Origin: Algoriphagus terrigena DSM 22685 | GTDB lineage: Bacteria; Bacteroidota; Bacteroidia; Cytophagales; Cyclobacteriaceae | Direction: 5' to 3' | Assembly: GCF_000429445.1 (NCBI RefSeq) | Contig: NZ_AUBW01000021.1 | Span: 62,001-126,000 of the forward strand | Length of the DNA stretch: 64,000 nt | Part shown: positions 1 through 64,000 of the stretch, in pieces | Numbering within the stretch: the stretch's first letter is position 1 | Layout: each line of letters begins with the position of its first letter | Made by a program: the position numbers and the translations under genes | Notes under the pieces: model-generated | Seen by the model: the letters and a program-made list of their open reading frames with translations, nothing else | Database searches by the model: none | Told to the model about the DNA's origin: nothing

Positions 1-1248
1 GAAGCGACTGAATTTGCCAATTTTTTCCTGCGATTTCACTTTCATTTCTTCGACTAGTTCAGGGAGCATATATAAAGCTTGTAGTCGATTGATCTGGAGT
101 ACTCCTTCACTGACATCGTTGGCGACAAACCCAATACCCGCCTCCATGACCATGGATTCCATGACATCTCCGTCACTTGGGCATAGGAGAATGGGTTTTC
201 CCAAGGCCAAGTATTCATATAATTTGGAGGAAGGAATTCCCTTCATCTTCCCATAGGCCATGCCGAGCAATACGTGGGCTTTGCGAAGTCTTTGGATCGC
301 CTCCTGTCGTGGGAATCGGGCCGTCACTTCCACCCAAGGAGTCAAATGCTTCGGTACCAGGGACTCAATTCTCACCTTCTCTTTCGGATCAAATCCGGCT
401 CCCAAAAAGACGAGCCGAAAGGGACTTCCCGCTTCATTACAACGATTCAATACTTCGATGATAAAACTCAATTCCTGAGACGGATAAAGCACGCCACTGT
501 AAATGACAGTGAATTGACGATACAACGCCACTTCCGTCAAGTCAAGAAGTGATTCTTCAAATCCATTTTGAATTGTGATTCCCGGTTTCCTGAGGAAATC
601 GCAAATCCTTTTAGTATATGGATCAGATACTGAAATGATCGAATCCGCCGTTCCGACCCATTTTTCTTCATACTTGGACTCAATTTTTGCCACCCATTTT
701 CGAATGCTGCCTCCCCCCTTTTCCATCTGTAGTTCATTGGTGCTCCAATCGTCCCGATAGTCCGCAATCCAAGAAATCCCAAATATTCTACGAAGACTAT
801 AACCTAACCTAAACAGGTAAAAAGGCGCTCCTGAAATCAACATTTTTTCAGGATTTTCTTTTTGAATAAGTTTATGGAGATGCGGTAAAAAATTGGAATA
901 GGAAGTGAAAGCAAGAGTGAATTGCGCCATCATTACATCCAGTAACTTGGTCAACAAAAAAAAGGGCCGAAGTTTACCTTCCCCAAATTTTCTGAAAGAC
1001 CTGTCCAGGATTCCGGGCTTGAATGGTAGGTAATGAACCTCGAAATTGGGGAATTTTTGGACTTCTATCTCCTTCTCAAATGGCACTTTAGTGTCTAAAT
1101 GAGTCTTGAGATCCTTGTTCCAAGCTCGGGTGACAACGATGGGATAGTATCCAAACCGGTGAAAATTCTCAGCCCAAAAAGTAATCCGCTGTGCCGGTGT
1201 AAGGGTACAGGGGGAAAAATAAAAAGATACTAGAATGATCTTTTTCAA
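1..1248 (-). CDS. Glycosyltransferase family 4 (3' end cut by window edge)
   Basis: The minus frame is open for 416 codons from a TTG at 1246-1248 to the left edge, with no stop. The N-terminus reads KKIILVSFYFSPCTLTPAQR, the usual opening of GT4 proteins that begin with a Rossmann strand. Near the visible end is the GT4 donor-binding signature GIPSSKLYEYLALGKPILL followed by CPSDGD. It probably transfers a sugar from a nucleotide donor to the lipid-linked capsule repeat at the cytoplasmic face. It starts 6 bp after the stop of the preceding glycosyltransferase, so it is the last visible gene of the polysaccharide operon. A TAA lies four codons upstream in frame and no ATG lies between, so TTG is the only reasonable start. 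The sugar specificity cannot be read. Confidence 0.85.
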   Translation of the reverse strand, partial: MKKIILVSFYFSPCTLTPAQRITFWAENFHRFGYYPIVVTRAWNKDLKTHLDTKVPFEKEIEVQKFPNFEVHYLPFKPGILDRSFRKFGEGKLRPFFLLTKLLDVMMAQFTLAFTSYSNFLPHLHKLIQKENPEKMLISGAPFYLFRLGYSLRRIFGISWIADYRDDWSTNELQMEKGGGSIRKWVAKIESKYEEKWVGTADSIISVSDPYTKRICDFLRKPGITIQNGFEESLLDLTEVALYRQFTVIYSGVLYPSQELSFIIEVLNRCNEAGSPFRLVFLGAGFDPKEKVRIESLVPKHLTPWVEVTARFPRQEAIQRLRKAHVLLGMAYGKMKGIPSSKLYEYLALGKPILLCPSDGDVMESMVMEAGIGFVANDVSEGVLQINRLQALYMLPELVEEMKVKSQEKIGKFSRF

Positions 1249-1254
1249 TGCCGA

Positions 1255-2418
1255 TTAATTGGCTGAATCAGCAGCGCTGATTTGTAATAGATTTAAGTCA
1301 TGAAGAAGATTTTTCATCACATTTTCATTTTGATGATTGGAATATTTCCAGGCTACTTCGTGCGATTTAGCTTTCATCCTTTGAATCTCTTCTTTGGAAA
1401 GCTTATTTAAAACCTGGGCCATTTCCTTCTCTTCGAATGATTTGGTTACGATCCCATTTTGTTCGACTTCCACAATTTTTTTCATTTCAGGAGATGGGCC
1501 AATGGCAATTGCCAGTCTTGCTTGGATAAACTCAAAAAATTTATTGGGGAGGGCATTTGCATAATTGAAATTGACTGGCTCCAAAATGAAAAGGCCTATA
1601 TCGAATCTATTGATAAATGCCGAAATCTCCTGGGTGGGTACTGGATCCAAAAACTCAATTTTTTTGCCTTGGGCCATTTCCTTCAGTTGTCTTAAATAAG
1701 CAGAATTTGAAGGTACCAGCATCAATTTCAATTCAAAACGGATATCCAGATGATCAACCAGATTAATCATTTTTTCAATTTTTCTACTTCTATTGGCGAT
1801 ACCGTGATGAATGATTTGAATTTTCTCCTTTTCAGGGCTAGGCATTAAATCGTCTTTAAAATCTGGGGTATTCAAAATTAGATGAGCCTCGACACCGTAT
1901 TCCTTGGCATAATCCTGGGCAATGCCGTCACATACTGTTATAAATCTATCTGCTTTTGGTATGTAATTTTCACAGACAAAATTTACAAATCGTTTGTGAA
2001 ACCACTTCCACACAAACATATCACTAAACTCCTTGGCATATTGCTCATGGGCATCAAAGATCACCTTAGCCGGCGGGTGTGATTTTTTCAATTCCAGAGC
2101 AAGAGGCCAAGTTTCGGCATCATTTGCTAAAATCAAGTCTATAGTTGGGCTTTGACTACTTAAATCTTTCAAGCTGCTGTAACGCAAAAACTCCAAGACC
2201 CTGATTCTAGTCAATCTAGTCACCAAAATAATCAGCTTTAGTAGCCTGAAAAATGGAGGTCTGGATTTAACAAGAGGAAAAAAAAGTTTGTCTCCATTAT
2301 ATTCCAATCCACTCAAAATGATTTCAAATCCCTGCTTCTCGAAAAAGGCGATCTGTCTCAGCACCCGGGGATCAGAGTCCATGCGGGAAAAAGATAAAAT
2401 GAGAACCCGATTATTCAA
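1255..2418 (-). CDS. Glycosyltransferase, paralogue of the gene at 4299-5444
   Basis: A 387-residue GT-B-fold transferase. It opens with NNRVLILSFSRMDSDPRV, has FDAHEQYAKEF and a VCDGIAQDYAKEYGV segment, and closes with ALPNKFFEFIQARLAIAIGP, the donor-site loop. The same blocks in the same order occur in the protein at 4299-5444 (HEFHPKEF, VCEGIAHECLNVYG, ALPNKFFEFVQARLAIAVGP), so the two are duplicates that have diverged. The start is TTG at 2416-2418, overlapping the TGA of asnB (TTGA junction); the next ATG, 12 codons in, would remove the first beta strand. Presumably it adds one residue of the capsule repeat. Acceptor and donor are unknown. Confidence 0.85.
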   Translation of the reverse strand: MNNRVLILSFSRMDSDPRVLRQIAFFEKQGFEIILSGLEYNGDKLFFPLVKSRPPFFRLLKLIILVTRLTRIRVLEFLRYSSLKDLSSQSPTIDLILANDAETWPLALELKKSHPPAKVIFDAHEQYAKEFSDMFVWKWFHKRFVNFVCENYIPKADRFITVCDGIAQDYAKEYGVEAHLILNTPDFKDDLMPSPEKEKIQIIHHGIANRSRKIEKMINLVDHLDIRFELKLMLVPSNSAYLRQLKEMAQGKKIEFLDPVPTQEISAFINRFDIGLFILEPVNFNYANALPNKFFEFIQARLAIAIGPSPEMKKIVEVEQNGIVTKSFEEKEMAQVLNKLSKEEIQRMKAKSHEVAWKYSNHQNENVMKNLLHDLNLLQISAADSAN

Positions 2419-4292
2419 TTTTCAAAAAGATTTGCGACCATCAAATGATTCCAGCTCCCATCACCTTTGGTGTGCGCTACTTGGGATTGGATGGGTAGAT
2501 TTTCCGCCCCCTTTTTTAGTATTCCATTCTTGCTCAAGATTTCCCTTGAGGCTCTTATCTTCTCTTGAGTATTAGGATTGTCCATCCAAGATTTTTGTGG
2601 GGGTTCAAACCCTATTTTGTCTTTACGCCAAGTAATTTCTGCCGGAAGCGAATCTTCAAATGCTATTCGCATCAGGTATTTGGTCCAGCCATCTTTGATT
2701 TTCAGTTCCGAAGGTAAACTAAAGACAAATTCTACCAATTCATGAGAAAGAAAAGGAAGCCTTACCTCCCTGCTATGCGCCATCGAATTTCTGTCAGCAT
2801 ATCTCAGAAGAGTAGGCAATCCAACTTCAAAGGTGGAGAAATACAAATGACTGTTCAAATGCCCAAAATCAAAATTAAAGTCATTATGTGACAGAGGTTT
2901 ATATTCCGTGAAAAAATCTTCTGCCATCAAAGCAGTATTTTTCATCTGCATGTTCAATACTCTCCGTGCCACTTTATTGACCAGACCGGGGAAATTTGCA
3001 GCAATTGATTGTTTCAATCCCGGCTTAGGAATTTTCGCATTGATCGTATTTCCTTCATGAAGCTGAGCGTATGCAGAAAACTCTTTTTCAAACTGTGCTC
3101 CTGAACGCTTTCTTATTTCATTGAAAAAGGTGGTAAAATACGGATGGTATCCAGCTAAAATCTCATCTGCTCCTTGACCATCCAACAGGACGGTGACTCC
3201 CCTCTTTTTGGCTAGCTCATAGACCTGATATTGGACCAAGATACTCGCCGAGCCAAATGGTTCCTCCTGATGGTAACAGATCTTGTCAAAAACAGCTTCC
3301 AAATCATCCATCTCACTGTACACCTCGTGAGAGGTTATCCTCGTTTTTTCCCGGACCTTTTGGATAAAATATCCCTCGTCCTTATGGAAATTTTTAAATC
3401 TGGCAGAGAAGGTGTTTTGAATAGATTCAGGGTGATCTCTTAAAAGATGATCTATCGCACAGACTACCAAAGAACTATCAATGCCCCCTGACAAACTGGA
3501 GCCCACCAATACATCAGAACGAAGCCTTCTGCTAACCGATTCCATAAATAGGGCCCTGAATTGTTCTTTTGCTTCCTCCAGCCCAATAGACCTATTTTGT
3601 TTTTGGGGATTGATATTCCAATACTTCTTGGTGACAAACTTACCGTCTGTCCAGATGAGAAAATTGCCTGGGGCAAGCCTTCGAACTCCCCTAAAAAATG
3701 TCTGACCCAACTCTGAGTGATTATCCAATAAGTCAAAATGGAGGTAATTGAAGATCATCTCAGAATCTGGAGTTTTATCCACACCCACCGACCAAAACTC
3801 CTTCATCTCTGAGGCAAAATAGAAAGCGCCTTGAAACTGAGTGTAAAAAAATGGCTTTTCACCAAACCGATCCCGTGCACAAAAAACTTCATTGGTTTGC
3901 TTATCATGAATGGCGAAGGCGAACATGCCATCCAAATCTTGAAGGCAGTTTTCCTTTTTAAAATCATAAAGAGCCAAGAGTACCTCCGTATCTGAGTTGC
4001 TTCGGAACATATATCCCCTCTCCAGCAATTTATCTCTAATTTCCAGGTAATTATATATCTCACCATTAAAAGTAACCGTGTATCGACCCAGATAATGCAT
4101 GGGTTGAGCTCCCGTCTCTGACAAATCCAATATGGAAAGTCGTCGATGTCCAAATCCAACTTTACCATCCTCACTGATCCAATGACCGGAACCGTCAGGA
4201 CCGCGATGGATGATGGAATCGGTCATTTTGACCAACTTTTCTTTAGCGACTTGATTTCGATCTTCGGAGATGATTCCTGCTATTCCGCACAT
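2415..4292 (-). CDS. asnB: Asparagine synthase (glutamine-hydrolysing), capsule-locus paralogue
   Basis: A 625-residue AsnB. The N-terminal class II amidotransferase domain begins MCGIAGIISE, with Cys2 as the glutaminase nucleophile, and contains RGPDGSGHW and FNGEIYNY. The C-terminal synthetase domain carries the ATP pyrophosphatase loop SLSGGIDSSLV and LLDGQGADEILAGY. The family releases ammonia from glutamine and passes it to an adenylated carboxylate. Inside a polysaccharide operon, and with a UDP-sugar dehydrogenase upstream, the likely substrate is a uronic-acid carboxyl group (sugar amidation, as proposed for WbpS-type proteins) rather than free aspartate; that is inference from context. 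It sits between two paralogous glycosyltransferases, overlapping the downstream one by 4 bp and lying 6 bp from the upstream one. Confidence 0.93.
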   Translation of the reverse strand: MCGIAGIISEDRNQVAKEKLVKMTDSIIHRGPDGSGHWISEDGKVGFGHRRLSILDLSETGAQPMHYLGRYTVTFNGEIYNYLEIRDKLLERGYMFRSNSDTEVLLALYDFKKENCLQDLDGMFAFAIHDKQTNEVFCARDRFGEKPFFYTQFQGAFYFASEMKEFWSVGVDKTPDSEMIFNYLHFDLLDNHSELGQTFFRGVRRLAPGNFLIWTDGKFVTKKYWNINPQKQNRSIGLEEAKEQFRALFMESVSRRLRSDVLVGSSLSGGIDSSLVVCAIDHLLRDHPESIQNTFSARFKNFHKDEGYFIQKVREKTRITSHEVYSEMDDLEAVFDKICYHQEEPFGSASILVQYQVYELAKKRGVTVLLDGQGADEILAGYHPYFTTFFNEIRKRSGAQFEKEFSAYAQLHEGNTINAKIPKPGLKQSIAANFPGLVNKVARRVLNMQMKNTALMAEDFFTEYKPLSHNDFNFDFGHLNSHLYFSTFEVGLPTLLRYADRNSMAHSREVRLPFLSHELVEFVFSLPSELKIKDGWTKYLMRIAFEDSLPAEITWRKDKIGFEPPQKSWMDNPNTQEKIRASREILSKNGILKKGAENLPIQSQVAHTKGDGSWNHLMVANLFEN

Positions 4293-4298
4293 AGAATT

Positions 4299-5444
4299 CT
4301 AATTCATTAATTTTTGTATCTCCGCCAGCATTGAATCTTGATATCTTTCAGCATTCAAAACTTTTGCGGCGTGATCAGACGAACATTTAAATTGGTTGAT
4401 TTGCTGATGAGACAAGGTGGTCAATTTCTCGACCATAGAATCCACTGTGAAGTCGTCAGAAACAATTCCCAGACGATACTTTTCAACCAGCCTACCCATT
4501 TCCGGAGAGGGGCCAACTGCTATTGCCAACCTCGCTTGCACAAACTCAAAAAATTTATTGGGCAAAGCATAAAGGTAATTGAAATTAACCGGAGGGAGTA
4601 AAAATAAACCCACATCGTACTGATGAATAAATGGGATAATACGGTCGAAAGACACCGCTGAAATTAGCCTGACATTCTTCGTAGCCGCAGCAAGCTTCTG
4701 GAGTTTTTGATGGTATGCTTTGTCTTGATATACCAACATCATGTCTAACTCAAATTTAGTCCCTAACCGGTCCGCAAGTTCGATCATCAATTCCAGTTTT
4801 CTTTCCCGAATCGCCACACCGTGGTGAATCATCCTGATTTTCCCCGAGGTTTTCAAGTTTGGCTCCAATCCCTGTCTCCAGGGTCCAGCATTGGGGATGA
4901 CCAATGAATCTTTTCCGTAGACGTTGAGACATTCGTGTGCTATGCCCTCGCAGACATTCACCAGCAGGTCTACCTTGTGGAGATAGTTTCTATAGATAGA
5001 GTCATAGATTTGGCCCCAAGTATTCTTCCATCGCAGATCTCCTTCAAATTCTTTTGGGTGAAACTCATGGGCGTTAAAGACCAATTTAAATTTTTTCTTT
5101 TTCCCAAAAAAATAAGGCAAAAATGCCCCCGGATGGACAATGACCAAATCGGGTCTGACCCGATCGAGTAGACTGTCAATCTTTCGTTGGGTGGTCGGAT
5201 ATATACCCATAAAAACTTTTCCCAATGTGAAGATGCGATAGATTTTGCCCAGCGTGTATTCCAGCTGGGAGAGTTTTATTTTGGAAGTATCCAAGTAGGC
5301 AACTGAAGCGTCGAGAGGCTTCGTGTCACCCGTAACAACAATGTGGAAGTGGTCTCTTAGACATTCTATCTCACGTATCACGCGCGGCGCATTGTGTACC
5401 GGATTCACAGTAAAGATCAACAATGTCGGTTTCTCAGCTATCAC
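4299..5444 (-). CDS. Glycosyltransferase, paralogue of the gene at 1255-2418
   Basis: A 381-residue GT-B-type transferase opening with KPTLLIFTVNPVHNAPRV. It shares the FNAHEFHPKEF, NVCEGIAHE, MIHHGVAIRERKLE and ALPNKFFEFVQARLAIAVGP blocks with the protein encoded just past asnB. The start is GTG at 5442-5444, 8 bp before the end of the flippase gene (11-bp overlap in total); no ATG lies before the first beta strand. It probably acts on the undecaprenyl-linked repeat unit in the cytoplasm. The duplicate pair flanking an amidotransferase suggests two chemically similar linkages or acceptors in the repeat. Specificity is not readable. Confidence 0.85.
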   Translation of the reverse strand: MIAEKPTLLIFTVNPVHNAPRVIREIECLRDHFHIVVTGDTKPLDASVAYLDTSKIKLSQLEYTLGKIYRIFTLGKVFMGIYPTTQRKIDSLLDRVRPDLVIVHPGAFLPYFFGKKKKFKLVFNAHEFHPKEFEGDLRWKNTWGQIYDSIYRNYLHKVDLLVNVCEGIAHECLNVYGKDSLVIPNAGPWRQGLEPNLKTSGKIRMIHHGVAIRERKLELMIELADRLGTKFELDMMLVYQDKAYHQKLQKLAAATKNVRLISAVSFDRIIPFIHQYDVGLFLLPPVNFNYLYALPNKFFEFVQARLAIAVGPSPEMGRLVEKYRLGIVSDDFTVDSMVEKLTTLSHQQINQFKCSSDHAAKVLNAERYQDSMLAEIQKLMN

Positions 5445-6894
5445 GGCGGGATTTTACCAAAATTAAAAATTTTTCCACTTCAGACTTATTCATCCAGACC
5501 ATGAGACCCAAGGCAAGAATGACAATCGCTGATTTTAAGCCAAGGTTCAGCCAAAAATTTGCCTGCTCAAAATAATAGGTCGAGATGACTGCACCCACCA
5601 TCAATGCGACCAAAAAAAAGGAATTCGAGAATGGAAAAGGGATGGCAAAATACTGGTGGGACTTCCAAAACATGTAGGTGGGAATCAACAATTGGGAAAT
5701 GCAAACCGCCAAAGCTGCCCCTTCAATCCCGAGGATTGGAATCAGAGCGAAATTTAATGCTATCAGTACGAGGCCTGAAACCAAGTTTATCATTCCTAAG
5801 GGAAAAGTTTTTTTCGCAATTGTTGCTCCCAAGCCCGAGATGGAACTGAGCCCCATCAGGAAAGAATTGAACGTCAAGATACTGGCGACTACCGCAGCTT
5901 GATAGTAAGCCTCGGTCGTCAATACAACCAAGGCTTCGTGAGAAAACACGGCTATCAACATACAAAATACGCCCACGAGCAAGACATATACTTTCAGAGA
6001 CAAGGCGAAAACCTGTTTCGAATTGGGTTGACTCAAGATAGAGAATGCGAATGGTGACCATGCCTGTTGAAAAGCCGTGGTGGCCAATCCTGACACCGCT
6101 GCGATGCTAATTCCGATCTGGTACAGTCCGACTTGGTCTTGAGTTAGGAATTTGTTGATAAAAAATACACCTGATAAATTGATCACCCAATAGCCTACCG
6201 TAGCCGGCATTAAAGGAAAGGCAAATTTTACCATTTCTCGAAACAGAAATCTCGAAAACCATTTGGGAGGAGCGATCCACTTCCTTAAATAATGCAAAGA
6301 AAGGGGAACGATAATCAACGAACCCATTAGCTGGGCAAAATAGATCCCTTGGAGTCCCAGTCTAAGAATGACAACAAAAAGAACATTAAGTAAAATCAGC
6401 AACAAGCTATGGGAAAGGGATAAAAAAACAGACTTCTTTGCCTGCAGTTCAAACCGGAGCACGTTTATAGCGACAGTTGACCACACTACCATCGGTAAAT
6501 TGAGCGCTATCAACCTAATGTAAAACACGGCATCAGGAGATTCCTGTAGAAATTTCCCTTGCCAGAAACCAGCCGAGAAAAAGAGGAACACCCCCACCAA
6601 AAGCGAAAAAAACAAATAGAACCATATCCAAGTATTGATTACCTGTTTCCTGATGTCTTGGGATCCTGAGTCGTAGTACCACCTGGCGGTGGCGGAATCC
6701 ATAGAAAAGACAAGAACAATGGAAACCAACAAATACCCGTTGGTAAGGATACTGATCACCCCATAATCTTCGGGGGTATAAATCCTCGTATAAATCGGAG
6801 TGAGAAATACGGAAATAAACCTCGACAACACTCCCGACAGTCCGTATATCATACTCTCAGAAAGGAGTCGTTTGATATTTCCGGCTAGGGACAT
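5434..6894 (-). CDS. wzx: Polysaccharide flippase (Wzx-type, MOP superfamily)
   Basis: A 486-residue polytopic membrane protein. Hydrophobic segments occur along its whole length (for example LLVSIVLVFSMDSA, FYLFFSLLVGVFLFFSAGF, LLLILLNVLFVVILRLG, LALGLMVW), consistent with 12-14 helices. The N-terminus LLSESMIYGLSGVLSRFISVFLTPIYTRIYTPEDYG is typical of bacterial polysaccharide exporters of the MOP superfamily (PF01943/PF13440). It should flip the lipid-linked repeat to the periplasmic side for polymerisation. It overlaps both neighbours (10 bp with wecF, 11 bp with the next glycosyltransferase), so expression is probably translationally coupled. No Wzy polymerase is visible in the window. 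Confidence 0.9.
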   Translation of the reverse strand: MSLAGNIKRLLSESMIYGLSGVLSRFISVFLTPIYTRIYTPEDYGVISILTNGYLLVSIVLVFSMDSATARWYYDSGSQDIRKQVINTWIWFYLFFSLLVGVFLFFSAGFWQGKFLQESPDAVFYIRLIALNLPMVVWSTVAINVLRFELQAKKSVFLSLSHSLLLILLNVLFVVILRLGLQGIYFAQLMGSLIIVPLSLHYLRKWIAPPKWFSRFLFREMVKFAFPLMPATVGYWVINLSGVFFINKFLTQDQVGLYQIGISIAAVSGLATTAFQQAWSPFAFSILSQPNSKQVFALSLKVYVLLVGVFCMLIAVFSHEALVVLTTEAYYQAAVVASILTFNSFLMGLSSISGLGATIAKKTFPLGMINLVSGLVLIALNFALIPILGIEGAALAVCISQLLIPTYMFWKSHQYFAIPFPFSNSFFLVALMVGAVISTYYFEQANFWLNLGLKSAIVILALGLMVWMNKSEVEKFLILVKSRRDS

Positions 6895-8075
6895 TGTATT
6901 GACAGGAGGTTGTCCATTTTTTGGGAAAGGTACGATGGACTTTCAGCCGCAACAAAACTTGGATCAAGAAGGGATCGATAGTATCTGATGATATTCTCCT
7001 CAGCAAAGTCCCTCTTCAACAACGTTTTGTTATGTGCTATTTCAGAGGGAGAAAGTCGGTTTAGGAGATTTTGATTGGTCAATTCGTCCATTGAAAAGAC
7101 GACAATTCCCATTTTTTTGAGTTGTGTATATATCGAATTATCTCTGTTCAAAAATACCTTTACTCCCATATATAACAGTCCCAGGATATTCCCAAATGCC
7201 TGCTGAACCAGAGTGTTAAATACCGCAAATCCCATTTCTGATAACTTGGTGTAATAATCCTGCCTTGGCATAAACTTGATAATGATCTCGAGTTGCGCCC
7301 CAAACATGGACGAACCCTTGGCATACACCATCTTGCTGTAGGTAGAATTTCCGTAAGAAAGTGGACAAACCAAGGGCCGATCCACTGCCAATTCCCTCAT
7401 CCTCTCAAACATTTCAAGATGATTATTCTCAGGTACGCCGGCATGGCCAAGGAGAATCTTCTCTCCAGGCTGCTTGCCCTCTCCCGGAATCCCCCTTAGC
7501 AACTCTTCAAAAGACAGCAGTGCGAAAGGCAGCATCTTATAGCTTCTACCGAAAATCCTGGAAGCGTGAGCAACATCCATCTCAAAGATAGACGCGATGG
7601 TACCTATTCGCTGGAAAGACTTTCTATAACTGAAGTAACCCGGCTTTCGACGATAAAGCTTAATCTTCTCCTTCAACCACCGTAGTCCAGTAGGAGGCAA
7701 TATCACTCCCCCTGCGGCGTAAAATCGAGTTTGCGGCAGATAGATCTGCCGGTCAAAAAATGGTGTATTGTACAAATCTCCACTCCAAAGCACCCAAGTA
7801 ACACGATCCGGCGTAATCTCGGCCCGTTCCAGTATGAATCCCAAAAGATCAAAGTGATAGTGAATAACTATTTGGGCATAGCTGTTCAGCTGGTCGGCCA
7901 AAGCACATAACTCAGCATAGTCTCCACCTTTCACCTCCAAACATGGGTGGGGGTATTTGGGCTCGCTTGCACATACATTGATATACCGGTTTTCTCCGGG
8001 AAGGACATGTTCGCACCTTTCGATGATCCATTCGCAATACGGTGAATCCGGAAGAAAAATTAAATTCTTAAGCAT
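6885..8075 (-). CDS. wecF: WecF-like Fuc4NAc transferase (GT56 family)
   Basis: A 396-residue protein matching the TDP-N-acetylfucosamine:lipid II N-acetylfucosaminyltransferase family (Glyco_transf_56). Recognisable blocks are VTWVLWSGDLYNTPFFD, ILLGHAGVPENNHLEMFE, PLSYGNSTYSK, FNTLVQQAFGNILGLLYMGVK and FLNRDNSIYTQLKK, in family order. In enterobacteria WecF adds Fuc4NAc to the lipid-linked ManNAcA-GlcNAc disaccharide of common antigen. Here it directly follows, and overlaps by 8 bp, a WecE homologue that makes the sugar's amino precursor. That supports a 4-amino-4,6-dideoxygalactose-derived residue in this capsule. The native acceptor here is unknown. Confidence 0.85.
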   Translation of the reverse strand: MLKNLIFLPDSPYCEWIIERCEHVLPGENRYINVCASEPKYPHPCLEVKGGDYAELCALADQLNSYAQIVIHYHFDLLGFILERAEITPDRVTWVLWSGDLYNTPFFDRQIYLPQTRFYAAGGVILPPTGLRWLKEKIKLYRRKPGYFSYRKSFQRIGTIASIFEMDVAHASRIFGRSYKMLPFALLSFEELLRGIPGEGKQPGEKILLGHAGVPENNHLEMFERMRELAVDRPLVCPLSYGNSTYSKMVYAKGSSMFGAQLEIIIKFMPRQDYYTKLSEMGFAVFNTLVQQAFGNILGLLYMGVKVFLNRDNSIYTQLKKMGIVVFSMDELTNQNLLNRLSPSEIAHNKTLLKRDFAEENIIRYYRSLLDPSFVAAESPSYLSQKMDNLLSIQCP

Positions 8076-9219
8076 TAACTAATTCAAGTGCTCTTAAAAC
8101 GTGACCAATCACCTCCGTTTGTTGATCCTCTGTCAACTCATAATAAAGTGGCAAGCGAACTAAATTATCAGTGTATAAATCTGCAGCGGCCAGTTCACGT
8201 CCGTCGTGTTTATGACAGAAAAAATCACTTTTATGAAGGCTCAAATAATGGAAAACAGCCAGTATGCCAGCTTTTTTTAGTGACTGAAGCAAATAATCCC
8301 GCTGATTGTCATCGCTGGCAATCAGATAAAACATATGCCCATTGTTCATCGCAAAATCTGGAATTGAGGGTAACCGTATTCCGAACTTCTCCACTTTGCC
8401 GGAGAGGTGGCGATAGTACCTTTCCCAGATCTGGATTCTTTTGGATTGGATGTCATCCAATTGCTCCAACTGTGCCCACAAAAATGCCGCAGTCACTTCA
8501 GAAGGCAAAAAGGAAGAACCAAGGTCAACCCAGCCATATTTATTTACCTCCCCTCTGAAAAATGATGCCCGATTTGTTCCTTTCTCCCAAATAATTTCCG
8601 CTCTATAGGCATATCTCTCATCATTAATTGCCAAAAGGCCACCTTCTCCTGATGAGATATTTTTCGTCTCGTGAAAAGAAAATGTGGCCAGATGTCCAAT
8701 TGAGCCAAGTGGTGTTCTTGTTCCTTTTTTCGAAGAATAAAAGGAATTGATGGAATGGGCAGCATCTTCCACGACGGTTATACCATACCTGTCTGCAAGT
8801 TCCATGATCCGATCCATGTCGCATGCAACTCCAGCATAATGAACAACGACAATCGCCTTGGTTTTCTGGGTAATTAACGATTCGACAGTGTCTTCGTCCA
8901 TTCCCGGATGATCGATTCTACTGTCCGTAAATACGATTTTTGCCCCCCGCAGCATGAATGCATTGGCAGTAGAAACAAAAGTATAGCTGGGCATAATCAC
9001 CTCATCACCTGGCTGTATTTCGAGCAGCAACGCGCACATTTCAAGGGCATCGGTACAGGAGGTCGTGAGGAGCGCTTTTTTTATTCCGTACTTTTGTTCA
9101 AAAAATGTCTGGGCCAGTCGCGTATATTTTCCATTACCCGATATTTTCCCGGTGTTTACCGCGTCAGTGATGTAACCAATTTCCTTACCGGTGATATAGG
9201 GTTTGTTAAATGGAATCAT
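8068..9219 (-). CDS. wecE: dTDP-4-amino-4,6-dideoxygalactose transaminase
   Basis: A 383-residue PLP-dependent sugar aminotransferase (DegT/DnrJ/EryC1 family). The N-terminus MIPFNKPYITG, the block PGDEVIMPSYTFVSTANAF, VVHYAGVACDMD, VVEDAAHSINS and the PLP-lysine motif SFHETKN follow E. coli WecE/RffA almost block for block. It converts dTDP-4-keto-6-deoxyglucose plus glutamate to dTDP-Fuc4N. The precursor enzymes RmlA/RmlB and the acetyltransferase WecD are not in the window. It overlaps wecF by 8 bp and follows two decayed genes, so it is the first intact gene after that gap; whether transcription reads through or starts locally cannot be told. Confidence 0.92.
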   Translation of the reverse strand: MIPFNKPYITGKEIGYITDAVNTGKISGNGKYTRLAQTFFEQKYGIKKALLTTSCTDALEMCALLLEIQPGDEVIMPSYTFVSTANAFMLRGAKIVFTDSRIDHPGMDEDTVESLITQKTKAIVVVHYAGVACDMDRIMELADRYGITVVEDAAHSINSFYSSKKGTRTPLGSIGHLATFSFHETKNISSGEGGLLAINDERYAYRAEIIWEKGTNRASFFRGEVNKYGWVDLGSSFLPSEVTAAFLWAQLEQLDDIQSKRIQIWERYYRHLSGKVEKFGIRLPSIPDFAMNNGHMFYLIASDDNQRDYLLQSLKKAGILAVFHYLSLHKSDFFCHKHDGRELAAADLYTDNLVRLPLYYELTEDQQTEVIGHVLRALELVNA

Positions 9220-9255
9220 GCAGCTGTATAATTGAATTGTATGAGCAACAGTGCT

Positions 9256-10205
9256 TCATTTTGAATTAAAAGGATGGTTGTTAAGAGGAGATTTCACACG
9301 GGAATGATAGTCACCCATCAGCTTAAGAGACTTAATGTGTCGGATATCGTGCACTAATTGAATCCTAATAATGGCTTCTGCAAGACCAAATCCCTTGCCT
9401 TCCAGAATGTGTTGATAGCAGTGCGTATGAAGTTCGGTGAATTCAATTTCTTCCTCTTCCATGAACAGAGAGCGGAAAGTTCTCCCCCCTTTAGTCTTTA
9501 CTGAGTCGAGAAGGGTATCTTCGTCAGTACTCAAAAACCACCTTACATGGGCTTTTTCGAGCTCCAAATATCCAGCAGCCCTATCATGGGAATGGATGTG
9601 GGCCTGACTAGTTTTGACCGAGCCAAGACCCAAGCTAACATATCGTAAATGCACACCAATTTGTTGCAGTGCCCCCAGATTTGCTTACGTCCCCTTTCTA
9701 GGAGGTATAGTACCGATGGCCTCTAGAAGTATATAAGCCAAATCTATAGCATAGATTTTATCCATAGGGCCGTTTTGAATCCGTTCTTTGAAAGCAACTA
9801 TAGACGGATTCAGTCTAAGTTGCGAAATATTAAACACCTTTTTTCGTACTGCTTTTCCACCTCAGCGAGGGCCTCGATGTTCCAAGTATTCAATACCAAA
9901 GGCTTTTCACAGATTACATCGGCCCCGACTCTCAGTCCAAATCGGATATGGGAATCATGAAGGTAATTAGGTAAACAAATGCTCACATATTCTATCCCGT
10001 TTTCCGTTCCCTTCAACTTCTCAACAGGCAGGTCAAATCGCTCAAATTCAGTGAAAAAATCTGCCTCTGGAAAATGACTGTCCATTACTCCGCCACTTTC
10101 AAATTTGTCATACGAAGCTAAAAGTGCATTTCCGGCATCCTTTATTGCCTTCATGTGTCTGGGAGGGATATATCCCGCCGCGTCTATTGGTGCAAAATTC
10201 TTCAT
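9256..10205 (-). pseudogene. wlbA: Decayed wlbA/wbpB: UDP-GlcNAc-uronate 3-dehydrogenase (Gfo/Idh/MocA)
   Basis: Three homologous pieces lie in order but in broken frames. Piece 1 (about 10205-9845) starts MKNFAPIDAAGYIPPRHMK and includes VSICLPNYLHDSHIRF and CEKPLVLNTWNIEALAE, the N-terminal Rossmann part of WlbA/WbpB. The frame breaks in a run of six A (coding strand) near 9839-9844. The shifted frame reads VFNISQLRLNPSIVAFKE and then hits TAA at 9685-9687. Piece 3 (about 9665-9256) resumes with IGVHLRYVSLGLG and HDRAAGYLELEKAHVRWF. The family glycine usually found after MKNFALI is Asp here, another sign of decay. The intact enzyme oxidises C3 of UDP-GlcNAcA on the way to 2,3-diacetamido uronic acids. 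Sequencing error is unlikely to explain several independent lesions. Confidence 0.88.
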
Positions 10206-10279
10206 TCTTTATTTTCTTGAAATTCAATTATAAAGGTCTCCTTCCCAAAATTCCTTTCACTAGTGAATCATTCTATTCC

Positions 10280-10718
10280 CTATCGTATTTTTGAAACAGT
10301 TCCAGATTTAACTTGATATTTTCCCCCTGACTCGGCAGTTTGCTATCCTATCTTGATCAAATACCAGTTTATGTCCATACTCGCTGATCCATCCCTGACG
10401 GGAGGGGTTCCCTACCACCGACCCATATGGCGAGATAGTTTTAGTAACAACTGTACCCACTCCTACAAACGCGAACTCTCGTATGTCATGTAAGCAGACT
10501 ATCGTGGCTACAGGGCTCCTATCGAAGCTCAGTGGCCAACATGGGTTTTGGCGTATTGTCTTCTACGATTAATGGCACTTCTCGGATTGGTCACATGGCT
10601 GAACACCATCGATGGGCCCAAGAATACATCGTCATTGCAAGTTACTCCAGTGTAGACAGACACGTTGTGTTGGATTTCGTACGAAGATCTATCATTTGTA
10701 TTGTTGCCATCTTTTAAT
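10280..10718 (-). pseudogene. wlbB: Decayed wlbB/wbpD: UDP-2,3-diamino-uronate N-acetyltransferase remnant
   Basis: A fragment of a left-handed beta-helix acetyltransferase. One frame gives IQHNVSVYTGVTCNDDVFLG then PSMVFSHVTNPRSAINRR. A second frame gives ATIVC, FAFVGVGTVVTK and VVGNPSRQGWISEYGHKL. A third gives ESGGKYQVKSGTVSKIR and a stop at 10280-10282. These match the middle and C-terminus of WlbB/WbpD, which acetylate the 3-amino group after the WlbA and WlbC steps. The N-terminal third is missing, and the remnant abuts the end of the Wzz-like gene, so a deletion probably joined them. Together with the broken wlbA this shows a lost pathway branch. Confidence 0.85.
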
Positions 10719-11897
10719 CTACTTGACATTTGCTGCTAGTACTTTGTAGAGGTTTACCAAAAAACCTACAAAAAACCCCAAGAAAATGGAGAAAATCAGA
10801 ATCAGTGGCTTATTGGGTTTTGATGCTCCCAAAGGAACAGAGGATTTCTCCAAAACTGTGAAAATAGGCGTTTCCTTTTTCAACTGAATTGCAGCTTGTT
10901 CAGATTCCTGTTTCAGAGAGTTGTAGATATTATAGGCGATGTTAAACTCAAATTCCAGCTGCTCTTCTCTAGTCAACACTTTTCTGGAAACTACCCCTTG
11001 GTTAGAATCCCTAAAAGATGCCAGTCTCATTTGTGCGTCATTAAATTTCTCTTCGCTTTCTTTTACCCGTTCCTCGATAAACTCAATATTCCTCCTCTGT
11101 TTCCCCACCTTGTATTCAGTGACATAGGCGATTAGACGCTCTAAGACTTTGGAATTTACTTCTGCTGCAATGAGAGGTTCCGGCATAGACACATTTAATC
11201 TGATCATCTTTTCTTTTTGCTCAATGAGGATTCTCTTTTTGAGCTCTCCCGCGGCAAAAATCTCCTTCGAAGAAAGATTAAGGTAGTCCATGTCCCCTCC
11301 TTGCGAGGCGGGTAGATCGGCAGGAATCGGACCTGGTGATGAAAACCAGCCAACGATCATACTAGGAATTCCGAGGATAAAATCTAAAGTCTTTTTGAGG
11401 ATGTTGGAGGGTTTTTCTTTAAAGTAGTATTCTTCTAGAGATTGTTTAGCACCTCCTTTTGACTCAAAAACGAACTCTTCTTTCGCTATTGCCAAAAGAA
11501 AATCCCTACTCTGAATTACATCTGGAAAAATGTCTGAAGTCAGGGACATCTGCCCCCCTTGTAACTGAGACATATTAATGCCTGCCAGACCAGCCAATGC
11601 TCCCAATTGGCCCATCGACGAAGTCGCAGAGCCATCAGATTCCAATAATATGTAAGAAGATGCTTGGTATTCCTTGGGAGTCGTAAAGGCTACCAGAATC
11701 CCTAAAAAAAATCCGATCAACACCATTCTGATTAGTACCTTTTTATTTTCAAAGGTAGCCCGGATCAAACCTACGTAGTCCAAGCTGGACTGTTCGTTTG
11801 GGGTATTTCCGTTAGTTCTATGCATGTCGTTGATTAGAGATTTGTTGAAATGCTCATATGCCGATTCTTGTTCTTCCGAATAGAAATAGTTGGACAT
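10719..11897 (-). CDS. Wzz-type chain-length determinant / polysaccharide co-polymerase
   Basis: A 392-residue inner-membrane protein. A cytoplasmic N-terminus of about 53 residues is followed by a helix at about 54-72 (MVLIGFFLGILVAF), a long periplasmic region with coiled-coil character (about 260-340), and a C-terminal helix near 365-385 (LILIFSIFLGFFVGFLVNLY) preceded by the PNKPLI proline motif of PCP proteins. It sets chain length or gates export together with the Wza-like protein. There is no C-terminal tyrosine-kinase domain, so this is a PCP-1/short-PCP-2 type. It lies 26 bp after ugd; its 3' end abuts the wlbB remnant. Confidence 0.9.
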   Translation of the reverse strand: MSNYFYSEEQESAYEHFNKSLINDMHRTNGNTPNEQSSLDYVGLIRATFENKKVLIRMVLIGFFLGILVAFTTPKEYQASSYILLESDGSATSSMGQLGALAGLAGINMSQLQGGQMSLTSDIFPDVIQSRDFLLAIAKEEFVFESKGGAKQSLEEYYFKEKPSNILKKTLDFILGIPSMIVGWFSSPGPIPADLPASQGGDMDYLNLSSKEIFAAGELKKRILIEQKEKMIRLNVSMPEPLIAAEVNSKVLERLIAYVTEYKVGKQRRNIEFIEERVKESEEKFNDAQMRLASFRDSNQGVVSRKVLTREEQLEFEFNIAYNIYNSLKQESEQAAIQLKKETPIFTVLEKSSVPLGASKPNKPLILIFSIFLGFFVGFLVNLYKVLAANVK

Positions 11898-11923
11898 ACG
11901 AGATGAAAGCCGATAATTCTGCC

Positions 11924-13243
11924 TTACTTGGCCCCAATCCCATAGTGAGCGAAGCCGAGGCCTTCCAGATACTTCCTGTCATAGATATTTCGACCATCAA
12001 AGACGACTTTGTTTTTCAACAGCTTGCTGACCACATCCCAGCTAGGGATTCGGAACTCGGACCATTCGGTCACGAGTAGCAGTGCATCAGCATCTACCAA
12101 CGCGTCGTATGCATCCTTACAATAAGTCACCTTGTCAAAGATGTAGTGCGCCCTTGCCTCTTCCATCGATACAGGATCGTAGGCTTTCACATTGGCGCCG
12201 GCCGCTCGTAGTTCGTCGATGATGACTGAAGCAGGAGCTTCCCGCATGTCGTCTGTGTTGGGCTTGAAGCTCAAGCCCCACATCGCAAAGGTCATTCCGC
12301 TGAGATCTTCACCGAAGTGGGCTTTCACCTTGTTGGCCAGCACATGTTTCTGATCGTCATTTACGTCCTCAACCGACTGAAGCACTCTCAGATCATAGCC
12401 ATATTGCTTAGCTGTTTTGATGATGGCTTTCACGTCTTTCGGAAAGCACGAACCACCATATCCCACGCCGGGGTAGATAAACTTATTACCGATTCTTGGG
12501 TCGGAGCCGATTCCTTTCCTCACCATATTGGCATCAGCGCCTACAAGTTCGCATAGGTTAGCGATGTCGTTCATGAACGAGATCTTGGTAGCCAACATGG
12601 CATTAGCTGCATATTTTGTCATCTCCGCAGAAGGAATATCCATGTAGATGATTCGCTCTCCGCTGAGCTGGAAAGGTTTATACAAGCGTTGCATGATCTT
12701 CTCGGCCCGCTCGTCGTCGACCCCGATGACGATCCTATCCGGTTTCAAAAAATCTTCGACGGCTGCGCCCTCTTTCAGGAACTCAGGGTTAGAAGCGACA
12801 GCGAAAGGCAATTCCGAACCTCTTTCTGTCAGGGCATTGTGAATCGCTGTTCTGACCTTTTCACCTGTAGTGACAGGTACGGTACTTTTGGTTGCTACGA
12901 CGATATAGTCGGTCATCTTCCTCCCGATCTCATCTGCTACTGCCAATACATATTTGAGATCCGCAGAACCGTCCTCGCCGGGAGGTGTTCCCACTGCGAT
13001 AAAAGCTACTTCTGCTCCCTGAATAGCCTCTCCCAGATCCGTGCTGAACTGTAACCTCCCACTTTTGAAATTTCGGGTAACGATCTCTTCAAGTCCAGGT
13101 TCATAGATTGGCATAATGCCATTCTTCAGGTTTTCGATCTTTCTCTGATCAATATCCACACAAGTCACTTCGATCCCTACATCTGCAAAACATGCCCCTG
13201 AAACCAGGCCGACGTAGCCGGTACCAACTACTGCTATTTTCAT
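11924..13243 (-). CDS. ugd: UDP-glucose 6-dehydrogenase
   Basis: A 439-residue UDP-sugar dehydrogenase. The N-terminal NAD domain is MKIAVVGTGYVGLVSGACFA. The central dimer domain contains the catalytic cysteine loop GVGYGGSCFPKDVKA, and the C-terminal UDP-binding domain contains MWGLSFKPNTDDMREAP. It oxidises UDP-glucose to UDP-glucuronate with two NAD+. The length and the SCFPKD loop fit the TuaD/Ugd group better than the UDP-GlcNAc dehydrogenase WbpA, which the decayed wlbA/wlbB pathway would have needed. Substrate assignment between UDP-Glc and UDP-GlcNAc is still by resemblance only. It lies 11 bp after the export gene and is co-directional with it. Confidence 0.92.
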   Translation of the reverse strand: MKIAVVGTGYVGLVSGACFADVGIEVTCVDIDQRKIENLKNGIMPIYEPGLEEIVTRNFKSGRLQFSTDLGEAIQGAEVAFIAVGTPPGEDGSADLKYVLAVADEIGRKMTDYIVVATKSTVPVTTGEKVRTAIHNALTERGSELPFAVASNPEFLKEGAAVEDFLKPDRIVIGVDDERAEKIMQRLYKPFQLSGERIIYMDIPSAEMTKYAANAMLATKISFMNDIANLCELVGADANMVRKGIGSDPRIGNKFIYPGVGYGGSCFPKDVKAIIKTAKQYGYDLRVLQSVEDVNDDQKHVLANKVKAHFGEDLSGMTFAMWGLSFKPNTDDMREAPASVIIDELRAAGANVKAYDPVSMEEARAHYIFDKVTYCKDAYDALVDADALLLVTEWSEFRIPSWDVVSKLLKNKVVFDGRNIYDRKYLEGLGFAHYGIGAK

Positions 13244-13254
13244 GAAATAATTAC

Positions 13255-15876
13255 TTACGGATTGTTGTTAATGAATGTCTGCACTAAAATACCAAGCGTG
13301 GCCAGGCTGGTTGCAATGCCCACCCAGGCTGCTGCACCCAATTTTTGCCTCTCAGGCTTTTCGGGAACGACTATCTCCGCGCCCGGCTCCAGATGAGGGT
13401 AAAACTTCAACATAAGAAAGGAATGTGTCCTCCTTGCATCGCCGTTGGCATAGATGACATAGGCTTTACTTTTCCTTGCCTTCTCAGAGAACCCTCCGGC
13501 TTTGGAAATATAGCGTCGGAAACTCGCTCCTTCGACATATCTGGCGGTAGTCGGAAGCAGTACCTCGCCTACCATCCGTATCGTCTGGAGTTCTTTAGGA
13601 ATTCTGAGAATATCCCCTTCCTGCAGGATCAGATCCTCACCTGTCCCGGGGTTTTGGAGAATCTCCGTCAAGTTAATTCCGATGACATCCTGTTGCTTAA
13701 AACGCACGTCATTAAACAGGGTATCCCTCGAAAGAGAGTCTGCAGTCTTCGTGCTGTCGCCCTGAAGAATCCGCTTTTGCTCTTCGATCAGCCTCTGTTC
13801 CTCAATCGCCGAAAGCTTTTCGTCGAGTCGTTCAAAGAGAATGAGTTCCGCCTGATTGATTTGATCTTTGTTTTCCGGATCCACTTTTTCGCGGATTTCC
13901 CGCATCAATTTTTCTTTACTTTGCTCCGGAGTCAGTTCTTTGTAGTAGATCGTTCTCCTTACCAGACTCGCGCCTTTAGGATAGGCAAACTGGTTTAGCC
14001 CGCCGGCACGCTTGACCAAATCCGAAATCCGCTCATCGGCAGAGGAGATGGCAAACGCGCCGGGGTAATTCACCTCACCCTGCACATTGACCAAGAGCTC
14101 CCGCTCAAACCCCGGACTTTTGCGGATAAATACATGATCAAAAGGCATCAAAGGTTGCTTAGATTCCTCCTCAGAAAGCTGGAGATTGGGGTCAATCGTG
14201 AGTGTAACCAACTCTGCAAATTTGCCAGAACTTGTGTCTTTCAGTCTTCTGGCAATCTCGATATAGGAATTGGAGGCAGATTCCAAAAGACCGCCCGACT
14301 GCAAAATCAAATCTCCCACAGTCATGGAAGTCGCGTAAGGGAAAGTGCCAGGTATACTCACTTCACCGGAGATCTTCACATAGTTTTCCTCCTGAATATC
14401 ATACCGGCTGGGAATAAAAAGGAGGTCTTCATTTTTGAGAGCGACATCCGCCGCAGTTCCATCCAAAATTCCCTTAAGATCCAGCGTAGTAGCCGCCAAA
14501 GTCAAATCCGCGCCAGTCCGATAGAGTGTTGCCCGATTGACAAAGGCTTCGGGCTTCAGTCCCTGAGCTTTCTCAATTAAGCCTTTTACAGAAACGCCAT
14601 TCTCAAGCGCATATTCTCCCGGTCGTAAGACAGCACCGGATATTTGTACGCGGTTTACAAACCGGTCCAAAGCCTCTCCGATAAGGATTTCATCGCCATC
14701 CTTTGGATTAAAGTTTTTGAAATCGGCCTGAGCGACATCCAAGACTTTTCGCTCGTTGTTTTCGATCCGTCTCACGGTCAGTCGGTCTTTGTAAGCTTCA
14801 CTGGTAAACCCTCCCGTATAGATATAGAGGTCAGAAAGTGTCTCCTCTGGGAGCACTTCGAAATAACCTTCTCTTCTCACCGGCCCGATGATCTCAACCC
14901 GGGCTTGAACAGGCGGGACGATCACGACGTCATTGTCCCGCAGGGTTATATTAGCCTCAGACTGGCCTTTTGACAAAAACTTGTAGATATCCACCGTAGT
15001 CACCAAACGGCTGTCCCGGTACACTTGGATAGTTCTGAACGATCCATTCTCATTTGGCCCACCGGCAGCGAACAAGCCATTGAAGACGGAAGCAAACGAT
15101 GGCAGGGTGTAGGTGCCCGGCTTGGCCAGCTCCCCAACCATGGAGACTTTGATCGATCGGATGTTCCCCAACCTGACCTGAAGGAACGTACTTGGGTTAC
15201 TGCCTCCCAATCCCGAATAGATGCGCGACAATGCTGTTTTCAGCCTGGCCGTCGCTGCCTCGATGGAAGCTCCTCCCACCTGGATCGGCCCAATATTCGG
15301 GATCATGATACGCCCCTCCGAGGAGACAGTCGCATCAAATGACTCCTGAGATACACCGTAGACGTCTATCAACAACTGATCTCCACTCCCAATGATGTAG
15401 CCCTGAGGCGTCGGGAGATTTAGACTGGGCGTGAAATTGAGATTGCGGTTGTGAAAAAGTTTGTATCCAAAAATCTTCTTTTGGAACGGAGTGAGATCGT
15501 AGTATGGATCAGCTTTCCGGATCGAGTCAAACAAATAATCAGATTCAGTCTGCTCACTGATGTTAAAGCTATCATCCGAGCTGGTCTCAGAACTCAACCT
15601 GACATTTTTCTTTAACTCCATGATCCTTGTCCTCAGCTTGTTCGCCTCTATAGGCGAGAGGCCCTGCTCTCTGGCCATTGCTTCCATCTGAGTTGACGTA
15701 AGTCCGCTGGACTCGGCTCGCTTGATTAGCTGCTCGATCTGGGCATCTGAGAGATTGTCCACTTTCAAATTTCTGAGGTCATTGAGATTTTGGCCCCAAA
15801 CCGATCCGACAAAAAGTAAAAAAACAAAGGAAAGCGCTACCGCTTTGGATACAAAATGAGTATAGAATTGCTTCAC
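13255..15876 (-). CDS. Wza-like SLBB-domain polysaccharide export protein
   Basis: An 873-residue protein with an N-terminal signal segment (AVALSFVFLLFVGSVWGQ, ending near residue 29). Next comes an SAP-like helical segment, then the poly-export domain around residues 155-240 (GYIIGSGDQLLIDVYG) and repeated SLBB beta-grasp units (for example MVGELAKPGTYTLPSF, SGAVLRPGEYALENG, SGEVSIPGTFPYATS, VQGEVNYPGAFAISS, MVGEVLLPTTARYVEG). A charged helical stretch at about 655-720 precedes the last SLBB unit, and a C-terminal hydrophobic helix (AAWVGIATSLATLGILV) may cross the outer membrane as in Wza. It should form the export channel for the polymer. The start is GTG at 15874-15876. The 144 bp upstream separate it from the regulator gene. 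Confidence 0.92.
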   Translation of the reverse strand: MKQFYTHFVSKAVALSFVFLLFVGSVWGQNLNDLRNLKVDNLSDAQIEQLIKRAESSGLTSTQMEAMAREQGLSPIEANKLRTRIMELKKNVRLSSETSSDDSFNISEQTESDYLFDSIRKADPYYDLTPFQKKIFGYKLFHNRNLNFTPSLNLPTPQGYIIGSGDQLLIDVYGVSQESFDATVSSEGRIMIPNIGPIQVGGASIEAATARLKTALSRIYSGLGGSNPSTFLQVRLGNIRSIKVSMVGELAKPGTYTLPSFASVFNGLFAAGGPNENGSFRTIQVYRDSRLVTTVDIYKFLSKGQSEANITLRDNDVVIVPPVQARVEIIGPVRREGYFEVLPEETLSDLYIYTGGFTSEAYKDRLTVRRIENNERKVLDVAQADFKNFNPKDGDEILIGEALDRFVNRVQISGAVLRPGEYALENGVSVKGLIEKAQGLKPEAFVNRATLYRTGADLTLAATTLDLKGILDGTAADVALKNEDLLFIPSRYDIQEENYVKISGEVSIPGTFPYATSMTVGDLILQSGGLLESASNSYIEIARRLKDTSSGKFAELVTLTIDPNLQLSEEESKQPLMPFDHVFIRKSPGFERELLVNVQGEVNYPGAFAISSADERISDLVKRAGGLNQFAYPKGASLVRRTIYYKELTPEQSKEKLMREIREKVDPENKDQINQAELILFERLDEKLSAIEEQRLIEEQKRILQGDSTKTADSLSRDTLFNDVRFKQQDVIGINLTEILQNPGTGEDLILQEGDILRIPKELQTIRMVGEVLLPTTARYVEGASFRRYISKAGGFSEKARKSKAYVIYANGDARRTHSFLMLKFYPHLEPGAEIVVPEKPERQKLGAAAWVGIATSLATLGILVQTFINNNP

Positions 15877-16020
15877 TTCTTTTTTGGAATGTTACTGTTC
15901 CGCATTATTTATCTGTTAAAGTTGCATCGTTTTACCGAAAATACCTTCATCTGATACAGCTTCGCCCTTTCAGTCACAATACTTGTGCCTAGCATGCCAA
16001 TACCGTCGGGGGCGAAAAAA

Positions 16021-16539
16021 TCAAATGCCGGCTTGCCGGTCAAAAAGCATCAGGCCGCCGGAAGAAAATCGTCCGGAAGCCAGCGTGAAGATTACCTTAC
16101 GTTCGATCAATTGCTCCAGTCGCTGGGTCAAATGCTCAAAATAATCCTCGTTCAGACTATCTCCAGTCACCAGTACGTCAATTGTACCCGTATCGCTACC
16201 ACGCGCAATGTCTCCGGTGAGCACAACCTGTTCCACTTCTCCCATTCTTTCCAGAATCTGTTCCAACAGCATATCAAGCCCGAGATATTTTCGGATGATG
16301 TCCCGGATATTAGTATAAAATGGATGGATGGTATTTGCCTGATACTCAATCTTATTTTTATCAGAATGCTTAATCAATATTCCAGCGTGAGTTAGATTGT
16401 TTAGTTCTTTACGAATCGCATTGGTAGACTCACCAAATTCCTCGGCAAGTCCCCTTAGATGACTGTGATTCTGGGAATTGACAAAAAACTTTATCAAAAG
16501 CCGCAGCCGGGTCTTCGAGGTGATTAACGATTCAAGCAT
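16021..16539 (-). CDS. Winged-helix regulator with nucleotidyltransferase-like domain
   Basis: A 172-residue protein. Residues about 1-75 form a winged helix-turn-helix (LITSKTRLRLLIKFFVN, RGLAEEFGESTNAIRKELNN, AGILIKHSDKN). The rest resembles a minimal nucleotidyltransferase fold (VVLTGDIARGSDTGTIDVLVTGD), a combination often found beside Bacteroidota polysaccharide loci. I chose ATG 16537-16539. The frame could extend to a TTG at 16581, but those 14 codons lie on top of a TAnnTTTG promoter box and a perfect dyad (16556-16578), so they are probably untranslated. It is the first gene of the capsule locus and likely regulates it. The effector is unknown. Confidence 0.8.
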   Translation of the reverse strand: MLESLITSKTRLRLLIKFFVNSQNHSHLRGLAEEFGESTNAIRKELNNLTHAGILIKHSDKNKIEYQANTIHPFYTNIRDIIRKYLGLDMLLEQILERMGEVEQVVLTGDIARGSDTGTIDVLVTGDSLNEDYFEHLTQRLEQLIERKVIFTLASGRFSSGGLMLFDRQAGI

Positions 16540-16555
16540 AAAAAATCTTGCAAAT

Positions 16556-16578
16556 AATGAGTAACAAAGGTACTCATT
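16556..16578 (-). promoter_or_regulatory. Perfect 8-bp dyad enclosing a TAnnTTTG promoter box
   Basis: On the plus strand the arms are aatgagta (16556-16563) and tactcatt (16571-16578), with a 7-bp spacer. Read on the minus strand the region contains TACCTTTG (16572-16565), an exact match to the Bacteroidota -7 consensus TAnnTTTG, about 26 bp before the ATG of the winged-helix regulator. A dyad that covers a promoter in front of a DNA-binding protein is a natural autoregulatory operator. No good -33 TTTG is seen at the usual distance. Confidence 0.5.
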
Positions 16579-16612
16579 CAAACTAACTGAAAAAATAAAA
16601 ATGAGTTTTTGA

Positions 16613-16640
16613 CAAAAAAAGAGCGAGGCTAAAGAGCCTC
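16613..16640 (-). terminator. Rho-independent terminator after the small membrane protein gene
   Basis: On the minus strand the stem GAGGCT/AGCCTC has a 4-nt loop, then GC and a run of T (16619-16613). It lies directly after the stop of the gene at 16647-17018 and upstream of the capsule regulator, and so separates the two transcription units. Confidence 0.7.
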
Positions 16641-16646
16641 AATTAC

Positions 16647-17018
16647 TTATCCCTGATAGACATCTTCGGGATTTTTCAAGAGCATATTGCGAAACGAAAC
16701 TCCAGTCCAGCCGCTAAATGCTCCGAGCAAAAAACCTACGACTCCGGTGATTGCTATCAAGGTCACTCCAGAGCCTAAGCCCATTAGCTCCCCCATCCTG
16801 TCGGGAAGAGAACTCCCGGTAGTGATCCCCAGATAGATACACAGACCCAGCCAAGTAAGACCCATCCCGAGCCCCCCACCCAGAAATCCACCGAAGCCAT
16901 TGGGGTAGATCAACGCTGCCAGGAAAGCAATTCCAATCATTACCATCCAAAAAGGTGCGACGGGATTGAGAAAAACCACCAAAATGGCGGTAAGAATAGT
17001 CAGAAATATAAATCTCAT
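16647..17018 (-). CDS. Small membrane protein of unknown function
   Basis: A 123-residue protein with about four hydrophobic segments: FIFLTILTAILVVFLNPVA, FWMVMIGIAFLAALIYP, LGMGLTWLGLCIYLGITTG and GVTLIAITGVVGFLLGAFSGW. It has glycine-rich turns (GFGGFLGGGLGMG) and a short polar C-terminus. I do not recognise the family. It begins 8 bp after the stop of the penicillin-acylase-like gene and is followed by a terminator, so the two form an operon; a role linked to that periplasmic hydrolase is possible but unsupported by sequence. Confidence 0.75.
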   Translation of the reverse strand: MRFIFLTILTAILVVFLNPVAPFWMVMIGIAFLAALIYPNGFGGFLGGGLGMGLTWLGLCIYLGITTGSSLPDRMGELMGLGSGVTLIAITGVVGFLLGAFSGWTGVSFRNMLLKNPEDVYQG

Positions 17019-17026
17019 GGCTCAGG

Positions 17027-19441
17027 TTATTTCAATGTAGTTTTAAAAAGGACATTCTCCGCGTTCTGCTGAGCTCTCAGATCAAAATCCAAATACTCTC
17101 CCGCAGCCCAGATGGGGACAAAATTTTCATAAAATCTACTTCCGGGATTGCCGGATTGCCCACCCGGATAGACTCCAAAGGCCTTGATTTCCGAACCCAA
17201 CTCCACGATCATTCTCCAGCTCGCTCCATGTCTGCTACCGGTCGCGTTCAATATGCCCGATCCGCCACCCGTATAGACATTGGTTGCGGAGAAAGACTTA
17301 AAATTTGGCACCAAATGCTGAATGGTGGTCTTTTTAAAATTTGCCCAGGCATAATCCCCCTCTTCTGCTTCCCATTCGGCCATCTTCACCAGCAGGGAAT
17401 CAAACCCTGCCCGCACGTGACATTCGGCGGTTTCGACACCCTCGAAAGAAGCCACGTCAAAGATAGAATCGCTCGGTGCCGTGGCCATCAATTCAATTGT
17501 CCGGTAGCTGGATGGACGTAAAATGGGCGCTTTGCTGTCCAGAAGCTCTCTCCACACGCTCTCCATTGTTTCCGCCGACCAGATCGAATAGAGGGTCTGT
17601 CCTTTTTGGTTGGGGTCAGCAAAAAAATCCCACGACTTAAGCTCCTGCAGATATCTTTCCGCTTCCGGTGAATCTGACTTATAGGTACCGAGCAAGGTGG
17701 TCAACACGGGAAGCGCCTCCGATGCCTGCAGATTGTAGTCATCAAACTGGAGGGCCATCATGTCCTCTACCGTGATTTGCTCCATTTCCCGAAGCTTTCT
17801 GTTCAGGCGACGATTTCGATACTGTTCAAAGCTATTGTCAAACACATAGTATGGATAGGAAGCATCGGTAGGATATTGGTTTGCCGAGGAGACGAACCCA
17901 CGCTCAGGATTCAGCGTGCTTGCATTCTGGCTATTGGGAATGTATCCCTGCCATTCCAGCCGGGGATCCGCCCCGTCCATCAGAAATTTCCCCTGACCGG
18001 GCCATTTCAGCGGGAATTTCCCCTGAACCCTCATCGCAATATCCCCGGACGCTGAGGCGAACACAAAGTTTTGGGCGGGTGCGGCATAGTGATCAAGGGC
18101 GGCGTTGTAGTCGTTGTGATTTCTGGCCTTGTTCATCAGCAAAAAGGTTTTTTGCTCATTAGCACCTTCGTGCACAGTCCACTTTAAAGCAAAATTTAGA
18201 TCTTGGCGCTCGCTCTTGAACGTCCGATCATACACGACCGGCCCATAGTGCGTATAAACCACCGTATCCATAAACGGATCTTGGCCCTTTACCTTGATCT
18301 CCTCGATGCGAAAATTGGCTTGCCGCCACTCTGCACCGTACTTGTACGATTTACGGCTGTCATCCTGGAAAGTAATCTTGTACCAATCTCGGGTATCTCT
18401 CGTCGCGTTGGTCACACCCCAGGCTATATCATCGTTAAATCCGGAGATCACGCCCAAAGCGCCGGGGAGGGTGGCTCCCTTCACGGTAAGATCGGGTGTA
18501 CTCAGCTGCATCGCGTACCAAAGGGAAGGCAGATTTAGGCTCAAATGAGGATCATTTGCCAAGATCGGATTTCCGTTTTTTGTCTTTTTCCCGGCCACGG
18601 CCCAGTTGTTGGAGCCGGTACCTTCCTCCGGCTGAGGCAATGGCTCAGCGATGATCAGGTCATCGGGATAAGAAATACTGTCAGGTTTAGCGACGGGGAT
18701 TGCGGTGAAATCCCAAATTCGCTCAGCCTCTATAATCGGGTCATTTTCAGTGGGAAAATCCGGGTACAACTTGTCCAATTTGGCCTGACCCAAGATCTTC
18801 CGGAGGTTGGTAAACTCAAGATCCCTATCTCCTACCAGCATGTCCGACATGTACTTCAGAAGCAATACCGACTTGAAGGCAGACCACGGCTCCGGTCGAT
18901 AATTCAGTATCTTGTACTCGACTGGCAATTGGGCTTCCTCCAACTGTGAAATGTACTGGTTGACTCCATCCGCGTAGGCCTCGATCAGGGCAAGTGTCTC
19001 TGGATCATTCTCCTGCAAATATTTCATACCCAGCTCCGCGCCATAGGCCAAACCTTTTCTTCTGGTCATGCGATCCAGTTCGATCGCTATGGGCCCAACA
19101 ATCTCTGAGATCCGTCCGGCAGCAGCCATCGTCTGGAATTCCATCTGCCAAAGTCGATGCTGCGCGGTCACGTAGCCCTGAGCGCGATAGAGGTCTGCTT
19201 CATTTTGCGCAAAAATGTGGGGAATCAGATTTTGGTCATAAACCACTTCGACCGGTGCACTCAGATTTTCAAGATCAATCTCTTCAATAGCAAGCTGATC
19301 TTCACTGATCGAATTTTGCCAAAACCCGTGATTAGGATCTAAAAGTGGAGCAATCGGAGGGATCTCCCCAAGCGGGATCGACACTGCCACAGCCAGCGCG
19401 GCTGTGATCGCCAACACGAAAAAGAAGGAAAAGTACTTCAT
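17027..19441 (-). CDS. Penicillin acylase family hydrolase (Ntn fold)
   Basis: An 804-residue secreted protein. An N-terminal signal segment (FFVLAITAALAVAVSIP) is followed by the alpha-chain region (DQNLIPHIFAQNEADLYRAQ), then the spacer and the autoprocessing site GTGSNNWAVAGKKTKNG. There the serine after TG becomes the N-terminal nucleophile of the beta chain. LANDPHLSLNLPSLWYAM and GVTNATRDTRDWY are further family blocks. Members cleave amide bonds of acylated substrates (penicillins, N-acyl homoserine lactones, other N-acyl compounds); which applies here cannot be told. It should act in the periplasm. It is followed 8 bp later by a small membrane protein gene. Confidence 0.93.
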   Translation of the reverse strand: MKYFSFFFVLAITAALAVAVSIPLGEIPPIAPLLDPNHGFWQNSISEDQLAIEEIDLENLSAPVEVVYDQNLIPHIFAQNEADLYRAQGYVTAQHRLWQMEFQTMAAAGRISEIVGPIAIELDRMTRRKGLAYGAELGMKYLQENDPETLALIEAYADGVNQYISQLEEAQLPVEYKILNYRPEPWSAFKSVLLLKYMSDMLVGDRDLEFTNLRKILGQAKLDKLYPDFPTENDPIIEAERIWDFTAIPVAKPDSISYPDDLIIAEPLPQPEEGTGSNNWAVAGKKTKNGNPILANDPHLSLNLPSLWYAMQLSTPDLTVKGATLPGALGVISGFNDDIAWGVTNATRDTRDWYKITFQDDSRKSYKYGAEWRQANFRIEEIKVKGQDPFMDTVVYTHYGPVVYDRTFKSERQDLNFALKWTVHEGANEQKTFLLMNKARNHNDYNAALDHYAAPAQNFVFASASGDIAMRVQGKFPLKWPGQGKFLMDGADPRLEWQGYIPNSQNASTLNPERGFVSSANQYPTDASYPYYVFDNSFEQYRNRRLNRKLREMEQITVEDMMALQFDDYNLQASEALPVLTTLLGTYKSDSPEAERYLQELKSWDFFADPNQKGQTLYSIWSAETMESVWRELLDSKAPILRPSSYRTIELMATAPSDSIFDVASFEGVETAECHVRAGFDSLLVKMAEWEAEEGDYAWANFKKTTIQHLVPNFKSFSATNVYTGGGSGILNATGSRHGASWRMIVELGSEIKAFGVYPGGQSGNPGSRFYENFVPIWAAGEYLDFDLRAQQNAENVLFKTTLK

Positions 19442-19517
19442 TGAAGATCGTTATTTGGGAGCGAACGTCTATATTTTTTGAAATTCCAAACGAGGTAGAG
19501 AATGCAGGCCTGGGGAT

Positions 19518-19547
19518 AAAAAAATCCCCGGACCTAGGACCAGGGAT
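19518..19547 (-). terminator. Rho-independent terminator after the DUF2911 gene
   Basis: On the minus strand ATCCCTGGTCC, loop TA, GGTCCGGGGAT form an 11-bp stem with one wobble and one mismatch, running into seven T. It lies 15 bp beyond the stop of the DUF2911 gene. Confidence 0.75.
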
Positions 19548-19562
19548 CTGTTGATTTTTGGA

Positions 19563-20138
19563 TTATTGGATGGAAACGGGCAGCTTCAATTTGTCCCAGC
19601 GGACCACCAAGCCCGGAGATTCGACTTTGATGCTCAGTCTCTCGGCAGAGCTCTCTTCCCAGACGGGCGTGGCTTCAACTCTCAATACGTCCTTTTTCTC
19701 GTCATATTGGAAATGCCCGTGTTCGAGATTCCAATCCGAGTTGAAGATCACCGTCCAGGATCCGGTTTCTTTGGGGATGGTGAAAAAAGAATACTTTCCG
19801 GCAGCCAAGTTTTTGCCTTCGACCAAAATATCCTGGGGAATCTCGATGTAGGTTGCCTCATTTGCCCCTGTTCTCCACACCACATTGTAGGGAACCAGAT
19901 CACCCCACAGCACCCGGCCTTTCACGGCTGGAGATCCATAGTGGACTTTGATCGTCTTTCCGGCAATCTGTCCTTCTTCAACGATCAAAGGACTCGGTCT
20001 TTGTTCACTTTCAGTCGCTTCCGCGGCAGCAGAGTCTCCTGCAGTCGCTTCTGAGGCGGATTCTTTTGCTTTGGGCTCGCAAGCTAGAAACGATGCGCAG
20101 ACCAAGGCCACCGACCAAATAGTAGACAGTTTTTTCAT
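19563..20138 (-). CDS. DUF2911-domain lipoprotein
   Basis: A 191-residue protein. The lipoprotein signal is KKLSTIWSVALVCASFLACE, with the lipid cysteine at about residue 20. It is followed by a low-complexity A/E/S-rich linker to about residue 48. The DUF2911 domain follows, with IKVHYGSPAVKGRVLWGDLV, YNVVWRTGANEATYIE, GKYSFFTIP and WTVIFNSDWNLEHGHFQYD. DUF2911 is common in Bacteroidota envelope proteins, and its biochemical role is not established to my knowledge. It is monocistronic, with its own terminator, and divergent from the gene at 20461. Confidence 0.88.
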   Translation of the reverse strand: MKKLSTIWSVALVCASFLACEPKAKESASEATAGDSAAAEATESEQRPSPLIVEEGQIAGKTIKVHYGSPAVKGRVLWGDLVPYNVVWRTGANEATYIEIPQDILVEGKNLAAGKYSFFTIPKETGSWTVIFNSDWNLEHGHFQYDEKKDVLRVEATPVWEESSAERLSIKVESPGLVVRWDKLKLPVSIQ

Positions 20139-20460
20139 ATGAGTATAATTTGATTTTTAAAGGCCATACGGAATCTCGCATATTACGATCATCCCAGTGT
20201 GGGACGGTTTTGTCATGCTCGATTCCATGTGAGTTAGAGGATTAGTTTGATGGGGTAATTACGTAAAATTAATCTAAATCGCCTGATTCCAAAGAGCAGC
20301 GTGAAATTTGGTTGACACATTCCATACCCTTTCCCGTACACATACTCCGCGCGGACGCTTCACCCTTTTTTCTCAAAAGGAATAGATTAATGAAAAATTT
20401 GATACAAAAAATAGCACTTTTGAATTCGGGTTATTTCCTATTGCTCTCAACCCAACCTAA
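20139..20460. other. Divergent intergenic region, 322 bp
   Basis: It lies between the DUF2911 gene (minus) and the EEP-family gene (plus), so it must carry promoters for both. I see no exact TAnnTTTG box on either strand, no terminator and no convincing small gene. A short palindrome ttacgtaa is near 20262. Confidence 0.5.
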
Positions 20461-21504
20461 ATGAAACTGATCACCGGACTGGTATTTTTGGTATCGCTGA
20501 TACTTTATTCAAGCGTCTTCATTTCTCCGGAAGTCTTTCGCTTTGTAGGACTGCTGCCCTTTTTTGTTCCCATCATCCTTATCGCCAATGCACTTCTTTT
20601 TGCCATCTTGGCCTTGGCCTGGCGGAGACTTGCTTTCGTCCCCCTCGTCGCGCTGGCAATTGGCTATAAATTTATCCTGATCACATTCCAGATTCATCCC
20701 CGAAACGAAGAAGCTGAAGGCCTGAAGGTATTGACGTATAACACCCACAGCTTTTTCTATCGAAAAGAAAAGTCAGACGAGCTGGATCCCAACGTATTCA
20801 CCTGGCTGGCCGAGCATCCGGCTGATGTCAAAGTCTTTCAGGAATTCTACCAAGATTACACGTCTGGCACCCGCAATGCGATCAAACTGCTTAGCAAGGA
20901 TGGGGAATATGAATACGTCTTTCATGCAGTGGATGGCAACCCGGAGAGAAGATCCCAAGGAATGGCTATTTTTTCCAGATATCCCATTGTCAACGATGGA
21001 GTAATCTTCGAAAACAACGCGACCAACGGTGCCATCTTCGCAGACATTCAAGTCGGAAGCGACACGCTGCGAATCTATAACACCCATTTGGAGTCTATGG
21101 CGATTCAAACCGGGTCACTCAACGACTATGATCAGGCCAAGCAGGTCTACAGGCAGACGTTGGGCAAGCTGCATAGGGGAAGTCTCGTGCGTGCGCAGCA
21201 GCTGTCGATCCTCTACGAGCACCTCAGCAACAGTCCGCATCCCGTGATCCTGATGGGCGATATGAATGAAGTTCCCTATTCTTATGTGTACTTTAAGCTC
21301 AGTGAAAAGCTGGACAATGCCTTCGAGAAAGCCGGTAGAGGCTTTGAATTCACCTACAACAAGGTCCTTTTCTTCTTGAGAATTGACCACATCTTTGCCG
21401 ATCCTTCGCTCACTCCCGTGCATTTCAACACCCATCGGGAAGTCGACTATTCGGATCACTACCCAGTCACGGCCACCTTTACCTGGCAGGGGATGGATGA
21501 TTGA
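20461..21504 (+). CDS. Endonuclease/exonuclease/phosphatase family protein, membrane-anchored
   Basis: A 347-residue protein. Three N-terminal hydrophobic segments span about residues 3-85 ([52 protein letters not shown]). The EEP catalytic domain follows: [16 protein letters not shown] with the metal-binding glutamate, [26 protein letters not shown] and the catalytic [11 protein letters not shown]. The fold hydrolyses phosphodiesters in nucleic acids or lipids. The membrane anchor places the domain outside or inside the inner membrane, and which side cannot be settled by eye. It is 101 bp upstream of thyA and co-directional. Confidence 0.9.
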
Positions 21505-21605
21505 TCTTTGACAATTCTCTCCATAAGGCACCCACCAAAACCCAGATTTGTTTACAAGTTTTGACTCAAAAGCTTAACTTGCCGACCAAGAATCCCCCTA
21601 ATCCC

Positions 21606-22400
21606 ATGCAGCAGTATCACGACTTGATGAGAAGAATTCTCAGCGAAGGAGCAACCAAAACCGACCGCACCGGAACCGGAACCCTCAGCGTGTTTGGACA
21701 CCAAATGCGGTTCAATCTGGCAGATGGATTCCCGGTAGTCACGACCAAGAAACTGCACCTCCGCTCCATCATCGTCGAGCTGTTGTGGTTTCTCAGAGGA
21801 GAAAGCAATATTGCCTGGCTGAAAGAGAACGGCGTATCCATCTGGGACGAGTGGGCGGATGAAAACGGCGACCTTGGCCCAGTCTACGGGTATCAATGGA
21901 GACACTGGCCTGACGGAAAAGGCGGCGAAATCGATCAGATCAAAGCTCTAATTCATCAGATCAAAACGAAGCCGGATAGCCGTCGTCACATCGTCAGCGC
22001 TTGGAATGTGGCCGATGTCGACGACATGGCTTTGCCTCCCTGTCACACGATCTTTCAGTTCTATGTAGCTGATGGCAAGCTTTCCTGCCAACTCTATCAG
22101 CGAAGCGCCGATGTCTTTCTGGGAGTGCCGTTCAATATTGCTTCCTATGCGCTCTTTACTATGATGGTCGCGCAGGTCTGCGGGCTGGAGCCGGGGGACT
22201 TTGTGCATACGTTCGGAGATGCTCACCTGTACTCCAACCATCTCGAACAAGCCGAATTACAACTGAGCAGAGAACTTCGGCCGCTGCCGACGATGAAGAT
22301 TAATCCCGAAGTGAAAGACATCTTCGGGTTCAAGTACGAAGACTTCGAACTGGTGGGCTACGATCCCCATCCTCACATCAAGGCTGCGGTGGCGGTGTGA
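21606..22400 (+). CDS. thyA: Thymidylate synthase
   Basis: 264 residues, the length of E. coli ThyA. It starts [15 protein letters not shown] at 21606; an upstream in-frame extension of 35 codons is non-conserved. Motifs are [31 protein letters not shown], the nucleophile block [30 protein letters not shown] and the C-terminal IKAAVAV. It methylates dUMP to dTMP with methylene-tetrahydrofolate. It is followed by a perfect bidirectional terminator. dfrA is not adjacent. Confidence 0.98.
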
Positions 22401-22420
22401 GACCGAAATATGAGATCTGA

Positions 22421-22458
22421 AAAATAGCCCTGAATTCTGCAGAATTCAGGGCTATTTT
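22421..22458. terminator. Bidirectional terminator between convergent genes
   Basis: A 38-nt perfect palindrome (aaaatagccctgaattctg and its complement) sits between thyA and the convergent gene ending at 22463. A and T flanks on both sides let it work in either direction. Confidence 0.85.
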
Positions 22459-22462
22459 GTTA

Positions 22463-23029
22463 TTACTCGATACCAGCTAGGCATCTTTCAAGAGCCTTCT
22501 GGTCATTCCAAAAAAAGGACTGAGAATGTCCAAAAACATCAAACAGAACGGAATATTGTCTATCAGTGATGAAATAGCCATTATCCTCTGTTCCAACGCT
22601 ATTAATCTTATGCTTTACCAACAGGTCATTTTCAATTTCCTTAAAAAAATCACCGTGGTCATAGATTCTCGAGAAAACAGCAAACACTGTCTCATTTTCA
22701 CTGAACGCGTATTGGCTCACAGGAGATTTATCTTGCTTGGTGACAAATCTTGCTATCGAATAAGTGCTATCTCCGACTTGAAATTTTGCAGTAAAAGATG
22801 GAGACAGTCCATCCAGGCATTTGATTTTTTCATCCCAACACTTGCTGAAATCCATCGACAATTCCGTTGCAGGGGGAATCTGAGGAAGCTTCAATTTCAA
22901 ATCTCTTAGGTTAGCCAAGGGGTCGGAAGAGGGCGTTCTCCCTCGGTAATAGGTTTTGATTTCCAAGCCGTTCAGACTTACTTGACTGACTCTGTACCCG
23001 GTAAAAAAACTACGTAATTTGTTGATCAT
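22463..23029 (-). CDS. Hypothetical protein, unrecognised
   Basis: 188 residues starting with ATG at 23029 (MINKLRSFFTGYRVSQVSLN). There is no signal peptide, membrane helix or motif I know. The composition is that of a soluble mixed alpha/beta protein rich in aromatic residues (FFKEIENDLLVKHKIN, SVLFDVFGHSQSFFWND). It is likely real: it has an ATG, normal composition, its own bidirectional terminator at the 3' end and a long upstream region. It is monocistronic. Function unknown. Confidence 0.65.
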   Translation of the reverse strand: MINKLRSFFTGYRVSQVSLNGLEIKTYYRGRTPSSDPLANLRDLKLKLPQIPPATELSMDFSKCWDEKIKCLDGLSPSFTAKFQVGDSTYSIARFVTKQDKSPVSQYAFSENETVFAVFSRIYDHGDFFKEIENDLLVKHKINSVGTEDNGYFITDRQYSVLFDVFGHSQSFFWNDQKALERCLAGIE

Positions 23030-23178
23030 TGTATGCTTTTTGGCTTTTTTGGCGCCTTTAGACTCTCTTCAAAACGAACCTGATTTTCGATTCAGTATTA
23101 AAATCACCGAAAATTAACCTGCCGTCTACCCGATACTGAGCAGATTACAGCAGGGTGGAATCCGGCGCAGATTTCCCC

Positions 23179-23332
23179 GTGTCTATATCAAGACACAAAA
23201 AACTGGGGTCACCATCGCCATGGATGCGATGCCCGTACTTACTTCTAAAGACAGGCAAACGGATTTAGCTGTAAGCGATACGAGGCTAAGCCTGTCCGTT
23301 AAACCTCTATCCTCTGCATCGATTTGACCCCA
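23179..23332. other. Candidate structured RNA/DNA element with nested stems
   Basis: Four nested helices can be drawn: tggggtca 23204-23211 with tgacccca 23325-23332; cgatgc 23227-23232 with gcatcg 23316-23321; gacaggc 23250-23256 with gcctgtc 23290-23296; and ttagc 23265-23269 with gctaa 23285-23289. A separate hairpin gtgtc/gacac occurs at 23179-23196. The last two inner helices stack with a one-sided bulge. It resembles no RNA family I can name with confidence. Some upstream bases (gggtggaatccggcgcag) loosely recall a cobalamin-riboswitch core, but the 3' half of that motif is absent. Strand unknown. Confidence 0.35.
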
Positions 23333-23677
23333 CCCGCTTCAAGGGATAAGCATCTCATTTACAAATATTAGCCGCTTTAAAAAATCTTTCGACCGAGCTC
23401 GCATTTACGGAACACTCAAGAATTCAATAAAAAGGTCAAAACATCTCATTTATGCTATTTCCCGGTAAGCGACCGAAGTCTGAACTTGATTTTCAGACGT
23501 ATATGCAAAAATGCATTTCGCCGCGTTCTTTTAGTGAGTCTCGGGTGAAATGCAGATTCGGTCCTACTATAGCAAAATTCCCTATTGAACTATTCAAAGA
23601 AAAACTAACAAAAACGGACGTCAATACAATCTACTTTACACTTAGTTAATCCTTTAGGCAGCCTGATTCCTTTTCTA

Positions 23678-23685
23678 TATTTTTG
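23678..23685 (+). promoter_or_regulatory. Candidate -7 promoter box of the sensor kinase gene
   Basis: tatttttg matches the TAnnTTTG consensus of Bacteroidota primary-sigma promoters. A tttagg about 19-20 bp upstream is a weak -33 match. It lies 88 bp before the kinase ATG. Confidence 0.4.
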
Positions 23686-23772
23686 AAAATCCGGTGGAAA
23701 TAGCAGCGAAAATTGCGTTCATCTTCCACCTGAAATCCTAAACACCCAATTGACCGTCAACCCAAACCGAAA

Positions 23773-26700
23773 ATGAAGGTTTTCAGTAATCTGCCCTTTT
23801 CAAAAATAAAAAAGCTGTATATCCTGGTTTTCGCTCTAGCGGCAGTGTTGACTTTGCCTGGGTCGGTCGTCCTAGGGCAAAGAATAGAAAAAAAGCCTGA
23901 TCTGAAATTTCAAAGGATATTCGAAGGACTGCTCAACAACCGGGTTTCCGGGGTTTACCAGGACAAGTTGGGGTTCATCTGGGTAGGAACCTACAGCGGT
24001 CTTCACAAATACGACGGGTTGAAATTCCGTCCGTATACCAACAGTGCTGACTCCAGCAGCATCAACAATAATTACATTGGGGCCTTTTATGAAGACAGTC
24101 ATGATCAACTATGGATCGGAACCGGCAATGGAGTAGCACTATACAACAGAGACACGGACGATTTTACCAGATTTAGGCTTCCTACTGATTTTAAGCAACC
24201 AGTGGGCGAAAGTAATCTGGTGAATACGATTCTCGAAGACTCAAGGGGCACCCTGTGGGTTTCGAGCGTCGGTTCCGGCTTGTTCTATCTTGACCGTGAC
24301 AGACAGGAGTTCCTCTCCTATGGATTGGATGCGAATATCGTCATCAATGGGATGGCCTATGGAGACGGAGATATACTTTGGCTGGCCACATTTCAGCACG
24401 GGCTGGTCAAGCTGAATACCGCCACGTCAAAAACAGAATATTTCCAACACGACCCTACCGACTCCCAATCCATCAGCTCAAACCATGTGAAAACCGTAGC
24501 TGTGGACAGGGACGGAAACCTATGGGCGGGCACCCGAAGCAATGGTCTCAACAGGATGACAACACAACAGGGCAAGGTCAGCTTTGTGCGGTATGCGCAC
24601 GACCCTGCTGACGAGCACAGCTTGTACAACAACGCCATCTACAAGCTTTATGTAGACCCAACAGGCAACCTCTGGACTTGCAATGAGAACGGTGGATTGC
24701 ATCTGTACGACAAAGAAATGGATGCTTTCTACCGGTATCTGCATGATCCAAAGAACCCGACCAGCCTGACGTTGAACTCAGTTTGGAATATCTTTCAGGA
24801 TAACCAGAGCAGGTACTGGGTGGGCACAGCGCAATCGGGGATAGATCTTGCGGATCCCTATGCCTCGAAATTCTCCCACTATTTTAATAACCCAACGAAC
24901 CCGGAGAGTCTGAATAATGACATTGTCAGGGATTTTTTGGAAGCAAAAAACGGAAATATATGGGTAGCCACTGACGGCGGAGGGCTGAATTACTTTAACC
25001 GCGAAAAGGGTACTTTTAAAAGCTACAGAAACAACCCGGGCGACCCACGGTCACTGCGCTCGGATGCGGTGATCAGCCTCAATGAAGATTCGGAGGGAAA
25101 ACTCTGGGTGGGCACTTGGAACGGCGGGCTTAATATCTTGGCCGATGAGCACAAAGGTACCTTCATCAGTTTCCAGGAATGGATCAAAGACGACACCTAT
25201 CCCATCCGAAATGTTTTCGACGTCCATTTTGACGAAGATTATGTCTGGATAGCGGCGTTCGATGAAGGCTTGTACCGCTATGACAAGAGAAGAAACGAGC
25301 TTCGTCTATTTAAAAGTGACAAAAATGAATCTGACGGCATCTCTTCAAATCTCACGCTCCGGATTTTTGAGGACAGCCGCAAAAATCTTTGGATAGGAAC
25401 ACACGCGGGCGTGAATGTGATCCGTGCAGAAGATAAGGTGGAAGGCAAATTCAAAGTTTATCAGCTTTCAGAATCGAACCCCAACAGCATTCCGAGCAAT
25501 TCCATCCGGCAAATCTTCGAAGACCGAAATCAGAACATCTGGATCGCTACAGACAAGGGCCTTTCAAGATATATGCCTGAAGAAGATAACTTTATCACCT
25601 ACGATCAGGAGGATGGGCTGCCAGTGAATGAGATTACCTCCATCGTCGAGGACGATCTTGGATTCCTGTGGATCGGCTCGATTAGGGGTATATCAAAGTT
25701 TGATCCCGTCGGTCAAACCTTCAAGAACTTTGGTAAAGCCGACGGTCTCCAGGGGAATGAATTCTCCAGATATTCGGTCCTAAAAACCAGAAAAGGGGAA
25801 TTGCTTTTTGGCGGCCTGAATGGGTTTAATCTGTTTGATCCCGCCCATCTTACCTCCAATCTGCACGCGCCGCAAGTGTACCTGACAGACTTAAAGCTGT
25901 TCAACAAATCTGTGGATTTCAAATCACCTGGCACTCCTCTACAAAAGCACATTTCGGCAACCGACACACTAAGACTTTCCCACAGAGAGAATGTGTTCTC
26001 CTTTGATTTTATCGGATTGAATTACAGCAATCCGGAGCAAAATCAGTATGCGTATTTCTTGGAAGGATTTGACGAGGACTGGAATTATGTAGGTACGCAG
26101 CGAAATGCCACTTACACCAATCTGAACCCCGGCACCTATGTGTTCCGGGTCAAGGCGTCCAACAGCGATGGAGTATGGAACGAAACAGGAACATCCTTGG
26201 TGCTGGTCATATCACCACCGTTCTGGAAGACAGCTTGGTTTATTACGCTCGTATCGTTTGTTGTGGTCAGCCTTTTGATCATTGTCTACAAACTGCAGGT
26301 CCGTGCCATGAATCAGCGAAACAAGCAACTTGAAAACAAGGTCAAAGAGCGGACTACTATGCTGCAGCATGCAAATGCTGATCTGAAAAAACACATCGAT
26401 GACAAGGACAAACTCCTGTGCATCATAGGACATGATTTGAGAAATCCCTTTTTCTCAATCATAGGATACATGGAGCTTTTGGAAGACGAGTTTAAAAACA
26501 CGGACAATTCGGAGCATCTGGAGAACATCCAATATCTCCTGAATGTCTCCCGAAACACCCATAATCTTCTGGAAAACCTGCTGCAATGGGCGATTAAGGA
26601 AACCACGATTTTTGAAGTGAAACCCCAAATGATCCAGATGAGCCAGATAGTGAAAGCTGCGGTAGATATGGTATCATCCCAGGCTGACTATAAGAAAATC

Positions 26701-27096
26701 ACACTAAAAAAGTCGTGTTCAGAGGAGATATTTATCCATGCTGACCGGAATATGATCCTGACGGTATTGAGAAATCTGATATCTAACGCTATCAAGTTTT
26801 CCGATGAAAACTCCAGGATAGAGATCTCGGTGAGCGAAAAGTCAGGAGATGTAATTACCTCGGTACGAGATTATGGCACCGGCATGAGAGAAGCTGTGCT
26901 CAGCAAGCTTTTTTCAGAGTCGAACACTCAGGCGCCTGGCACCATGGGCGAGGTGGGAACTGGCTTGGGACTGGTCCTATGTCAGGAAATTGTACAAAAA
27001 CACGAAGGAAAAATCTGGGCTCAAAGCACCCTTGGAAAAGGAAGCACTTTCAACTTTTCACTGAGCAAGTATGAGTCAGCTGAGGTCGCGGTGTAG
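23773..27096 (+). CDS. Sensor histidine kinase with periplasmic Reg_prop propeller
   Basis: A 1107-residue protein. The signal segment is at about 13-35 (LYILVFALAAVLTLPGSVVLG). A long series of propeller repeats (about 45-690) of the LGFIWVGTYSGLHKYD / NLWIGTHAGVNVI / FLWIGSIRGISKFD type follows, then a Y_Y_Y domain (about 750-812, NQYAYFLEGFDEDWNYVG) and one membrane helix at 817-841. The HisKA domain has phospho-acceptor His887 in IIGHDLRNPFFSIIGYMELL. The HATPase_c domain has the N box VLRNLISNAIKFS, G1 VRDYGTGM and G2 GEVGTGLGLVLCQEI. The family senses extracellular ligands, often glycans. It ends after the ATPase domain: it has neither a receiver nor an AraC output, unlike hybrid two-component systems, and no response regulator is adjacent. 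Confidence 0.93.
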   Translation: MKVFSNLPFSKIKKLYILVFALAAVLTLPGSVVLGQRIEKKPDLKFQRIFEGLLNNRVSGVYQDKLGFIWVGTYSGLHKYDGLKFRPYTNSADSSSINNNYIGAFYEDSHDQLWIGTGNGVALYNRDTDDFTRFRLPTDFKQPVGESNLVNTILEDSRGTLWVSSVGSGLFYLDRDRQEFLSYGLDANIVINGMAYGDGDILWLATFQHGLVKLNTATSKTEYFQHDPTDSQSISSNHVKTVAVDRDGNLWAGTRSNGLNRMTTQQGKVSFVRYAHDPADEHSLYNNAIYKLYVDPTGNLWTCNENGGLHLYDKEMDAFYRYLHDPKNPTSLTLNSVWNIFQDNQSRYWVGTAQSGIDLADPYASKFSHYFNNPTNPESLNNDIVRDFLEAKNGNIWVATDGGGLNYFNREKGTFKSYRNNPGDPRSLRSDAVISLNEDSEGKLWVGTWNGGLNILADEHKGTFISFQEWIKDDTYPIRNVFDVHFDEDYVWIAAFDEGLYRYDKRRNELRLFKSDKNESDGISSNLTLRIFEDSRKNLWIGTHAGVNVIRAEDKVEGKFKVYQLSESNPNSIPSNSIRQIFEDRNQNIWIATDKGLSRYMPEEDNFITYDQEDGLPVNEITSIVEDDLGFLWIGSIRGISKFDPVGQTFKNFGKADGLQGNEFSRYSVLKTRKGELLFGGLNGFNLFDPAHLTSNLHAPQVYLTDLKLFNKSVDFKSPGTPLQKHISATDTLRLSHRENVFSFDFIGLNYSNPEQNQYAYFLEGFDEDWNYVGTQRNATYTNLNPGTYVFRVKASNSDGVWNETGTSLVLVISPPFWKTAWFITLVSFVVVSLLIIVYKLQVRAMNQRNKQLENKVKERTTMLQHANADLKKHIDDKDKLLCIIGHDLRNPFFSIIGYMELLEDEFKNTDNSEHLENIQYLLNVSRNTHNLLENLLQWAIKETTIFEVKPQMIQMSQIVKAAVDMVSSQADYKKITLKKSCSEEIFIHADRNMILTVLRNLISNAIKFSDENSRIEISVSEKSGDVITSVRDYGTGMREAVLSKLFSESNTQAPGTMGEVGTGLGLVLCQEIVQKHEGKIWAQSTLGKGSTFNFSLSKYESAEVAV

Positions 27097-27180
27097 TTTT
27101 TAGCTTCTCTTTTTTTGTCTCGGAGGGGAAATTCCCGATGAAAAACCGCATTTTTAGGTTCCACGAAATGCCCATCTGAC

Positions 27181-28062
27181 ATGTCCAACATCAACCTCAT
27201 CATCGAAGAGCGCGCCGCAGATATCGGCAAGTTTCTCGTCGGAAGACTTTTACCTTTTCGCCAGAAGCGCATGATTGGCCCATTTATCTACATCGATCAC
27301 ATGGGACCTGTCAAGCTCAACGAGCGCGAACAAATGGACATCCGGCCTCATCCACACATTGGGCTTTCGACGCTTACATTTCTCTTTGAGGGAAGCATCA
27401 TGCACCGCGACACGCTGGGAAACGAAGTGGAGATCAAGCCTGGCGCGGTCAACTGGATGACCGCCGGCAAGGGCATCGTCCACTCAGAGCGGACGCCAGA
27501 TTATCTACGACACGAAGACAAATTGATGCATGGGCTACAGATTTGGGTGGCGCTGCCGAAGGATCTGGAGCAGATGGATCCGGAGTTTTTTCATGTCGAG
27601 GCTGACAAGCTCCCAACATGGAGTGAGAACGGAGTCGACTTCAAATTGGTGGCTGGAGAGGCATTTGGACGCCGCTCTGCCGTGCCGGTTTACAGTAACC
27701 TGTACATGCTGGAGATCAAAAGTGAGGAAAAGCAAGTCCTGAACATCGGCGAACATCTCTTTGGAGAAAGCGGCCTCTACATCCTCGAGGGAGGAATCGA
27801 AAGTGAAGGAAACACCTTTGGCCCAAAGCAAATTCTGGTTGCCAAAGACAGTAAGCTTTGTGAGTTTACCATCGAAGCCAACAGCACTGTTTATATCTTT
27901 GGAGGCGATGCATTTCCAGAGGAGCGGATTATCGACTGGAACTTCGTCTCCTCCAGCAAGGAACTGATCGACGAAGCCAAAGAAAAATGGGATGCCCAGC
28001 TATTTGACAAAATCCCCGGAGACGAGGTGGAGTTTGTCCCCTACCCCACACTCAAAAAATAG
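27181..28062 (+). CDS. Pirin family protein
   Basis: A 293-residue bicupin. The N-terminal cupin holds the metal ligands in RPHPHIGLSTLTFLFEG (two His), and AGKGIVHSER supplies His and Glu. GNEVEIKPGAVNWMTAGKG is the family signature. The C-terminal cupin (GLYILEGGIESEGNTFG) is degenerate, as usual. Pirins are iron-binding cupins, and some have quercetinase activity; the substrate of this one is unknown. It lies 84 bp after the kinase gene and convergent to katG, with a shared terminator. Confidence 0.93.
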   Translation: MSNINLIIEERAADIGKFLVGRLLPFRQKRMIGPFIYIDHMGPVKLNEREQMDIRPHPHIGLSTLTFLFEGSIMHRDTLGNEVEIKPGAVNWMTAGKGIVHSERTPDYLRHEDKLMHGLQIWVALPKDLEQMDPEFFHVEADKLPTWSENGVDFKLVAGEAFGRRSAVPVYSNLYMLEIKSEEKQVLNIGEHLFGESGLYILEGGIESEGNTFGPKQILVAKDSKLCEFTIEANSTVYIFGGDAFPEERIIDWNFVSSSKELIDEAKEKWDAQLFDKIPGDEVEFVPYPTLKK

Positions 28063-28252
28063 GATCGCGGCAAGTCACATCAACTATCCTCCAGTTCCCC
28101 AAGAAAAGCTTCAGCTTTTACTCTCCTAGCTCTCAAAAAGGGATTGTAAGGGGAAGATCTTTCAAAGTTCTAACTAAGTCCAACCAACCTATTTTGAAAA
28201 TTCTCTTTGAAACTCTGTGGTGAAAAACTTTTAAGCTTTCCGGCTAAAAATT

Positions 28253-28283
28253 AAAAGGCGGCCCTTTTCAGAGCCGCCTTTTT
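28253..28283. terminator. Bidirectional terminator between pirin and katG
   Basis: aaaaggcggc at 28253-28262 pairs with gccgcctttt at 28273-28282 around a 10-nt loop. The A/T tracts on each side suit termination of both convergent genes. Confidence 0.85.
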
Positions 28284-28303
28284 AGTATATAAAACTCTCG
28301 CAA

Positions 28304-31095
<2,792 letters not shown>

Positions 31096-32406
31096 CTATT
31101 TCTTTTGCGCAGCCATCCATTCCATGATACTGACAGGTCTTCCGTCTAGCAAGACCGGCGAACCATCAAAGTCTGTCCGGGCCACATTGGCATGGGAATA
31201 TATCCACGACCAATGGCCGGGGTAGCGATAGTCTTTCCCACCGTAAAATCCGGTGATGTCCGTGACGTGATCGTAATAGCTGAAAATCACATCTTTTGCT
31301 CCTGCCTTTTTTAGTCTTTCATATAGCGGCACCACCGTTTCCTCTGATTTGGTGGTATTGTCATCTTTGGAATGGACAAACCACATTGGCACATTCTTGA
31401 TCTTTTGAATCTGAGCATCGCTGACAAACTCATTGCTATAAGCCAAGGCACTGATATAGCCTGCGGCAAAATAATCCGGATGCTCCAAGATCAGCTTCAA
31501 AGACATATACCCGCCGTTTGAACACCCTCCCACGTAAATGCGTGACGCATCGATCTTGGGATTGGACGCCACGTAATCTTTGATCAATGCCATCAATCCT
31601 TCATTGTAAATGTCATTGGTCTGCCCTCTGGTCATGCCATCAGGCCCTTGCATCCAGAAAGTAGGTGCTTGCGGTACAAGCACGAATGCTCCTTCGCCAA
31701 ACAGCATCTGGATTTCGTCTGAGGCATAGTTGGCAGCTCTGTTTCCCAGTAGAGGAATTGTCGGATCAGTTCCGCCCTCGCCGCCGCCATGAAGCCAAAT
31801 GATCAACGGAGCTTTTTCCTGTAAGCCATCCGGAGAATAGGAAGCGTAAGCCATGGTCAAATTGTCGTTGTATTTGTATTTCCCGGTCAGGTCAAACTTA
31901 TCGACCAAGGGCATGATTCGGCCGGATTCGGTGTCCCAAACTTTGCCGGTTTTGGTATTGGTGACTTGAAGCTTATAGTCGATCCAGACATTTCCCAAAC
32001 GTGGAAAATACTGAATCGGAGAGCCAATTGCCTGATTCGGGCTTACAGCAAGGACAAGCGTAACATGATCGCCACTTTCTACCCGAGCTCCATTTGCATC
32101 CGAAACATAGGAGTACACGACAGATCGGGCACCCGAGGCATTTGCAGCGGGAATTTCACCTTTGTCTGATTTGCGGGTGGCTGTGATTGAAAAATCCGAA
32201 GCATCGGCAGAAGTTACAGTTTCGCCTAAACTCAGAACTACCTTGTTCACCGCAGGCCCCCAGTCAAATCCCTCCACCACCAGTTTGTATTCACCGGCGA
32301 ACGGAGCCACGCTTTCCGTTTCAGTACCTACTGTCAGAGCTTTGGCATCCAGGAAAAAAGTCCAGGCCAATAGAGGCAGGATCAATAAAAGTTTTAGTTT
32401 TTTCAT
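31096..32406 (-). CDS. Secreted alpha/beta-hydrolase (esterase/depolymerase type)
   Basis: A 436-residue protein starting MKKLKLLLILPLLAWTFFLDAKA, a signal peptide; the open frame extends 16 codons upstream without support. Residues about 30-170 look like the Ig-like domain found in front of such esterases. The hydrolase domain has the oxyanion block LIIWLHGGGEGG, the nucleophile elbow YVGGCSNGGYMS (Ser in GCSNG), the acid in WFVHSKDDNTT and a histidine in RYPGHWSWIY. Relatives include PHB-depolymerase-like and feruloyl/acetyl-xylan-type esterases. The substrate is unknown. It acts in the periplasm or outside. Monocistronic. Confidence 0.85.
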   Translation of the reverse strand: MKKLKLLLILPLLAWTFFLDAKALTVGTETESVAPFAGEYKLVVEGFDWGPAVNKVVLSLGETVTSADASDFSITATRKSDKGEIPAANASGARSVVYSYVSDANGARVESGDHVTLVLAVSPNQAIGSPIQYFPRLGNVWIDYKLQVTNTKTGKVWDTESGRIMPLVDKFDLTGKYKYNDNLTMAYASYSPDGLQEKAPLIIWLHGGGEGGTDPTIPLLGNRAANYASDEIQMLFGEGAFVLVPQAPTFWMQGPDGMTRGQTNDIYNEGLMALIKDYVASNPKIDASRIYVGGCSNGGYMSLKLILEHPDYFAAGYISALAYSNEFVSDAQIQKIKNVPMWFVHSKDDNTTKSEETVVPLYERLKKAGAKDVIFSYYDHVTDITGFYGGKDYRYPGHWSWIYSHANVARTDFDGSPVLLDGRPVSIMEWMAAQKK

Positions 32407-32810
32407 AGGTCTAAATTTTGGGTTGAGAGTCAATGATAAAAGGTAGCCAATCAAGGCAATTTTTGCATTTTTTTTATTTGAATGGCCGTGATTTAATCTT
32501 TATCTCTTCGGGGATAAAAAGTTAAGAATCCGGCTCAGATACAGAGAAAATTTTACCCGATCTGCCTATTTCTCTCAAACCGGACTATGCCGAAAAATCC
32601 GATCGAAACGACCGGTTCGAATAGCCCATTTTCCTGAGAAAGCCGTTTCACTTTCACCCTGAAGTCAGCAAACAGTTCTCAATATTTAAAAATCGGGCAG
32701 CTTTTACACGCTGTTCGGATTAAAATTCCAGCAACTTTTGGCTAACTTGACCTAAATCAAGACAAGTCAGTAAACCCAAGATTTCAGAAACATCAAGCTT
32801 CTAAATCAAC
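32407..32810. other. Divergent intergenic region, 404 bp
   Basis: It separates the esterase (minus) from the EutBC fusion (plus). A compact hairpin with a TTCG loop lies at 32499-32518 (tttatctc/gggataaa). A taacttga about 65 bp before the EutBC ATG is an imperfect TAnnTTTG match. No gene is visible. Confidence 0.45.
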
Positions 32811-35156
32811 ATGCTTCAAACAATCAGTCGAAAAGAATTTTTGGCACAAATGGGACTCTTGGGCACGTCCGCTCTACTTTTCAACGCCTGCGATTTCAAT
32901 TCGCTTCGGCAGAAGGGCATCGAAGGTGCCGCCCCTATCATCGACACTCCTCTGGATACAGAGGACGTTTTTGCCTACATCCGAAGGACCGCAGGAGAAT
33001 ACGACCAAACGCTTTATCGCCAGATCATCGGTGCTGCCAACGAGTTTAAGGAAGGTGACCTGACCCTTGGGATCGCCGCGGAGTCCGAGACTTCCCGCCA
33101 AAACGCCCGAAGTCTTTTGGCAAATACCACCATCGGAGACCTCAAGACAAACAGCCTTTTTACCGACGAGCTCTACGAGTTGATCGCAAAAAATACAGCA
33201 ACAAACAGCAAGCTTGACAGCTGGACTCTCGGTGAATTGAAGGTATTTCTACTTACCAAAACCGAAGCTGAGATCAAAGCCATCATGCCCGCTCTGTCCA
33301 GCGACGTGATCGCCTGTGTCGTCAAGTTGATGGACAACGACGAACTGATCCAAGTGGGACAGAAAGTGTTCAATCCCATCCCCGGCACGCAGATCGGCAG
33401 CAAAGGCTACATGAGCGCCAGAGTGCAGCCCAACTCCCCCACAGATAATCCTACCGACATCGTCTGGCAGGTTTTTGACGCGTGGAGCTATGCAGTAGGT
33501 GATCTGGTCTTGGGAACAAATCCAGTCTCCAGCGATCCTCGATCGGTCGCAGAAATCGAGAAAGCACTCTTTGAGGTGCTCACCACTTTTGGCTTGGAAA
33601 AGACCATCTCCAACTGCGTGCTCTCCCACATCGATGTCCAGGCCGAGGCGGAAAAAATCTATCCCGGAACCTCTGGAATCTGGTTTCAGAGCATCGCCGG
33701 TACAGTCAATGCCAATCAAACCTTTGACGTGTCGATCGACAAGATGCTGGCGCACATGGAGAGCCGAACCGGGCAATTTGGGCTCTATGCCGAAACCGGC
33801 CAAGGCGCAGACTTCACCAACGGACATGGCGAAGGCTTCGACATGGTGGTGCATGAAGCAAGAAAGTACGGCTTCGTACGGGCCTTGCAGGCGAAGCTTT
33901 CCGAAGGAAAAAGTCCCGAAGAGACGCCTTGGGTGCATGTAAATGATGTAGCTGGATTCATCGGGCCGGAAGTCTTCAAAAGCAAAGAACAACTCGTCAG
34001 ATGCTGTCTGGAAGACACAGTGATGGGCAAACTGCACGGATTGACCATCGGTCTGGATGTGTGCTCGACGCTCCACATGGATGTCTCCCTGGATGATCTG
34101 GACTGGTGCATTGCCCAGATCATGCCGGCGAATCCCGCTTATCTGATGGCTTTGCCTACCAAAAACGACCCGATGCTGAGCTATCTGACGACCGGTTTTT
34201 ACAACCACGTCAAGATCCGCGAACAGTTTGGCTACAAGATCAACGACGCGATGTGGGACTTTTTCAAAAAGATCGAAGTCATCGGCGCCGACAACCGTCC
34301 CACCGAGCATTTTGGCGATCCGACTTGGGTATATTACCAATACCAACTCGCCAAAAAAGATCTGAGAACCAAGGAGGAGATTTTGGCCGAAGGAAGAAAA
34401 ACCATCGCCGAAATTGAGGAACGGGGCGTCCCGATCGCGCAGGGTTTTGGAGAAAACGTCTGGGATCTGAATCCCGAACTCGACAAAAAGATCCATGAAC
34501 TCTACGAGGACGCCAAGGTCAGCCTTTGGGCTGAGATGCCGAGTTCATTCGTCCAAGCTATTCCTGCTGCCATTCCGCTGATCACCCAAAGCAAGGACCG
34601 CAAGGACTACGTCTATCATCCGGAAACCGGCGAAAAACTCAGCAAACAGACTTCTGATCAGTTGACCGCGATGCGGACCGGATGGGGAAGTGAAGCTCCA
34701 GACCTTCAAATCGTCATCTCTGACGGTCTCAATGCTTTGGCTTTGACAGACGATAATCATCTCTTTCCTTTTCTGGAAAATCTGACCGCTCAGCTCAAGT
34801 CCAGGGGCTATCACATCAGCCCGCAAAACGCGGTGTTTACCCACGGTCGGGTGAGAGCGGGATATGCCACTGGGGAAGCGCTTTTTGGAAATCTTCCGAA
34901 TTCCGAACAGAAAAAAGGCATCATCCACATCATTGGCGAGCGGCCCGGCTCAGGCCATCACGCCTTTTCTGCCTACATCACCGCGGCTCCGGTTGGGCTG
35001 TGGAGCACCCAGGGGAAGGTCGACCACGACATCACGCGTGTGGTGTCTGGAATCTCTGACACCTCGCTCCGACCGACACTTGCCGCGGAGGAAGTCGCAG
35101 AGATCTTTGACGGCTTATTCCAGAAAAAGGGGCTCGAAGCATCATCCGTCGCGTAG
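32811..35156 (+). CDS. eutBC: Single-chain ethanolamine ammonia-lyase (EutB-EutC fusion) with export signal
   Basis: A 781-residue protein. Residues 1-27 look like a Tat-type lipoprotein signal: SRKEFL, a hydrophobic stretch, then LLFNAC with Cys27. Residues about 55-505 are EutB: YRQIIGAANEFKEGD, GYMSARVQPN, LVLGTNPVSSD, LYAETGQGAD (Glu328 aligns with the catalytic Glu287 of E. coli EutB), DVAGFIGPEVF and NDPMLSYLTTGFYNH. Residues about 530-775 are EutC: PDLQIVISDGLNALALTDDN, HGRVRAGYATGEALFG and IHIIGERPGSGHHAFSAYI. The family uses adenosylcobalamin to turn ethanolamine into acetaldehyde and ammonia. No other eut gene or microcompartment shell gene is nearby. Fusion and a periplasmic location are both unusual against the E. 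coli enzyme. Confidence 0.9.
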   Translation: MLQTISRKEFLAQMGLLGTSALLFNACDFNSLRQKGIEGAAPIIDTPLDTEDVFAYIRRTAGEYDQTLYRQIIGAANEFKEGDLTLGIAAESETSRQNARSLLANTTIGDLKTNSLFTDELYELIAKNTATNSKLDSWTLGELKVFLLTKTEAEIKAIMPALSSDVIACVVKLMDNDELIQVGQKVFNPIPGTQIGSKGYMSARVQPNSPTDNPTDIVWQVFDAWSYAVGDLVLGTNPVSSDPRSVAEIEKALFEVLTTFGLEKTISNCVLSHIDVQAEAEKIYPGTSGIWFQSIAGTVNANQTFDVSIDKMLAHMESRTGQFGLYAETGQGADFTNGHGEGFDMVVHEARKYGFVRALQAKLSEGKSPEETPWVHVNDVAGFIGPEVFKSKEQLVRCCLEDTVMGKLHGLTIGLDVCSTLHMDVSLDDLDWCIAQIMPANPAYLMALPTKNDPMLSYLTTGFYNHVKIREQFGYKINDAMWDFFKKIEVIGADNRPTEHFGDPTWVYYQYQLAKKDLRTKEEILAEGRKTIAEIEERGVPIAQGFGENVWDLNPELDKKIHELYEDAKVSLWAEMPSSFVQAIPAAIPLITQSKDRKDYVYHPETGEKLSKQTSDQLTAMRTGWGSEAPDLQIVISDGLNALALTDDNHLFPFLENLTAQLKSRGYHISPQNAVFTHGRVRAGYATGEALFGNLPNSEQKKGIIHIIGERPGSGHHAFSAYITAAPVGLWSTQGKVDHDITRVVSGISDTSLRPTLAAEEVAEIFDGLFQKKGLEASSVA

Positions 35157-35263
35157 CAAGGTTTTGCTTGCAAATCTCGGCATCCCTTGGAAAAACCTTC
35201 GGATCCTACCGCTAAAAATCCATGATCTGCGCCCTTTTCTGTGAGAATCTGTGGGGGTTAGCC

Positions 35264-36319
35264 CTAAAACTCCAAGCTAAAGTTGCCTCCACGACGGAAT
35301 TTACCGAGGTCAAAAGCAGGCATGGCTCTGCCTGCAAAATGGGTCTTCTTGGCAAATCGAAACAACGTCTGAATGCTTTCGGCCAGCACACCGCTGCCTT
35401 TCATTCTTCGTCCAAACTCGTTGTCATTGACCTTGCCGCCATGCAGCTCTGCGATCTGGTTCATCACTTTCTGACTGCGGTCCGGGAAATTTTTCTCCAA
35501 CCAGTCCCTGAAAATCTCCTCCAACTTACCGTTGAGCCGGACCACCGTCATGCCTGCACTGAGCGCTCCGTGGTCGGCAGCGGCTTTGAGAATCGCCGGA
35601 GTTTCCTGATTGTTCAGCCCTGGAATGATCGGCGCATTCATCACTGCTACCGGCACTCCCGCTTTGGCCAAGGCCTCGATGGTCTTCAGGCGCTTTTCCG
35701 CACTTGCAGTCCGAGGCTCCATCTTTCTTCTCAGGCTTTCATCCAGCGTGGTGATGGATATATACACCTGCACCAAGCTATCCTTAGCCAGATCCTGAAG
35801 CAAATCCAGATCGCGGAGGATCAGGCTGTTTTTGGTAATCATACCCACAGGATGCCGATACCGGGCAAAAACCTTCAGCAATTCCCGCGTGATTCCCATC
35901 TCCTTTTCCAAGGGCTGATAGCAGTCGGTATTGCCGGAGACCGAGATCGGAGCAACCTTCCAGCTGGGGTGAAGAAGCTGCTTTTCGAGTAGTTTCGGAG
36001 CGTCGGGCTTGACCATGAGCTTGGTTTCGAAGTCCAACCCCGCCGTATAGCCATAGTATTCGTGGGAGTTTCGAGCGTAGCAATAGATGCATCCATGCTC
36101 GCAACCCTGATAGGGATTCAGCGAAAAGCTCAGCCCCAAATCCGGGCTTTTGACCGGATTGACGATCGTCTTGGAGCGTTCGATCCGAATTTCAGTCTTT
36201 GGAGGAAGCAGCAGTTCCTCGTCCAAACCCTCAATATGATCCGTCACCACGCGGTTTTGCAAAAACCGGTTTCCCGACTGAATCTGTGCTCCTCTCCCTT
36301 TGAAATATTCCGCTTCCAT
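35264..36319 (-). CDS. Radical SAM protein, PA0069/Rv2578c (SPL-like) family
   Basis: A 351-residue protein with the [4Fe-4S] motif in GCEHGCIYCYARNSHEY (Cys-x3-Cys-x2-Cys). Preceding blocks are KTIVNPVKSPDLGLSFSLNP and a YQG lead-in; later ones are SGNTDCYQPLEKEMGITR, MITKNSLILRDLDLL and VMNAPIIPGLNN. The family is related to spore photoproduct lyase, but its function is not established. I start at ATG 36317-36319; an upstream TTG three codons earlier is possible. It is monocistronic and convergent with the EutBC gene. Confidence 0.88.
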   Translation of the reverse strand: MEAEYFKGRGAQIQSGNRFLQNRVVTDHIEGLDEELLLPPKTEIRIERSKTIVNPVKSPDLGLSFSLNPYQGCEHGCIYCYARNSHEYYGYTAGLDFETKLMVKPDAPKLLEKQLLHPSWKVAPISVSGNTDCYQPLEKEMGITRELLKVFARYRHPVGMITKNSLILRDLDLLQDLAKDSLVQVYISITTLDESLRRKMEPRTASAEKRLKTIEALAKAGVPVAVMNAPIIPGLNNQETPAILKAAADHGALSAGMTVVRLNGKLEEIFRDWLEKNFPDRSQKVMNQIAELHGGKVNDNEFGRRMKGSGVLAESIQTLFRFAKKTHFAGRAMPAFDLGKFRRGGNFSLEF

Positions 36320-36530
36320 GTCACTCAAAATGTCAAACCTGTTGCCCTTAGTATAGGGAGTTGATCTGAGAATCGGAAGGGACTGACTGAGAATGTCGGA
36401 AAGTGATTAGCAAGGATGGTTAGAAGCAAGTATGTTAAGATACCCTGTTGATCTGTGGATAAAGTTTCGGGAAGCCTGCCTTTTCCCAAATCCCAACGTC
36501 CTCTTCGAAAACCTCTCTAGCGGACAATTT

Positions 36531-37604
36531 TCAAAAAGGAAAGATCAGCAAAGCATGCTGGCTGACCGTGTTGAAATCCCGCCAGACACGGTTGAGTTCA
36601 GTGTGGGTTTTGGCAGCTTCCAGACCGGCAAAAGGATACAGCTTCCCATTGGCCTCCCGGCAATTTTGGGTTAACTTCCTGCTTATCCGGCTGACCATTT
36701 TTAGCAGAGAATTGGCGATTTTCCCTTTTGCATCCAGCTCGTCGCACGACTCCTGAACCAAGTTGTAAAACGCCTTTTTGAGCTTCTCCAGCTTCTTTCG
36801 CTGTTTTTTAATAAGCTTTTGAAAATGCTTCTGATGCCTTTTGTCGTACTTCCGGTATTCGTGTCTCCTCCAAAAAGCCTGCTCAATCAGGTTGATCAGG
36901 TGGTAGCTGATCCCCAGAAGATTCACCGCGAGCGTCGCCTCAGCAAACTGCAAAAAGGGGTAGCGAAAAACGGGATTACCCAGTGTGACTTTCTCCGGAT
37001 GGATCTCAAAAACCCGATTACGCGGCACCGGGCAGTTTTCCACCTTGAAAGCATGACTTCCCGTCGCAATCATCCCCATGTAGTTCCAGCCATCCAGGAC
37101 TTGGACTTCGTCTTTCTTGAGTATAAAAGCTTTGACGACAGGATTTCCTTTTTTGTCCAGAAGAGGCTTGCCGCCCTCCAGCATCTCACAGTTTGCTGTG
37201 AAATGGCTGGCATGCAAAGCGCCCGAGGCATAGGTCCAGCTTCCCGAGATCAGGTAATTTTCGCCAACGAGATCCGCCTTTCCACCCACAAATCCACTTC
37301 CGGCCAAACAGACTTTTGGATTGGCAAACACTTCCTTGGCAAGCTCCCTTTCCATAAAACCCACAAACCAGCCAGCGCCCGCGCAAAGCGTCACGGTCCA
37401 ACCCAAACTTCCGTCGAGTTGGGCCAATTTTTCCTCGATACGAAGTGCAACCACCAAGTTCAAGCCCAAGCCGTCCAATTCTTGGGGGACAAAAAGTTTA
37501 AACCACTTTTCCTGATAGATCATCTCCAGCCATTCCTGGGAAAGCTGTCCCAGTTTTTCAGACGCTGCCGCGTGCTCGGAATTAAACAGTTTGGAGTGCT
37601 TCAT
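36531..37604 (-). CDS. Acyl-CoA-dehydrogenase-like flavoprotein
   Basis: A 357-residue protein. The N-terminal helical domain (LFVPQELDGLGLNLVVALRI, IEEKLAQLDGSLGWTVTLC) and the middle beta domain (SGSWTYASGALHASHFTANC, DGWNYMGMIATGSHAFKVEN) follow the acyl-CoA dehydrogenase/flavin monooxygenase (HpaB/DszC-like) superfamily. The C-terminal helical domain contains a very basic helix (about 260-290, RRHEYRKYDKRHQKHFQKL, then IKKQRKKLEKLKK) that I do not know from standard members. No catalytic glutamate can be assigned by eye. It overlaps the end of pnuT by 23 bp and so is probably under the same TPP riboswitch. That hints at, but does not prove, a link to thiamine. Confidence 0.75.
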   Translation of the reverse strand: MKHSKLFNSEHAAASEKLGQLSQEWLEMIYQEKWFKLFVPQELDGLGLNLVVALRIEEKLAQLDGSLGWTVTLCAGAGWFVGFMERELAKEVFANPKVCLAGSGFVGGKADLVGENYLISGSWTYASGALHASHFTANCEMLEGGKPLLDKKGNPVVKAFILKKDEVQVLDGWNYMGMIATGSHAFKVENCPVPRNRVFEIHPEKVTLGNPVFRYPFLQFAEATLAVNLLGISYHLINLIEQAFWRRHEYRKYDKRHQKHFQKLIKKQRKKLEKLKKAFYNLVQESCDELDAKGKIANSLLKMVSRISRKLTQNCREANGKLYPFAGLEAAKTHTELNRVWRDFNTVSQHALLIFPF

Positions 37605-38208
37605 GTCTTTTGTTGAGTTCTTTTCTCCAATCCAGATAGCCGAAGATGGCGACTACAAAAAGGAAAAGGGTTAAAAATGAGAACATGTACAGCTGCTTGG
37701 AATACAGCAAAGGGATCGCAACCAAGTTGGAAATATTCAGCCAAATCCAGTTTTCCAGTTTGCGCTTGGCCAAAAGCCACATCCCTGCCCAGGCTGTAGA
37801 AGACACAAATGCGTCAATCACGGGCACATCGGAGTCGGTAAAAGTCGTGAGCATGAAGTACAGAAACCCCCAGCCGATGACGGCGATCCCAACCGTGATA
37901 GCCAAATCCCTCCCGTCGCTCTTGCTGATCTGCGAGGCTCCTGACTGGCTGCGGTTTTTCCAATTGGCCCAGCCATAGATGCTCATCACGAGGTAGTAGC
38001 CATGGAGCAAGGTCTCCGCGTACAGCTTGGAATCCAGCAGCAAGATCGAGCCGCATAGAATCCCGATGATCCCCGTCGGATAGAGCCAGATGCTGTTTTT
38101 CTTAGCCAGAAGAACTTCGGAAACCCCGAAAGCGACCGCGGTCCATTCCAGGATGCCGGTGTTTTGGATTTGCTCGAGAAGCAAACCAGAGTCGAATGTG
38201 AAATCCAT
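37582..38208 (-). CDS. pnuT: PnuC-family transporter, probable thiamine importer PnuT
   Basis: A 208-residue inner-membrane protein with about seven helices: WTAVAFGVSEVLLAKKN, WLYPTGIIGILCGSILLLDS, GYYLVMSIYGWANWKN (the PnuC-family WxxW block), LAITVGIAVIGWGFLYFML, TAWAGMWLLAKRKLENW, WLNISNLVAIPLLYSKQL and YMFSFLTLFLFVVAIFGYLD. PnuC proteins carry nicotinamide riboside. Relatives controlled by a TPP riboswitch carry thiamine and are called PnuT. A clear TPP riboswitch lies 47 bp upstream here, so thiamine is the likely substrate. It is translationally coupled to the flavoprotein gene downstream. Confidence 0.9.
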   Translation of the reverse strand: MDFTFDSGLLLEQIQNTGILEWTAVAFGVSEVLLAKKNSIWLYPTGIIGILCGSILLLDSKLYAETLLHGYYLVMSIYGWANWKNRSQSGASQISKSDGRDLAITVGIAVIGWGFLYFMLTTFTDSDVPVIDAFVSSTAWAGMWLLAKRKLENWIWLNISNLVAIPLLYSKQLYMFSFLTLFLFVVAIFGYLDWRKELNKRHEALQTV

Positions 38209-38234
38209 TTGAATAATTTTTAGTCATTATTCAA
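38209..38234 (-). promoter_or_regulatory. Hairpin abutting the pnuT start codon (probable riboswitch output)
   Basis: ttgaataat (38209-38217) and attattcaa (38226-38234) form a perfect 9-bp stem with an 8-nt loop, ending at the base directly before the ATG. There is no T run, so it would block ribosome loading rather than transcription. It lies between the TPP aptamer and pnuT. Confidence 0.6.
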
Positions 38235-38254
38235 ATAAGGGAGAAGTAGATTAT

Positions 38255-38345
38255 CGATCCCTACGCCGGCATTACCCGGATCAGGTGCTCGGCAATCGCT
38301 TGCCGATGGGTATGATCTCAGCCCGTCATGTTAGGGCACCCCTTA
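38255..38345 (-). promoter_or_regulatory. TPP (THI-box) riboswitch aptamer
   Basis: On the minus strand the conserved elements occur in order: GGGGTGCC, then GGGCTGAGATCATACCC, then ACCTGATCCGGGTAATGCC followed by GGCGTAGGGA. The CTGAGA and the CCTGATCCGGGTAATGCC core match the thiamine pyrophosphate aptamer. It sits 47 bp before pnuT and should repress it when TPP is plentiful. Confidence 0.96.
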
Positions 38346-38439
38346 ATTGATGGCTTGAAGATAAGTTAAAACGCTACGATATCGGAAATGAAATCCGATT
38401 TATTCGCGCAGATTCTAGTTAAGGGGTCTACAGACCATA

Positions 38440-38584
38440 GTCCACAGCCGCCACTTTGCAAGGCCTAGACGCTACTTCGCTTTTCTTCTGAAGCCAAAAA
38501 TCTTTTGTCGACAAAAAGGAGGAGGCTCTGATTTTACCCCTCCTCCGCTGTGGACAGTCGGCTGTTAACTGACTGTCGACTAGA
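38440..38584. repeat. Low-complexity 'gtccacag / ctgtggac' intergenic repeat
   Basis: gtccacagc (38440-38448) and gctgtggac (38547-38555) form an inverted pair. The segment ends with a run of ctgt/gtcgac words (38551-38584). Similar words occur near 50313, 60846 and 63186. No transposase or target duplication is visible. Confidence 0.45.
38513..38546 (-). terminator. Rho-independent terminator of the ABC permease gene
   Basis: On the minus strand GGAGGAGG (38546-38539) pairs with CCTCCTCC (38525-38518) and is followed by five T. It lies 40 bp past the stop of the permease gene. Confidence 0.75.
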
Positions 38585-38586
38585 AA

Positions 38587-39831
38587 CTATTCGTATCTAA
38601 GCGACTCGATTGGATCCAGTCTGCTGGCTTTGTACGCAGGAATATACCCGGCGATCAATCCTACAATGATACAGATCACGAATGAGATGATCATCCAAAG
38701 CCAAGGAACTAAGAATCCTCCGGGGCCGATGAAATTGGCAATGACGTTCCCGATAGCGAGACCCAACAGCATCCCAAAGATCCCTCCGATAATACAGATC
38801 ACGATCGCTTCGATCAAAAATTGCTGACGAATCAAGAGTGGTGTGGCGCCGAGTGCTTTTCGGATACCGATTTCCCGGGTTCTCTCAGTCACAGACACGA
38901 GCATGATATTCATCAGACCGATGGACGCACCCAGTAGGGTAATGAAGCCGATTCCAAAACCGCCAATCCGAAGATATCCGGCCACTTCTTCCAGGCTTTC
39001 TGCCACCGATTCGCTTTTCGTCAACTCAAATGAATCTTCTTGAGCGACTCGATCCTGACGGATTTTTCGCATGATCCCGACGGCTTGCCCCATTTCGTAG
39101 TCGATCTTGACCGGATCCGAAGCCACTCCCGTGATTCTGTAGTTGAAGTTGCCACCCTTGTCCAAGCGGGCCGCATTCTCGATTGGGATCAAGATTTGAC
39201 GGTCTGCGCCCTGGTCCTGTCCAACTCCGCCTTGCTTGTCCAATACCCCCACAACGGTATAAGGCCTTCCCAAGAAGTTGATTTTCTGATTGATGGCATC
39301 TTCACCCGGATTGAAAAGCGTCTCTTCGAGCTCCTTTCCGATGATGGCTACAGAGGTGCCGTACCGCACTTCCATGTTGCTGAAGTTTCTTCCTTTGGCA
39401 AGCTTCATTGCTTTGATCGCCAGGTAGTTTTCATCGCCTCCCCTCACTCTGATATTTGGATTGGTCTTCTTGGAGCCGCGCTTCACTTCTGCAATTCCAG
39501 TCACCGAGTTGAACACCGTGGAGATTCCGATGGCGGCGTAGTCTTCTTTGAATTTTCGTGCTTCTCTGAACGTGATGTTCGGGTAGGTTTTTTCGGTCTT
39601 CCCGTCTTGCACCACCCTGCCTCCATTGAATCCTTTGTTTCTAACATCAAACGAATTGGCTCCCAAGCCGGCAAAACTCTCCGAAATCTGGGCCTTGATC
39701 CCGTCAATCGCTGTCAGCATTCCCACCAGCGAAGAAATCCCGATGGCAATGATCGCTCCGGTCAGGACGGTTCGAAGCAAATGTACTTTTACAGAATTAA
39801 GTGCCTCGCGGACATTTTCGATCAAATTCAT
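38587..39831 (-). CDS. ABC transporter permease, MacB/FtsX type
   Basis: A 414-residue protein. One N-terminal helix ([22 protein letters not shown]) is followed by a large periplasmic MacB-type core domain (about 45-285, [42 protein letters not shown]). Three C-terminal FtsX helices follow ([62 protein letters not shown]) with the coupling motif [15 protein letters not shown]. Such permeases act as mechanotransmitters in MacAB-like export or lipoprotein systems. The ATPase and adaptor genes are not in the window, so the substrate is unknown. Monocistronic, with its own terminator. Confidence 0.93.
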
Positions 39832-40008
39832 GGATTGTTCGTTTTGGAACAGCTTATTGAAAAATTACTCGGTAATCGGATTAATAATACACAAATACGG
39901 AAGATTTGGGCGGATGATTGACATTTTTTATGAGTTCATGATCCGGGAAAAAGAGGTTGTAAGCTTTCAACCCAACCCTTCTTCGCATTCAATTCACTTT
40001 TTCCGGTT

Positions 40009-40620
40009 TCAATGCATGCGGTCCCCGCGTACTTCGAGGTTTTTCAAGACGTCAGCCTCATAGGCCAGCCATTCTTGCCAGCGCAGATTGACTTTCTCGA
40101 CGTCCTGATACTTTCGGGCCAATTCGATGAAAGTCACATAATGTCCAGCCTCCGAGATCATGAGTTCGTAGTAAAACTTCTGAAGCTCCACGTCTGCGAT
40201 ATTCTGGGACAAAAGCTTGAAGCGCTCGCAACTCCTGGCTTCGATCAGCGCGTTCAGAAGTAACTGCTCCGTGAGTTGCTGCATGCGGCTTCCCCCCTTT
40301 TTCACAAACTCTTGGAGCTTGATCACGTACTCGTCTTTTCGGGGAAAGCCAAACTTCATCCCCCGCTTCCGCAGCTGAGCCAGCACACGTTCGAAATGTC
40401 CCCACTCCTCGGCCACAATCGGGGTCAGCGTATCGACCAACTCCTCCAGATCAACAAAGCGCAGGATCAAACTGATGCAGGAGGAGGCGGCTTTTTGCTC
40501 GCAGTAGGCATGATCTACCAAGATATCCTCGATCTGCATCTCCGCAATCCCAACCCATCTAGGATCGGTCGGCAGCTTCAGATGAAGCATTTTCTGTCTG
40601 GTGCTTTCTTCCCAAACCAT
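40009..40620 (-). CDS. miaE: tRNA-(ms2io6A)-hydroxylase
   Basis: A 203-residue non-haem diiron protein. Carboxylate/His ligands are seen in DHAYCEQKAASSCISLILRF, PIVAEEWGHFERVLAQL (ExxH), LIEARSCERFKLL and ISEAGHYVTFIEL (ExxH), the ferritin-like four-helix pattern of MiaE. It hydroxylates the isopentenyl side chain of ms2i6A37 in tRNAs and needs oxygen, so the host is aerobic or microaerobic. It is monocistronic, 126 bp after the porin gene region. miaA and miaB are not nearby. Confidence 0.93.
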   Translation of the reverse strand: MVWEESTRQKMLHLKLPTDPRWVGIAEMQIEDILVDHAYCEQKAASSCISLILRFVDLEELVDTLTPIVAEEWGHFERVLAQLRKRGMKFGFPRKDEYVIKLQEFVKKGGSRMQQLTEQLLLNALIEARSCERFKLLSQNIADVELQKFYYELMISEAGHYVTFIELARKYQDVEKVNLRWQEWLAYEADVLKNLEVRGDRMH

Positions 40621-40628
40621 GGGTATTT

Positions 40629-40658
40629 AAGATTTACGATTTTTGATTTACGACATCC
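40629..40658. repeat. 'gatttacgatttttgatttacga' intergenic filler repeat
   Basis: Tandem gattta(c) words lie directly upstream of miaE. The same words recur at 60943, 61049 and 62407 in this window. They do not encode protein and show no mobile-element features. Confidence 0.5.
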
Positions 40659-40746
40659 CAACAAATAATTGGCGTCTTTTCAGGGATTTGACCTCTTCGA
40701 TAAGACATTCTCGGCTCTTGCGTCTTAATTTCTTGCGATATAAATC

Positions 40747-42702
40747 TCAATCGAACAAATACCACGTGATACCCAAATCCAGGAAAGACCTGTATCCGGT
40801 ATAGTCAGGAGTGACAAAATACCCTTCCCTGCTCATCATGCCGGCATTGAGGTGATTGTATTTAAACAGCACACGGGTTCGGTTGATCCGGAAATCCAGG
40901 AAGATATCCGCCACTGGGTAGGCATAGACCTCGAACGTATTCTGGAGGTAAAATTGCTGAAAAGAGGGATTATACGCGTCGGCATAGTAGGACGACTTGT
41001 ACCGCAGATCAATTCCGAGTTGCACAAAGACATTCTCATTAAACATCGGGCTATCGAAGTAGAAGCGGGTGTTCGCATACAGTTGCGGAATACGGAAATT
41101 GTCCGATCCGTCGCCGGAAACCTCCGTAAAGATCACTTCCGAATCCCAACGGAGTTTCTTTCCCACCTGAATGTTGGCTATCAGACCCGGCATCAGTAAG
41201 AAGGCCTGCCCGGAAGCTTGCGTCGCTATCTTTTCCTCATTGAAAAATACGTAATTGTTCACCCGGCTGATCGTCAGATTCGGGCGTAGGCTGATCTTGT
41301 TGAAGTCCAATTTAATCCGTCCCTTGAGCTGATCGACACCTATATTATCAAAGTCATTTTCCCACAGGTAGTGATTTCCGTAGTAGATCTGTTGTTGCGA
41401 GGTTGGCTTGTAGACCGCCTTGGTATATTCCAGCTCCAGCCAAGGGGACACAAAAAGCCCGTGAAGTCGGAACGCCCCCGGAATCAAATATTCCCCATCC
41501 GCGCTCAGAGACCATTTTTCTGAGATTTTACCGATCAGCTCGCCTCCAATATAGACTTCGTTGAAAGACTCCTTCTTATCCGGGAAGAAAGGACTTTCCA
41601 TTCGACCATTTCTGATCCGTGTGAAGGCGTTGTAGTAAAATCCTTTGTAGGACCCTTTGATGCCGAGTTCGTTTTTCCACTCCGCAAAGTCACTTTCGTT
41701 ACGCGTGGTATCCAAGGAGTTATACCGTTCTTGGTTAAAAAATGAGGAATCAGAAGTCGTCAGATCCGATTCAAAAACGACGTTCTGGTTCTTGTTGTCC
41801 AGCGTGTGGTAGATCTGCAGGCCATTGCCCAGCTTATACTCGTGATAGACATGATAGTCCTGTCGAAGATCCCGCGCCCGGGAGTTGTGAAGCCATACTT
41901 TGGCGTCCTCGTAGGTGAAATAGAGCGAGGTAGGGTCGACGTCCGGGGGAATAATCCCGCCGATCTCATAGACCACGTGCCGCATCCTTGAGAACGCCCC
42001 CAGCGCCCAATACTTCCCGTTTTCGGAGCGATAGTTGGTATGAAACGTATAGGCATTTTGCTCGGTCATGTGATCGTCCCGATCCACCGGATTGAGCGTT
42101 TTTCTCACCCGCTCGGTGTGCAACTCGAAGCCCAAGTTCCACTTCGGAGTCACATTGCGGGAAAAGGCGATATCCAGCATGTTTCGGTTGCCCCCGCCAA
42201 AAAAAGCCGACATCTCCGTGAAGGGTGACTTGGTGTCAAAATACCTCCTTTTTGCGGGATCCTGATAGTAAAGATCATAGCCCTGAAATCCAGACCGAAG
42301 CCCGATGGTTTCCGGGATTTCATAAAATACCGGCTTGGCATTCGAACCGATATTTCCGAGGTCCTGATATTTCCAGCCGCCCTTGGCTACCGGGTCGTAG
42401 TTGTGAAAATTGGTCAGCGAGGTGTCTTGCTCGTACAGTTGGAGCCGGTTGCGCTTCAGGTCCTTTTCAAAGTAGAAAAGAGAAGTCTTCGGTCCATAAA
42501 CCTGCCGGGTACTGTCATCCAACAGCGGCTTTCTCCCATCTGTCACCTCTTCTTCTTCTCCCGGATCCGCCTCACCGCGCAAAGGTCGGTTCGTTTGCCC
42601 GACTCCCGTGTTCGTATTCTGAGGGATGGGACGCTGCGCAAAAAGTGACTGAGCAGCCAGCATCGCAAACAAAAACCCAAAGACTAAGCCTTTTCTGATC
42701 AC
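40747..42702 (-). CDS. Putative outer-membrane porin (Porin_10 family)
   Basis: A 651-residue protein with signal peptide MIRKGLVFGFLFAMLAAQSLFAQ. A proline/glycine-rich segment (30-55) and then a long barrel region with alternating amphipathic strands follow (YYNAFTRIRNGRMESPFF, WELDSEVIFTE-like segments, FLDFRINRTRVLFKYNHLNAGM). It ends in an aromatic C-terminus (FLDLGITWYLFD) typical of BamA-inserted barrels. Early blocks such as FYEIPETIGLRSGFQGYDLY and FTEMSAFFGGGNRNMLDI fit the Bacteroidota 'putative porin' family. The start is GTG at 42700-42702, overlapping the lpxK stop (GTGA). Co-transcription with lpxK links it to envelope biogenesis. The transported solute is unknown. Confidence 0.87.
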   Translation of the reverse strand: MIRKGLVFGFLFAMLAAQSLFAQRPIPQNTNTGVGQTNRPLRGEADPGEEEEVTDGRKPLLDDSTRQVYGPKTSLFYFEKDLKRNRLQLYEQDTSLTNFHNYDPVAKGGWKYQDLGNIGSNAKPVFYEIPETIGLRSGFQGYDLYYQDPAKRRYFDTKSPFTEMSAFFGGGNRNMLDIAFSRNVTPKWNLGFELHTERVRKTLNPVDRDDHMTEQNAYTFHTNYRSENGKYWALGAFSRMRHVVYEIGGIIPPDVDPTSLYFTYEDAKVWLHNSRARDLRQDYHVYHEYKLGNGLQIYHTLDNKNQNVVFESDLTTSDSSFFNQERYNSLDTTRNESDFAEWKNELGIKGSYKGFYYNAFTRIRNGRMESPFFPDKKESFNEVYIGGELIGKISEKWSLSADGEYLIPGAFRLHGLFVSPWLELEYTKAVYKPTSQQQIYYGNHYLWENDFDNIGVDQLKGRIKLDFNKISLRPNLTISRVNNYVFFNEEKIATQASGQAFLLMPGLIANIQVGKKLRWDSEVIFTEVSGDGSDNFRIPQLYANTRFYFDSPMFNENVFVQLGIDLRYKSSYYADAYNPSFQQFYLQNTFEVYAYPVADIFLDFRINRTRVLFKYNHLNAGMMSREGYFVTPDYTGYRSFLDLGITWYLFD

Positions 42703-43745
42703 TTCTTTCTGAATTTTTCCCGGATGTAGCTGAGCAGCATTTGCTTGTCTTCTGAATCAAATTGAGCCTCGATAGGCAACACAAAAATCGGAATTTCCCC
42801 CAAAAATCCCTGATTTGCCAGAGATTTAAGTTTGACGGCGTCCTTTTCTGTCGTGAGTAAAACGGGCTTTTGGCCGCGGTGTTTCTCCCAACTCCTTGAA
42901 ATCTTGGCAAGGTCCGCAGTGGTGTAGTCGTGATGATCCGGAAACGCCAGCCTGTCCAGCACCCTGAATTTACGATGGCTATAGTCCGCAAAAGGCCGGT
43001 CATCTGCCAAACCGGAAAGCAAGATTACCGCTTCCGAAAATGGCTCCTGATGATCCATCGGACACGGTTTTCCATACCCAACCTTGGAAAAAAACACCGG
43101 AGTATCCGCTTGTAAATATTTTCTCAATTTGTTTGCCACCTGTTTTCTTTGTTCCAAAGACAGGGTCTCAGGACACTTGGTCACTACGACCATATCGGAC
43201 CGGCTAGCTCCGGATCGGCTCTCGCGAAGTCTACCCATAGGCAGCAGAAAGTCGTCAGAAAAAGTACTGCTATAAGGTGTCAACAGGCAATAAAAATCAG
43301 CTTTGAGTTTTCGATGCTGGAACGCGTCGTCCAAGACCACCAATCCAAGATCTGCCGAAATCGCGGCAATCTTTTCCAAAGCTGAAACCCGATCCTCTCC
43401 CACAAAAACCGGCACCTTTCCGTTAAATTTCTCATAAATCTGGAGAGGTTCGTCCCCAATCTCAGAGGGAGAGCTTTTGGAACTGGCCTCTAGGAAACCT
43501 TTGGTTTTTCTCCCATATCCTCTGCTCAGGGACGCTATTCTAAGTTCGGGGCCAAGATTTTGGATCAGAAACTCCACCATCGGCGTCTTACCCGTTCCGC
43601 CCACACTCAGATTTCCCACCACCAGCGTTGGGATCGGCGATTTAGAGCTTTTTAGGATCTGCCGGTCAAATAGCCAATTGCGGATGCCGGTGATGATCCG
43701 AAAAATCAGTGCAAAAGGTGCAAGCAGAAAGGCGTACCACGGCAT
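42699..43745 (-). CDS. lpxK: Tetraacyldisaccharide 4'-kinase
   Basis: A 348-residue membrane-associated P-loop kinase. It has an N-terminal amphipathic helix (FLLAPFALIFRIITGIRNWL), the Walker A motif GNLSVGGTGKTPMVEFLI, SRGYGRKTKGF, GDEPLQIYEKF, LVVLDDAFQHRKLKAD and LLTTEKDAVKL. It phosphorylates the 4' position of the lipid A precursor at the inner-membrane face, so the organism makes LPS. The porin gene overlaps its stop by 4 bp. The start lies only 41 bp from that of the divergent Nif3-like gene. Confidence 0.96.
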   Translation of the reverse strand: MPWYAFLLAPFALIFRIITGIRNWLFDRQILKSSKSPIPTLVVGNLSVGGTGKTPMVEFLIQNLGPELRIASLSRGYGRKTKGFLEASSKSSPSEIGDEPLQIYEKFNGKVPVFVGEDRVSALEKIAAISADLGLVVLDDAFQHRKLKADFYCLLTPYSSTFSDDFLLPMGRLRESRSGASRSDMVVVTKCPETLSLEQRKQVANKLRKYLQADTPVFFSKVGYGKPCPMDHQEPFSEAVILLSGLADDRPFADYSHRKFRVLDRLAFPDHHDYTTADLAKISRSWEKHRGQKPVLLTTEKDAVKLKSLANQGFLGEIPIFVLPIEAQFDSEDKQMLLSYIREKFRKK

Positions 43746-43758
43746 TGGCAGGAATTGC

Positions 43759-43766
43759 TATTTTTG
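43759..43766 (+). promoter_or_regulatory. Candidate -7 promoter box of the Nif3-like gene
   Basis: tatttttg is an exact TAnnTTTG match, 20 bp before the ATG at 43787. The upstream half of the promoter would overlap the lpxK coding start. The -33 element is not clear. Confidence 0.45.
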
Positions 43767-43786
43767 ACCAAAGAAAAAGAAAAATT

Positions 43787-44887
43787 ATGGGATACAGGAT
43801 TCAGGATGTGATTTCTTACCTGGAGCAAGTGGCGCCACCGGCCTATCAGGAAAGCTACGACAATGCCACACTGATCTGCGGAAGCCGCGGAGACGCTGTG
43901 ACTGGAATTCTTTGCACGCTGGACTGCACCGAAGCGGTCGTTGACGAAGCCATAGCCTTGGGCGCCAACCTGATCGTGGCTCATCACCCTATTGTATTTA
44001 AAGGACTGAAAAGCCTCACCGGCCGCAACTACGTCGAGCGCACCGTCATCAAGGCCATCAAGCACGACATCGCAATCTATGCTATCCACACCAACCTCGA
44101 TCACGTGGCAACCGGTGTAAACAAGCGGATCTGTGACAGACTGGGACTTACGGACACCAAAATCCTCCAACCCAAAAAGCAAATCCTGAACAAACTGGTG
44201 TTTTTTGTACCGGTCAAAGACAAGGATTCTGTCCTGGATGCCGTGTTTGCGGCGGGAGCCGGACAGATTGGAGAGTACAAGGACTGTTCGTTTCAGGTGG
44301 ATGGAACCGGCACCTTTACCCCTTCTGAAAAAGCAAATCCCTACGTCGGTGAGCGCGGTAAGCAGCAGTCCGAACAAGAAGCCCGGGTGGAGGTAATCCT
44401 ACCGGCTTTTCAGAGCAATCAAATTCTGAATGCCTTGAAAAAAGCCCATCCTTACGAAGAGGTTGCCTACTATCTCTCTTCGCTCGAAAATGAAAACCAG
44501 GAAGTCGGTGCCGGAATGGTTGGAGTCCTGCAAGAGCCAATGGACGCGGAGATTTTCCTGGATTATCTGAAGGAGAAAATGAACCTTAAAACATTTAAAC
44601 ACACGGCCTCAACCAAAACAAAAATCCAGAAAATAGCAGTTTGTGGCGGAGCTGGGATCTTTCTCCTATCAGATGCAAAGCGGACCGGGGCGGACGTCTT
44701 CATCACCTCCGATGTGAAGTATCATGAATTTTTCGATGCGGATGGGCAGCTGATTCTTTGTGACATAGGGCATTATGAGAGCGAAATTTTCACAAAAGAA
44801 TTATTGGGGGAGCTATTGTCACAAAATTTCCCTAATATTGCACTCTATTTGACAAAAGTAGTTACTAATCCCACATCCTACCGATAG
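43787..44887 (+). CDS. Nif3-like dinuclear metal-centre protein with central insert
   Basis: 366 residues starting MGYRIQDVISYLEQVAPPAY (an upstream in-frame extension of 26 codons overlaps lpxK and is not conserved). Metal ligands are expected in NLIVAHHPIVFKG (two His), AIYAIHTNLDHV and the C-terminal DVKYHEFFDADGQ and CDIGHYESE. The middle (about 130-240) is the CutA-like insert domain of the longer Nif3/YqfO type (KLVFFVPVKDKDSVLDAVF). The family is widespread, and its exact reaction is uncertain; GTP cyclohydrolase I type 2 labels are not reliable. It is 3 bp from the zinc-ribbon gene, an arrangement often seen in Bacteroidota. Confidence 0.93.
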   Translation: MGYRIQDVISYLEQVAPPAYQESYDNATLICGSRGDAVTGILCTLDCTEAVVDEAIALGANLIVAHHPIVFKGLKSLTGRNYVERTVIKAIKHDIAIYAIHTNLDHVATGVNKRICDRLGLTDTKILQPKKQILNKLVFFVPVKDKDSVLDAVFAAGAGQIGEYKDCSFQVDGTGTFTPSEKANPYVGERGKQQSEQEARVEVILPAFQSNQILNALKKAHPYEEVAYYLSSLENENQEVGAGMVGVLQEPMDAEIFLDYLKEKMNLKTFKHTASTKTKIQKIAVCGGAGIFLLSDAKRTGADVFITSDVKYHEFFDADGQLILCDIGHYESEIFTKELLGELLSQNFPNIALYLTKVVTNPTSYR

Positions 44888-44890
44888 TAC

Positions 44891-45661
44891 ATGGAAAGTA
44901 CAGTAGCACAAAAGCTAGACGCTATCTACAACCTTCAACTCATAGATTCAAGACTAGATGCCATCGTAAAAGTTAGAGGAGCCCTCCCTGAGGAAGTCCA
45001 AGACCTCGAAGATGAGATAGCAGGCTACGAAACACGCCTCGAAAAATTCCAGAGCGACATCGACTCTTTCGAAGACGACATCAAGCGATTCAAGGACAAC
45101 ATCAAGGAGTCTGAGAAACTGATCAAAAAGTATCAGGAGCAGCAGATGAACGTACGAAACAACCGTGAGTACGACGCGATCACCAAAGAACTGGAACTTC
45201 AGGATTTGGAAATTCAGGTATCGAAGAAGAAAATTGCTGAATCCGGACTAAAGATCGACCAGAAAAAGGGCGATTTGGAAGAGCTGAGCAACTTGATGAA
45301 AGACCGTCAGAAGGATCTGGATCTGAAAAAAGAAGAGTTGGATACCATCGTTGCCGAAAGCGAATCAGAGGAGTCAAAACTTCAGTCTGAGCATGACAAG
45401 GCAATCAAAAAGATAGAAGACAGACTTGCCAAGTCTTACACTAAAATCAGAGCAAATGCCAAAAATGGTCTTGCTGTGGTTATGGTGAAAAGAGGCGCTT
45501 GCGGTGGATGCTTTAACACAGTTCCTCCACAAAGACAAGCTGACATCCGTGAAAAGAAGAAGCTTATCGTCTGCGAACATTGCGGTAGAATCCTCGCAGG
45601 TGTAGAAGACGAGATCGAAGAAGAAGGCGTTAAGACCAAAAAGAGAACAGCGAAAGCCTAA
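44891..45661 (+). CDS. Coiled-coil protein with C-terminal zinc ribbon
   Basis: A 256-residue protein. Residues about 10-185 are a long antiparallel coiled coil rich in E/K/L heptads (LEDEIAGYETRLEKFQSDID, KKKIAESGLKIDQKKGDLEE). The zinc ribbon has CysxxxCys in RGACGGCFNTVPPQRQ and CysxxCys in IVCEHCGRIL. It matches the DUF164/zf-RING_7 (CT398-like) family, proposed to bind nucleic acid or act as a secretion chaperone; its role is unsettled. It is in an operon with the Nif3-like gene and is followed by a strong terminator. Confidence 0.9.
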   Translation: MESTVAQKLDAIYNLQLIDSRLDAIVKVRGALPEEVQDLEDEIAGYETRLEKFQSDIDSFEDDIKRFKDNIKESEKLIKKYQEQQMNVRNNREYDAITKELELQDLEIQVSKKKIAESGLKIDQKKGDLEELSNLMKDRQKDLDLKKEELDTIVAESESEESKLQSEHDKAIKKIEDRLAKSYTKIRANAKNGLAVVMVKRGACGGCFNTVPPQRQADIREKKKLIVCEHCGRILAGVEDEIEEEGVKTKKRTAKA

Positions 45662-45684
45662 TCTCCCAACGGCATAAAATACAG

Positions 45685-45718
45685 TCCCCGAAATTCAACA
45701 ATTCGGGGATTTTTTTTC
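45685..45718 (+). terminator. Rho-independent terminator after the zinc-ribbon gene
   Basis: tccccgaa(a)tt pairs with aattcgggga around a short loop, followed by nine T (to about 45718). Confidence 0.85.
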
Positions 45719-45921
45719 TCCAAATTTTCCAGATTCCGCCAAGCAGAACCAATGACCGACTGAATGGCGGAGCGAGTTAAAAATCGAATCACCCCATTTC
45801 AGCAAACCAGGAGACTTTTGCTTTACAAAGAGCTGCGGAATCTCACTTTTTCAGCCCCTTAGGCATGGATTATGTTTTTCTTACTTGCGTTGAGGAAAAT
45901 TAATCCATTATATTGTCAGCC

Positions 45922-46362
45922 ATGAAAAAATTTGCAACACTTCTCTTAATTCTGATTTGCTGCAATTCGGCATTTGCGAATGATCCCGAATCCAAGACCT
46001 TTTTGGTGCTTTTCAAAACCAAGGAATTGAAGGAGATCAAGACCACACTCAAAGACATCGAGGAGCAGTTCGCCGGTATCTTTTCGACAAAATACTTCGC
46101 AGGAAACTCTGAATTAGCGCTGCTCATCGAAATACCCTCCGATGATTTTGACAAATGCTTCCTTGGGGAATTCTTGGTTGACCTCGACAACGGACAAAAA
46201 ATCCAGCTTCAACAAATCGCTTTTCGGCTGTATGATCTAACCGAAAACAAAGTGCTCCACCAGCAATATCAAGCGATGTACGAGGAAAGTCTGGTTGCCA
46301 AGAAAAAAGCCGCCAAGGCTTCTAAAGCTGACTCAGAGCAGCGAGGTGCTCCTGGTCATTGA
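45922..46362 (+). CDS. Hypothetical secreted protein
   Basis: 146 residues. The signal peptide MKKFATLLLILICCNSAFA supports ATG 45922 over an upstream TTG. The mature part has about 100 residues of mixed alpha/beta character (FLVLFKTKELKEIKTTLKD, LALLIEIPSDDFDKCFLGEF) and a charged K/A/E-rich tail. I do not recognise the family. Its last 41 bp overlap the 3' end of the convergent phosphatase gene, so the tail may have been gained by read-through of the frame. Confidence 0.65.
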   Translation: MKKFATLLLILICCNSAFANDPESKTFLVLFKTKELKEIKTTLKDIEEQFAGIFSTKYFAGNSELALLIEIPSDDFDKCFLGEFLVDLDNGQKIQLQQIAFRLYDLTENKVLHQQYQAMYEESLVAKKKAAKASKADSEQRGAPGH

Positions 46363-46951
46363 ATCTCTTCACTACAAACGTGTCATCCGGCAGCTGCTCC
46401 AGAAGGTAGAGGCATAAGTTATGGTGCTCAAACTGATCCATGTACCGCAGGTCATAATTCAGGATCAGGCTGAGAAATATCCGCATTGCCCGGCCGTGCG
46501 TACACACCAGCACTGTTTCACCTGGGCCTTCTAAGATCTTGCCGATCCCGATTCTCATTCTTTCCGCCACCACATTGGGACTTTCTCCCCCTGCAATCGC
46601 GTAATCGAGATTCCCTTCCTGCCACTGTTGTAGCATGTGACGATAATATTCTCCTTCCTCAGGAGTCATCGGCGTGCCTTCGTAGTCACCCCAAGAGATC
46701 TCATTCAGTTCTGGCAGCGCGGTGGTCGGAATCCCCAGATCAATAAACTGCTGGATTGACTGCTTGGTCCGGATCAGGGCGGTGTGATAGACCTGTTCAA
46801 AAGCGATGTCTTTGTAGACGTCAAAAAAAGCATTGGCTTGAGCCAAGCCAGTTTCATTGATTGGAGCATCTATTCCACTACCCTGCACTACTCCCTGTAG
46901 ATTGAAGTCAGTCTGTCCGTGTCTGACCAGGTAAATTTTTTTTCGATTCAA
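46322..46951 (-). CDS. Histidine phosphatase family protein
   Basis: A 209-residue protein with the phospho-histidine motif YLVRHGQTDFN near the N-terminus, LNEISWGDYEG in the middle and the second catalytic histidine in VLVCTHGRAMRIFL. It is a phosphoglycerate-mutase-superfamily phosphatase (PF00300) and the substrate is unknown. Only a TTG at 46949-46951 can start it: a TAG lies three codons upstream and no ATG comes before the RHG motif. It is divergent from menI and convergent with the secreted hypothetical gene. Confidence 0.92.
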   Translation of the reverse strand: MNRKKIYLVRHGQTDFNLQGVVQGSGIDAPINETGLAQANAFFDVYKDIAFEQVYHTALIRTKQSIQQFIDLGIPTTALPELNEISWGDYEGTPMTPEEGEYYRHMLQQWQEGNLDYAIAGGESPNVVAERMRIGIGKILEGPGETVLVCTHGRAMRIFLSLILNYDLRYMDQFEHHNLCLYLLEQLPDDTFVVKRFNDQEHLAALSQL

Positions 46952-46958
46952 GATTCTC

Positions 46959-46966
46959 TATTTTTG
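46959..46966 (+). promoter_or_regulatory. Candidate -7 promoter box of the menI-menF-menD operon
   Basis: tatttttg matches TAnnTTTG exactly and is 38 bp upstream of the menI ATG. A T-rich run lies at the -33 position. This is the only plausible promoter for the three overlapping men genes. Confidence 0.5.
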
Positions 46967-47004
46967 TCCAAAGCCCAAATAAACTTCATTTAACCCACAT
47001 TTTA

Positions 47005-47427
47005 ATGGTTTTTCTTTCAAGTCCTTCACTGGATCAACTGAATACGATCAGCAAAAAGACGATGGTTGACCATCTGGGTATCGAGTTTACCGCTGTCGGA
47101 GAAGACTACCTCGAAGCCACTATGCCCGTCGATCATCGAACCAAGCAACCGATGGGTTTGTTACACGGGGGTGCAAATGTAGCCTTGGCCGAAACGATGG
47201 GAAGCCTCGCCGCTTCCCTAACCATTGATCTCTCGAAGCAGGCATGTGTGGGCTTGGAAATCAACGCCAACCATGTTCGCGGCGTGAAGGATGGAAAAGT
47301 GAAAGGAATCGTGAAGCCCGTCCACGTCGGCAAATCCACCCAGATTTGGGAGATTAAGATCTACAACGAGTCAGAACAGTTGTGCTGCATTAGCCGGATC
47401 ACGATGGCTATTTTGGATAAAAAATGA
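47005..47427 (+). CDS. menI: Hotdog thioesterase, probable DHNA-CoA hydrolase
   Basis: A 140-residue PaaI/MenI-type single hotdog domain. The helix motif is MGLLHGGANVALAETMGSLA, with the catalytic glutamate in LAET, and the strands include GLEINANHVRGVKDGKVKG. It starts the operon whose next genes are menF and menD, so hydrolysis of 1,4-dihydroxy-2-naphthoyl-CoA in menaquinone synthesis is the likely job. By sequence alone a phenylacetyl-CoA thioesterase could not be excluded. Its stop overlaps the menF ATG (ATGA). Confidence 0.85.
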   Translation: MVFLSSPSLDQLNTISKKTMVDHLGIEFTAVGEDYLEATMPVDHRTKQPMGLLHGGANVALAETMGSLAASLTIDLSKQACVGLEINANHVRGVKDGKVKGIVKPVHVGKSTQIWEIKIYNESEQLCCISRITMAILDKK

Positions 47428-48641
47428 ATTATACCGAACCCTCTTCTCTTACCACTCAATCCGAATTTCTGGATCTCCTCTTTCTCAAGGGACTTAATTC
47501 CGGCGGTTCGTTTGCGGTGTGGAGAAAACCCAAATCCCAAAAACTTGAATTTCTGCTCGACGACCAAGCAAGTCCAGAGCGGGTCAGCTTGAGTTTCGAA
47601 GAGCTTCCCGGCGGTTTCATCGTCCATCCCTTCGCAGACCAAGAGGATAAAAAAGCTTTTTTCATCAAATCAGACCACTATTTCAGCTTTCAGCTGGATC
47701 AAGACTTTGATCAGGAAGATCTACCGGAATGGGTAAAAGCCTCCGCAACTAATCCCGGGAAATCTGTCAAAGCCCAGATCAAAAATCTGATCAGGCAACC
47801 CTCCGCATCGACCAAAATTAAGGAGACTGAATCGGATCGGAAGGCACATTTTATCCGGCTCGTTCAGCAAGGCATCGACGCGATTGAGGCTGGAGTTTTG
47901 GAAAAGGCAGTGCCGGCGAGAACAAAGAAGATTTCGATTCCTGAAGACTTTGATCTGGGAAAAACCTTCCTCGACATGCTGGAGGCTTACCCGAATTCAT
48001 TTGTCAACTTTTTTCATATCCCTCAAGTTGGTACCTGGATCGGCGCAAGTCCCGAAGTATTGATTGAGACCAAAGGAGATCAATTCTACACCATGGCTTT
48101 GGCGGGCACACAGCCAGCCTCCGGAGAAAATCCGCTTAAATCTGCCGCTTGGACCCAAAAGGAGATCGAAGAGCAGGCGCTGGTCTGTCGCTACATCGTG
48201 GATTGCTTCAAAAAAATCCGCCTCAGGGAATACGAAGAACACGGCCCTAAAACGGTGATGGCGGGAAGCCTCCTGCACCTCCGCACTGATTTCAGAGTAG
48301 ACATGAAAGCCACCGGATTTCCACAGTTGGGTTCGGTGATGCTGGATCTCCTCCATCCGACTTCCGCAGTGTGCGGTATGCCGCGAAAAGAAGCCCATGA
48401 GTTTTTGCAGGCGAATGAAGACTTCGACCGCTCCTTCTTTGCAGGCTTCATCGGGCCGGTGAACATTCAGGAGGAGACCTCCATCTATGTTAATCTCCGC
48501 ACTGCCTCTCTTAAAGGAGAACATGCGATTCTCTACGCCGGAGCAGGAGTCACCGAAGACTCTGATCCCGAAAAAGAATGGGAAGAAACCGAGCTCAAGT
48601 GTCAGATCATTGGCAAATTCATCCAAAAACCAAAAGCTTGA
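47424..48641 (+). CDS. menF: Isochorismate synthase
   Basis: A 405-residue chorismate-binding enzyme. Conserved blocks of the C-terminal catalytic domain are LEKAVPARTKKISIP, FFHIPQVGTWIGASPEVLIE, TMALAGTQPASGEN, KEIEEQALVCRYIVDCF, HPTSAVCGMPRKEAHEF and YVNLRTASLKGEHAILYAGA. It isomerises chorismate to isochorismate, the entry to menaquinone. The N-terminal 110 residues are less conserved, as usual in MenF/EntC. It overlaps menI (ATGA) and menD (TTGA). Confidence 0.95.
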   Translation: MNYTEPSSLTTQSEFLDLLFLKGLNSGGSFAVWRKPKSQKLEFLLDDQASPERVSLSFEELPGGFIVHPFADQEDKKAFFIKSDHYFSFQLDQDFDQEDLPEWVKASATNPGKSVKAQIKNLIRQPSASTKIKETESDRKAHFIRLVQQGIDAIEAGVLEKAVPARTKKISIPEDFDLGKTFLDMLEAYPNSFVNFFHIPQVGTWIGASPEVLIETKGDQFYTMALAGTQPASGENPLKSAAWTQKEIEEQALVCRYIVDCFKKIRLREYEEHGPKTVMAGSLLHLRTDFRVDMKATGFPQLGSVMLDLLHPTSAVCGMPRKEAHEFLQANEDFDRSFFAGFIGPVNIQEETSIYVNLRTASLKGEHAILYAGAGVTEDSDPEKEWEETELKCQIIGKFIQKPKA

Positions 48642-50350
48642 TCATTCAGCCAATCCTCGACCTAGTGGCCATCTGCGCCAAAAAGGGAATTGCAAATGCG
48701 ATTCTCTCACCCGGCTCGCGCTGTGCTCCTCTGACTTTGGCTTTTGCAAGGCATCCGGATATCCACTCCAGGACGGTCTCTGACGAGCGCTCGGCCGCTT
48801 TCATTGCTTTGGGTATGGCTCAGCAACTGGCGCAGCCGGTAGTATTGGTCTGCACCTCAGGTTCGGCGGCGCTCAACTATTATCCGGCTATCGCAGAGGC
48901 CTATTTCCAACAAGTTCCGCTGTTGATCTTGACTGCCGATCGGCCACCTGAGTGGATTGATCAGTGGGATGGGCAGACAATCTATCAAGAAGAGGTTTTT
49001 GGAAAGCATGTGAAAAAGAGCTTCCGCTTCCCCGACTCTTTCTCAAACGAAGATCAAATCTGGCACGCGGGAAGGATTGTGAATGAGGCGATAAACCTGT
49101 CCAAGCAATTCCCTGCCGGCCCGGTTCACATCAATATTCCGCTTCGCGAACCTTTCTATCCTGCGGAAGGAGAAAAGTTTGAATATCCCGAACATCCGAG
49201 AGAATTTACGACTGTGTCCGGCCAGAGTCAGCTCACCGAAGAAAGTCTGAAACTTATCAAAAACCGGCTCGCGGAAGTCAGGAAACTGATGATCGTCCCA
49301 GGCCAGCAAAAGCCAAATCCGCAGATCCAGAAGCTGCTGGAAGCACTTGCCAAAGATCAAAATGTGGTCGTCGTCACCGATACGATCTCCAATCTACAGA
49401 GCGAACATACGATCAGCCTCCACGATCATTGGCTGGGAAATGAAAACCTGCAAGCAGAATTAGCGCCTGATTTGGTGATCAGTTTCGGCAAATCCGTGAT
49501 CTCAAAGTCACTAAAGCAGTTCCTGAGAAAGTCCGGCGCTTCTCACTGGCACATCCAACCCGACGGGCAGTCCAGAGACACATTCCAGCATTTGACGAGG
49601 ATCCTGCCTTGCGCTTCGGTAGAGTTTCTCGGTTGGCTGGGTGAAAATCTAGCACCACAGGACGAGCAGTTTTTTGGCCGCTGGGATGGCTTGGAGAAAA
49701 GAGCCCAAGAGGCGCTTCTATCTGCTTTTTCATCTTTGGAATTCGGAGAATACCCTGCTTTGTATTCTGTCTTGGGCAAAATCCCACAGCTGTCAAAACT
49801 CCATCTGGCCAACTCCATGGCAGTCCGCTATGTGAATTTCCTCGGAAGAAGAGAACAGGAGGTCATCTGCAACCGAGGCACCAGCGGCATCGACGGCTCG
49901 AACAGTACGGCGGTGGGCTGTACATTTACTACCAAAGACCCGGTGACGCTGATCACGGGAGACATGGCGTTTTTCTACGACCGCAACGCTTTTTGGCATA
50001 ACTACGCGATGCCCAACCTAAGAATCATCCTTCTGAACAACCATGCGGGGGGAATATTCCGGCTGATCGACGGTCCCGCCAAGCAACCCGAATTGGAGGA
50101 GTTTTTTGAGACCAAACAACAATTGACGGCCCAGCATTTGGCGACTGAGTTCGGTTTTTTCTACTCGAAGGTGATCAATAAAGAGGAGCTGGAAGCTGCT
50201 TTGTCGGATTTCTACGAACCAAGTCTTCATCCAAAGATCCTGGAAATCGAGACTTCGAGTCCAAAAAACGCGGAGATTTTGAAGTCGGTGAAGGAGCGGA
50301 TGCGATTGTCAACAGACGACGGTCAACAGTCCACAGCAGCGGAATTGTAG
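48638..50350 (+). CDS. menD: SEPHCHC synthase (2-succinyl-5-enolpyruvyl-6-hydroxy-3-cyclohexene-1-carboxylate synthase)
   Basis: A 570-residue ThDP enzyme. The start is TTG 48638-48640, overlapping the menF stop; the homologous N-terminus IIQPILDLVAICAKKGI follows at once, while an ATG 20 codons upstream would lie inside menF. Motifs are ILSPGSRCAPLTLAF, DERSAAFIALGMAQ (ThDP glutamate region), TSGSAALNYYPAIAEA, NRGTSGIDGS and the metal-ThDP block TLITGDMAFFYDRNAFWH to IILLNNHAGG. It joins 2-oxoglutarate-derived succinic semialdehyde to isochorismate. The last about 12 residues (STDDGQQSTAAEL) are encoded by an intergenic-type repeat (gacggtcaacagtccacag). Confidence 0.95.
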   Translation: MIIQPILDLVAICAKKGIANAILSPGSRCAPLTLAFARHPDIHSRTVSDERSAAFIALGMAQQLAQPVVLVCTSGSAALNYYPAIAEAYFQQVPLLILTADRPPEWIDQWDGQTIYQEEVFGKHVKKSFRFPDSFSNEDQIWHAGRIVNEAINLSKQFPAGPVHINIPLREPFYPAEGEKFEYPEHPREFTTVSGQSQLTEESLKLIKNRLAEVRKLMIVPGQQKPNPQIQKLLEALAKDQNVVVVTDTISNLQSEHTISLHDHWLGNENLQAELAPDLVISFGKSVISKSLKQFLRKSGASHWHIQPDGQSRDTFQHLTRILPCASVEFLGWLGENLAPQDEQFFGRWDGLEKRAQEALLSAFSSLEFGEYPALYSVLGKIPQLSKLHLANSMAVRYVNFLGRREQEVICNRGTSGIDGSNSTAVGCTFTTKDPVTLITGDMAFFYDRNAFWHNYAMPNLRIILLNNHAGGIFRLIDGPAKQPELEEFFETKQQLTAQHLATEFGFFYSKVINKEELEAALSDFYEPSLHPKILEIETSSPKNAEILKSVKERMRLSTDDGQQSTAAEL

Positions 50351-50364
50351 GATCATTTCAACGA

Positions 50365-51567
50365 TTATTCACGCTTGTGTTCTGTAAGAAATAGCTCCGC
50401 TAGTTTAAATGCTATATCAAATAGATCAGCGGTTGACCCACTTTTATTCATTGCCAGTGAGATACTCGCATTATATTCTGGAAGCAACACCAGAATCGCG
50501 GTAGATCCCGCAGCCGTTCCTCCATGATGGATTATCCGGACCTCCCGGCCGTCCGAGAACACCTTTTTGCTGAGATCATTTCGCCACCCCAAGGCGTAGT
50601 TCTGCTCATTCACCTGGCCGTCTGCTAGCTTGACAGGGTTAAACAATAACGCTTTCGTATCCTCATCCAGTAAGCTGTTGTTTAAGATCCCGTTACCAAA
50701 TTTGACCAAGTCTGTCGGTGTAGACAGATAGCCTCCTCCCGCCCATTTGTTGCTGTTATCTACGGCGAAAGCTGTACTCAAATAATCACCCTCGAAATCA
50801 TAAAATACCGCAGTGTTTGGCGCCGGTTGAAGCACATTATCCGGGATTGTCTGAGTCAGATTTAACGGCTCAAGCACGTTGCTCTGGATGTAATCGCGGT
50901 ATTCCTGTTTTGACGCCCCTTCAATCACCGCACTCAACAGTGTGTAATTGTAAGAACTGTAACTGAAAGCTTTGCCAGGCGCAAACAGAAGCTCGTCATC
51001 TGCAAAGATGGAGACACTCTCTTCAGTGGAATGATAGTGGTCATTGTCATAATATTCCCAGAGAGGGAGACACATACAAGTGCCATAATTTCTGATTCCG
51101 GATGTGTGAGAGGCTAGTTCTTTTACAGTCAGGTTGGTCAAATCACCAGTCACGTAGGGTACGTAGTCCCCCACGATCGAATTTGGATTGAGCGCTTTGC
51201 TCTGTAAAAGTAGCCCCAATCCAATTGAGGTGATAGTTTTTGAAACGCTTCCAATCCGGTATTTGGTCGTTGAATCTACCAACCGTTTATTCTCTACATC
51301 TGAGTATCCGATTGAATTTGACCAAACGACGGAATCATCGATTCCTATTGAGACGGATAGTGAAGGTGCTTTCAAGAGTCGAAATTTGTTAATCAACAAC
51401 TCGTCTGCCTCCTCGCTGACAGCATCGGCATGCGTTGTCGTCGGGAGAAGTATTTCGAAATTTGGAGATTCCGTTCTGGTGAGCCAGTAAGTAAAAACTG
51501 GTTCAAAAAGAAAATAAGACAGGATTACAATCGCAACTATGCTTGCGATGATTGCTACTTTTTTCAT
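50365..51567 (-). CDS. Serine hydrolase, beta-lactamase class C/PBP-like family
   Basis: A 400-residue protein. An N-terminal membrane segment (VAIIASIVAIVILSYFLFEPVF) serves as anchor or signal. The catalytic domain has SxxK in YRIGSVSKTITSIGLGLLL, the YxN motif in FSYSSYNYTLLSAVIEG and the third motif in IIHHGGTAAGSTAIL (HxG in place of KTG, as in class C-related esterases and peptidases). It acts outside the inner membrane on a peptide or ester; true beta-lactamase activity is not implied. It is convergent with menD and 70 bp from the XRE gene, co-directional with it. Confidence 0.92.
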   Translation of the reverse strand: MKKVAIIASIVAIVILSYFLFEPVFTYWLTRTESPNFEILLPTTTHADAVSEEADELLINKFRLLKAPSLSVSIGIDDSVVWSNSIGYSDVENKRLVDSTTKYRIGSVSKTITSIGLGLLLQSKALNPNSIVGDYVPYVTGDLTNLTVKELASHTSGIRNYGTCMCLPLWEYYDNDHYHSTEESVSIFADDELLFAPGKAFSYSSYNYTLLSAVIEGASKQEYRDYIQSNVLEPLNLTQTIPDNVLQPAPNTAVFYDFEGDYLSTAFAVDNSNKWAGGGYLSTPTDLVKFGNGILNNSLLDEDTKALLFNPVKLADGQVNEQNYALGWRNDLSKKVFSDGREVRIIHHGGTAAGSTAILVLLPEYNASISLAMNKSGSTADLFDIAFKLAELFLTEHKRE

Positions 51568-51637
51568 TCGAGTGGGCTATAAAAATGAAGATTGATTAAT
51601 GCTTAACAAGTGTCTCCACTGTTAAGTCTTGGACTCT

Positions 51638-52444
51638 TTAACCCTGAAAATCAGCAGTAAAAAAGGAATCGGGAGAACTGCTTCTCCCGATATTATTTAT
51701 AGCCCAAATCATCAATCCCAATTGCCCGATCTCAAAAAGAGTCAGCGGAATCAGTCCAAAAATCACCCCGATGCCGGAGAAAATAAGTATTCCGGCGATC
51801 AAACCGACGGCGCCGAGGATTTGCGGAATGTTAGACCAAAGCTTTTTGTAAGTCAGGTACCCAATCCCCATAAAGGCATAGCAAAGCCCGAATGAACTCA
51901 GCTTCACCAGATAATAATCCTCCAAAGCCAGCTGTCCCGTGATAAGCGCAAAACAATCGACGCTGTACCAGATCACGCTGGCTCCCAGCATCGTCCAGAG
52001 GGCAATCTTGAGAACCGGATTCGGGATAAAGGACTCAAGCCTGATCCAACCATAGATGAATGCCGCGTACGTCAGGAAAGTCCCTAGCTTCACCCCGACA
52101 AAGGCCGAAGTGTCGGTCTTTACGCCCTCCTGAATCCAATCATACTCCATCCCGATCTCGAAAAAAGCGAGGAAGAAATAAACCAATCCTGCCGCAAATG
52201 CGAAATACAAGTAAGCGGGTACTTTTCTTTCCTCGTCAGCAAAGCCGCTTTTCACTTCCTCCCATTGGTAATCCAAGGCTTCAAACAAGGCCTTGACCGT
52301 GTAGCTCCTCGGAGTCACCTCTCCGGATTCAATGCGCTGGATCGTCCGCACATTCAGATTGCATTTCTCGACGAGTTCTTCCTGCGTCAGTCCTTTGGCT
52401 TTTCTCAGTTCAGAGATCTTCTTGCCCAGTTGTGGTTGCTTCAT
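51638..52444 (-). CDS. XRE-type transcriptional regulator fused to membrane domain
   Basis: 268 residues from ATG 52444 (an upstream frame extension of 9 codons is unsupported). Residues about 5-60 are a Cro/C1 helix-turn-helix: LGKKISELRKAKGLTQEELV, then EKCNLNVRTIQRIESGEVTP. The rest has about six hydrophobic segments (VPAYLYFAFAAGLVYFFLAFF, LGTFLTYAAFIYGWIRL, KIALWTMLGASVIWYSV, LSSFGLCYAFMGIGYLTY, ILGAVGLIAGILIFSGIGVIF, PLTLFEIGQLGLMIWAI). Membrane-bound XRE regulators of this build are common in Bacteroidota, and the signal is unknown. Tandem repeats lie 80-120 bp upstream. Confidence 0.88.
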   Translation of the reverse strand: MKQPQLGKKISELRKAKGLTQEELVEKCNLNVRTIQRIESGEVTPRSYTVKALFEALDYQWEEVKSGFADEERKVPAYLYFAFAAGLVYFFLAFFEIGMEYDWIQEGVKTDTSAFVGVKLGTFLTYAAFIYGWIRLESFIPNPVLKIALWTMLGASVIWYSVDCFALITGQLALEDYYLVKLSSFGLCYAFMGIGYLTYKKLWSNIPQILGAVGLIAGILIFSGIGVIFGLIPLTLFEIGQLGLMIWAINNIGRSSSPDSFFTADFQG

Positions 52445-52523
52445 GATGAATGCTGTTTTTGATTTAACCATGGCAAGTTCTCTTTCTGATTTTTAGCATT
52501 GGACGTATCGGACTCGGTTTTCG

Positions 52524-52561
52524 CCCGACATTCACCCGACATTTCGATTTTAGGCTAAAAT
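52524..52561. promoter_or_regulatory. Tandem repeat plus dyad upstream of the XRE gene
   Basis: cccgacatt occurs at 52524-52532 and 52535-52543, exactly 11 bp (one helix turn) apart. It is followed by attttag-g-ctaaaat (52547-52561), a 7-bp dyad. The group lies 80-117 bp before the XRE ATG and could be its operator or part of an untranslated leader. Confidence 0.35.
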
Positions 52562-52591
52562 AGCCATTCTTCGCACGCAAAGGCGCAAATT

Positions 52592-53095
52592 CTAAGTTCC
52601 TCTTTTCCCCAATTCTACCACCCGGAGGTTTTGAATCTTGCCGCTTTCCAGTTCAAAAAGCAACATCGTCCGCATCAAGTGAAATCCCTGCTGGCCAATC
52701 GCACCGGGATTCATGTAGAGACAGTTTAAAGTTTTATCGAATTCCACCTTGCAGATGTGCGAGTGTCCGCAGATGAAAAGTTGGGCTCCGAAGGACCTGA
52801 TCCGCTCTTTCACCCCCTTGGCATAGCGGGGAGGCCTGCCGCCGATGTGAGTCATCAGCACTTTCACTCCCTCCAATTCAAAATCCATCCACTCCGGATA
52901 CTCGAGCTGTACGTTGGCATCGTCGATATTCCCAAAGACAGCCCGAACCGGTTTGTCCTTGGGCAGCGCCTCCATCACATCGCGAATCCCGATATCCCCC
53001 GCATGCCATATCTCATCTACGTCTTGCAAATAGACCAGTGTTTTGGCATCGATGTAGCTGTGTGAGTCTGAAATCAATCCGATCTTTTTGGGCAT
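52592..53095 (-). CDS. YfcE/MJ0936-type metallophosphoesterase
   Basis: A 167-residue calcineurin-like phosphodiesterase. Metal ligands are in KIGLISDSHSYID (DxH), IWHAGDIG (GD), VFGNIDD (GN), LMTHIGG and FICGHSHICKVE (GHSH), with the family end MNPGAIGQQG. It hydrolyses a phosphodiester, and the physiological substrate is unknown. It is monocistronic and divergent from the rhodanese gene, with 69 bp between. Confidence 0.95.
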   Translation of the reverse strand: MPKKIGLISDSHSYIDAKTLVYLQDVDEIWHAGDIGIRDVMEALPKDKPVRAVFGNIDDANVQLEYPEWMDFELEGVKVLMTHIGGRPPRYAKGVKERIRSFGAQLFICGHSHICKVEFDKTLNCLYMNPGAIGQQGFHLMRTMLLFELESGKIQNLRVVELGKRGT

Positions 53096-53164
53096 TTTGA
53101 AACGAAAGGGGGTAAATTTTCAGTTCAATATGGCAGACCTTGGTCACTTATTCAACCCCAGCAT

Positions 53165-53560
53165 ATGAAAACAAAACTTCTATTCCTGCTTGTCTTGTTC
53201 TTTGCCGGAGCGGACTCTTTTGCCCAAACTGCTAAAAAAGACTCCATTAGTGTTCTTTCTGTGGAAAATTTTGCAACAAAAAGCTCGAAGAAAAATACTC
53301 TGGTAATCGATGTCAGAACTCCCGAGGAAGTGGCAGAAGGACATCTGCCCGGCTCGGTGAACATCAATTTCCTTGGTGAAGATTTCGCTCAGCAGATCGA
53401 CGTTTTGAACAAAAAAACCACATACCTGGTCTATTGCAAAACCGGAATCAAAAGCCGAAAAGCCGCTGACCTGATGCAGAAAGCAGGATTTAAACACGTC
53501 TACATGCTCGAAGGCGGATATACGGCATGGACACAAGCAGGAAAACCGACAGAAAAATGA
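53165..53560 (+). CDS. Periplasmic rhodanese-domain protein
   Basis: 131 residues. Signal peptide KTKLLFLLVLFFAGADSFAQ is followed by one rhodanese domain: LVIDVRTPEEVAEGHLPGSV and the active-site loop VYCKTGIKSRKAADLM with the catalytic cysteine, then GFKHVYMLEGGYTAW. It transfers or carries sulfane sulfur, probably in the periplasm. Its TGA overlaps the ATG of the aldehyde dehydrogenase gene (ATGA), so the two are co-translated although no metabolic link is obvious. Confidence 0.93.
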   Translation: MKTKLLFLLVLFFAGADSFAQTAKKDSISVLSVENFATKSSKKNTLVIDVRTPEEVAEGHLPGSVNINFLGEDFAQQIDVLNKKTTYLVYCKTGIKSRKAADLMQKAGFKHVYMLEGGYTAWTQAGKPTEK

Positions 53561-54927
53561 GCAAGATCCAATCGATCAATCCCTGGACTGGCAAGGTCGT
53601 CAAGGAATACAATCCCCTAACCGAAGAGGAAATAACGGCCAAAACCCAACGGGCAGCCACAGCTTTTGAAAGCTGGAAGACCACGCCTATCTCTGAGAGA
53701 GCCGCCCTGATGAAAAAGGCTGGCGAAGTCCTTCGGAAAAACAAGGAAGAATATGCCAGGTTGATCACCGTGGAAATGGGCAAGATAATCCGGGAGTCCC
53801 GGGCCGAGATTGAAAAATGTGCATCCGTCTGTGACTACTATGCGGAGAACGCAGCACAGTTTCTTTCCCCTGAGGAAATCAGTCTCACGGACGGTAAAAA
53901 GGCTAAAGTGCTCCACCAACCCTTGGGCGTAGTCTTGGCGGTGATGCCCTGGAATTTCCCGTTTTGGCAAGTATTTCGATTTGCGGCCCCTACCCTAATG
54001 GCCGGGAATACAGGCATCCTGAAGCACGCATCGAATGTACCTCAGTGCTCCCTTGCTATTGAATCGGTCTTTCGGGACGCTGGATTTCCAGAAGGTGTCT
54101 TCCAAAGCTTTTTGATCGACTCCAAAGCCACTTTGGCACTGCTGGAGCAAGACGAAGTCAAAGCCGTGTCTCTAACCGGAAGCGAAAAAGCGGGAGCTGC
54201 AGTGGCCGCCGCTGCCGGAAAGAACATCAAAAAATCCCTCCTGGAACTTGGCGGAAGCGATCCCTTCATCGTCTTGGCAGATGCGGATATTGAGAAAGCT
54301 GCCGAGACAGCAGTCAAAGGCCGGATGATCAACTTTGGTCAAAGCTGTATTGCCGCCAAGCGATTTATCGTTGAGGAGGCTGTTTTTGAGTACTTTTTGG
54401 CACTGTTCAAAGAAAAGATGAATGTGCTGAAGATGGCCGATCCTCTGGACGAAAGCTCGGATTACGCCTGTATGGCAAGGCCTGATTTGGCGGCAGAGCT
54501 TTATTCCCAAGTAAAAAAATCCGTGGATATGGGGGCCAAAGTCCTTCTGGGAGGTCATCCACCCGAGGAGGGAAGCGCGGGATTCGTACCTACCATTCTG
54601 ACTGATATCCCTACAGACTCCCCAGCATTTTCTGAGGAACTCTTTGGTCCCGTGGCTACTGTTTTCAAAGTGAAAAATGCCCAGGAAGCGATCCAGCTCG
54701 CGAACGCGACGGAATTTGGATTGGGCGCCTCGCTTTGGACGGAGGACCTGGAAAAAGGAGAAACCCTTGCTGCTCAAATCGACAGTGGCGCGGTGTTTCT
54801 CAACGCGATGGTTGCCTCGCAGCCGGGCCTTCCGTTTGGCGGGATCAAGAAATCCGGATTTGGACGCGAACTGGGCAGAGAGGGTATCTTGGAATTCGTC
54901 AACACCAAGTCCGTTTACCTCGGCTGA
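53557..54927 (+). CDS. Aldehyde dehydrogenase, succinate-semialdehyde type
   Basis: A 456-residue NAD(P)-dependent aldehyde dehydrogenase starting MSKIQSINPWTGKVVKEY at 53557 (10 upstream in-frame codons belong to the rhodanese overlap). Motifs are VMPWNFPFWQVFRFAAPTLM, the Rossmann loop VSLTGSEKAGAAVAA, the general-base block LELGGSDPFIVLADAD, the nucleophile in NFGQSCIAAKRFIV and PFGGIKKSGFGRELG. The short form and these blocks fit the Sad/YneI (NAD-type succinate-semialdehyde dehydrogenase) group. The exact aldehyde is uncertain. Confidence 0.92.
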   Translation: MSKIQSINPWTGKVVKEYNPLTEEEITAKTQRAATAFESWKTTPISERAALMKKAGEVLRKNKEEYARLITVEMGKIIRESRAEIEKCASVCDYYAENAAQFLSPEEISLTDGKKAKVLHQPLGVVLAVMPWNFPFWQVFRFAAPTLMAGNTGILKHASNVPQCSLAIESVFRDAGFPEGVFQSFLIDSKATLALLEQDEVKAVSLTGSEKAGAAVAAAAGKNIKKSLLELGGSDPFIVLADADIEKAAETAVKGRMINFGQSCIAAKRFIVEEAVFEYFLALFKEKMNVLKMADPLDESSDYACMARPDLAAELYSQVKKSVDMGAKVLLGGHPPEEGSAGFVPTILTDIPTDSPAFSEELFGPVATVFKVKNAQEAIQLANATEFGLGASLWTEDLEKGETLAAQIDSGAVFLNAMVASQPGLPFGGIKKSGFGRELGREGILEFVNTKSVYLG

Positions 54928-55012
54928 AATCGATCTCGGATAAAGAACGGCGTAGCTTTTGGTTTTGGCCGATTCCTTTCTATTTTTACGAGCCAAAATT
55001 TTGTCTTAACCA

Positions 55013-55993
55013 ATGAGAGAAATACAATTTCGGGAAGCTTTGAGAGAAGCGATCTCCGAGGAAATGAGACGTGATAAGAACGTTTTTTTGATGGGTGAAG
55101 AAGTCGCCGAATACAACGGTGCCTACAAAGTATCCCAGGGAATGTTGGACGAATTCGGACCGGAACGCGTCATCGATACACCGATTGCTGAATTGGGCTT
55201 TGCCGGATTGGGCGTGGGTGCGGCGATGAATGGCCTGAAGCCGATCATCGAATTCATGACATTCAATTTCTCTCTGGTTGCCATAGACCAGATCATCAAC
55301 TCCGCGGCGAAGATGTACGCGATGTCAGGCGGTGCTTACTCCGTTCCGATCGTGTTCCGTGGCCCAACAGGTAACGCCGGTCAGCTTGGAGCGACCCACT
55401 CTTCCAACTTCGAAAACTGGTTTGCCAACACTCCGGGCTTGAAAGTGATCGTCCCTTCCAATCCATATGACGCGAAAGGATTGATGAAAGCCGCCATCCG
55501 TGACCCAGATCCAGTGATCTTCATGGAATCCGAGGTGATGTACTCCGACAAAGGTGAAGTGCCTGAAGGAGAATATCTGCTTCCGATCGGCGTGGCTGAT
55601 ATCAAGAGAAAAGGAAAAGACGTAACGGTGATCTCCTTTGGCAAGATGATGAAAGTAGCTCTCGAAGCTGCCGAAGTCATGGCAAAAGAAGGCGTCGAGT
55701 GCGAAGTGATTGACCTGAGAACTGTCAGACCAATCGACTACGCTACCTGCTTGGAGTCTGTAAAAAAGACCAACCGTGTCGTCATCGTCGAAGAGGCTAA
55801 CCCGATTGCAGGGATCTCTTCCGAATTGACGTACCACTTCCAGCGCTATGCCTTTGATTACTTGGATTCTCCTGTGATCCGTGTCAACTCGATGGACATC
55901 CCGTTGAGCTACGGTCCCAACTATATCGAGGCGACACTTCCAAACGTGAAGCGAACCGTGGATGCAATCAAAAAAGTCACTTACAAAAAGTAA
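55013..55993 (+). CDS. pdhB: Pyruvate dehydrogenase E1 beta subunit
   Basis: A 326-residue transketolase-like beta subunit. Blocks are FREALREAISEEMRRD, VFLMGEEVAEYNGAYKVSQG, IDTPIAELGFAGLGVGAAM, VPIVFRGPTGNAGQLGATHS and CEVIDLRTVRPIDYATCL. It pairs with an E1 alpha encoded elsewhere to decarboxylate pyruvate with ThDP for acetyl-CoA formation. In Bacteroidota pdhB often stands apart from pdhA-pdhC, as here. It is followed by a terminator. A branched-chain 2-oxoacid E1 beta is the main alternative. Confidence 0.93.
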   Translation: MREIQFREALREAISEEMRRDKNVFLMGEEVAEYNGAYKVSQGMLDEFGPERVIDTPIAELGFAGLGVGAAMNGLKPIIEFMTFNFSLVAIDQIINSAAKMYAMSGGAYSVPIVFRGPTGNAGQLGATHSSNFENWFANTPGLKVIVPSNPYDAKGLMKAAIRDPDPVIFMESEVMYSDKGEVPEGEYLLPIGVADIKRKGKDVTVISFGKMMKVALEAAEVMAKEGVECEVIDLRTVRPIDYATCLESVKKTNRVVIVEEANPIAGISSELTYHFQRYAFDYLDSPVIRVNSMDIPLSYGPNYIEATLPNVKRTVDAIKKVTYKK

Positions 55994-56015
55994 AGGTACT
56001 TTCTCCCATAAAAAA

Positions 56016-56046
56016 GCCCGACTCACACGATGAGCCGGGTTTTTTG
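56016..56046 (+). terminator. Rho-independent terminator after pdhB
   Basis: cccgactca pairs with tgag(c)cggg around cacga, followed by six T. It lies 23 bp past the pdhB stop. Confidence 0.85.
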
Positions 56047-56118
56047 TTGGCACTATTCTATCTTTTATAATTGATTAGACTTGTCTGAACTCATTAGGTT
56101 TAATCGAGCAAAAAAAAG

Positions 56119-56146
56119 TCCGGCCTTAGTATGGCCGGATTTTTTG
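56119..56146 (-). terminator. Terminator facing the TonB-receptor-like gene
   Basis: tccggcc/ggccgga with a 7-nt loop has A and T tracts on both sides. On the minus strand it follows the outer-membrane barrel gene; it can also back up pdhB termination. Confidence 0.75.
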
Positions 56147-56232
56147 TTACCCAATCTATCTATTTATCTTTTTGAAAAGGCTTGCATCAACGGGACGAAA
56201 ATCAACCGCTCAATGTGTCAGCCTCTCGGATT

Positions 56233-58764
56233 TTATTTGTTACGGGCTGGCGCTGCTCCGCCTCCGGCGTTTTGGTTTTCCATCTGTCCGCCGTCGCCGC
56301 CTTCTTTCATGTCGTCGTTATTGATCGACTTTCTTCTTTTTGGACGCTGATCCATGCTCATCTTACCGATTCTGTAGCTGAAGTTCACCTTGAAGTTCAT
56401 GTTACGCATCGTATTGGTGCTGTTTTGCATGATGGTCGGCGTGATGATTTCGTTTTTGACGGTAAACTCTTTCATCAGGAAGTTTTCGGCACCAAAGCCG
56501 ATAGAGCCTCTTTTCTCGTCAAACTGCTTGTTGAAGTTCAGGCCGTACATCGCAAATCCTCCTGAGCTACCCTGCAGCTGTACCTGACGTCCTCTTGCAA
56601 AAGAGAACACCTGTACCTGCCAGTCTTTTGGAAGTGTGTAGTTACCGAACAGTCTACCGCTGACCACGAAGCCGTCGTTTTTCGCAGCATACTGCGGATC
56701 ACTCAAGCCGTTGTCCAGCATGGCGTAGTACAGATCACCACCACCGCTCAGAGAGAGCTTGTTGCTGATGTTGATATTGAAGAAGATATTGGTACCAACT
56801 GCTTGTTCCTGGCCGATGTTTTCGTAGGTGGTGAAGATTCTATTGTCGGCTTGTACGGTTCTAATGGGCTGGATAGATCCAGTGGTGTTTCTGTAGAATC
56901 CGGTAAAGTTCAGCGTGGTACTTTTAATAAAGGTACTGTAGCCCAATTCATAATTGTCCGTCATCTCTGGATCGAGCTCTGGATTTCCCTGGGTAATTTG
57001 TTCCTGATTTCCAACTGCGTCGATGTTTGGATTTAGGAACATTAAAGAAGGGCGCTGGATTCTTCGGTTGTAAGCAGCCTTGATCAGGTTACCGTTTGCT
57101 AGCTTTCTGCTGGCATTCAAGCTAGGAACAAAAGTACCGTAGGAAGGAATATCCACTTCAAACTCGGTTTTGAAATCCGCGTTAATGTTGGTGTATTCGT
57201 ATCTCACACCAGCCTTCAGCGTATAGTTTTTCAAGAAAGGAGTTGTATAGGATACATACCCCGCCGTTACATTTTGGTCATAGATAAAATCGTTGCTAGC
57301 TCTTGCATCTTCCAATTCTATGAATTCACCATCGGGACCTTCAGAAAGATAATTGGAGTAGTCAGAGTATGCTTTTCGCAGGATATTTTTCGCTCCATAT
57401 TCCAGGATTTTGTTTCCTTTTTCATCCAAAGGAGTCACATAGTCCAACTGAACCGTGAATTCTTCATTTTTGCTTGGGTTGATGTTCTTTAGGCTTGACG
57501 CAATTACTTCACTGTCCTCTTCGAACAGGGTGTTGGTCTTGTCGTTTTCGCGGGTATTCGTAGAGTAGAGAGTCAGAAAACTAAGTTCTCGCCCTTTCTT
57601 CTCGAAAGTCCGGGTGTAGTTTAAGCTGACATCGACAGAGTTGGAATTGTCCAAAGTGTAGACCTCCCGGTTTTCCGAACCATAGAGCAGTCCATCGCGA
57701 AATTTTTCGGTGAGATAGTCTGTCTGCCAGTTTTTTGAATTTCTCACTCCAAAGTTTACCGCCGCAGTCAAGAAGTTGTATTCATTGATATCGTAGTCCA
57801 CACCGAAATTATATCTTCCAAAGATGTCTCGCCGCTCAGTATCCGCTGACTGAATGGTTGTAAACAACGTATCTGCGCTATTCGTCACTTGCTTATTTTC
57901 AAAGCTACCCAGCACATTGTAACCCGCTCTTCCGAATCCGCCAAGTGTAAATCCAAACTTGCCTTTTCTGGCGCTTCCCTGAAGACCGAGGTTGGATCCT
58001 CTCAGACCAAAACCGGTGTTGACATTGAGCGTAGCACCTTGAAGGTTGTTTTTCTTAGTGATGATATTGATTACCCCTGAAGTACCTTCAGCGTCATACT
58101 TGGCAGATGGGGAAGTGATTACTTCCACTGCCTTGATTTCGTCAGCAGGGATTTGCTTCAGCGCATCAGCGATAGAAGATGCTGCAATGGCAGAAGGACG
58201 GTTGTTGATCAATACCAAGATATTGGAGCTACCTCTCATGGACACGTTGCCATCCAGATCGACAGACAGCATCGGTACTCTTCTGAGCACGTCAGTACCG
58301 TCACCACCGGCGGTGGTTTTGTCGTTTTCAGCTTTATAGATGGTACGGTCTACACGCTCCTCGATGAGCTCGCGCTGACCCTGTACAGTTACCTCTTCCA
58401 GAGCAACTCCTTCGTCGGTCATACCGATTTCGCCCAGATTGATGTCATCTTGGGTAGAGTTGATGTTTACGGTACGTTTTACAGTTTCGTAACCCAGGAA
58501 AGTAATATGGAGCTCATATACACCAGTGTCAAATCCGGTAATAAAGAACATCCCGTCGCCGTCCGCCACTGCGCCGGAAGTACTTACTTCGGTGCCGGTC
58601 TTATATAATGCGGCAGTCGCATAGCCGACAGGTTCGCCGGTCTTCAGGTCTTTGGCTACGCCGATGATCCGGGCAGGAGCTTTGCTTTCTCCGGCCTGCT
58701 GTGCGAAAGTCGCCTGTGCTCCGAAAAAGGTAAGTGCTAGAATTAGATTGAGTAATTTTTTCAT
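56233..58764 (-). CDS. TonB-dependent-receptor-like outer-membrane beta-barrel protein
   Basis: 843 residues from ATG 58764 (the open frame continues upstream, but the signal peptide MKKLLNLILALTFFGAQATFAQ fixes the start). A carboxypeptidase-regulatory-like domain follows (about 33-115, RIIGVAKDLKTGEPVGYATA). Then comes a plug-like domain (about 130-230, VDRTIYKAENDK, VLRRVPMLSVDLDGNVSMRG, VEVITSPSAKYDAEGTSGVI, NIITKKN) and a large barrel (OMP_b-brl_3 type), with a low-complexity G/N-rich C-terminus. It may import a ligand or act as a sensor. It is divergent from the LytS/LytTR operon, with candidate LytTR sites between them. Confidence 0.93.
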   Translation of the reverse strand: MKKLLNLILALTFFGAQATFAQQAGESKAPARIIGVAKDLKTGEPVGYATAALYKTGTEVSTSGAVADGDGMFFITGFDTGVYELHITFLGYETVKRTVNINSTQDDINLGEIGMTDEGVALEEVTVQGQRELIEERVDRTIYKAENDKTTAGGDGTDVLRRVPMLSVDLDGNVSMRGSSNILVLINNRPSAIAASSIADALKQIPADEIKAVEVITSPSAKYDAEGTSGVINIITKKNNLQGATLNVNTGFGLRGSNLGLQGSARKGKFGFTLGGFGRAGYNVLGSFENKQVTNSADTLFTTIQSADTERRDIFGRYNFGVDYDINEYNFLTAAVNFGVRNSKNWQTDYLTEKFRDGLLYGSENREVYTLDNSNSVDVSLNYTRTFEKKGRELSFLTLYSTNTRENDKTNTLFEEDSEVIASSLKNINPSKNEEFTVQLDYVTPLDEKGNKILEYGAKNILRKAYSDYSNYLSEGPDGEFIELEDARASNDFIYDQNVTAGYVSYTTPFLKNYTLKAGVRYEYTNINADFKTEFEVDIPSYGTFVPSLNASRKLANGNLIKAAYNRRIQRPSLMFLNPNIDAVGNQEQITQGNPELDPEMTDNYELGYSTFIKSTTLNFTGFYRNTTGSIQPIRTVQADNRIFTTYENIGQEQAVGTNIFFNINISNKLSLSGGGDLYYAMLDNGLSDPQYAAKNDGFVVSGRLFGNYTLPKDWQVQVFSFARGRQVQLQGSSGGFAMYGLNFNKQFDEKRGSIGFGAENFLMKEFTVKNEIITPTIMQNSTNTMRNMNFKVNFSYRIGKMSMDQRPKRRKSINNDDMKEGGDGGQMENQNAGGGAAPARNK

Positions 58765-58865
58765 GGGTTTTGTTTTCAAAAGGAGGCTTGTGCCAATTGA
58801 TACCCCAAAGTTGACTTCAAAGTTTTGCCCCAGAAAATCTAATAGACCAGCGGGTGCATCCTGTC

Positions 58866-58916
58866 GACAAATCCCCCCAACTTGAAGACAAACCCCCCAA
58901 AAGTCCCGACAAAGTC
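58866..58916. promoter_or_regulatory. Three GACAAA direct repeats at 21-bp period (candidate LytTR sites)
   Basis: gacaaatcc starts at 58866, gacaaaccc at 58887 and gacaaagtc at 58908, an exact 21-bp (two-turn) period. A weaker gaccagcgg lies at 58845. LytTR-domain regulators bind paired 9-bp direct repeats with about 12 bp between, which is the same geometry. The array lies between the barrel gene and the LytS/LytTR operon, 109-159 bp before the latter. Confidence 0.55.
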
Positions 58917-58964
58917 GCTTCATCCGCCCAAACTGTATATTCATAGGTGGAATGGCCCGGTTTG

Positions 58965-58972
58965 TAGATTTG
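58965..58972 (+). promoter_or_regulatory. Candidate -7 promoter box of the LytS/LytTR operon
   Basis: tagatttg matches TAnnTTTG exactly, 52 bp before the kinase ATG and about 50 bp after the last GACAAA repeat. No clear -33 element is seen, which would suit an activated promoter. Confidence 0.4.
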
Positions 58973-59024
58973 ATTTGAAGGGGAAAAGTAAAATCCCTTA
59001 GTTTGGAAACTGAAAACCAACAGA

Positions 59025-60107
59025 ATGGCAACTTTCATCCCTAAAAAGAACCTTTCACTGATAGTACACCTGCTCGGGTGGATTATGCTTTGCGTGGTAT
59101 TATTGCTGCTCTCTCCCCTTTCCTGGAGAATGGGAGAAGTTGAGCTGCCCATACAATTCTGGTGGAAGCAGATCTTTCTGGTAGGAATCCTGATTGCCAT
59201 TTTTTACTCCAACTCCTCCCTGCTGGTACCAAAAGTACTCCTGGAAGGAAAAAACTACCTTTACCTCCTCGGTATTCTGATCGGAGCGGTGCTGTTTTAC
59301 GGACTGGTGGTCTATTTTGAGCAGTTTGTAGGCTATGGCAAAGCCATGCACGAAACCTTCAACCCCGACAAAGCATGGGATCCCAAAAAGCGGTGGGTAC
59401 CCGGAGATGTATTTCAGGTATTACTCTACGTGATCTCCATCGGCCTCAGTACCTCTGTGGCGCTGGTGCAAAAGTGGCAAAAAGATGAATCGCTCCGCAG
59501 AGAGATGGATCGCGAGCGGATCAATACCGAGCTCTCCTATCTCAAGGCACAGATCAATCCACACTTCTTCTTCAATACCCTAAACAACATCTACGCGCTC
59601 ACCAATCTGGACGTGACCAAAGCGCAAGAGGCGCTACTGAAGCTATCCCGAATGATGCGCTATGTGCTCTACGAAAACCAGAAGAACGAAACGCTTCTTT
59701 CCAAAGAAATCAAGTTTATCGAGGACTACATTGAGCTGATGAAGATGCGGCTATCGTCCAAGGTAAAACTCAACATCCAGATCGAGGAGCCCAAGGAAAA
59801 CCTCATCATAGCTCCCATGCTGCTACTTCCCTTTTTGGAAAATTGCTTCAAACATGGCGTCAGTTCCCAGCACGACAGTGAAATCCTCATAAAGGTGGAG
59901 ATCATGGGTGACACCCTGTTTTTCGAGACAAGAAACCACATCTTCCCCGTCAACCCAGACAGTCCTGAAGCCCACGAAAACGGCATTGGCCTCACCAACA
60001 CCCAGCGCCGTCTCAGCCTGATCTATCCAAATAAACATCGCCTCAAATTAGGTAAAGACGAATCCAATCAGGAGTATTGGGTCAACCTCACCATCAACCT
60101 CTCATGA
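59025..60107 (+). CDS. LytS/YehU-type sensor histidine kinase
   Basis: A 360-residue membrane kinase. Four hydrophobic segments span residues 8-165 (LIVHLLGWIMLCVVLLLLSPL, KQIFLVGILIAIFYS, YLYLLGILIGAVLFYGLVVYF, FQVLLYVISIGLSTSVALVQ). The His_kinase domain (PF06580) has the phospho-acceptor in LKAQINPHFFFNTLNNIYAL, and a HATPase segment has APMLLLPFLENCFKHGV and GIGLTNTQRRLSLIYP. It signals to the LytTR regulator encoded next (ATGA overlap). The stimulus is unknown; the short loops suggest sensing within the membrane. Confidence 0.95.
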   Translation: MATFIPKKNLSLIVHLLGWIMLCVVLLLLSPLSWRMGEVELPIQFWWKQIFLVGILIAIFYSNSSLLVPKVLLEGKNYLYLLGILIGAVLFYGLVVYFEQFVGYGKAMHETFNPDKAWDPKKRWVPGDVFQVLLYVISIGLSTSVALVQKWQKDESLRREMDRERINTELSYLKAQINPHFFFNTLNNIYALTNLDVTKAQEALLKLSRMMRYVLYENQKNETLLSKEIKFIEDYIELMKMRLSSKVKLNIQIEEPKENLIIAPMLLLPFLENCFKHGVSSQHDSEILIKVEIMGDTLFFETRNHIFPVNPDSPEAHENGIGLTNTQRRLSLIYPNKHRLKLGKDESNQEYWVNLTINLS

Positions 60108-60847
60108 ATCTCAAATGTGTAGCCATAGACGATGAGCCACTCGCTCTTGAGTTGTTGAATAAATTCATCAGCCAAACTGCCTTTTTGAAATTGGAGGGGA
60201 AGTTTTCCAATGCGATTGAAGCATTGGCCTTTATCAATAAGAATGAGGTTCAGCTGATCTTCATGGACATCCAAATGCCGGATCTCTCCGGGATGGAGCT
60301 GGCGCGCATCCTGGACGGGAAAAAGAACTCCGACAAAACGCGGATCATCTTCTGCACCGCCTATCATCAGTTCGCTATCGAAGGGTATAAAGTCGAGGCC
60401 TTGGATTACCTTCTGAAGCCGTACAGCTACGAGGATTTCCTCAATGCTGCGACCAAGGCTTACCAATATTTTGACCGGGTCAGCAATGCTTCCGCCCCTA
60501 AAGCAGCGGAACCGGCTGCGCAGCAGGACTACATCTTTTTAAAAGTCGAATACCAACTGGTCAAGGTGATGCTCAAAGACATCACCCATGTGGAAGCTTA
60601 CAAGGACTATGTGAAAGTCCATCTGAGATCCAAAGCCAATCCCCTCCTCTCCCTCACCAGCATGAAAAGCATGGAGGAACTCCTGCCTTCTGACAGATTC
60701 ATGCGCGTTCACAGGTCTTTCATCGTGGCCCTGGATCAGATCGACTCAGTAGCCAAGAATGTCATCCAAATAGGAGTTCATCAGATTGCTGTCGGCGAAA
60801 ACTACAAAGACCAGTTCTTGGAGTTTTTGGCGAAGTGGATGAGTTGA
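60104..60847 (+). CDS. LytTR-family response regulator
   Basis: 247 residues starting MNLKCVAIDDEPLALELLN at 60104, overlapping the kinase stop (ATGA). The receiver domain has the acidic pair DDE, the phospho-acceptor in LIFMDIQMPDLSG, the switch Thr in FCTAYHQF and the lysine in DYLLKPYSYEDF. After a short A/P-rich linker, the LytTR DNA-binding domain (about 150-245) has ITHVEAYKDYVKVHL and RFMRVHRSFIVAL. It should bind the 21-bp-period repeats upstream and control its own operon and/or the divergent barrel gene (inference). Confidence 0.95.
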   Translation: MNLKCVAIDDEPLALELLNKFISQTAFLKLEGKFSNAIEALAFINKNEVQLIFMDIQMPDLSGMELARILDGKKNSDKTRIIFCTAYHQFAIEGYKVEALDYLLKPYSYEDFLNAATKAYQYFDRVSNASAPKAAEPAAQQDYIFLKVEYQLVKVMLKDITHVEAYKDYVKVHLRSKANPLLSLTSMKSMEELLPSDRFMRVHRSFIVALDQIDSVAKNVIQIGVHQIAVGENYKDQFLEFLAKWMS

Positions 60848-60942
60848 GCCAGTGGGCAGTGATCGGTTGGCAGTCGGCAGTGTGGCGAACATTGAGGTTC
60901 TTTTTTCCTCGCAGGTCTATGCGAAAGCCAAGGCAGTCTGGA

Positions 60943-60977
60943 GAAATACGATTTACGAGGTCTCGGGCGAGTTGAGG
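60943..60977. repeat. Imperfect 35-bp direct repeat, copy 1
   Basis: gaaatacgatttacgaggtc and the following gggcgagttgagg are repeated at 61049-61083 with a few substitutions. The copies start 106 bp apart and the first half is the 'gattta' filler word. Confidence 0.6.
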
Positions 60978-61048
60978 GATTTGAATCTGGCAGACTTTAC
61001 AACGTTACCACCTTGCCACCGTCCAACCTGACGAGAGATATGATTTAA

Positions 61049-61083
61049 GAAATACGATTTAGGAGGTCCCGGGTGGTTGAGGC
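61049..61083. repeat. Imperfect 35-bp direct repeat, copy 2
   Basis: gaaatacgatttaggaggtc plus cgggtggttgagg, the partner of 60943-60977. There is no coding content. Confidence 0.6.
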
Positions 61084-61152
61084 CTTTGACTCGGGAAGAC
61101 TTCACCGCCTTTCAATTCCTCCACTTTCCAGATCTCATTTTTCAATTCCCCC

Positions 61153-61623
61153 TCAATCTATTCTCGTGTAGACTTGCGGAGGACCGCAGTCTGCATTAAA
61201 TGGGCAAATGGACTCCAATTGCTTGTAGTTGTCACTGACCGCATATTGCTGGAAATATTCCTCCATCTCATAGGAAGTCAGCTCTTCTTTTGGCATAAAA
61301 TCAATATCCGCAATCCCCATCAAATAATACTCATCGTAATAGAGAGAGACTACTCCCTCCGAAAGTGTGTACGTTCCTCTCGCATAACCTGTGTAGCCGA
61401 GTAAATCGCCTGATTCCGCATCCCTGGTCACACCCTCCGAGTAAAAACCTCCATCTGCTCTCAAATGAATCGTTTGTACAAAGTCATAGAGCCCAACACC
61501 CCAGGATCCGCTACCTCGAAACACCGATTCATAGCCACCGCGAACCTTGGCCTCTGGACTTTCTTCATTGCACCCGAATAAACCGATGAGCAGTAGGAGA
61601 ACTGGGAAAAGTTTTGCTTTCAT
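61153..61623 (-). CDS. Hypothetical lipoprotein
   Basis: 156 residues. The lipoprotein signal KAKLFPVLLLLIGLFGCNEE has a lipobox LFGC at about residue 18. The mature part looks like a small beta-rich domain (DFVQTIHLRADGGFYSEGVT, YARGTYTLSEGVVSLYYDEY) similar in style to lipocalin-like Bacteroidota lipoproteins, but I cannot assign a family. Two cysteines near the end (ICPFNADCGPP) may pair. Monocistronic. Confidence 0.75.
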   Translation of the reverse strand: MKAKLFPVLLLLIGLFGCNEESPEAKVRGGYESVFRGSGSWGVGLYDFVQTIHLRADGGFYSEGVTRDAESGDLLGYTGYARGTYTLSEGVVSLYYDEYYLMGIADIDFMPKEELTSYEMEEYFQQYAVSDNYKQLESICPFNADCGPPQVYTRID

Positions 61624-61931
61624 TTGATTGTTGCTTAGAAAATCGGTTGAAAAACGAAAAAGAAAATAAACTTACCTATACCACGAAAAATAATCCCTAA
61701 ACGCTACATTATCAATGCTCAATCAACTTCGTTCTGAGGTAGTTTTTACGGTGTCGCCTTCATCAGGATTTATTTTATATGGATGCGCGGAATCTTACCA
61801 GTAGCTATTTCAAAAGATCTGGACGCCAAGAAAATGCTAAATCTTTGTTTTCTTCAGTCTTCCAGCCCAAAATGACAGGAAGGTCCGTCAACTTGCAGAA
61901 TAGCGTATAATCAGATTATTTTATCTCAGAT
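61624..61931. other. Divergent intergenic region, 308 bp
   Basis: It lies between the lipoprotein gene (minus) and the guanine deaminase gene (plus). I see no repeat, RNA motif or clear promoter box in it. Confidence 0.4.
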
Positions 61932-62408
61932 ATGACCCCAAATCAAAAACAATTCATGCTTCAGGCCATTGCGCTGGCAAAAGAAGGAATGCTTGGCGGA
62001 AACGGCGGCCCTTTTGGCTGCGTCATCGTCAAGGACGGCAAGATCGTCGGCCAGGGCTCCAACATGGTCTTGACCACCAAAGATCCCACCGCTCACGCCG
62101 AGGTCGTCGCCATCCGTGAAGCCTGCAAGAATCTCGATAATTTCCAGTTGGACGGATGTGAAGTCTATACCTCCTGCGAGCCTTGCCCGATGTGTCTGGG
62201 CGCGATCTTTTGGGCCAGGCCTGCCAAGGTCTACTACGCCTGCACCAAAGAGGACGCCGCCAATGCGGGATTTGATGACCACTTTATCTATCAGGAGATC
62301 GAGGTGAACCCCGCCGACAGACAGATCCCCATGGTTTCTTTTCTGCGAGAAGAAAGCCTGAAGGCCTTCGAGCTTTGGAAGGAAAAAGGCGATAAGGAAT
62401 TGTATTGA
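61932..62408 (+). CDS. guaD: Nucleoside/guanine deaminase (CDA family)
   Basis: A 158-residue zinc deaminase with DPTAHAEVVAIREACKN (HAE: zinc His and catalytic Glu) and TSCEPCPMCLGAIFWARPAK (PCxxC zinc cysteines). The tail FDDHFIYQEI and a C-terminal aromatic end fit bacterial guanine deaminases of the GuaD type, which convert guanine to xanthine. The tRNA adenosine deaminase TadA is the main alternative, but it has a different C-terminus. It is followed 65 bp later by the SGNH gene, co-directional. Confidence 0.88.
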   Translation: MTPNQKQFMLQAIALAKEGMLGGNGGPFGCVIVKDGKIVGQGSNMVLTTKDPTAHAEVVAIREACKNLDNFQLDGCEVYTSCEPCPMCLGAIFWARPAKVYYACTKEDAANAGFDDHFIYQEIEVNPADRQIPMVSFLREESLKAFELWKEKGDKELY

Positions 62409-62473
62409 AGATTTTTGATTTACAACCTTCTCCATACACATCGCTCCGATTAGTTCCCTTAAACCCACCCAAA

Positions 62474-63178
62474 ATGAGCCAGATCAAAACCTTCTTTTTA
62501 TTCTACTTTTTATTGCTGTCAACAGTAGCATTTACGCAGCAAGACTTCAAAGCTTCCTACAACTACGGCAAGTCGGTGGCGGTTTTTGGAGGTTCGGTAT
62601 CGGTGATTCCTGCGAGTGACAGCGCCAAGGATATGTGGAAAGAGCGCTTGGGAATGAGCATCACCAACTACGGAGTCGGCGGCGCTGGCTTTTCGTCCCT
62701 TCAGGGGAAGTCCCTTCAGCAGCAAGTGGACGAAGCTGGTGTATTTGATATCTACATCCTCTGGGCGTCGACCAATGACTACACCAATCAGCGCGAAGTG
62801 GGAAGCTATACGGACTACACCGAATTTGACAACTTCGATGAAGCCAAGCTGATCACCCAAGCCGGCGGGATCAACTACTGCATCAAGAAGATCTACGAGC
62901 TCAACCCGAACGCGAAGATTTACTTTTTCACGTCCAGCAAAGCCTTCAACGATCGGGGTGCCTACGATCCTCAGGTCGTCGATGGAATGGTACGCCACGT
63001 AGACATGCAGAAGCAAATCTGCGAGCTTCACGGCATCCCCTATCTGGATCAGTTCACGCTCGGCGGCTATAATGTCTATAACAAACACCTCTACTACGTC
63101 GACCCTATCCACATGAACGGCGCCGGCTACCAAAAACTGGGAGAGCTTCAGGTGGCTTTTCTGGCTTTTCCCGACTGA
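62474..63178 (+). CDS. Secreted SGNH/GDSL-type hydrolase
   Basis: 234 residues starting MSQIKTFFLFYFLLLSTVAFTQQ (signal peptide; the frame upstream is unsupported and runs into the deaminase gene). The SGNH blocks are VAVFGGSVSVIP (Ser in place of GDS), YGVGGAGFSSL (Gly), WASTNDYTNQ (Asn) and the catalytic DPIHMNGAGYQ (Asp/His). It probably removes acyl groups from a carbohydrate or lipid in the periplasm. The substrate is not known. Confidence 0.87.
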   Translation: MSQIKTFFLFYFLLLSTVAFTQQDFKASYNYGKSVAVFGGSVSVIPASDSAKDMWKERLGMSITNYGVGGAGFSSLQGKSLQQQVDEAGVFDIYILWASTNDYTNQREVGSYTDYTEFDNFDEAKLITQAGGINYCIKKIYELNPNAKIYFFTSSKAFNDRGAYDPQVVDGMVRHVDMQKQICELHGIPYLDQFTLGGYNVYNKHLYYVDPIHMNGAGYQKLGELQVAFLAFPD

Positions 63179-63185
63179 AAAAAAC

Positions 63186-63212
63186 AGCTGCCAACTGCCC
63201 ACTAAAATCTGC
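63186..63212. repeat. 'gccaactgcccact' filler repeat
   Basis: The complement of the ggcagt/cagttggc words found at 60848-60890, placed between two convergent genes. It is non-coding. Confidence 0.4.
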
Positions 63213-63226
63213 CTACTGAACCCTTC

Positions 63227-64000
63227 CTACTTCTTCAGACTCTGCAAATACTTGATGCTTTTCGGCACCTGCTGATAGTAGATTGGACTTTCATCTTCGA
63301 GATAGAAGTGCTCCACTCCGGCTTTCTTCGCCGCTTTCAGGATCGAAGGGAGATCCAGTTGGCCGGTTCCCAGCGCGACGTCATTTTCGACAGGCGTTCC
63401 ACCAGACATATTGCCAACAATCCCTTTCTTGAGATCTTTCATGTGCATCAGCTTGAAACGGTTGCCATACTTCTCCAATAAAGCTGCTGGATCGGCTCCG
63501 GGAAAAAACGTCCAAAGAATGTCCATCTCGAAGCTCACATAGTCCGGATTGGTTTCTCGGATCATCAGGTCAAACAAGGTACCCTCTCCATGCGGCTCAA
63601 ACTCATAGCCGTGGTTGTGGTAGGCGAAAGTCAGGTCATGCTCCTCTTTGAGGATCTTTCCCACAGCGTTGAAATCAGCGATGGTTTGCTTGGCATCTTC
63701 CAATGAAAATGCACCCTTGTGAGGCACCCAAGCAACTCTGACAAACTTCGCCCCTAAGGTTTTGGCGTTTTCCGCTACGGTGGCGGTCTTTTCCATCAGA
63801 TCTTTGTATCCTACGCCAAAGGAAGAGCAATGCATGCCGCGCTTGTCAAGTTCTTTTTTGATATCGGCTGCCGTGTGTCCAAAAAGGTTGGAAAATTCCA
63901 TATCGGTGATCCCCATCTGCTGCAGCGTGTCGAGCGTGGCGGGAAGGTCTTTCGAGAGGCTATTCCGATAGGTGTATGAAACCATTCCTGGCATTTCCGG
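63227..64000 (-). CDS. Sugar phosphate isomerase/epimerase (5' end cut by window edge)
   Basis: 257 codons are visible. It is a xylose-isomerase-like TIM barrel (PF01261) with MGITDMEFSNLFGHTAADIK, LTFAYHNHGYEFEP, YVSFEMDILWTFFPGADPAA, FKLMHMKDLKKG and EHFYLEDESPIY. The first ATG in view (63994) is preceded in frame by two further codons and no stop, so the gene probably starts beyond the edge, perhaps with a Tat or lipoprotein signal as in many Bacteroidota members. The His/Glu/Asp set fits a divalent-metal isomerase. The substrate is unknown. Confidence 0.9.
   Translation of the reverse strand, partial: PEMPGMVSYTYRNSLSKDLPATLDTLQQMGITDMEFSNLFGHTAADIKKELDKRGMHCSSFGVGYKDLMEKTATVAENAKTLGAKFVRVAWVPHKGAFSLEDAKQTIADFNAVGKILKEEHDLTFAYHNHGYEFEPHGEGTLFDLMIRETNPDYVSFEMDILWTFFPGADPAALLEKYGNRFKLMHMKDLKKGIVGNMSGGTPVENDVALGTGQLDLPSILKAAKKAGVEHFYLEDESPIYYQQVPKSIKYLQSLKK

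Follow-up and report, generated by a model that had tools for sequence, protein, structure and literature searches.

A fused ethanolamine ammonia-lyase with an export-type N-terminus in Algoriphagus terrigena and its relatives

Among B12 radical enzymes, ethanolamine ammonia-lyase (EAL) is the textbook example of one that is prone to suicide inactivation and depends on the cytosol, with ATP for EutA, an adenosyltransferase and often a shell against acetaldehyde. A gene in a 64,000-nt stretch of Algoriphagus terrigena DNA (the window, i.e. the whole stretch analysed) raises the question of where such an enzyme can work: it encodes both subunits in one chain (EutBC) behind an N-terminus that resembles a signal peptide.

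One chain for both subunits

The first-pass annotation had read the gene as a single EutB-EutC polypeptide, and this was borne out: one stop-free frame spans both domains, and the motifs GTNPVSSD, YAETGQG, NDPML, VISDGLNALAL, GRVRAGYATGE and GERPGSGHH are all present in it.

32811..35156, + strand: fused export-type EAL gene; 781 aa, ATG at 32811, stop codon ending at 35156
33015..34307, + strand: EutB (large-subunit) domain, residues 69-499; Pfam PF06751, 449.9 bits; Foldseek 3abo_A, E 3.1e-32
34308..34502, + strand: linker from EutB to EutC, residues 500-564, between the Pfam limits; mostly helical in the predicted model
34503..35129, + strand: EutC (small-subunit) domain, residues 565-773; Pfam PF05985, 109 bits; Foldseek 3abo_B, E 8e-11

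The EutB domain scored above the curated cut-offs of both Pfam (449.9 versus 25) and NCBIfam (592.9 versus 554). The EutC domain passed its Pfam cut-off (109 versus 25.8), with an NCBIfam equivalog score (76.4) far below the cut-off of 230. At 76 bits versus 230 the similarity of the EutC part is weak, which counts against the explanation favoured below. An AlphaFold model of EutBC (pLDDT 89.4) has an N-terminal helix with low confidence behind it, and its best solved-structure match is E. coli EAL (Foldseek; 3abo_A TMt 0.88, 3abo_B TMt 0.71). Against its two nearest relatives, EutBC gave dN/dS values of 0.036 and 0.060 with dS saturated at 2.6 and 1.7; for two further relative pairs dN/dS was not computable. 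Allowing for the saturated dS, the codon changes would fit purifying selection. The fusion itself is no sequencing artefact: the best 80 of 192 confirmed relatives were all fused alike. As a control, EutC was in the same frame at none of 30 EutB-only loci.

The residues that set EutBC apart, or tie it to E. coli EutB, are as follows.

32958..33041, + strand: conserved block at the mature start, residues 50-77; export-type consensus GEDxFxYIxRxxGxFDxTLYRQIxGAAN
33420..33428, + strand: R204 and Q206 (E. coli EutB R160 and Q162); 97/97 export-type rows
33519..33521, + strand: N237 (E. coli N193); 97/97 export-type rows
33792..33794, + strand: E328 (E. coli E287), within YAETGQG; 97/97 export-type rows
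34002..34004, + strand: Cys398, export-type-only among the rows compared; 93/97 export-type, 0/24 others
34056..34058, + strand: D416 (E. coli D362); 97/97 export-type rows
34107..34109, + strand: Cys433, export-type-only among the rows compared; 97/97 export-type, 0/24 others

R160, Q162, N193, E287 and D362 of E. coli EutB are substrate-contact residues, and all five are invariant in the 97 export-type rows, A. terrigena included. The block of residues 50-77 is present in export-type members; six signal-less fused relatives used as a control (L009, L010, L171-L174; core from residue 12) start after it. Cys433 is a possible disulfide partner for Cys398, and the four export-type rows without Cys398 still have Cys433. 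Cysteines in the EutB region average 1.43 per 100, versus 1.85 and 1.76, with overlapping ranges, and this is a weak indicator.

Signals and gene neighbourhoods

The N-terminus of EutBC, read in the ORF at 32811-35156, is MLQTISRKEFLAQMGLLGTSALLFNAC. It had been described as a Tat/lipoprotein-like signal. Its export-type character stands, whilst the Tat assignment has to be softened: the motif is RK, and the strict twin arginine RRxF is replaced by R-K-E-F.

32811..32891, + strand: signal-peptide-like N-terminus, residues 1-27, the last being the candidate lipidation Cys27; from the sequence, an AlphaFold helix at 7-26 (pLDDT <50 at 23-38) and the relatives' N-termini
32826..32843, + strand: Tat-like motif S-R-K-E-F-L, residues 6-11, with Lys at the second position; from the sequence
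32889..32891, + strand: Cys27, candidate lipobox cysteine (FNA-C); from the sequence

The bacterial lipobox follows the pattern [LVI][ASTVI][GAS]C. LLFNA-C of A. terrigena deviates from it with Asn at -2; near relatives have FQAC, FNSC or WNAC. The h-region is moderately hydrophobic (11-residue mean 1.76), and TatC was found in the genome (205 bits). Besides the lyase, four candidate Tat-like proteins (three RR, one RK) were noted near Bacteroidota loci, a number too small to show how common RK is in such proteins.

Signal classes (Tat-like, Sec-type or none) were predicted for the best 80 of the 192 confirmed relatives by simple rules, taking the first ATG as the start with six named overrides. 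Sixty-seven were Tat-like (36 RRxF, 30 RxxF and L081, with RRSFL behind a later start), nine Sec-type, three had none and one was truncated with a lipobox-like remnant. Fusion and signal are thus conserved together, as the first-pass annotation had proposed to ask of homologues. Homologues lacking a signal, which it had said would refute export, amounted to three of the 80: one from a Cytophagaceae MAG and two from Archangium genomes, each of which encodes another copy whose RR signal is clear. In some Bacteroidota relatives, the residue after the first Arg is N, E, T or D. By a simple rule, a lipobox-like Cys is present in 29/80 relatives and in 22/30 with RxxF. In the class of G165, 12 of 146 genomes hold 18 export-type copies: 16 Sec by rule, one RR, and one (L161) counted as Sec by eye where the rule had caught RSKFL. 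Export-type rows form one side of a tree branch (SH-aLRT 99), and signal-less EutB, fused or unfused, falls outside it. With members in Bacteroidota, Planctomycetota, Acidobacteriota, Myxococcota and Desulfuromonadia/Desulfobacterales, a fused lyase with an export-type signal is no local oddity but recurs across several phyla.

As the first-pass annotation had noted for the adjacent genes, a scan of the 10 flanking ORFs showed neither eutA nor a shell or aldehyde dehydrogenase gene; nor did any of the 10 point to ethanolamine, which counts against the explanation favoured below. Pfam scans of 30 ORFs of the window besides EutBC picked up one aldehyde dehydrogenase, ~18 kb away at 53527-54927. 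The A. terrigena genome (G000) has one EutB and encodes a PduO-type adenosyltransferase. Neither the EutA reactivase nor the BMC shell of the enterobacterial eut system was found in it: PF00936 gave no match, and the sole EutA-model match (27 bits) reads as FtsA. Across the 35 genomes searched, PF00936 matched in nine, always on contigs other than the fusion's, and gave no match in 26. A cobalamin riboswitch upstream of EutBC was also rejected, with no Rfam match at gathering score across the whole window; eight other Tat-type loci also had none of that family. Among the Desulfuromonadia sources examined, L207 of G610 had one and the five others had none.

Of the 19 Sec-type stretches examined, 12 have genes for BtuD/BtuF and a MoxR ATPase clustered behind the lyase; MoxR neighbours occurred at 0/68 Tat-like loci, a difference that is confounded with phylum. 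G178 has two export-type copies, each with an SBP and a membrane protein and one also with BtuD/F, MoxR and DUF58. In G610, two fused copies (71% identical) lie ~29 kb apart with cobalamin genes between. Across 81 Bacteroidota and Planctomycetota loci, a minority of whose neighbours were scanned with Pfam, no neighbour protein cluster was widespread except the lyase. A protein family of about 560-800 aa is common to five loci (L039, L042, L044, L056, L094).

Proposed work outside the cytoplasmic membrane

The observed fusion, signal-type N-termini, active-site conservation, predicted fold and gene neighbourhoods suggest that EutBC is an EAL adapted to act beyond the cytoplasmic membrane, a reading that we consider probable and in which export, activity and substrate are predictions. 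The large and small subunits are in one chain, so a single signal peptide would carry both. As the signal in this lineage would be Tat-derived and has a lipobox-like cysteine at its end in most close relatives, the mature enzyme would probably be a lipoprotein facing the periplasm. The Tat-type enzyme would be loaded with adenosylcobalamin in the cytosol and then exported; in the periplasm its substrate would be ethanolamine released by the turnover of membrane lipids, and the products, ammonia and acetaldehyde, would diffuse inward. With ethanolamine split outside, no ethanolamine permease or shell would be needed, and the aldehyde would arise outside the cytosol.

The first-pass proposal that Tat exports a cobalamin-loaded chain cannot hold for every member, since the signals of the Desulfuromonadia copies are of the Sec type, although the idea of export is itself strengthened. 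An enzyme leaving through Sec, as in Desulfuromonadia, would have to acquire its cofactor in the periplasm, probably with the help of the cobalamin-uptake and MoxR/VWA proteins encoded nearby, which would replace EutA. In known systems EAL is a suicide-prone adenosylcobalamin enzyme that needs ATP-driven EutA (PMC5821096, accessible part). ATP-driven reactivation is hard to square with a periplasm in which no ATP is expected, above all for Tat-type members without a nearby MoxR cluster. We suggest, more tentatively, that adenosylcobalamin radical enzymes outside the cytoplasm may be a widespread class, in which Tat members would leave loaded and have genes that stand alone in the chromosome, and Sec members would be loaded, and perhaps reactivated, by periplasmic Btu and MoxR/VWA proteins replacing EutA.

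Export could be real and cobalamin nonetheless always be acquired outside, by Tat-signalled members as well. The Tat-like motif would then be a relic or a preference, A. terrigena EutBC would leave via Sec as an ordinary lipoprotein, and outer-membrane receptors would feed a periplasmic cobalamin pool. The quantity of Sec-signalled relatives, the degenerate second Arg in many Bacteroidota (K, also N, E, T, D) and the moderate h-region of A. terrigena would fit this. However, the RxxFL core persists where the second Arg has gone, which suggests descent from a Tat signal, and the full RRxF occurs in 36/80 relatives. The lack of MoxR neighbours at Tat-like loci is expected if no outside loading is needed (with the same confounding by phylum), and the adenosyl group has no known periplasmic source. 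We regard this as rather unlikely.

It is also unlikely that the protein, though exported, lacks EAL activity and serves instead as a cobalamin-binding lipoprotein for scavenging or storage, or acts on a different amino alcohol, for instance choline. In favour of this, no shared ethanolamine partner genes were seen at the Bacteroidota or Planctomycetota loci (a minority of their neighbours having been scanned with Pfam), the A. terrigena genome is without EutA, and a split of ethanolamine and choline lyase between the copies of Pelobacter (Syntrophotalea) carbinolicus has been suggested (PMC3543383, accessible part). Conservation of all five substrate-contact residues in 97/97 rows is, however, beyond the need of a binding protein. 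In addition, P. carbinolicus grows on ethanolamine or choline (PMC3543383, accessible part), and G610, which fits P. carbinolicus, has no other EutB.

It is very unlikely that EutBC is a cytosolic enzyme with an N-terminus that anchors it to the membrane, targets it to a microcompartment or is an extension without function: EutC of known systems does carry an encapsulation peptide (PMC5821096, accessible part), 3/80 relatives have no signal and signal-less fused families exist, but one clade contains three signal types (RR, RxxF, Sec) with a positive n-region, a hydrophobic core and often a Cys, Cys398 and Cys433 are confined to export-type rows, and BMC matches are absent from the A. terrigena genome and, in the 35 genomes searched, never share a contig with the fusion.

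Exported EAL thus remains our preferred reading. The fusion was already known from P. carbinolicus (PMC3543383, accessible part), and the export-type form is the new part. A literature search, with subscription journals mostly outside its coverage and so weak evidence of absence, found no report of an exported EAL, nor, for any export-type member, measurements of activity or of cellular location. A multi-phylum clade that keeps an export-type signal, by different routes, would break the cytosol rule for EAL. It raises two testable questions: how an adenosylcobalamin enzyme is supplied and maintained without ATP, and whether cells can make use of ethanolamine that stays outside the inner membrane.

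Comparison with known systems

The closest described system is that of P. carbinolicus, whose EutBC fusions Pcar_0491 and Pcar_0467 have been in print since 2012 (PMC3543383). They resemble A. terrigena EutBC in being one chain of the same clade without eutA, and differ in having a Sec-type signal, two copies and a 43-gene cluster with cobalamin genes, where A. terrigena has a Tat-like signal. Our G610, with its two fused copies, fits this arrangement. In the same accessible text, Aklujkar et al. report strains growing on ethanolamine or choline and consider that the lyases for the two may be distinct enzymes among the two copies; it contains no statement that we found on export of the lyase itself (PMC3543383).

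E. coli EutBC (PDB 3abo) shares both domains, the predicted fold and the five substrate-contact residues. Unlike in A. terrigena, EutB and EutC are two separate chains, EutB has no N-terminal signal, and the genes lie near EutA, EutH and a shell protein. The signal-less fused EutBC of G178 (L227, 731 aa) and G170 (L225) are single chains like that of A. terrigena, but have no signal and fall on the unfused-EutB side of the tree; L227 adjoins EutH, EutA and a permease, and for L225 the EutA of G170 is on another contig.

Two further systems are comparable in part. Reductive dehalogenases (RdhA) are Tat-exported corrinoid enzymes, in this respect like the proposed EutBC export, but they have another fold and chemistry and are not adenosylcobalamin radical enzymes. 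The mxaRSACKL module serves the periplasmic PQQ methanol dehydrogenase. A role for MoxR in the methanol dehydrogenase system is described in the accessible part of PMC3893208. The Sec-type loci resemble that arrangement, by gene content alone, in that a MoxR ATPase, DUF58 and VWA membrane proteins are encoded next to a cofactor enzyme whose export is predicted, and an exported EAL would give MoxR/VWA clusters of unassigned function a specific candidate client.

Fusion and putative N-terminal signal of the lyase

In the window, the two parts of ethanolamine ammonia-lyase (EAL) are read as one chain:

32811-35156, + strand, fused EutB-EutC gene, a single ORF of 781 aa

Pfam places EutB at residues 69-499 (449.9 bits) and EutC at residues 565-773 (109 bits). 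The protein lies above the cut-off of the NCBIfam EutB model and below that of the EutC equivalog model (76.4 against 230). An AlphaFold model made with a 53-member alignment has a mean pLDDT of 89.4 and a pTM of 0.86; in Foldseek the top solved structures were E. coli EutB (3abo_A) and Listeria EutB, and then E. coli EutC (3abo_B). One scan of genome contigs gave 192 confirmed relatives, and the best 80 of these were analysed. The closest come from A. aestuariicola (85%) and A. oliviformis (84%), and all 80 carry the fusion, which bears out the single chain proposed in the first-pass annotation. A 415-aa open frame antisense within the EutB part (33249-34496, − strand) is read as a shadow ORF.

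The N-terminus, MLQTISRKEFLAQMGLLGTSALLFNAC, opens with a short basic segment, followed by a Tat-like S-R-K-E-F-L, a hydrophobic run and a cysteine. The AlphaFold model has a helix at residues 7-26, with pLDDT <50 at 23-38 and a confident core thereafter. To assign signal classes to the best 80 of the 192, we took the first in-frame ATG as the start, setting six by hand, and applied simple rules: 36 had a twin-arginine RRxF motif, 30 had R-x-x-F (second Arg replaced), nine were Sec-type, four had nothing and one (L059), cut by a contig end, kept a lipobox-like remnant. Among the four rule-negative loci, L081 has an RRSFL motif after a later ATG, and no signal motif was found at the N-terminus of L100 or the Archangium copies L096 and L108. 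The rules scored a lipobox-like Cys in 29 of the 80, a few of which (e.g. L087) may be chance.

Both Archangium genomes have a second copy starting MRRRTFMK, with a Cys closing the hydrophobic stretch; these copies (L223, L224) show a clear Tat lipoprotein-like signal, and L096 and L108 have a hydrophilic N-terminus in its place. The class of genome G165 yielded 18 export-type copies from 12 of 146 genomes sampled, four of which also supplied loci to the relatives scan; 16 were Sec-type by rule, L161 was Sec-type by eye and L168 was RR. Judged from sequence, what the clade has in common is an apparent export-type N-terminus, rather than one export route. The annotation had envisaged cobalamin preloaded in the cytosol and export by Tat; this is plausible for the Tat-like members but cannot hold for the Sec members.

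Signal-less and unfused lyases

Six fused relatives (L009, L010, L171-L174), 36-39% identical to the window protein, have no room for a signal because their core begins only 12 residues from the start. They form a second fused EutBC family, with frames of about 710-760 aa and no N-terminal extension; two of the host genomes belong to the window's family, the other four to the class of G165. At 30 EutB-only loci, EutC was never in the EutB frame and a separate EutC frame lay alongside in 26; 17 of these loci plus E. coli EutB entered the alignment and tree, and their starts are mostly about 23 residues ahead of the core.

The export-type set comprised 97 rows (106 extracted, less eight duplicates and L059; three signal-less members included). 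We built two quick EutB-part trees without bootstrap (121 and 62 rows). A branch separated the export-type rows from the rest (SH-aLRT 99), and another did so for the six signal-less fused rows (SH-aLRT 99). Signal types were strongly clustered on the 121-row tree (10 changes for six groups vs 67.9 in shuffles). Two further signal-less fusions, L225 and L227, grouped with the unfused side of the 62-row tree, which carried a long-branch warning; this suggests two or more origins of the fusion.

Equivalents of E. coli R160, Q162, N193, E287 and D362, which we take to be the substrate contacts, were invariant in the export-type (97/97), signal-less fused (6/6) and unfused (17/17) rows. Two cysteines were specific to the export type, Cys433 (97/97) and Cys398 (93/97), both being absent from the 24 other rows. 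The AlphaFold model puts both at similar depth in successive helices of the barrel, so they might form a disulfide.

Gene surroundings, EutA and distribution

The window gene stands by itself. Scans of its 10 flanking ORFs gave, among others, a catalase-peroxidase, a radical-SAM protein and an esterase-like protein, but no ethanolamine-linked gene, and the earlier statement that no eutA, shell or aldehyde dehydrogenase gene is adjacent was confirmed for these ORFs. The genome has TatC, a PduO-type adenosyltransferase, one EutB (the window's) and zero PF00936 matches for BMC shell proteins. Its only EutA-model match (27 bits over 68 positions) falls in an ORF adjoining FtsZ, which we read as FtsA. 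Farther off in the window are an aldehyde dehydrogenase family gene (53527-54927, +), some 18 kb away from the lyase gene and not linked to it, whose product might consume acetaldehyde, and an 804-aa penicillin-amidase family protein (17027-19441, −) adjoining a polysaccharide-synthesis cluster (about 1255-15876).

Full-length EutA was found in two (G170, G178) of 31 other fusion genomes, L031's being left out; 24 had short weak matches only and five had none, several of the genomes being MAGs and maybe incomplete. Shell proteins occurred in 9/35 genomes, always on contigs other than the fusion's. G170 carries its signal-less fusion and its EutA on separate contigs. Besides two export-type copies (L166, L188), both accompanied by a binding and a membrane protein and one by the whole cluster described below, G178 encodes a signal-less fusion:

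L227:1422-9537 (G178), EutH, EutA, signal-less fused EutBC, amino-acid permease and adenosyltransferase in a row

Here the cytosolic helpers accompany the cytosolic enzyme, making G178 the best internal control.

We compared 19 distinct Sec-type stretches (L109 and L222 being one locus) with the genes of G610, a Desulfuromonadia genome. Twelve have the order lyase, three-helix membrane protein, BtuD, BtuF, MoxR, followed, where the stretch is long enough, by DUF58, a 576-aa protein and a VWA protein; a binding protein is usually found ahead of the lyase. BtuC, searched by Pfam in L082 alone, is present there. The order is kept in L219 and L220, whose proteins are 27-62% identical to G610's. 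L077 has MoxR alone, L208 has the binding and membrane proteins (and Gcw) only, L078, L079 and L217 have no cluster genes, and L066 and L221 end too soon to show the cluster. The one RR stretch, L218, has no cluster genes. Across 82 loci counted separately, MoxR lay near the lyase in 6/10 Sec-type, 0/68 Tat-like (0/44 of those of at least 15 kb) and 0/4 other loci; the Sec loci are mostly from one class, and so these associations are not independent events.

The only two EutB of G610 are both export-type fused copies, 71% identical and about 29 kb apart, and the interval contains a CobA adenosyltransferase gene along with cobalamin genes. At L206:1191-11675 in this genome, the lyase and BtuD/BtuF stand beside MoxR, DUF58, two VWA proteins and three proteins without family (576 aa, 266 aa and the three-helix membrane protein); a molybdenum/tungsten riboswitch (L206:837-956, −) is close by.

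A full-length export-type gene was present in 7/148 genomes of the window's family (one more has a fragment at a contig end) and in 2/395 of a phylum sample, the window's own genome included in both; three same-genus genomes are without it. Such a patchy distribution would be that of an accessory trait.

Comparison with known lyases

According to a review, EAL becomes inactivated, EutA restores its activity, and ethanolamine has to pass through the cytoplasmic membrane (PMC5821096). MoxR proteins are thought to aid maturation of methanol dehydrogenase and other enzymes (PMC3893208). We found no report of an exported EAL in the literature searched. Export of the lyase is probable; a working EAL outside the membrane is somewhat less certain, if still more likely than not. 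The putative export-type signal is common to several phyla and, as far as we searched, unreported. The fusion is genuine and of a kind described before: Aklujkar et al. (2012) called the two Pelobacter carbinolicus lyases 'an unusual fusion' and, in the excerpts seen, which hold no statement on export of the lyase itself, noted periplasmic binding proteins, the lack of eutA and growth of strains on ethanolamine or choline (PMC3543383).
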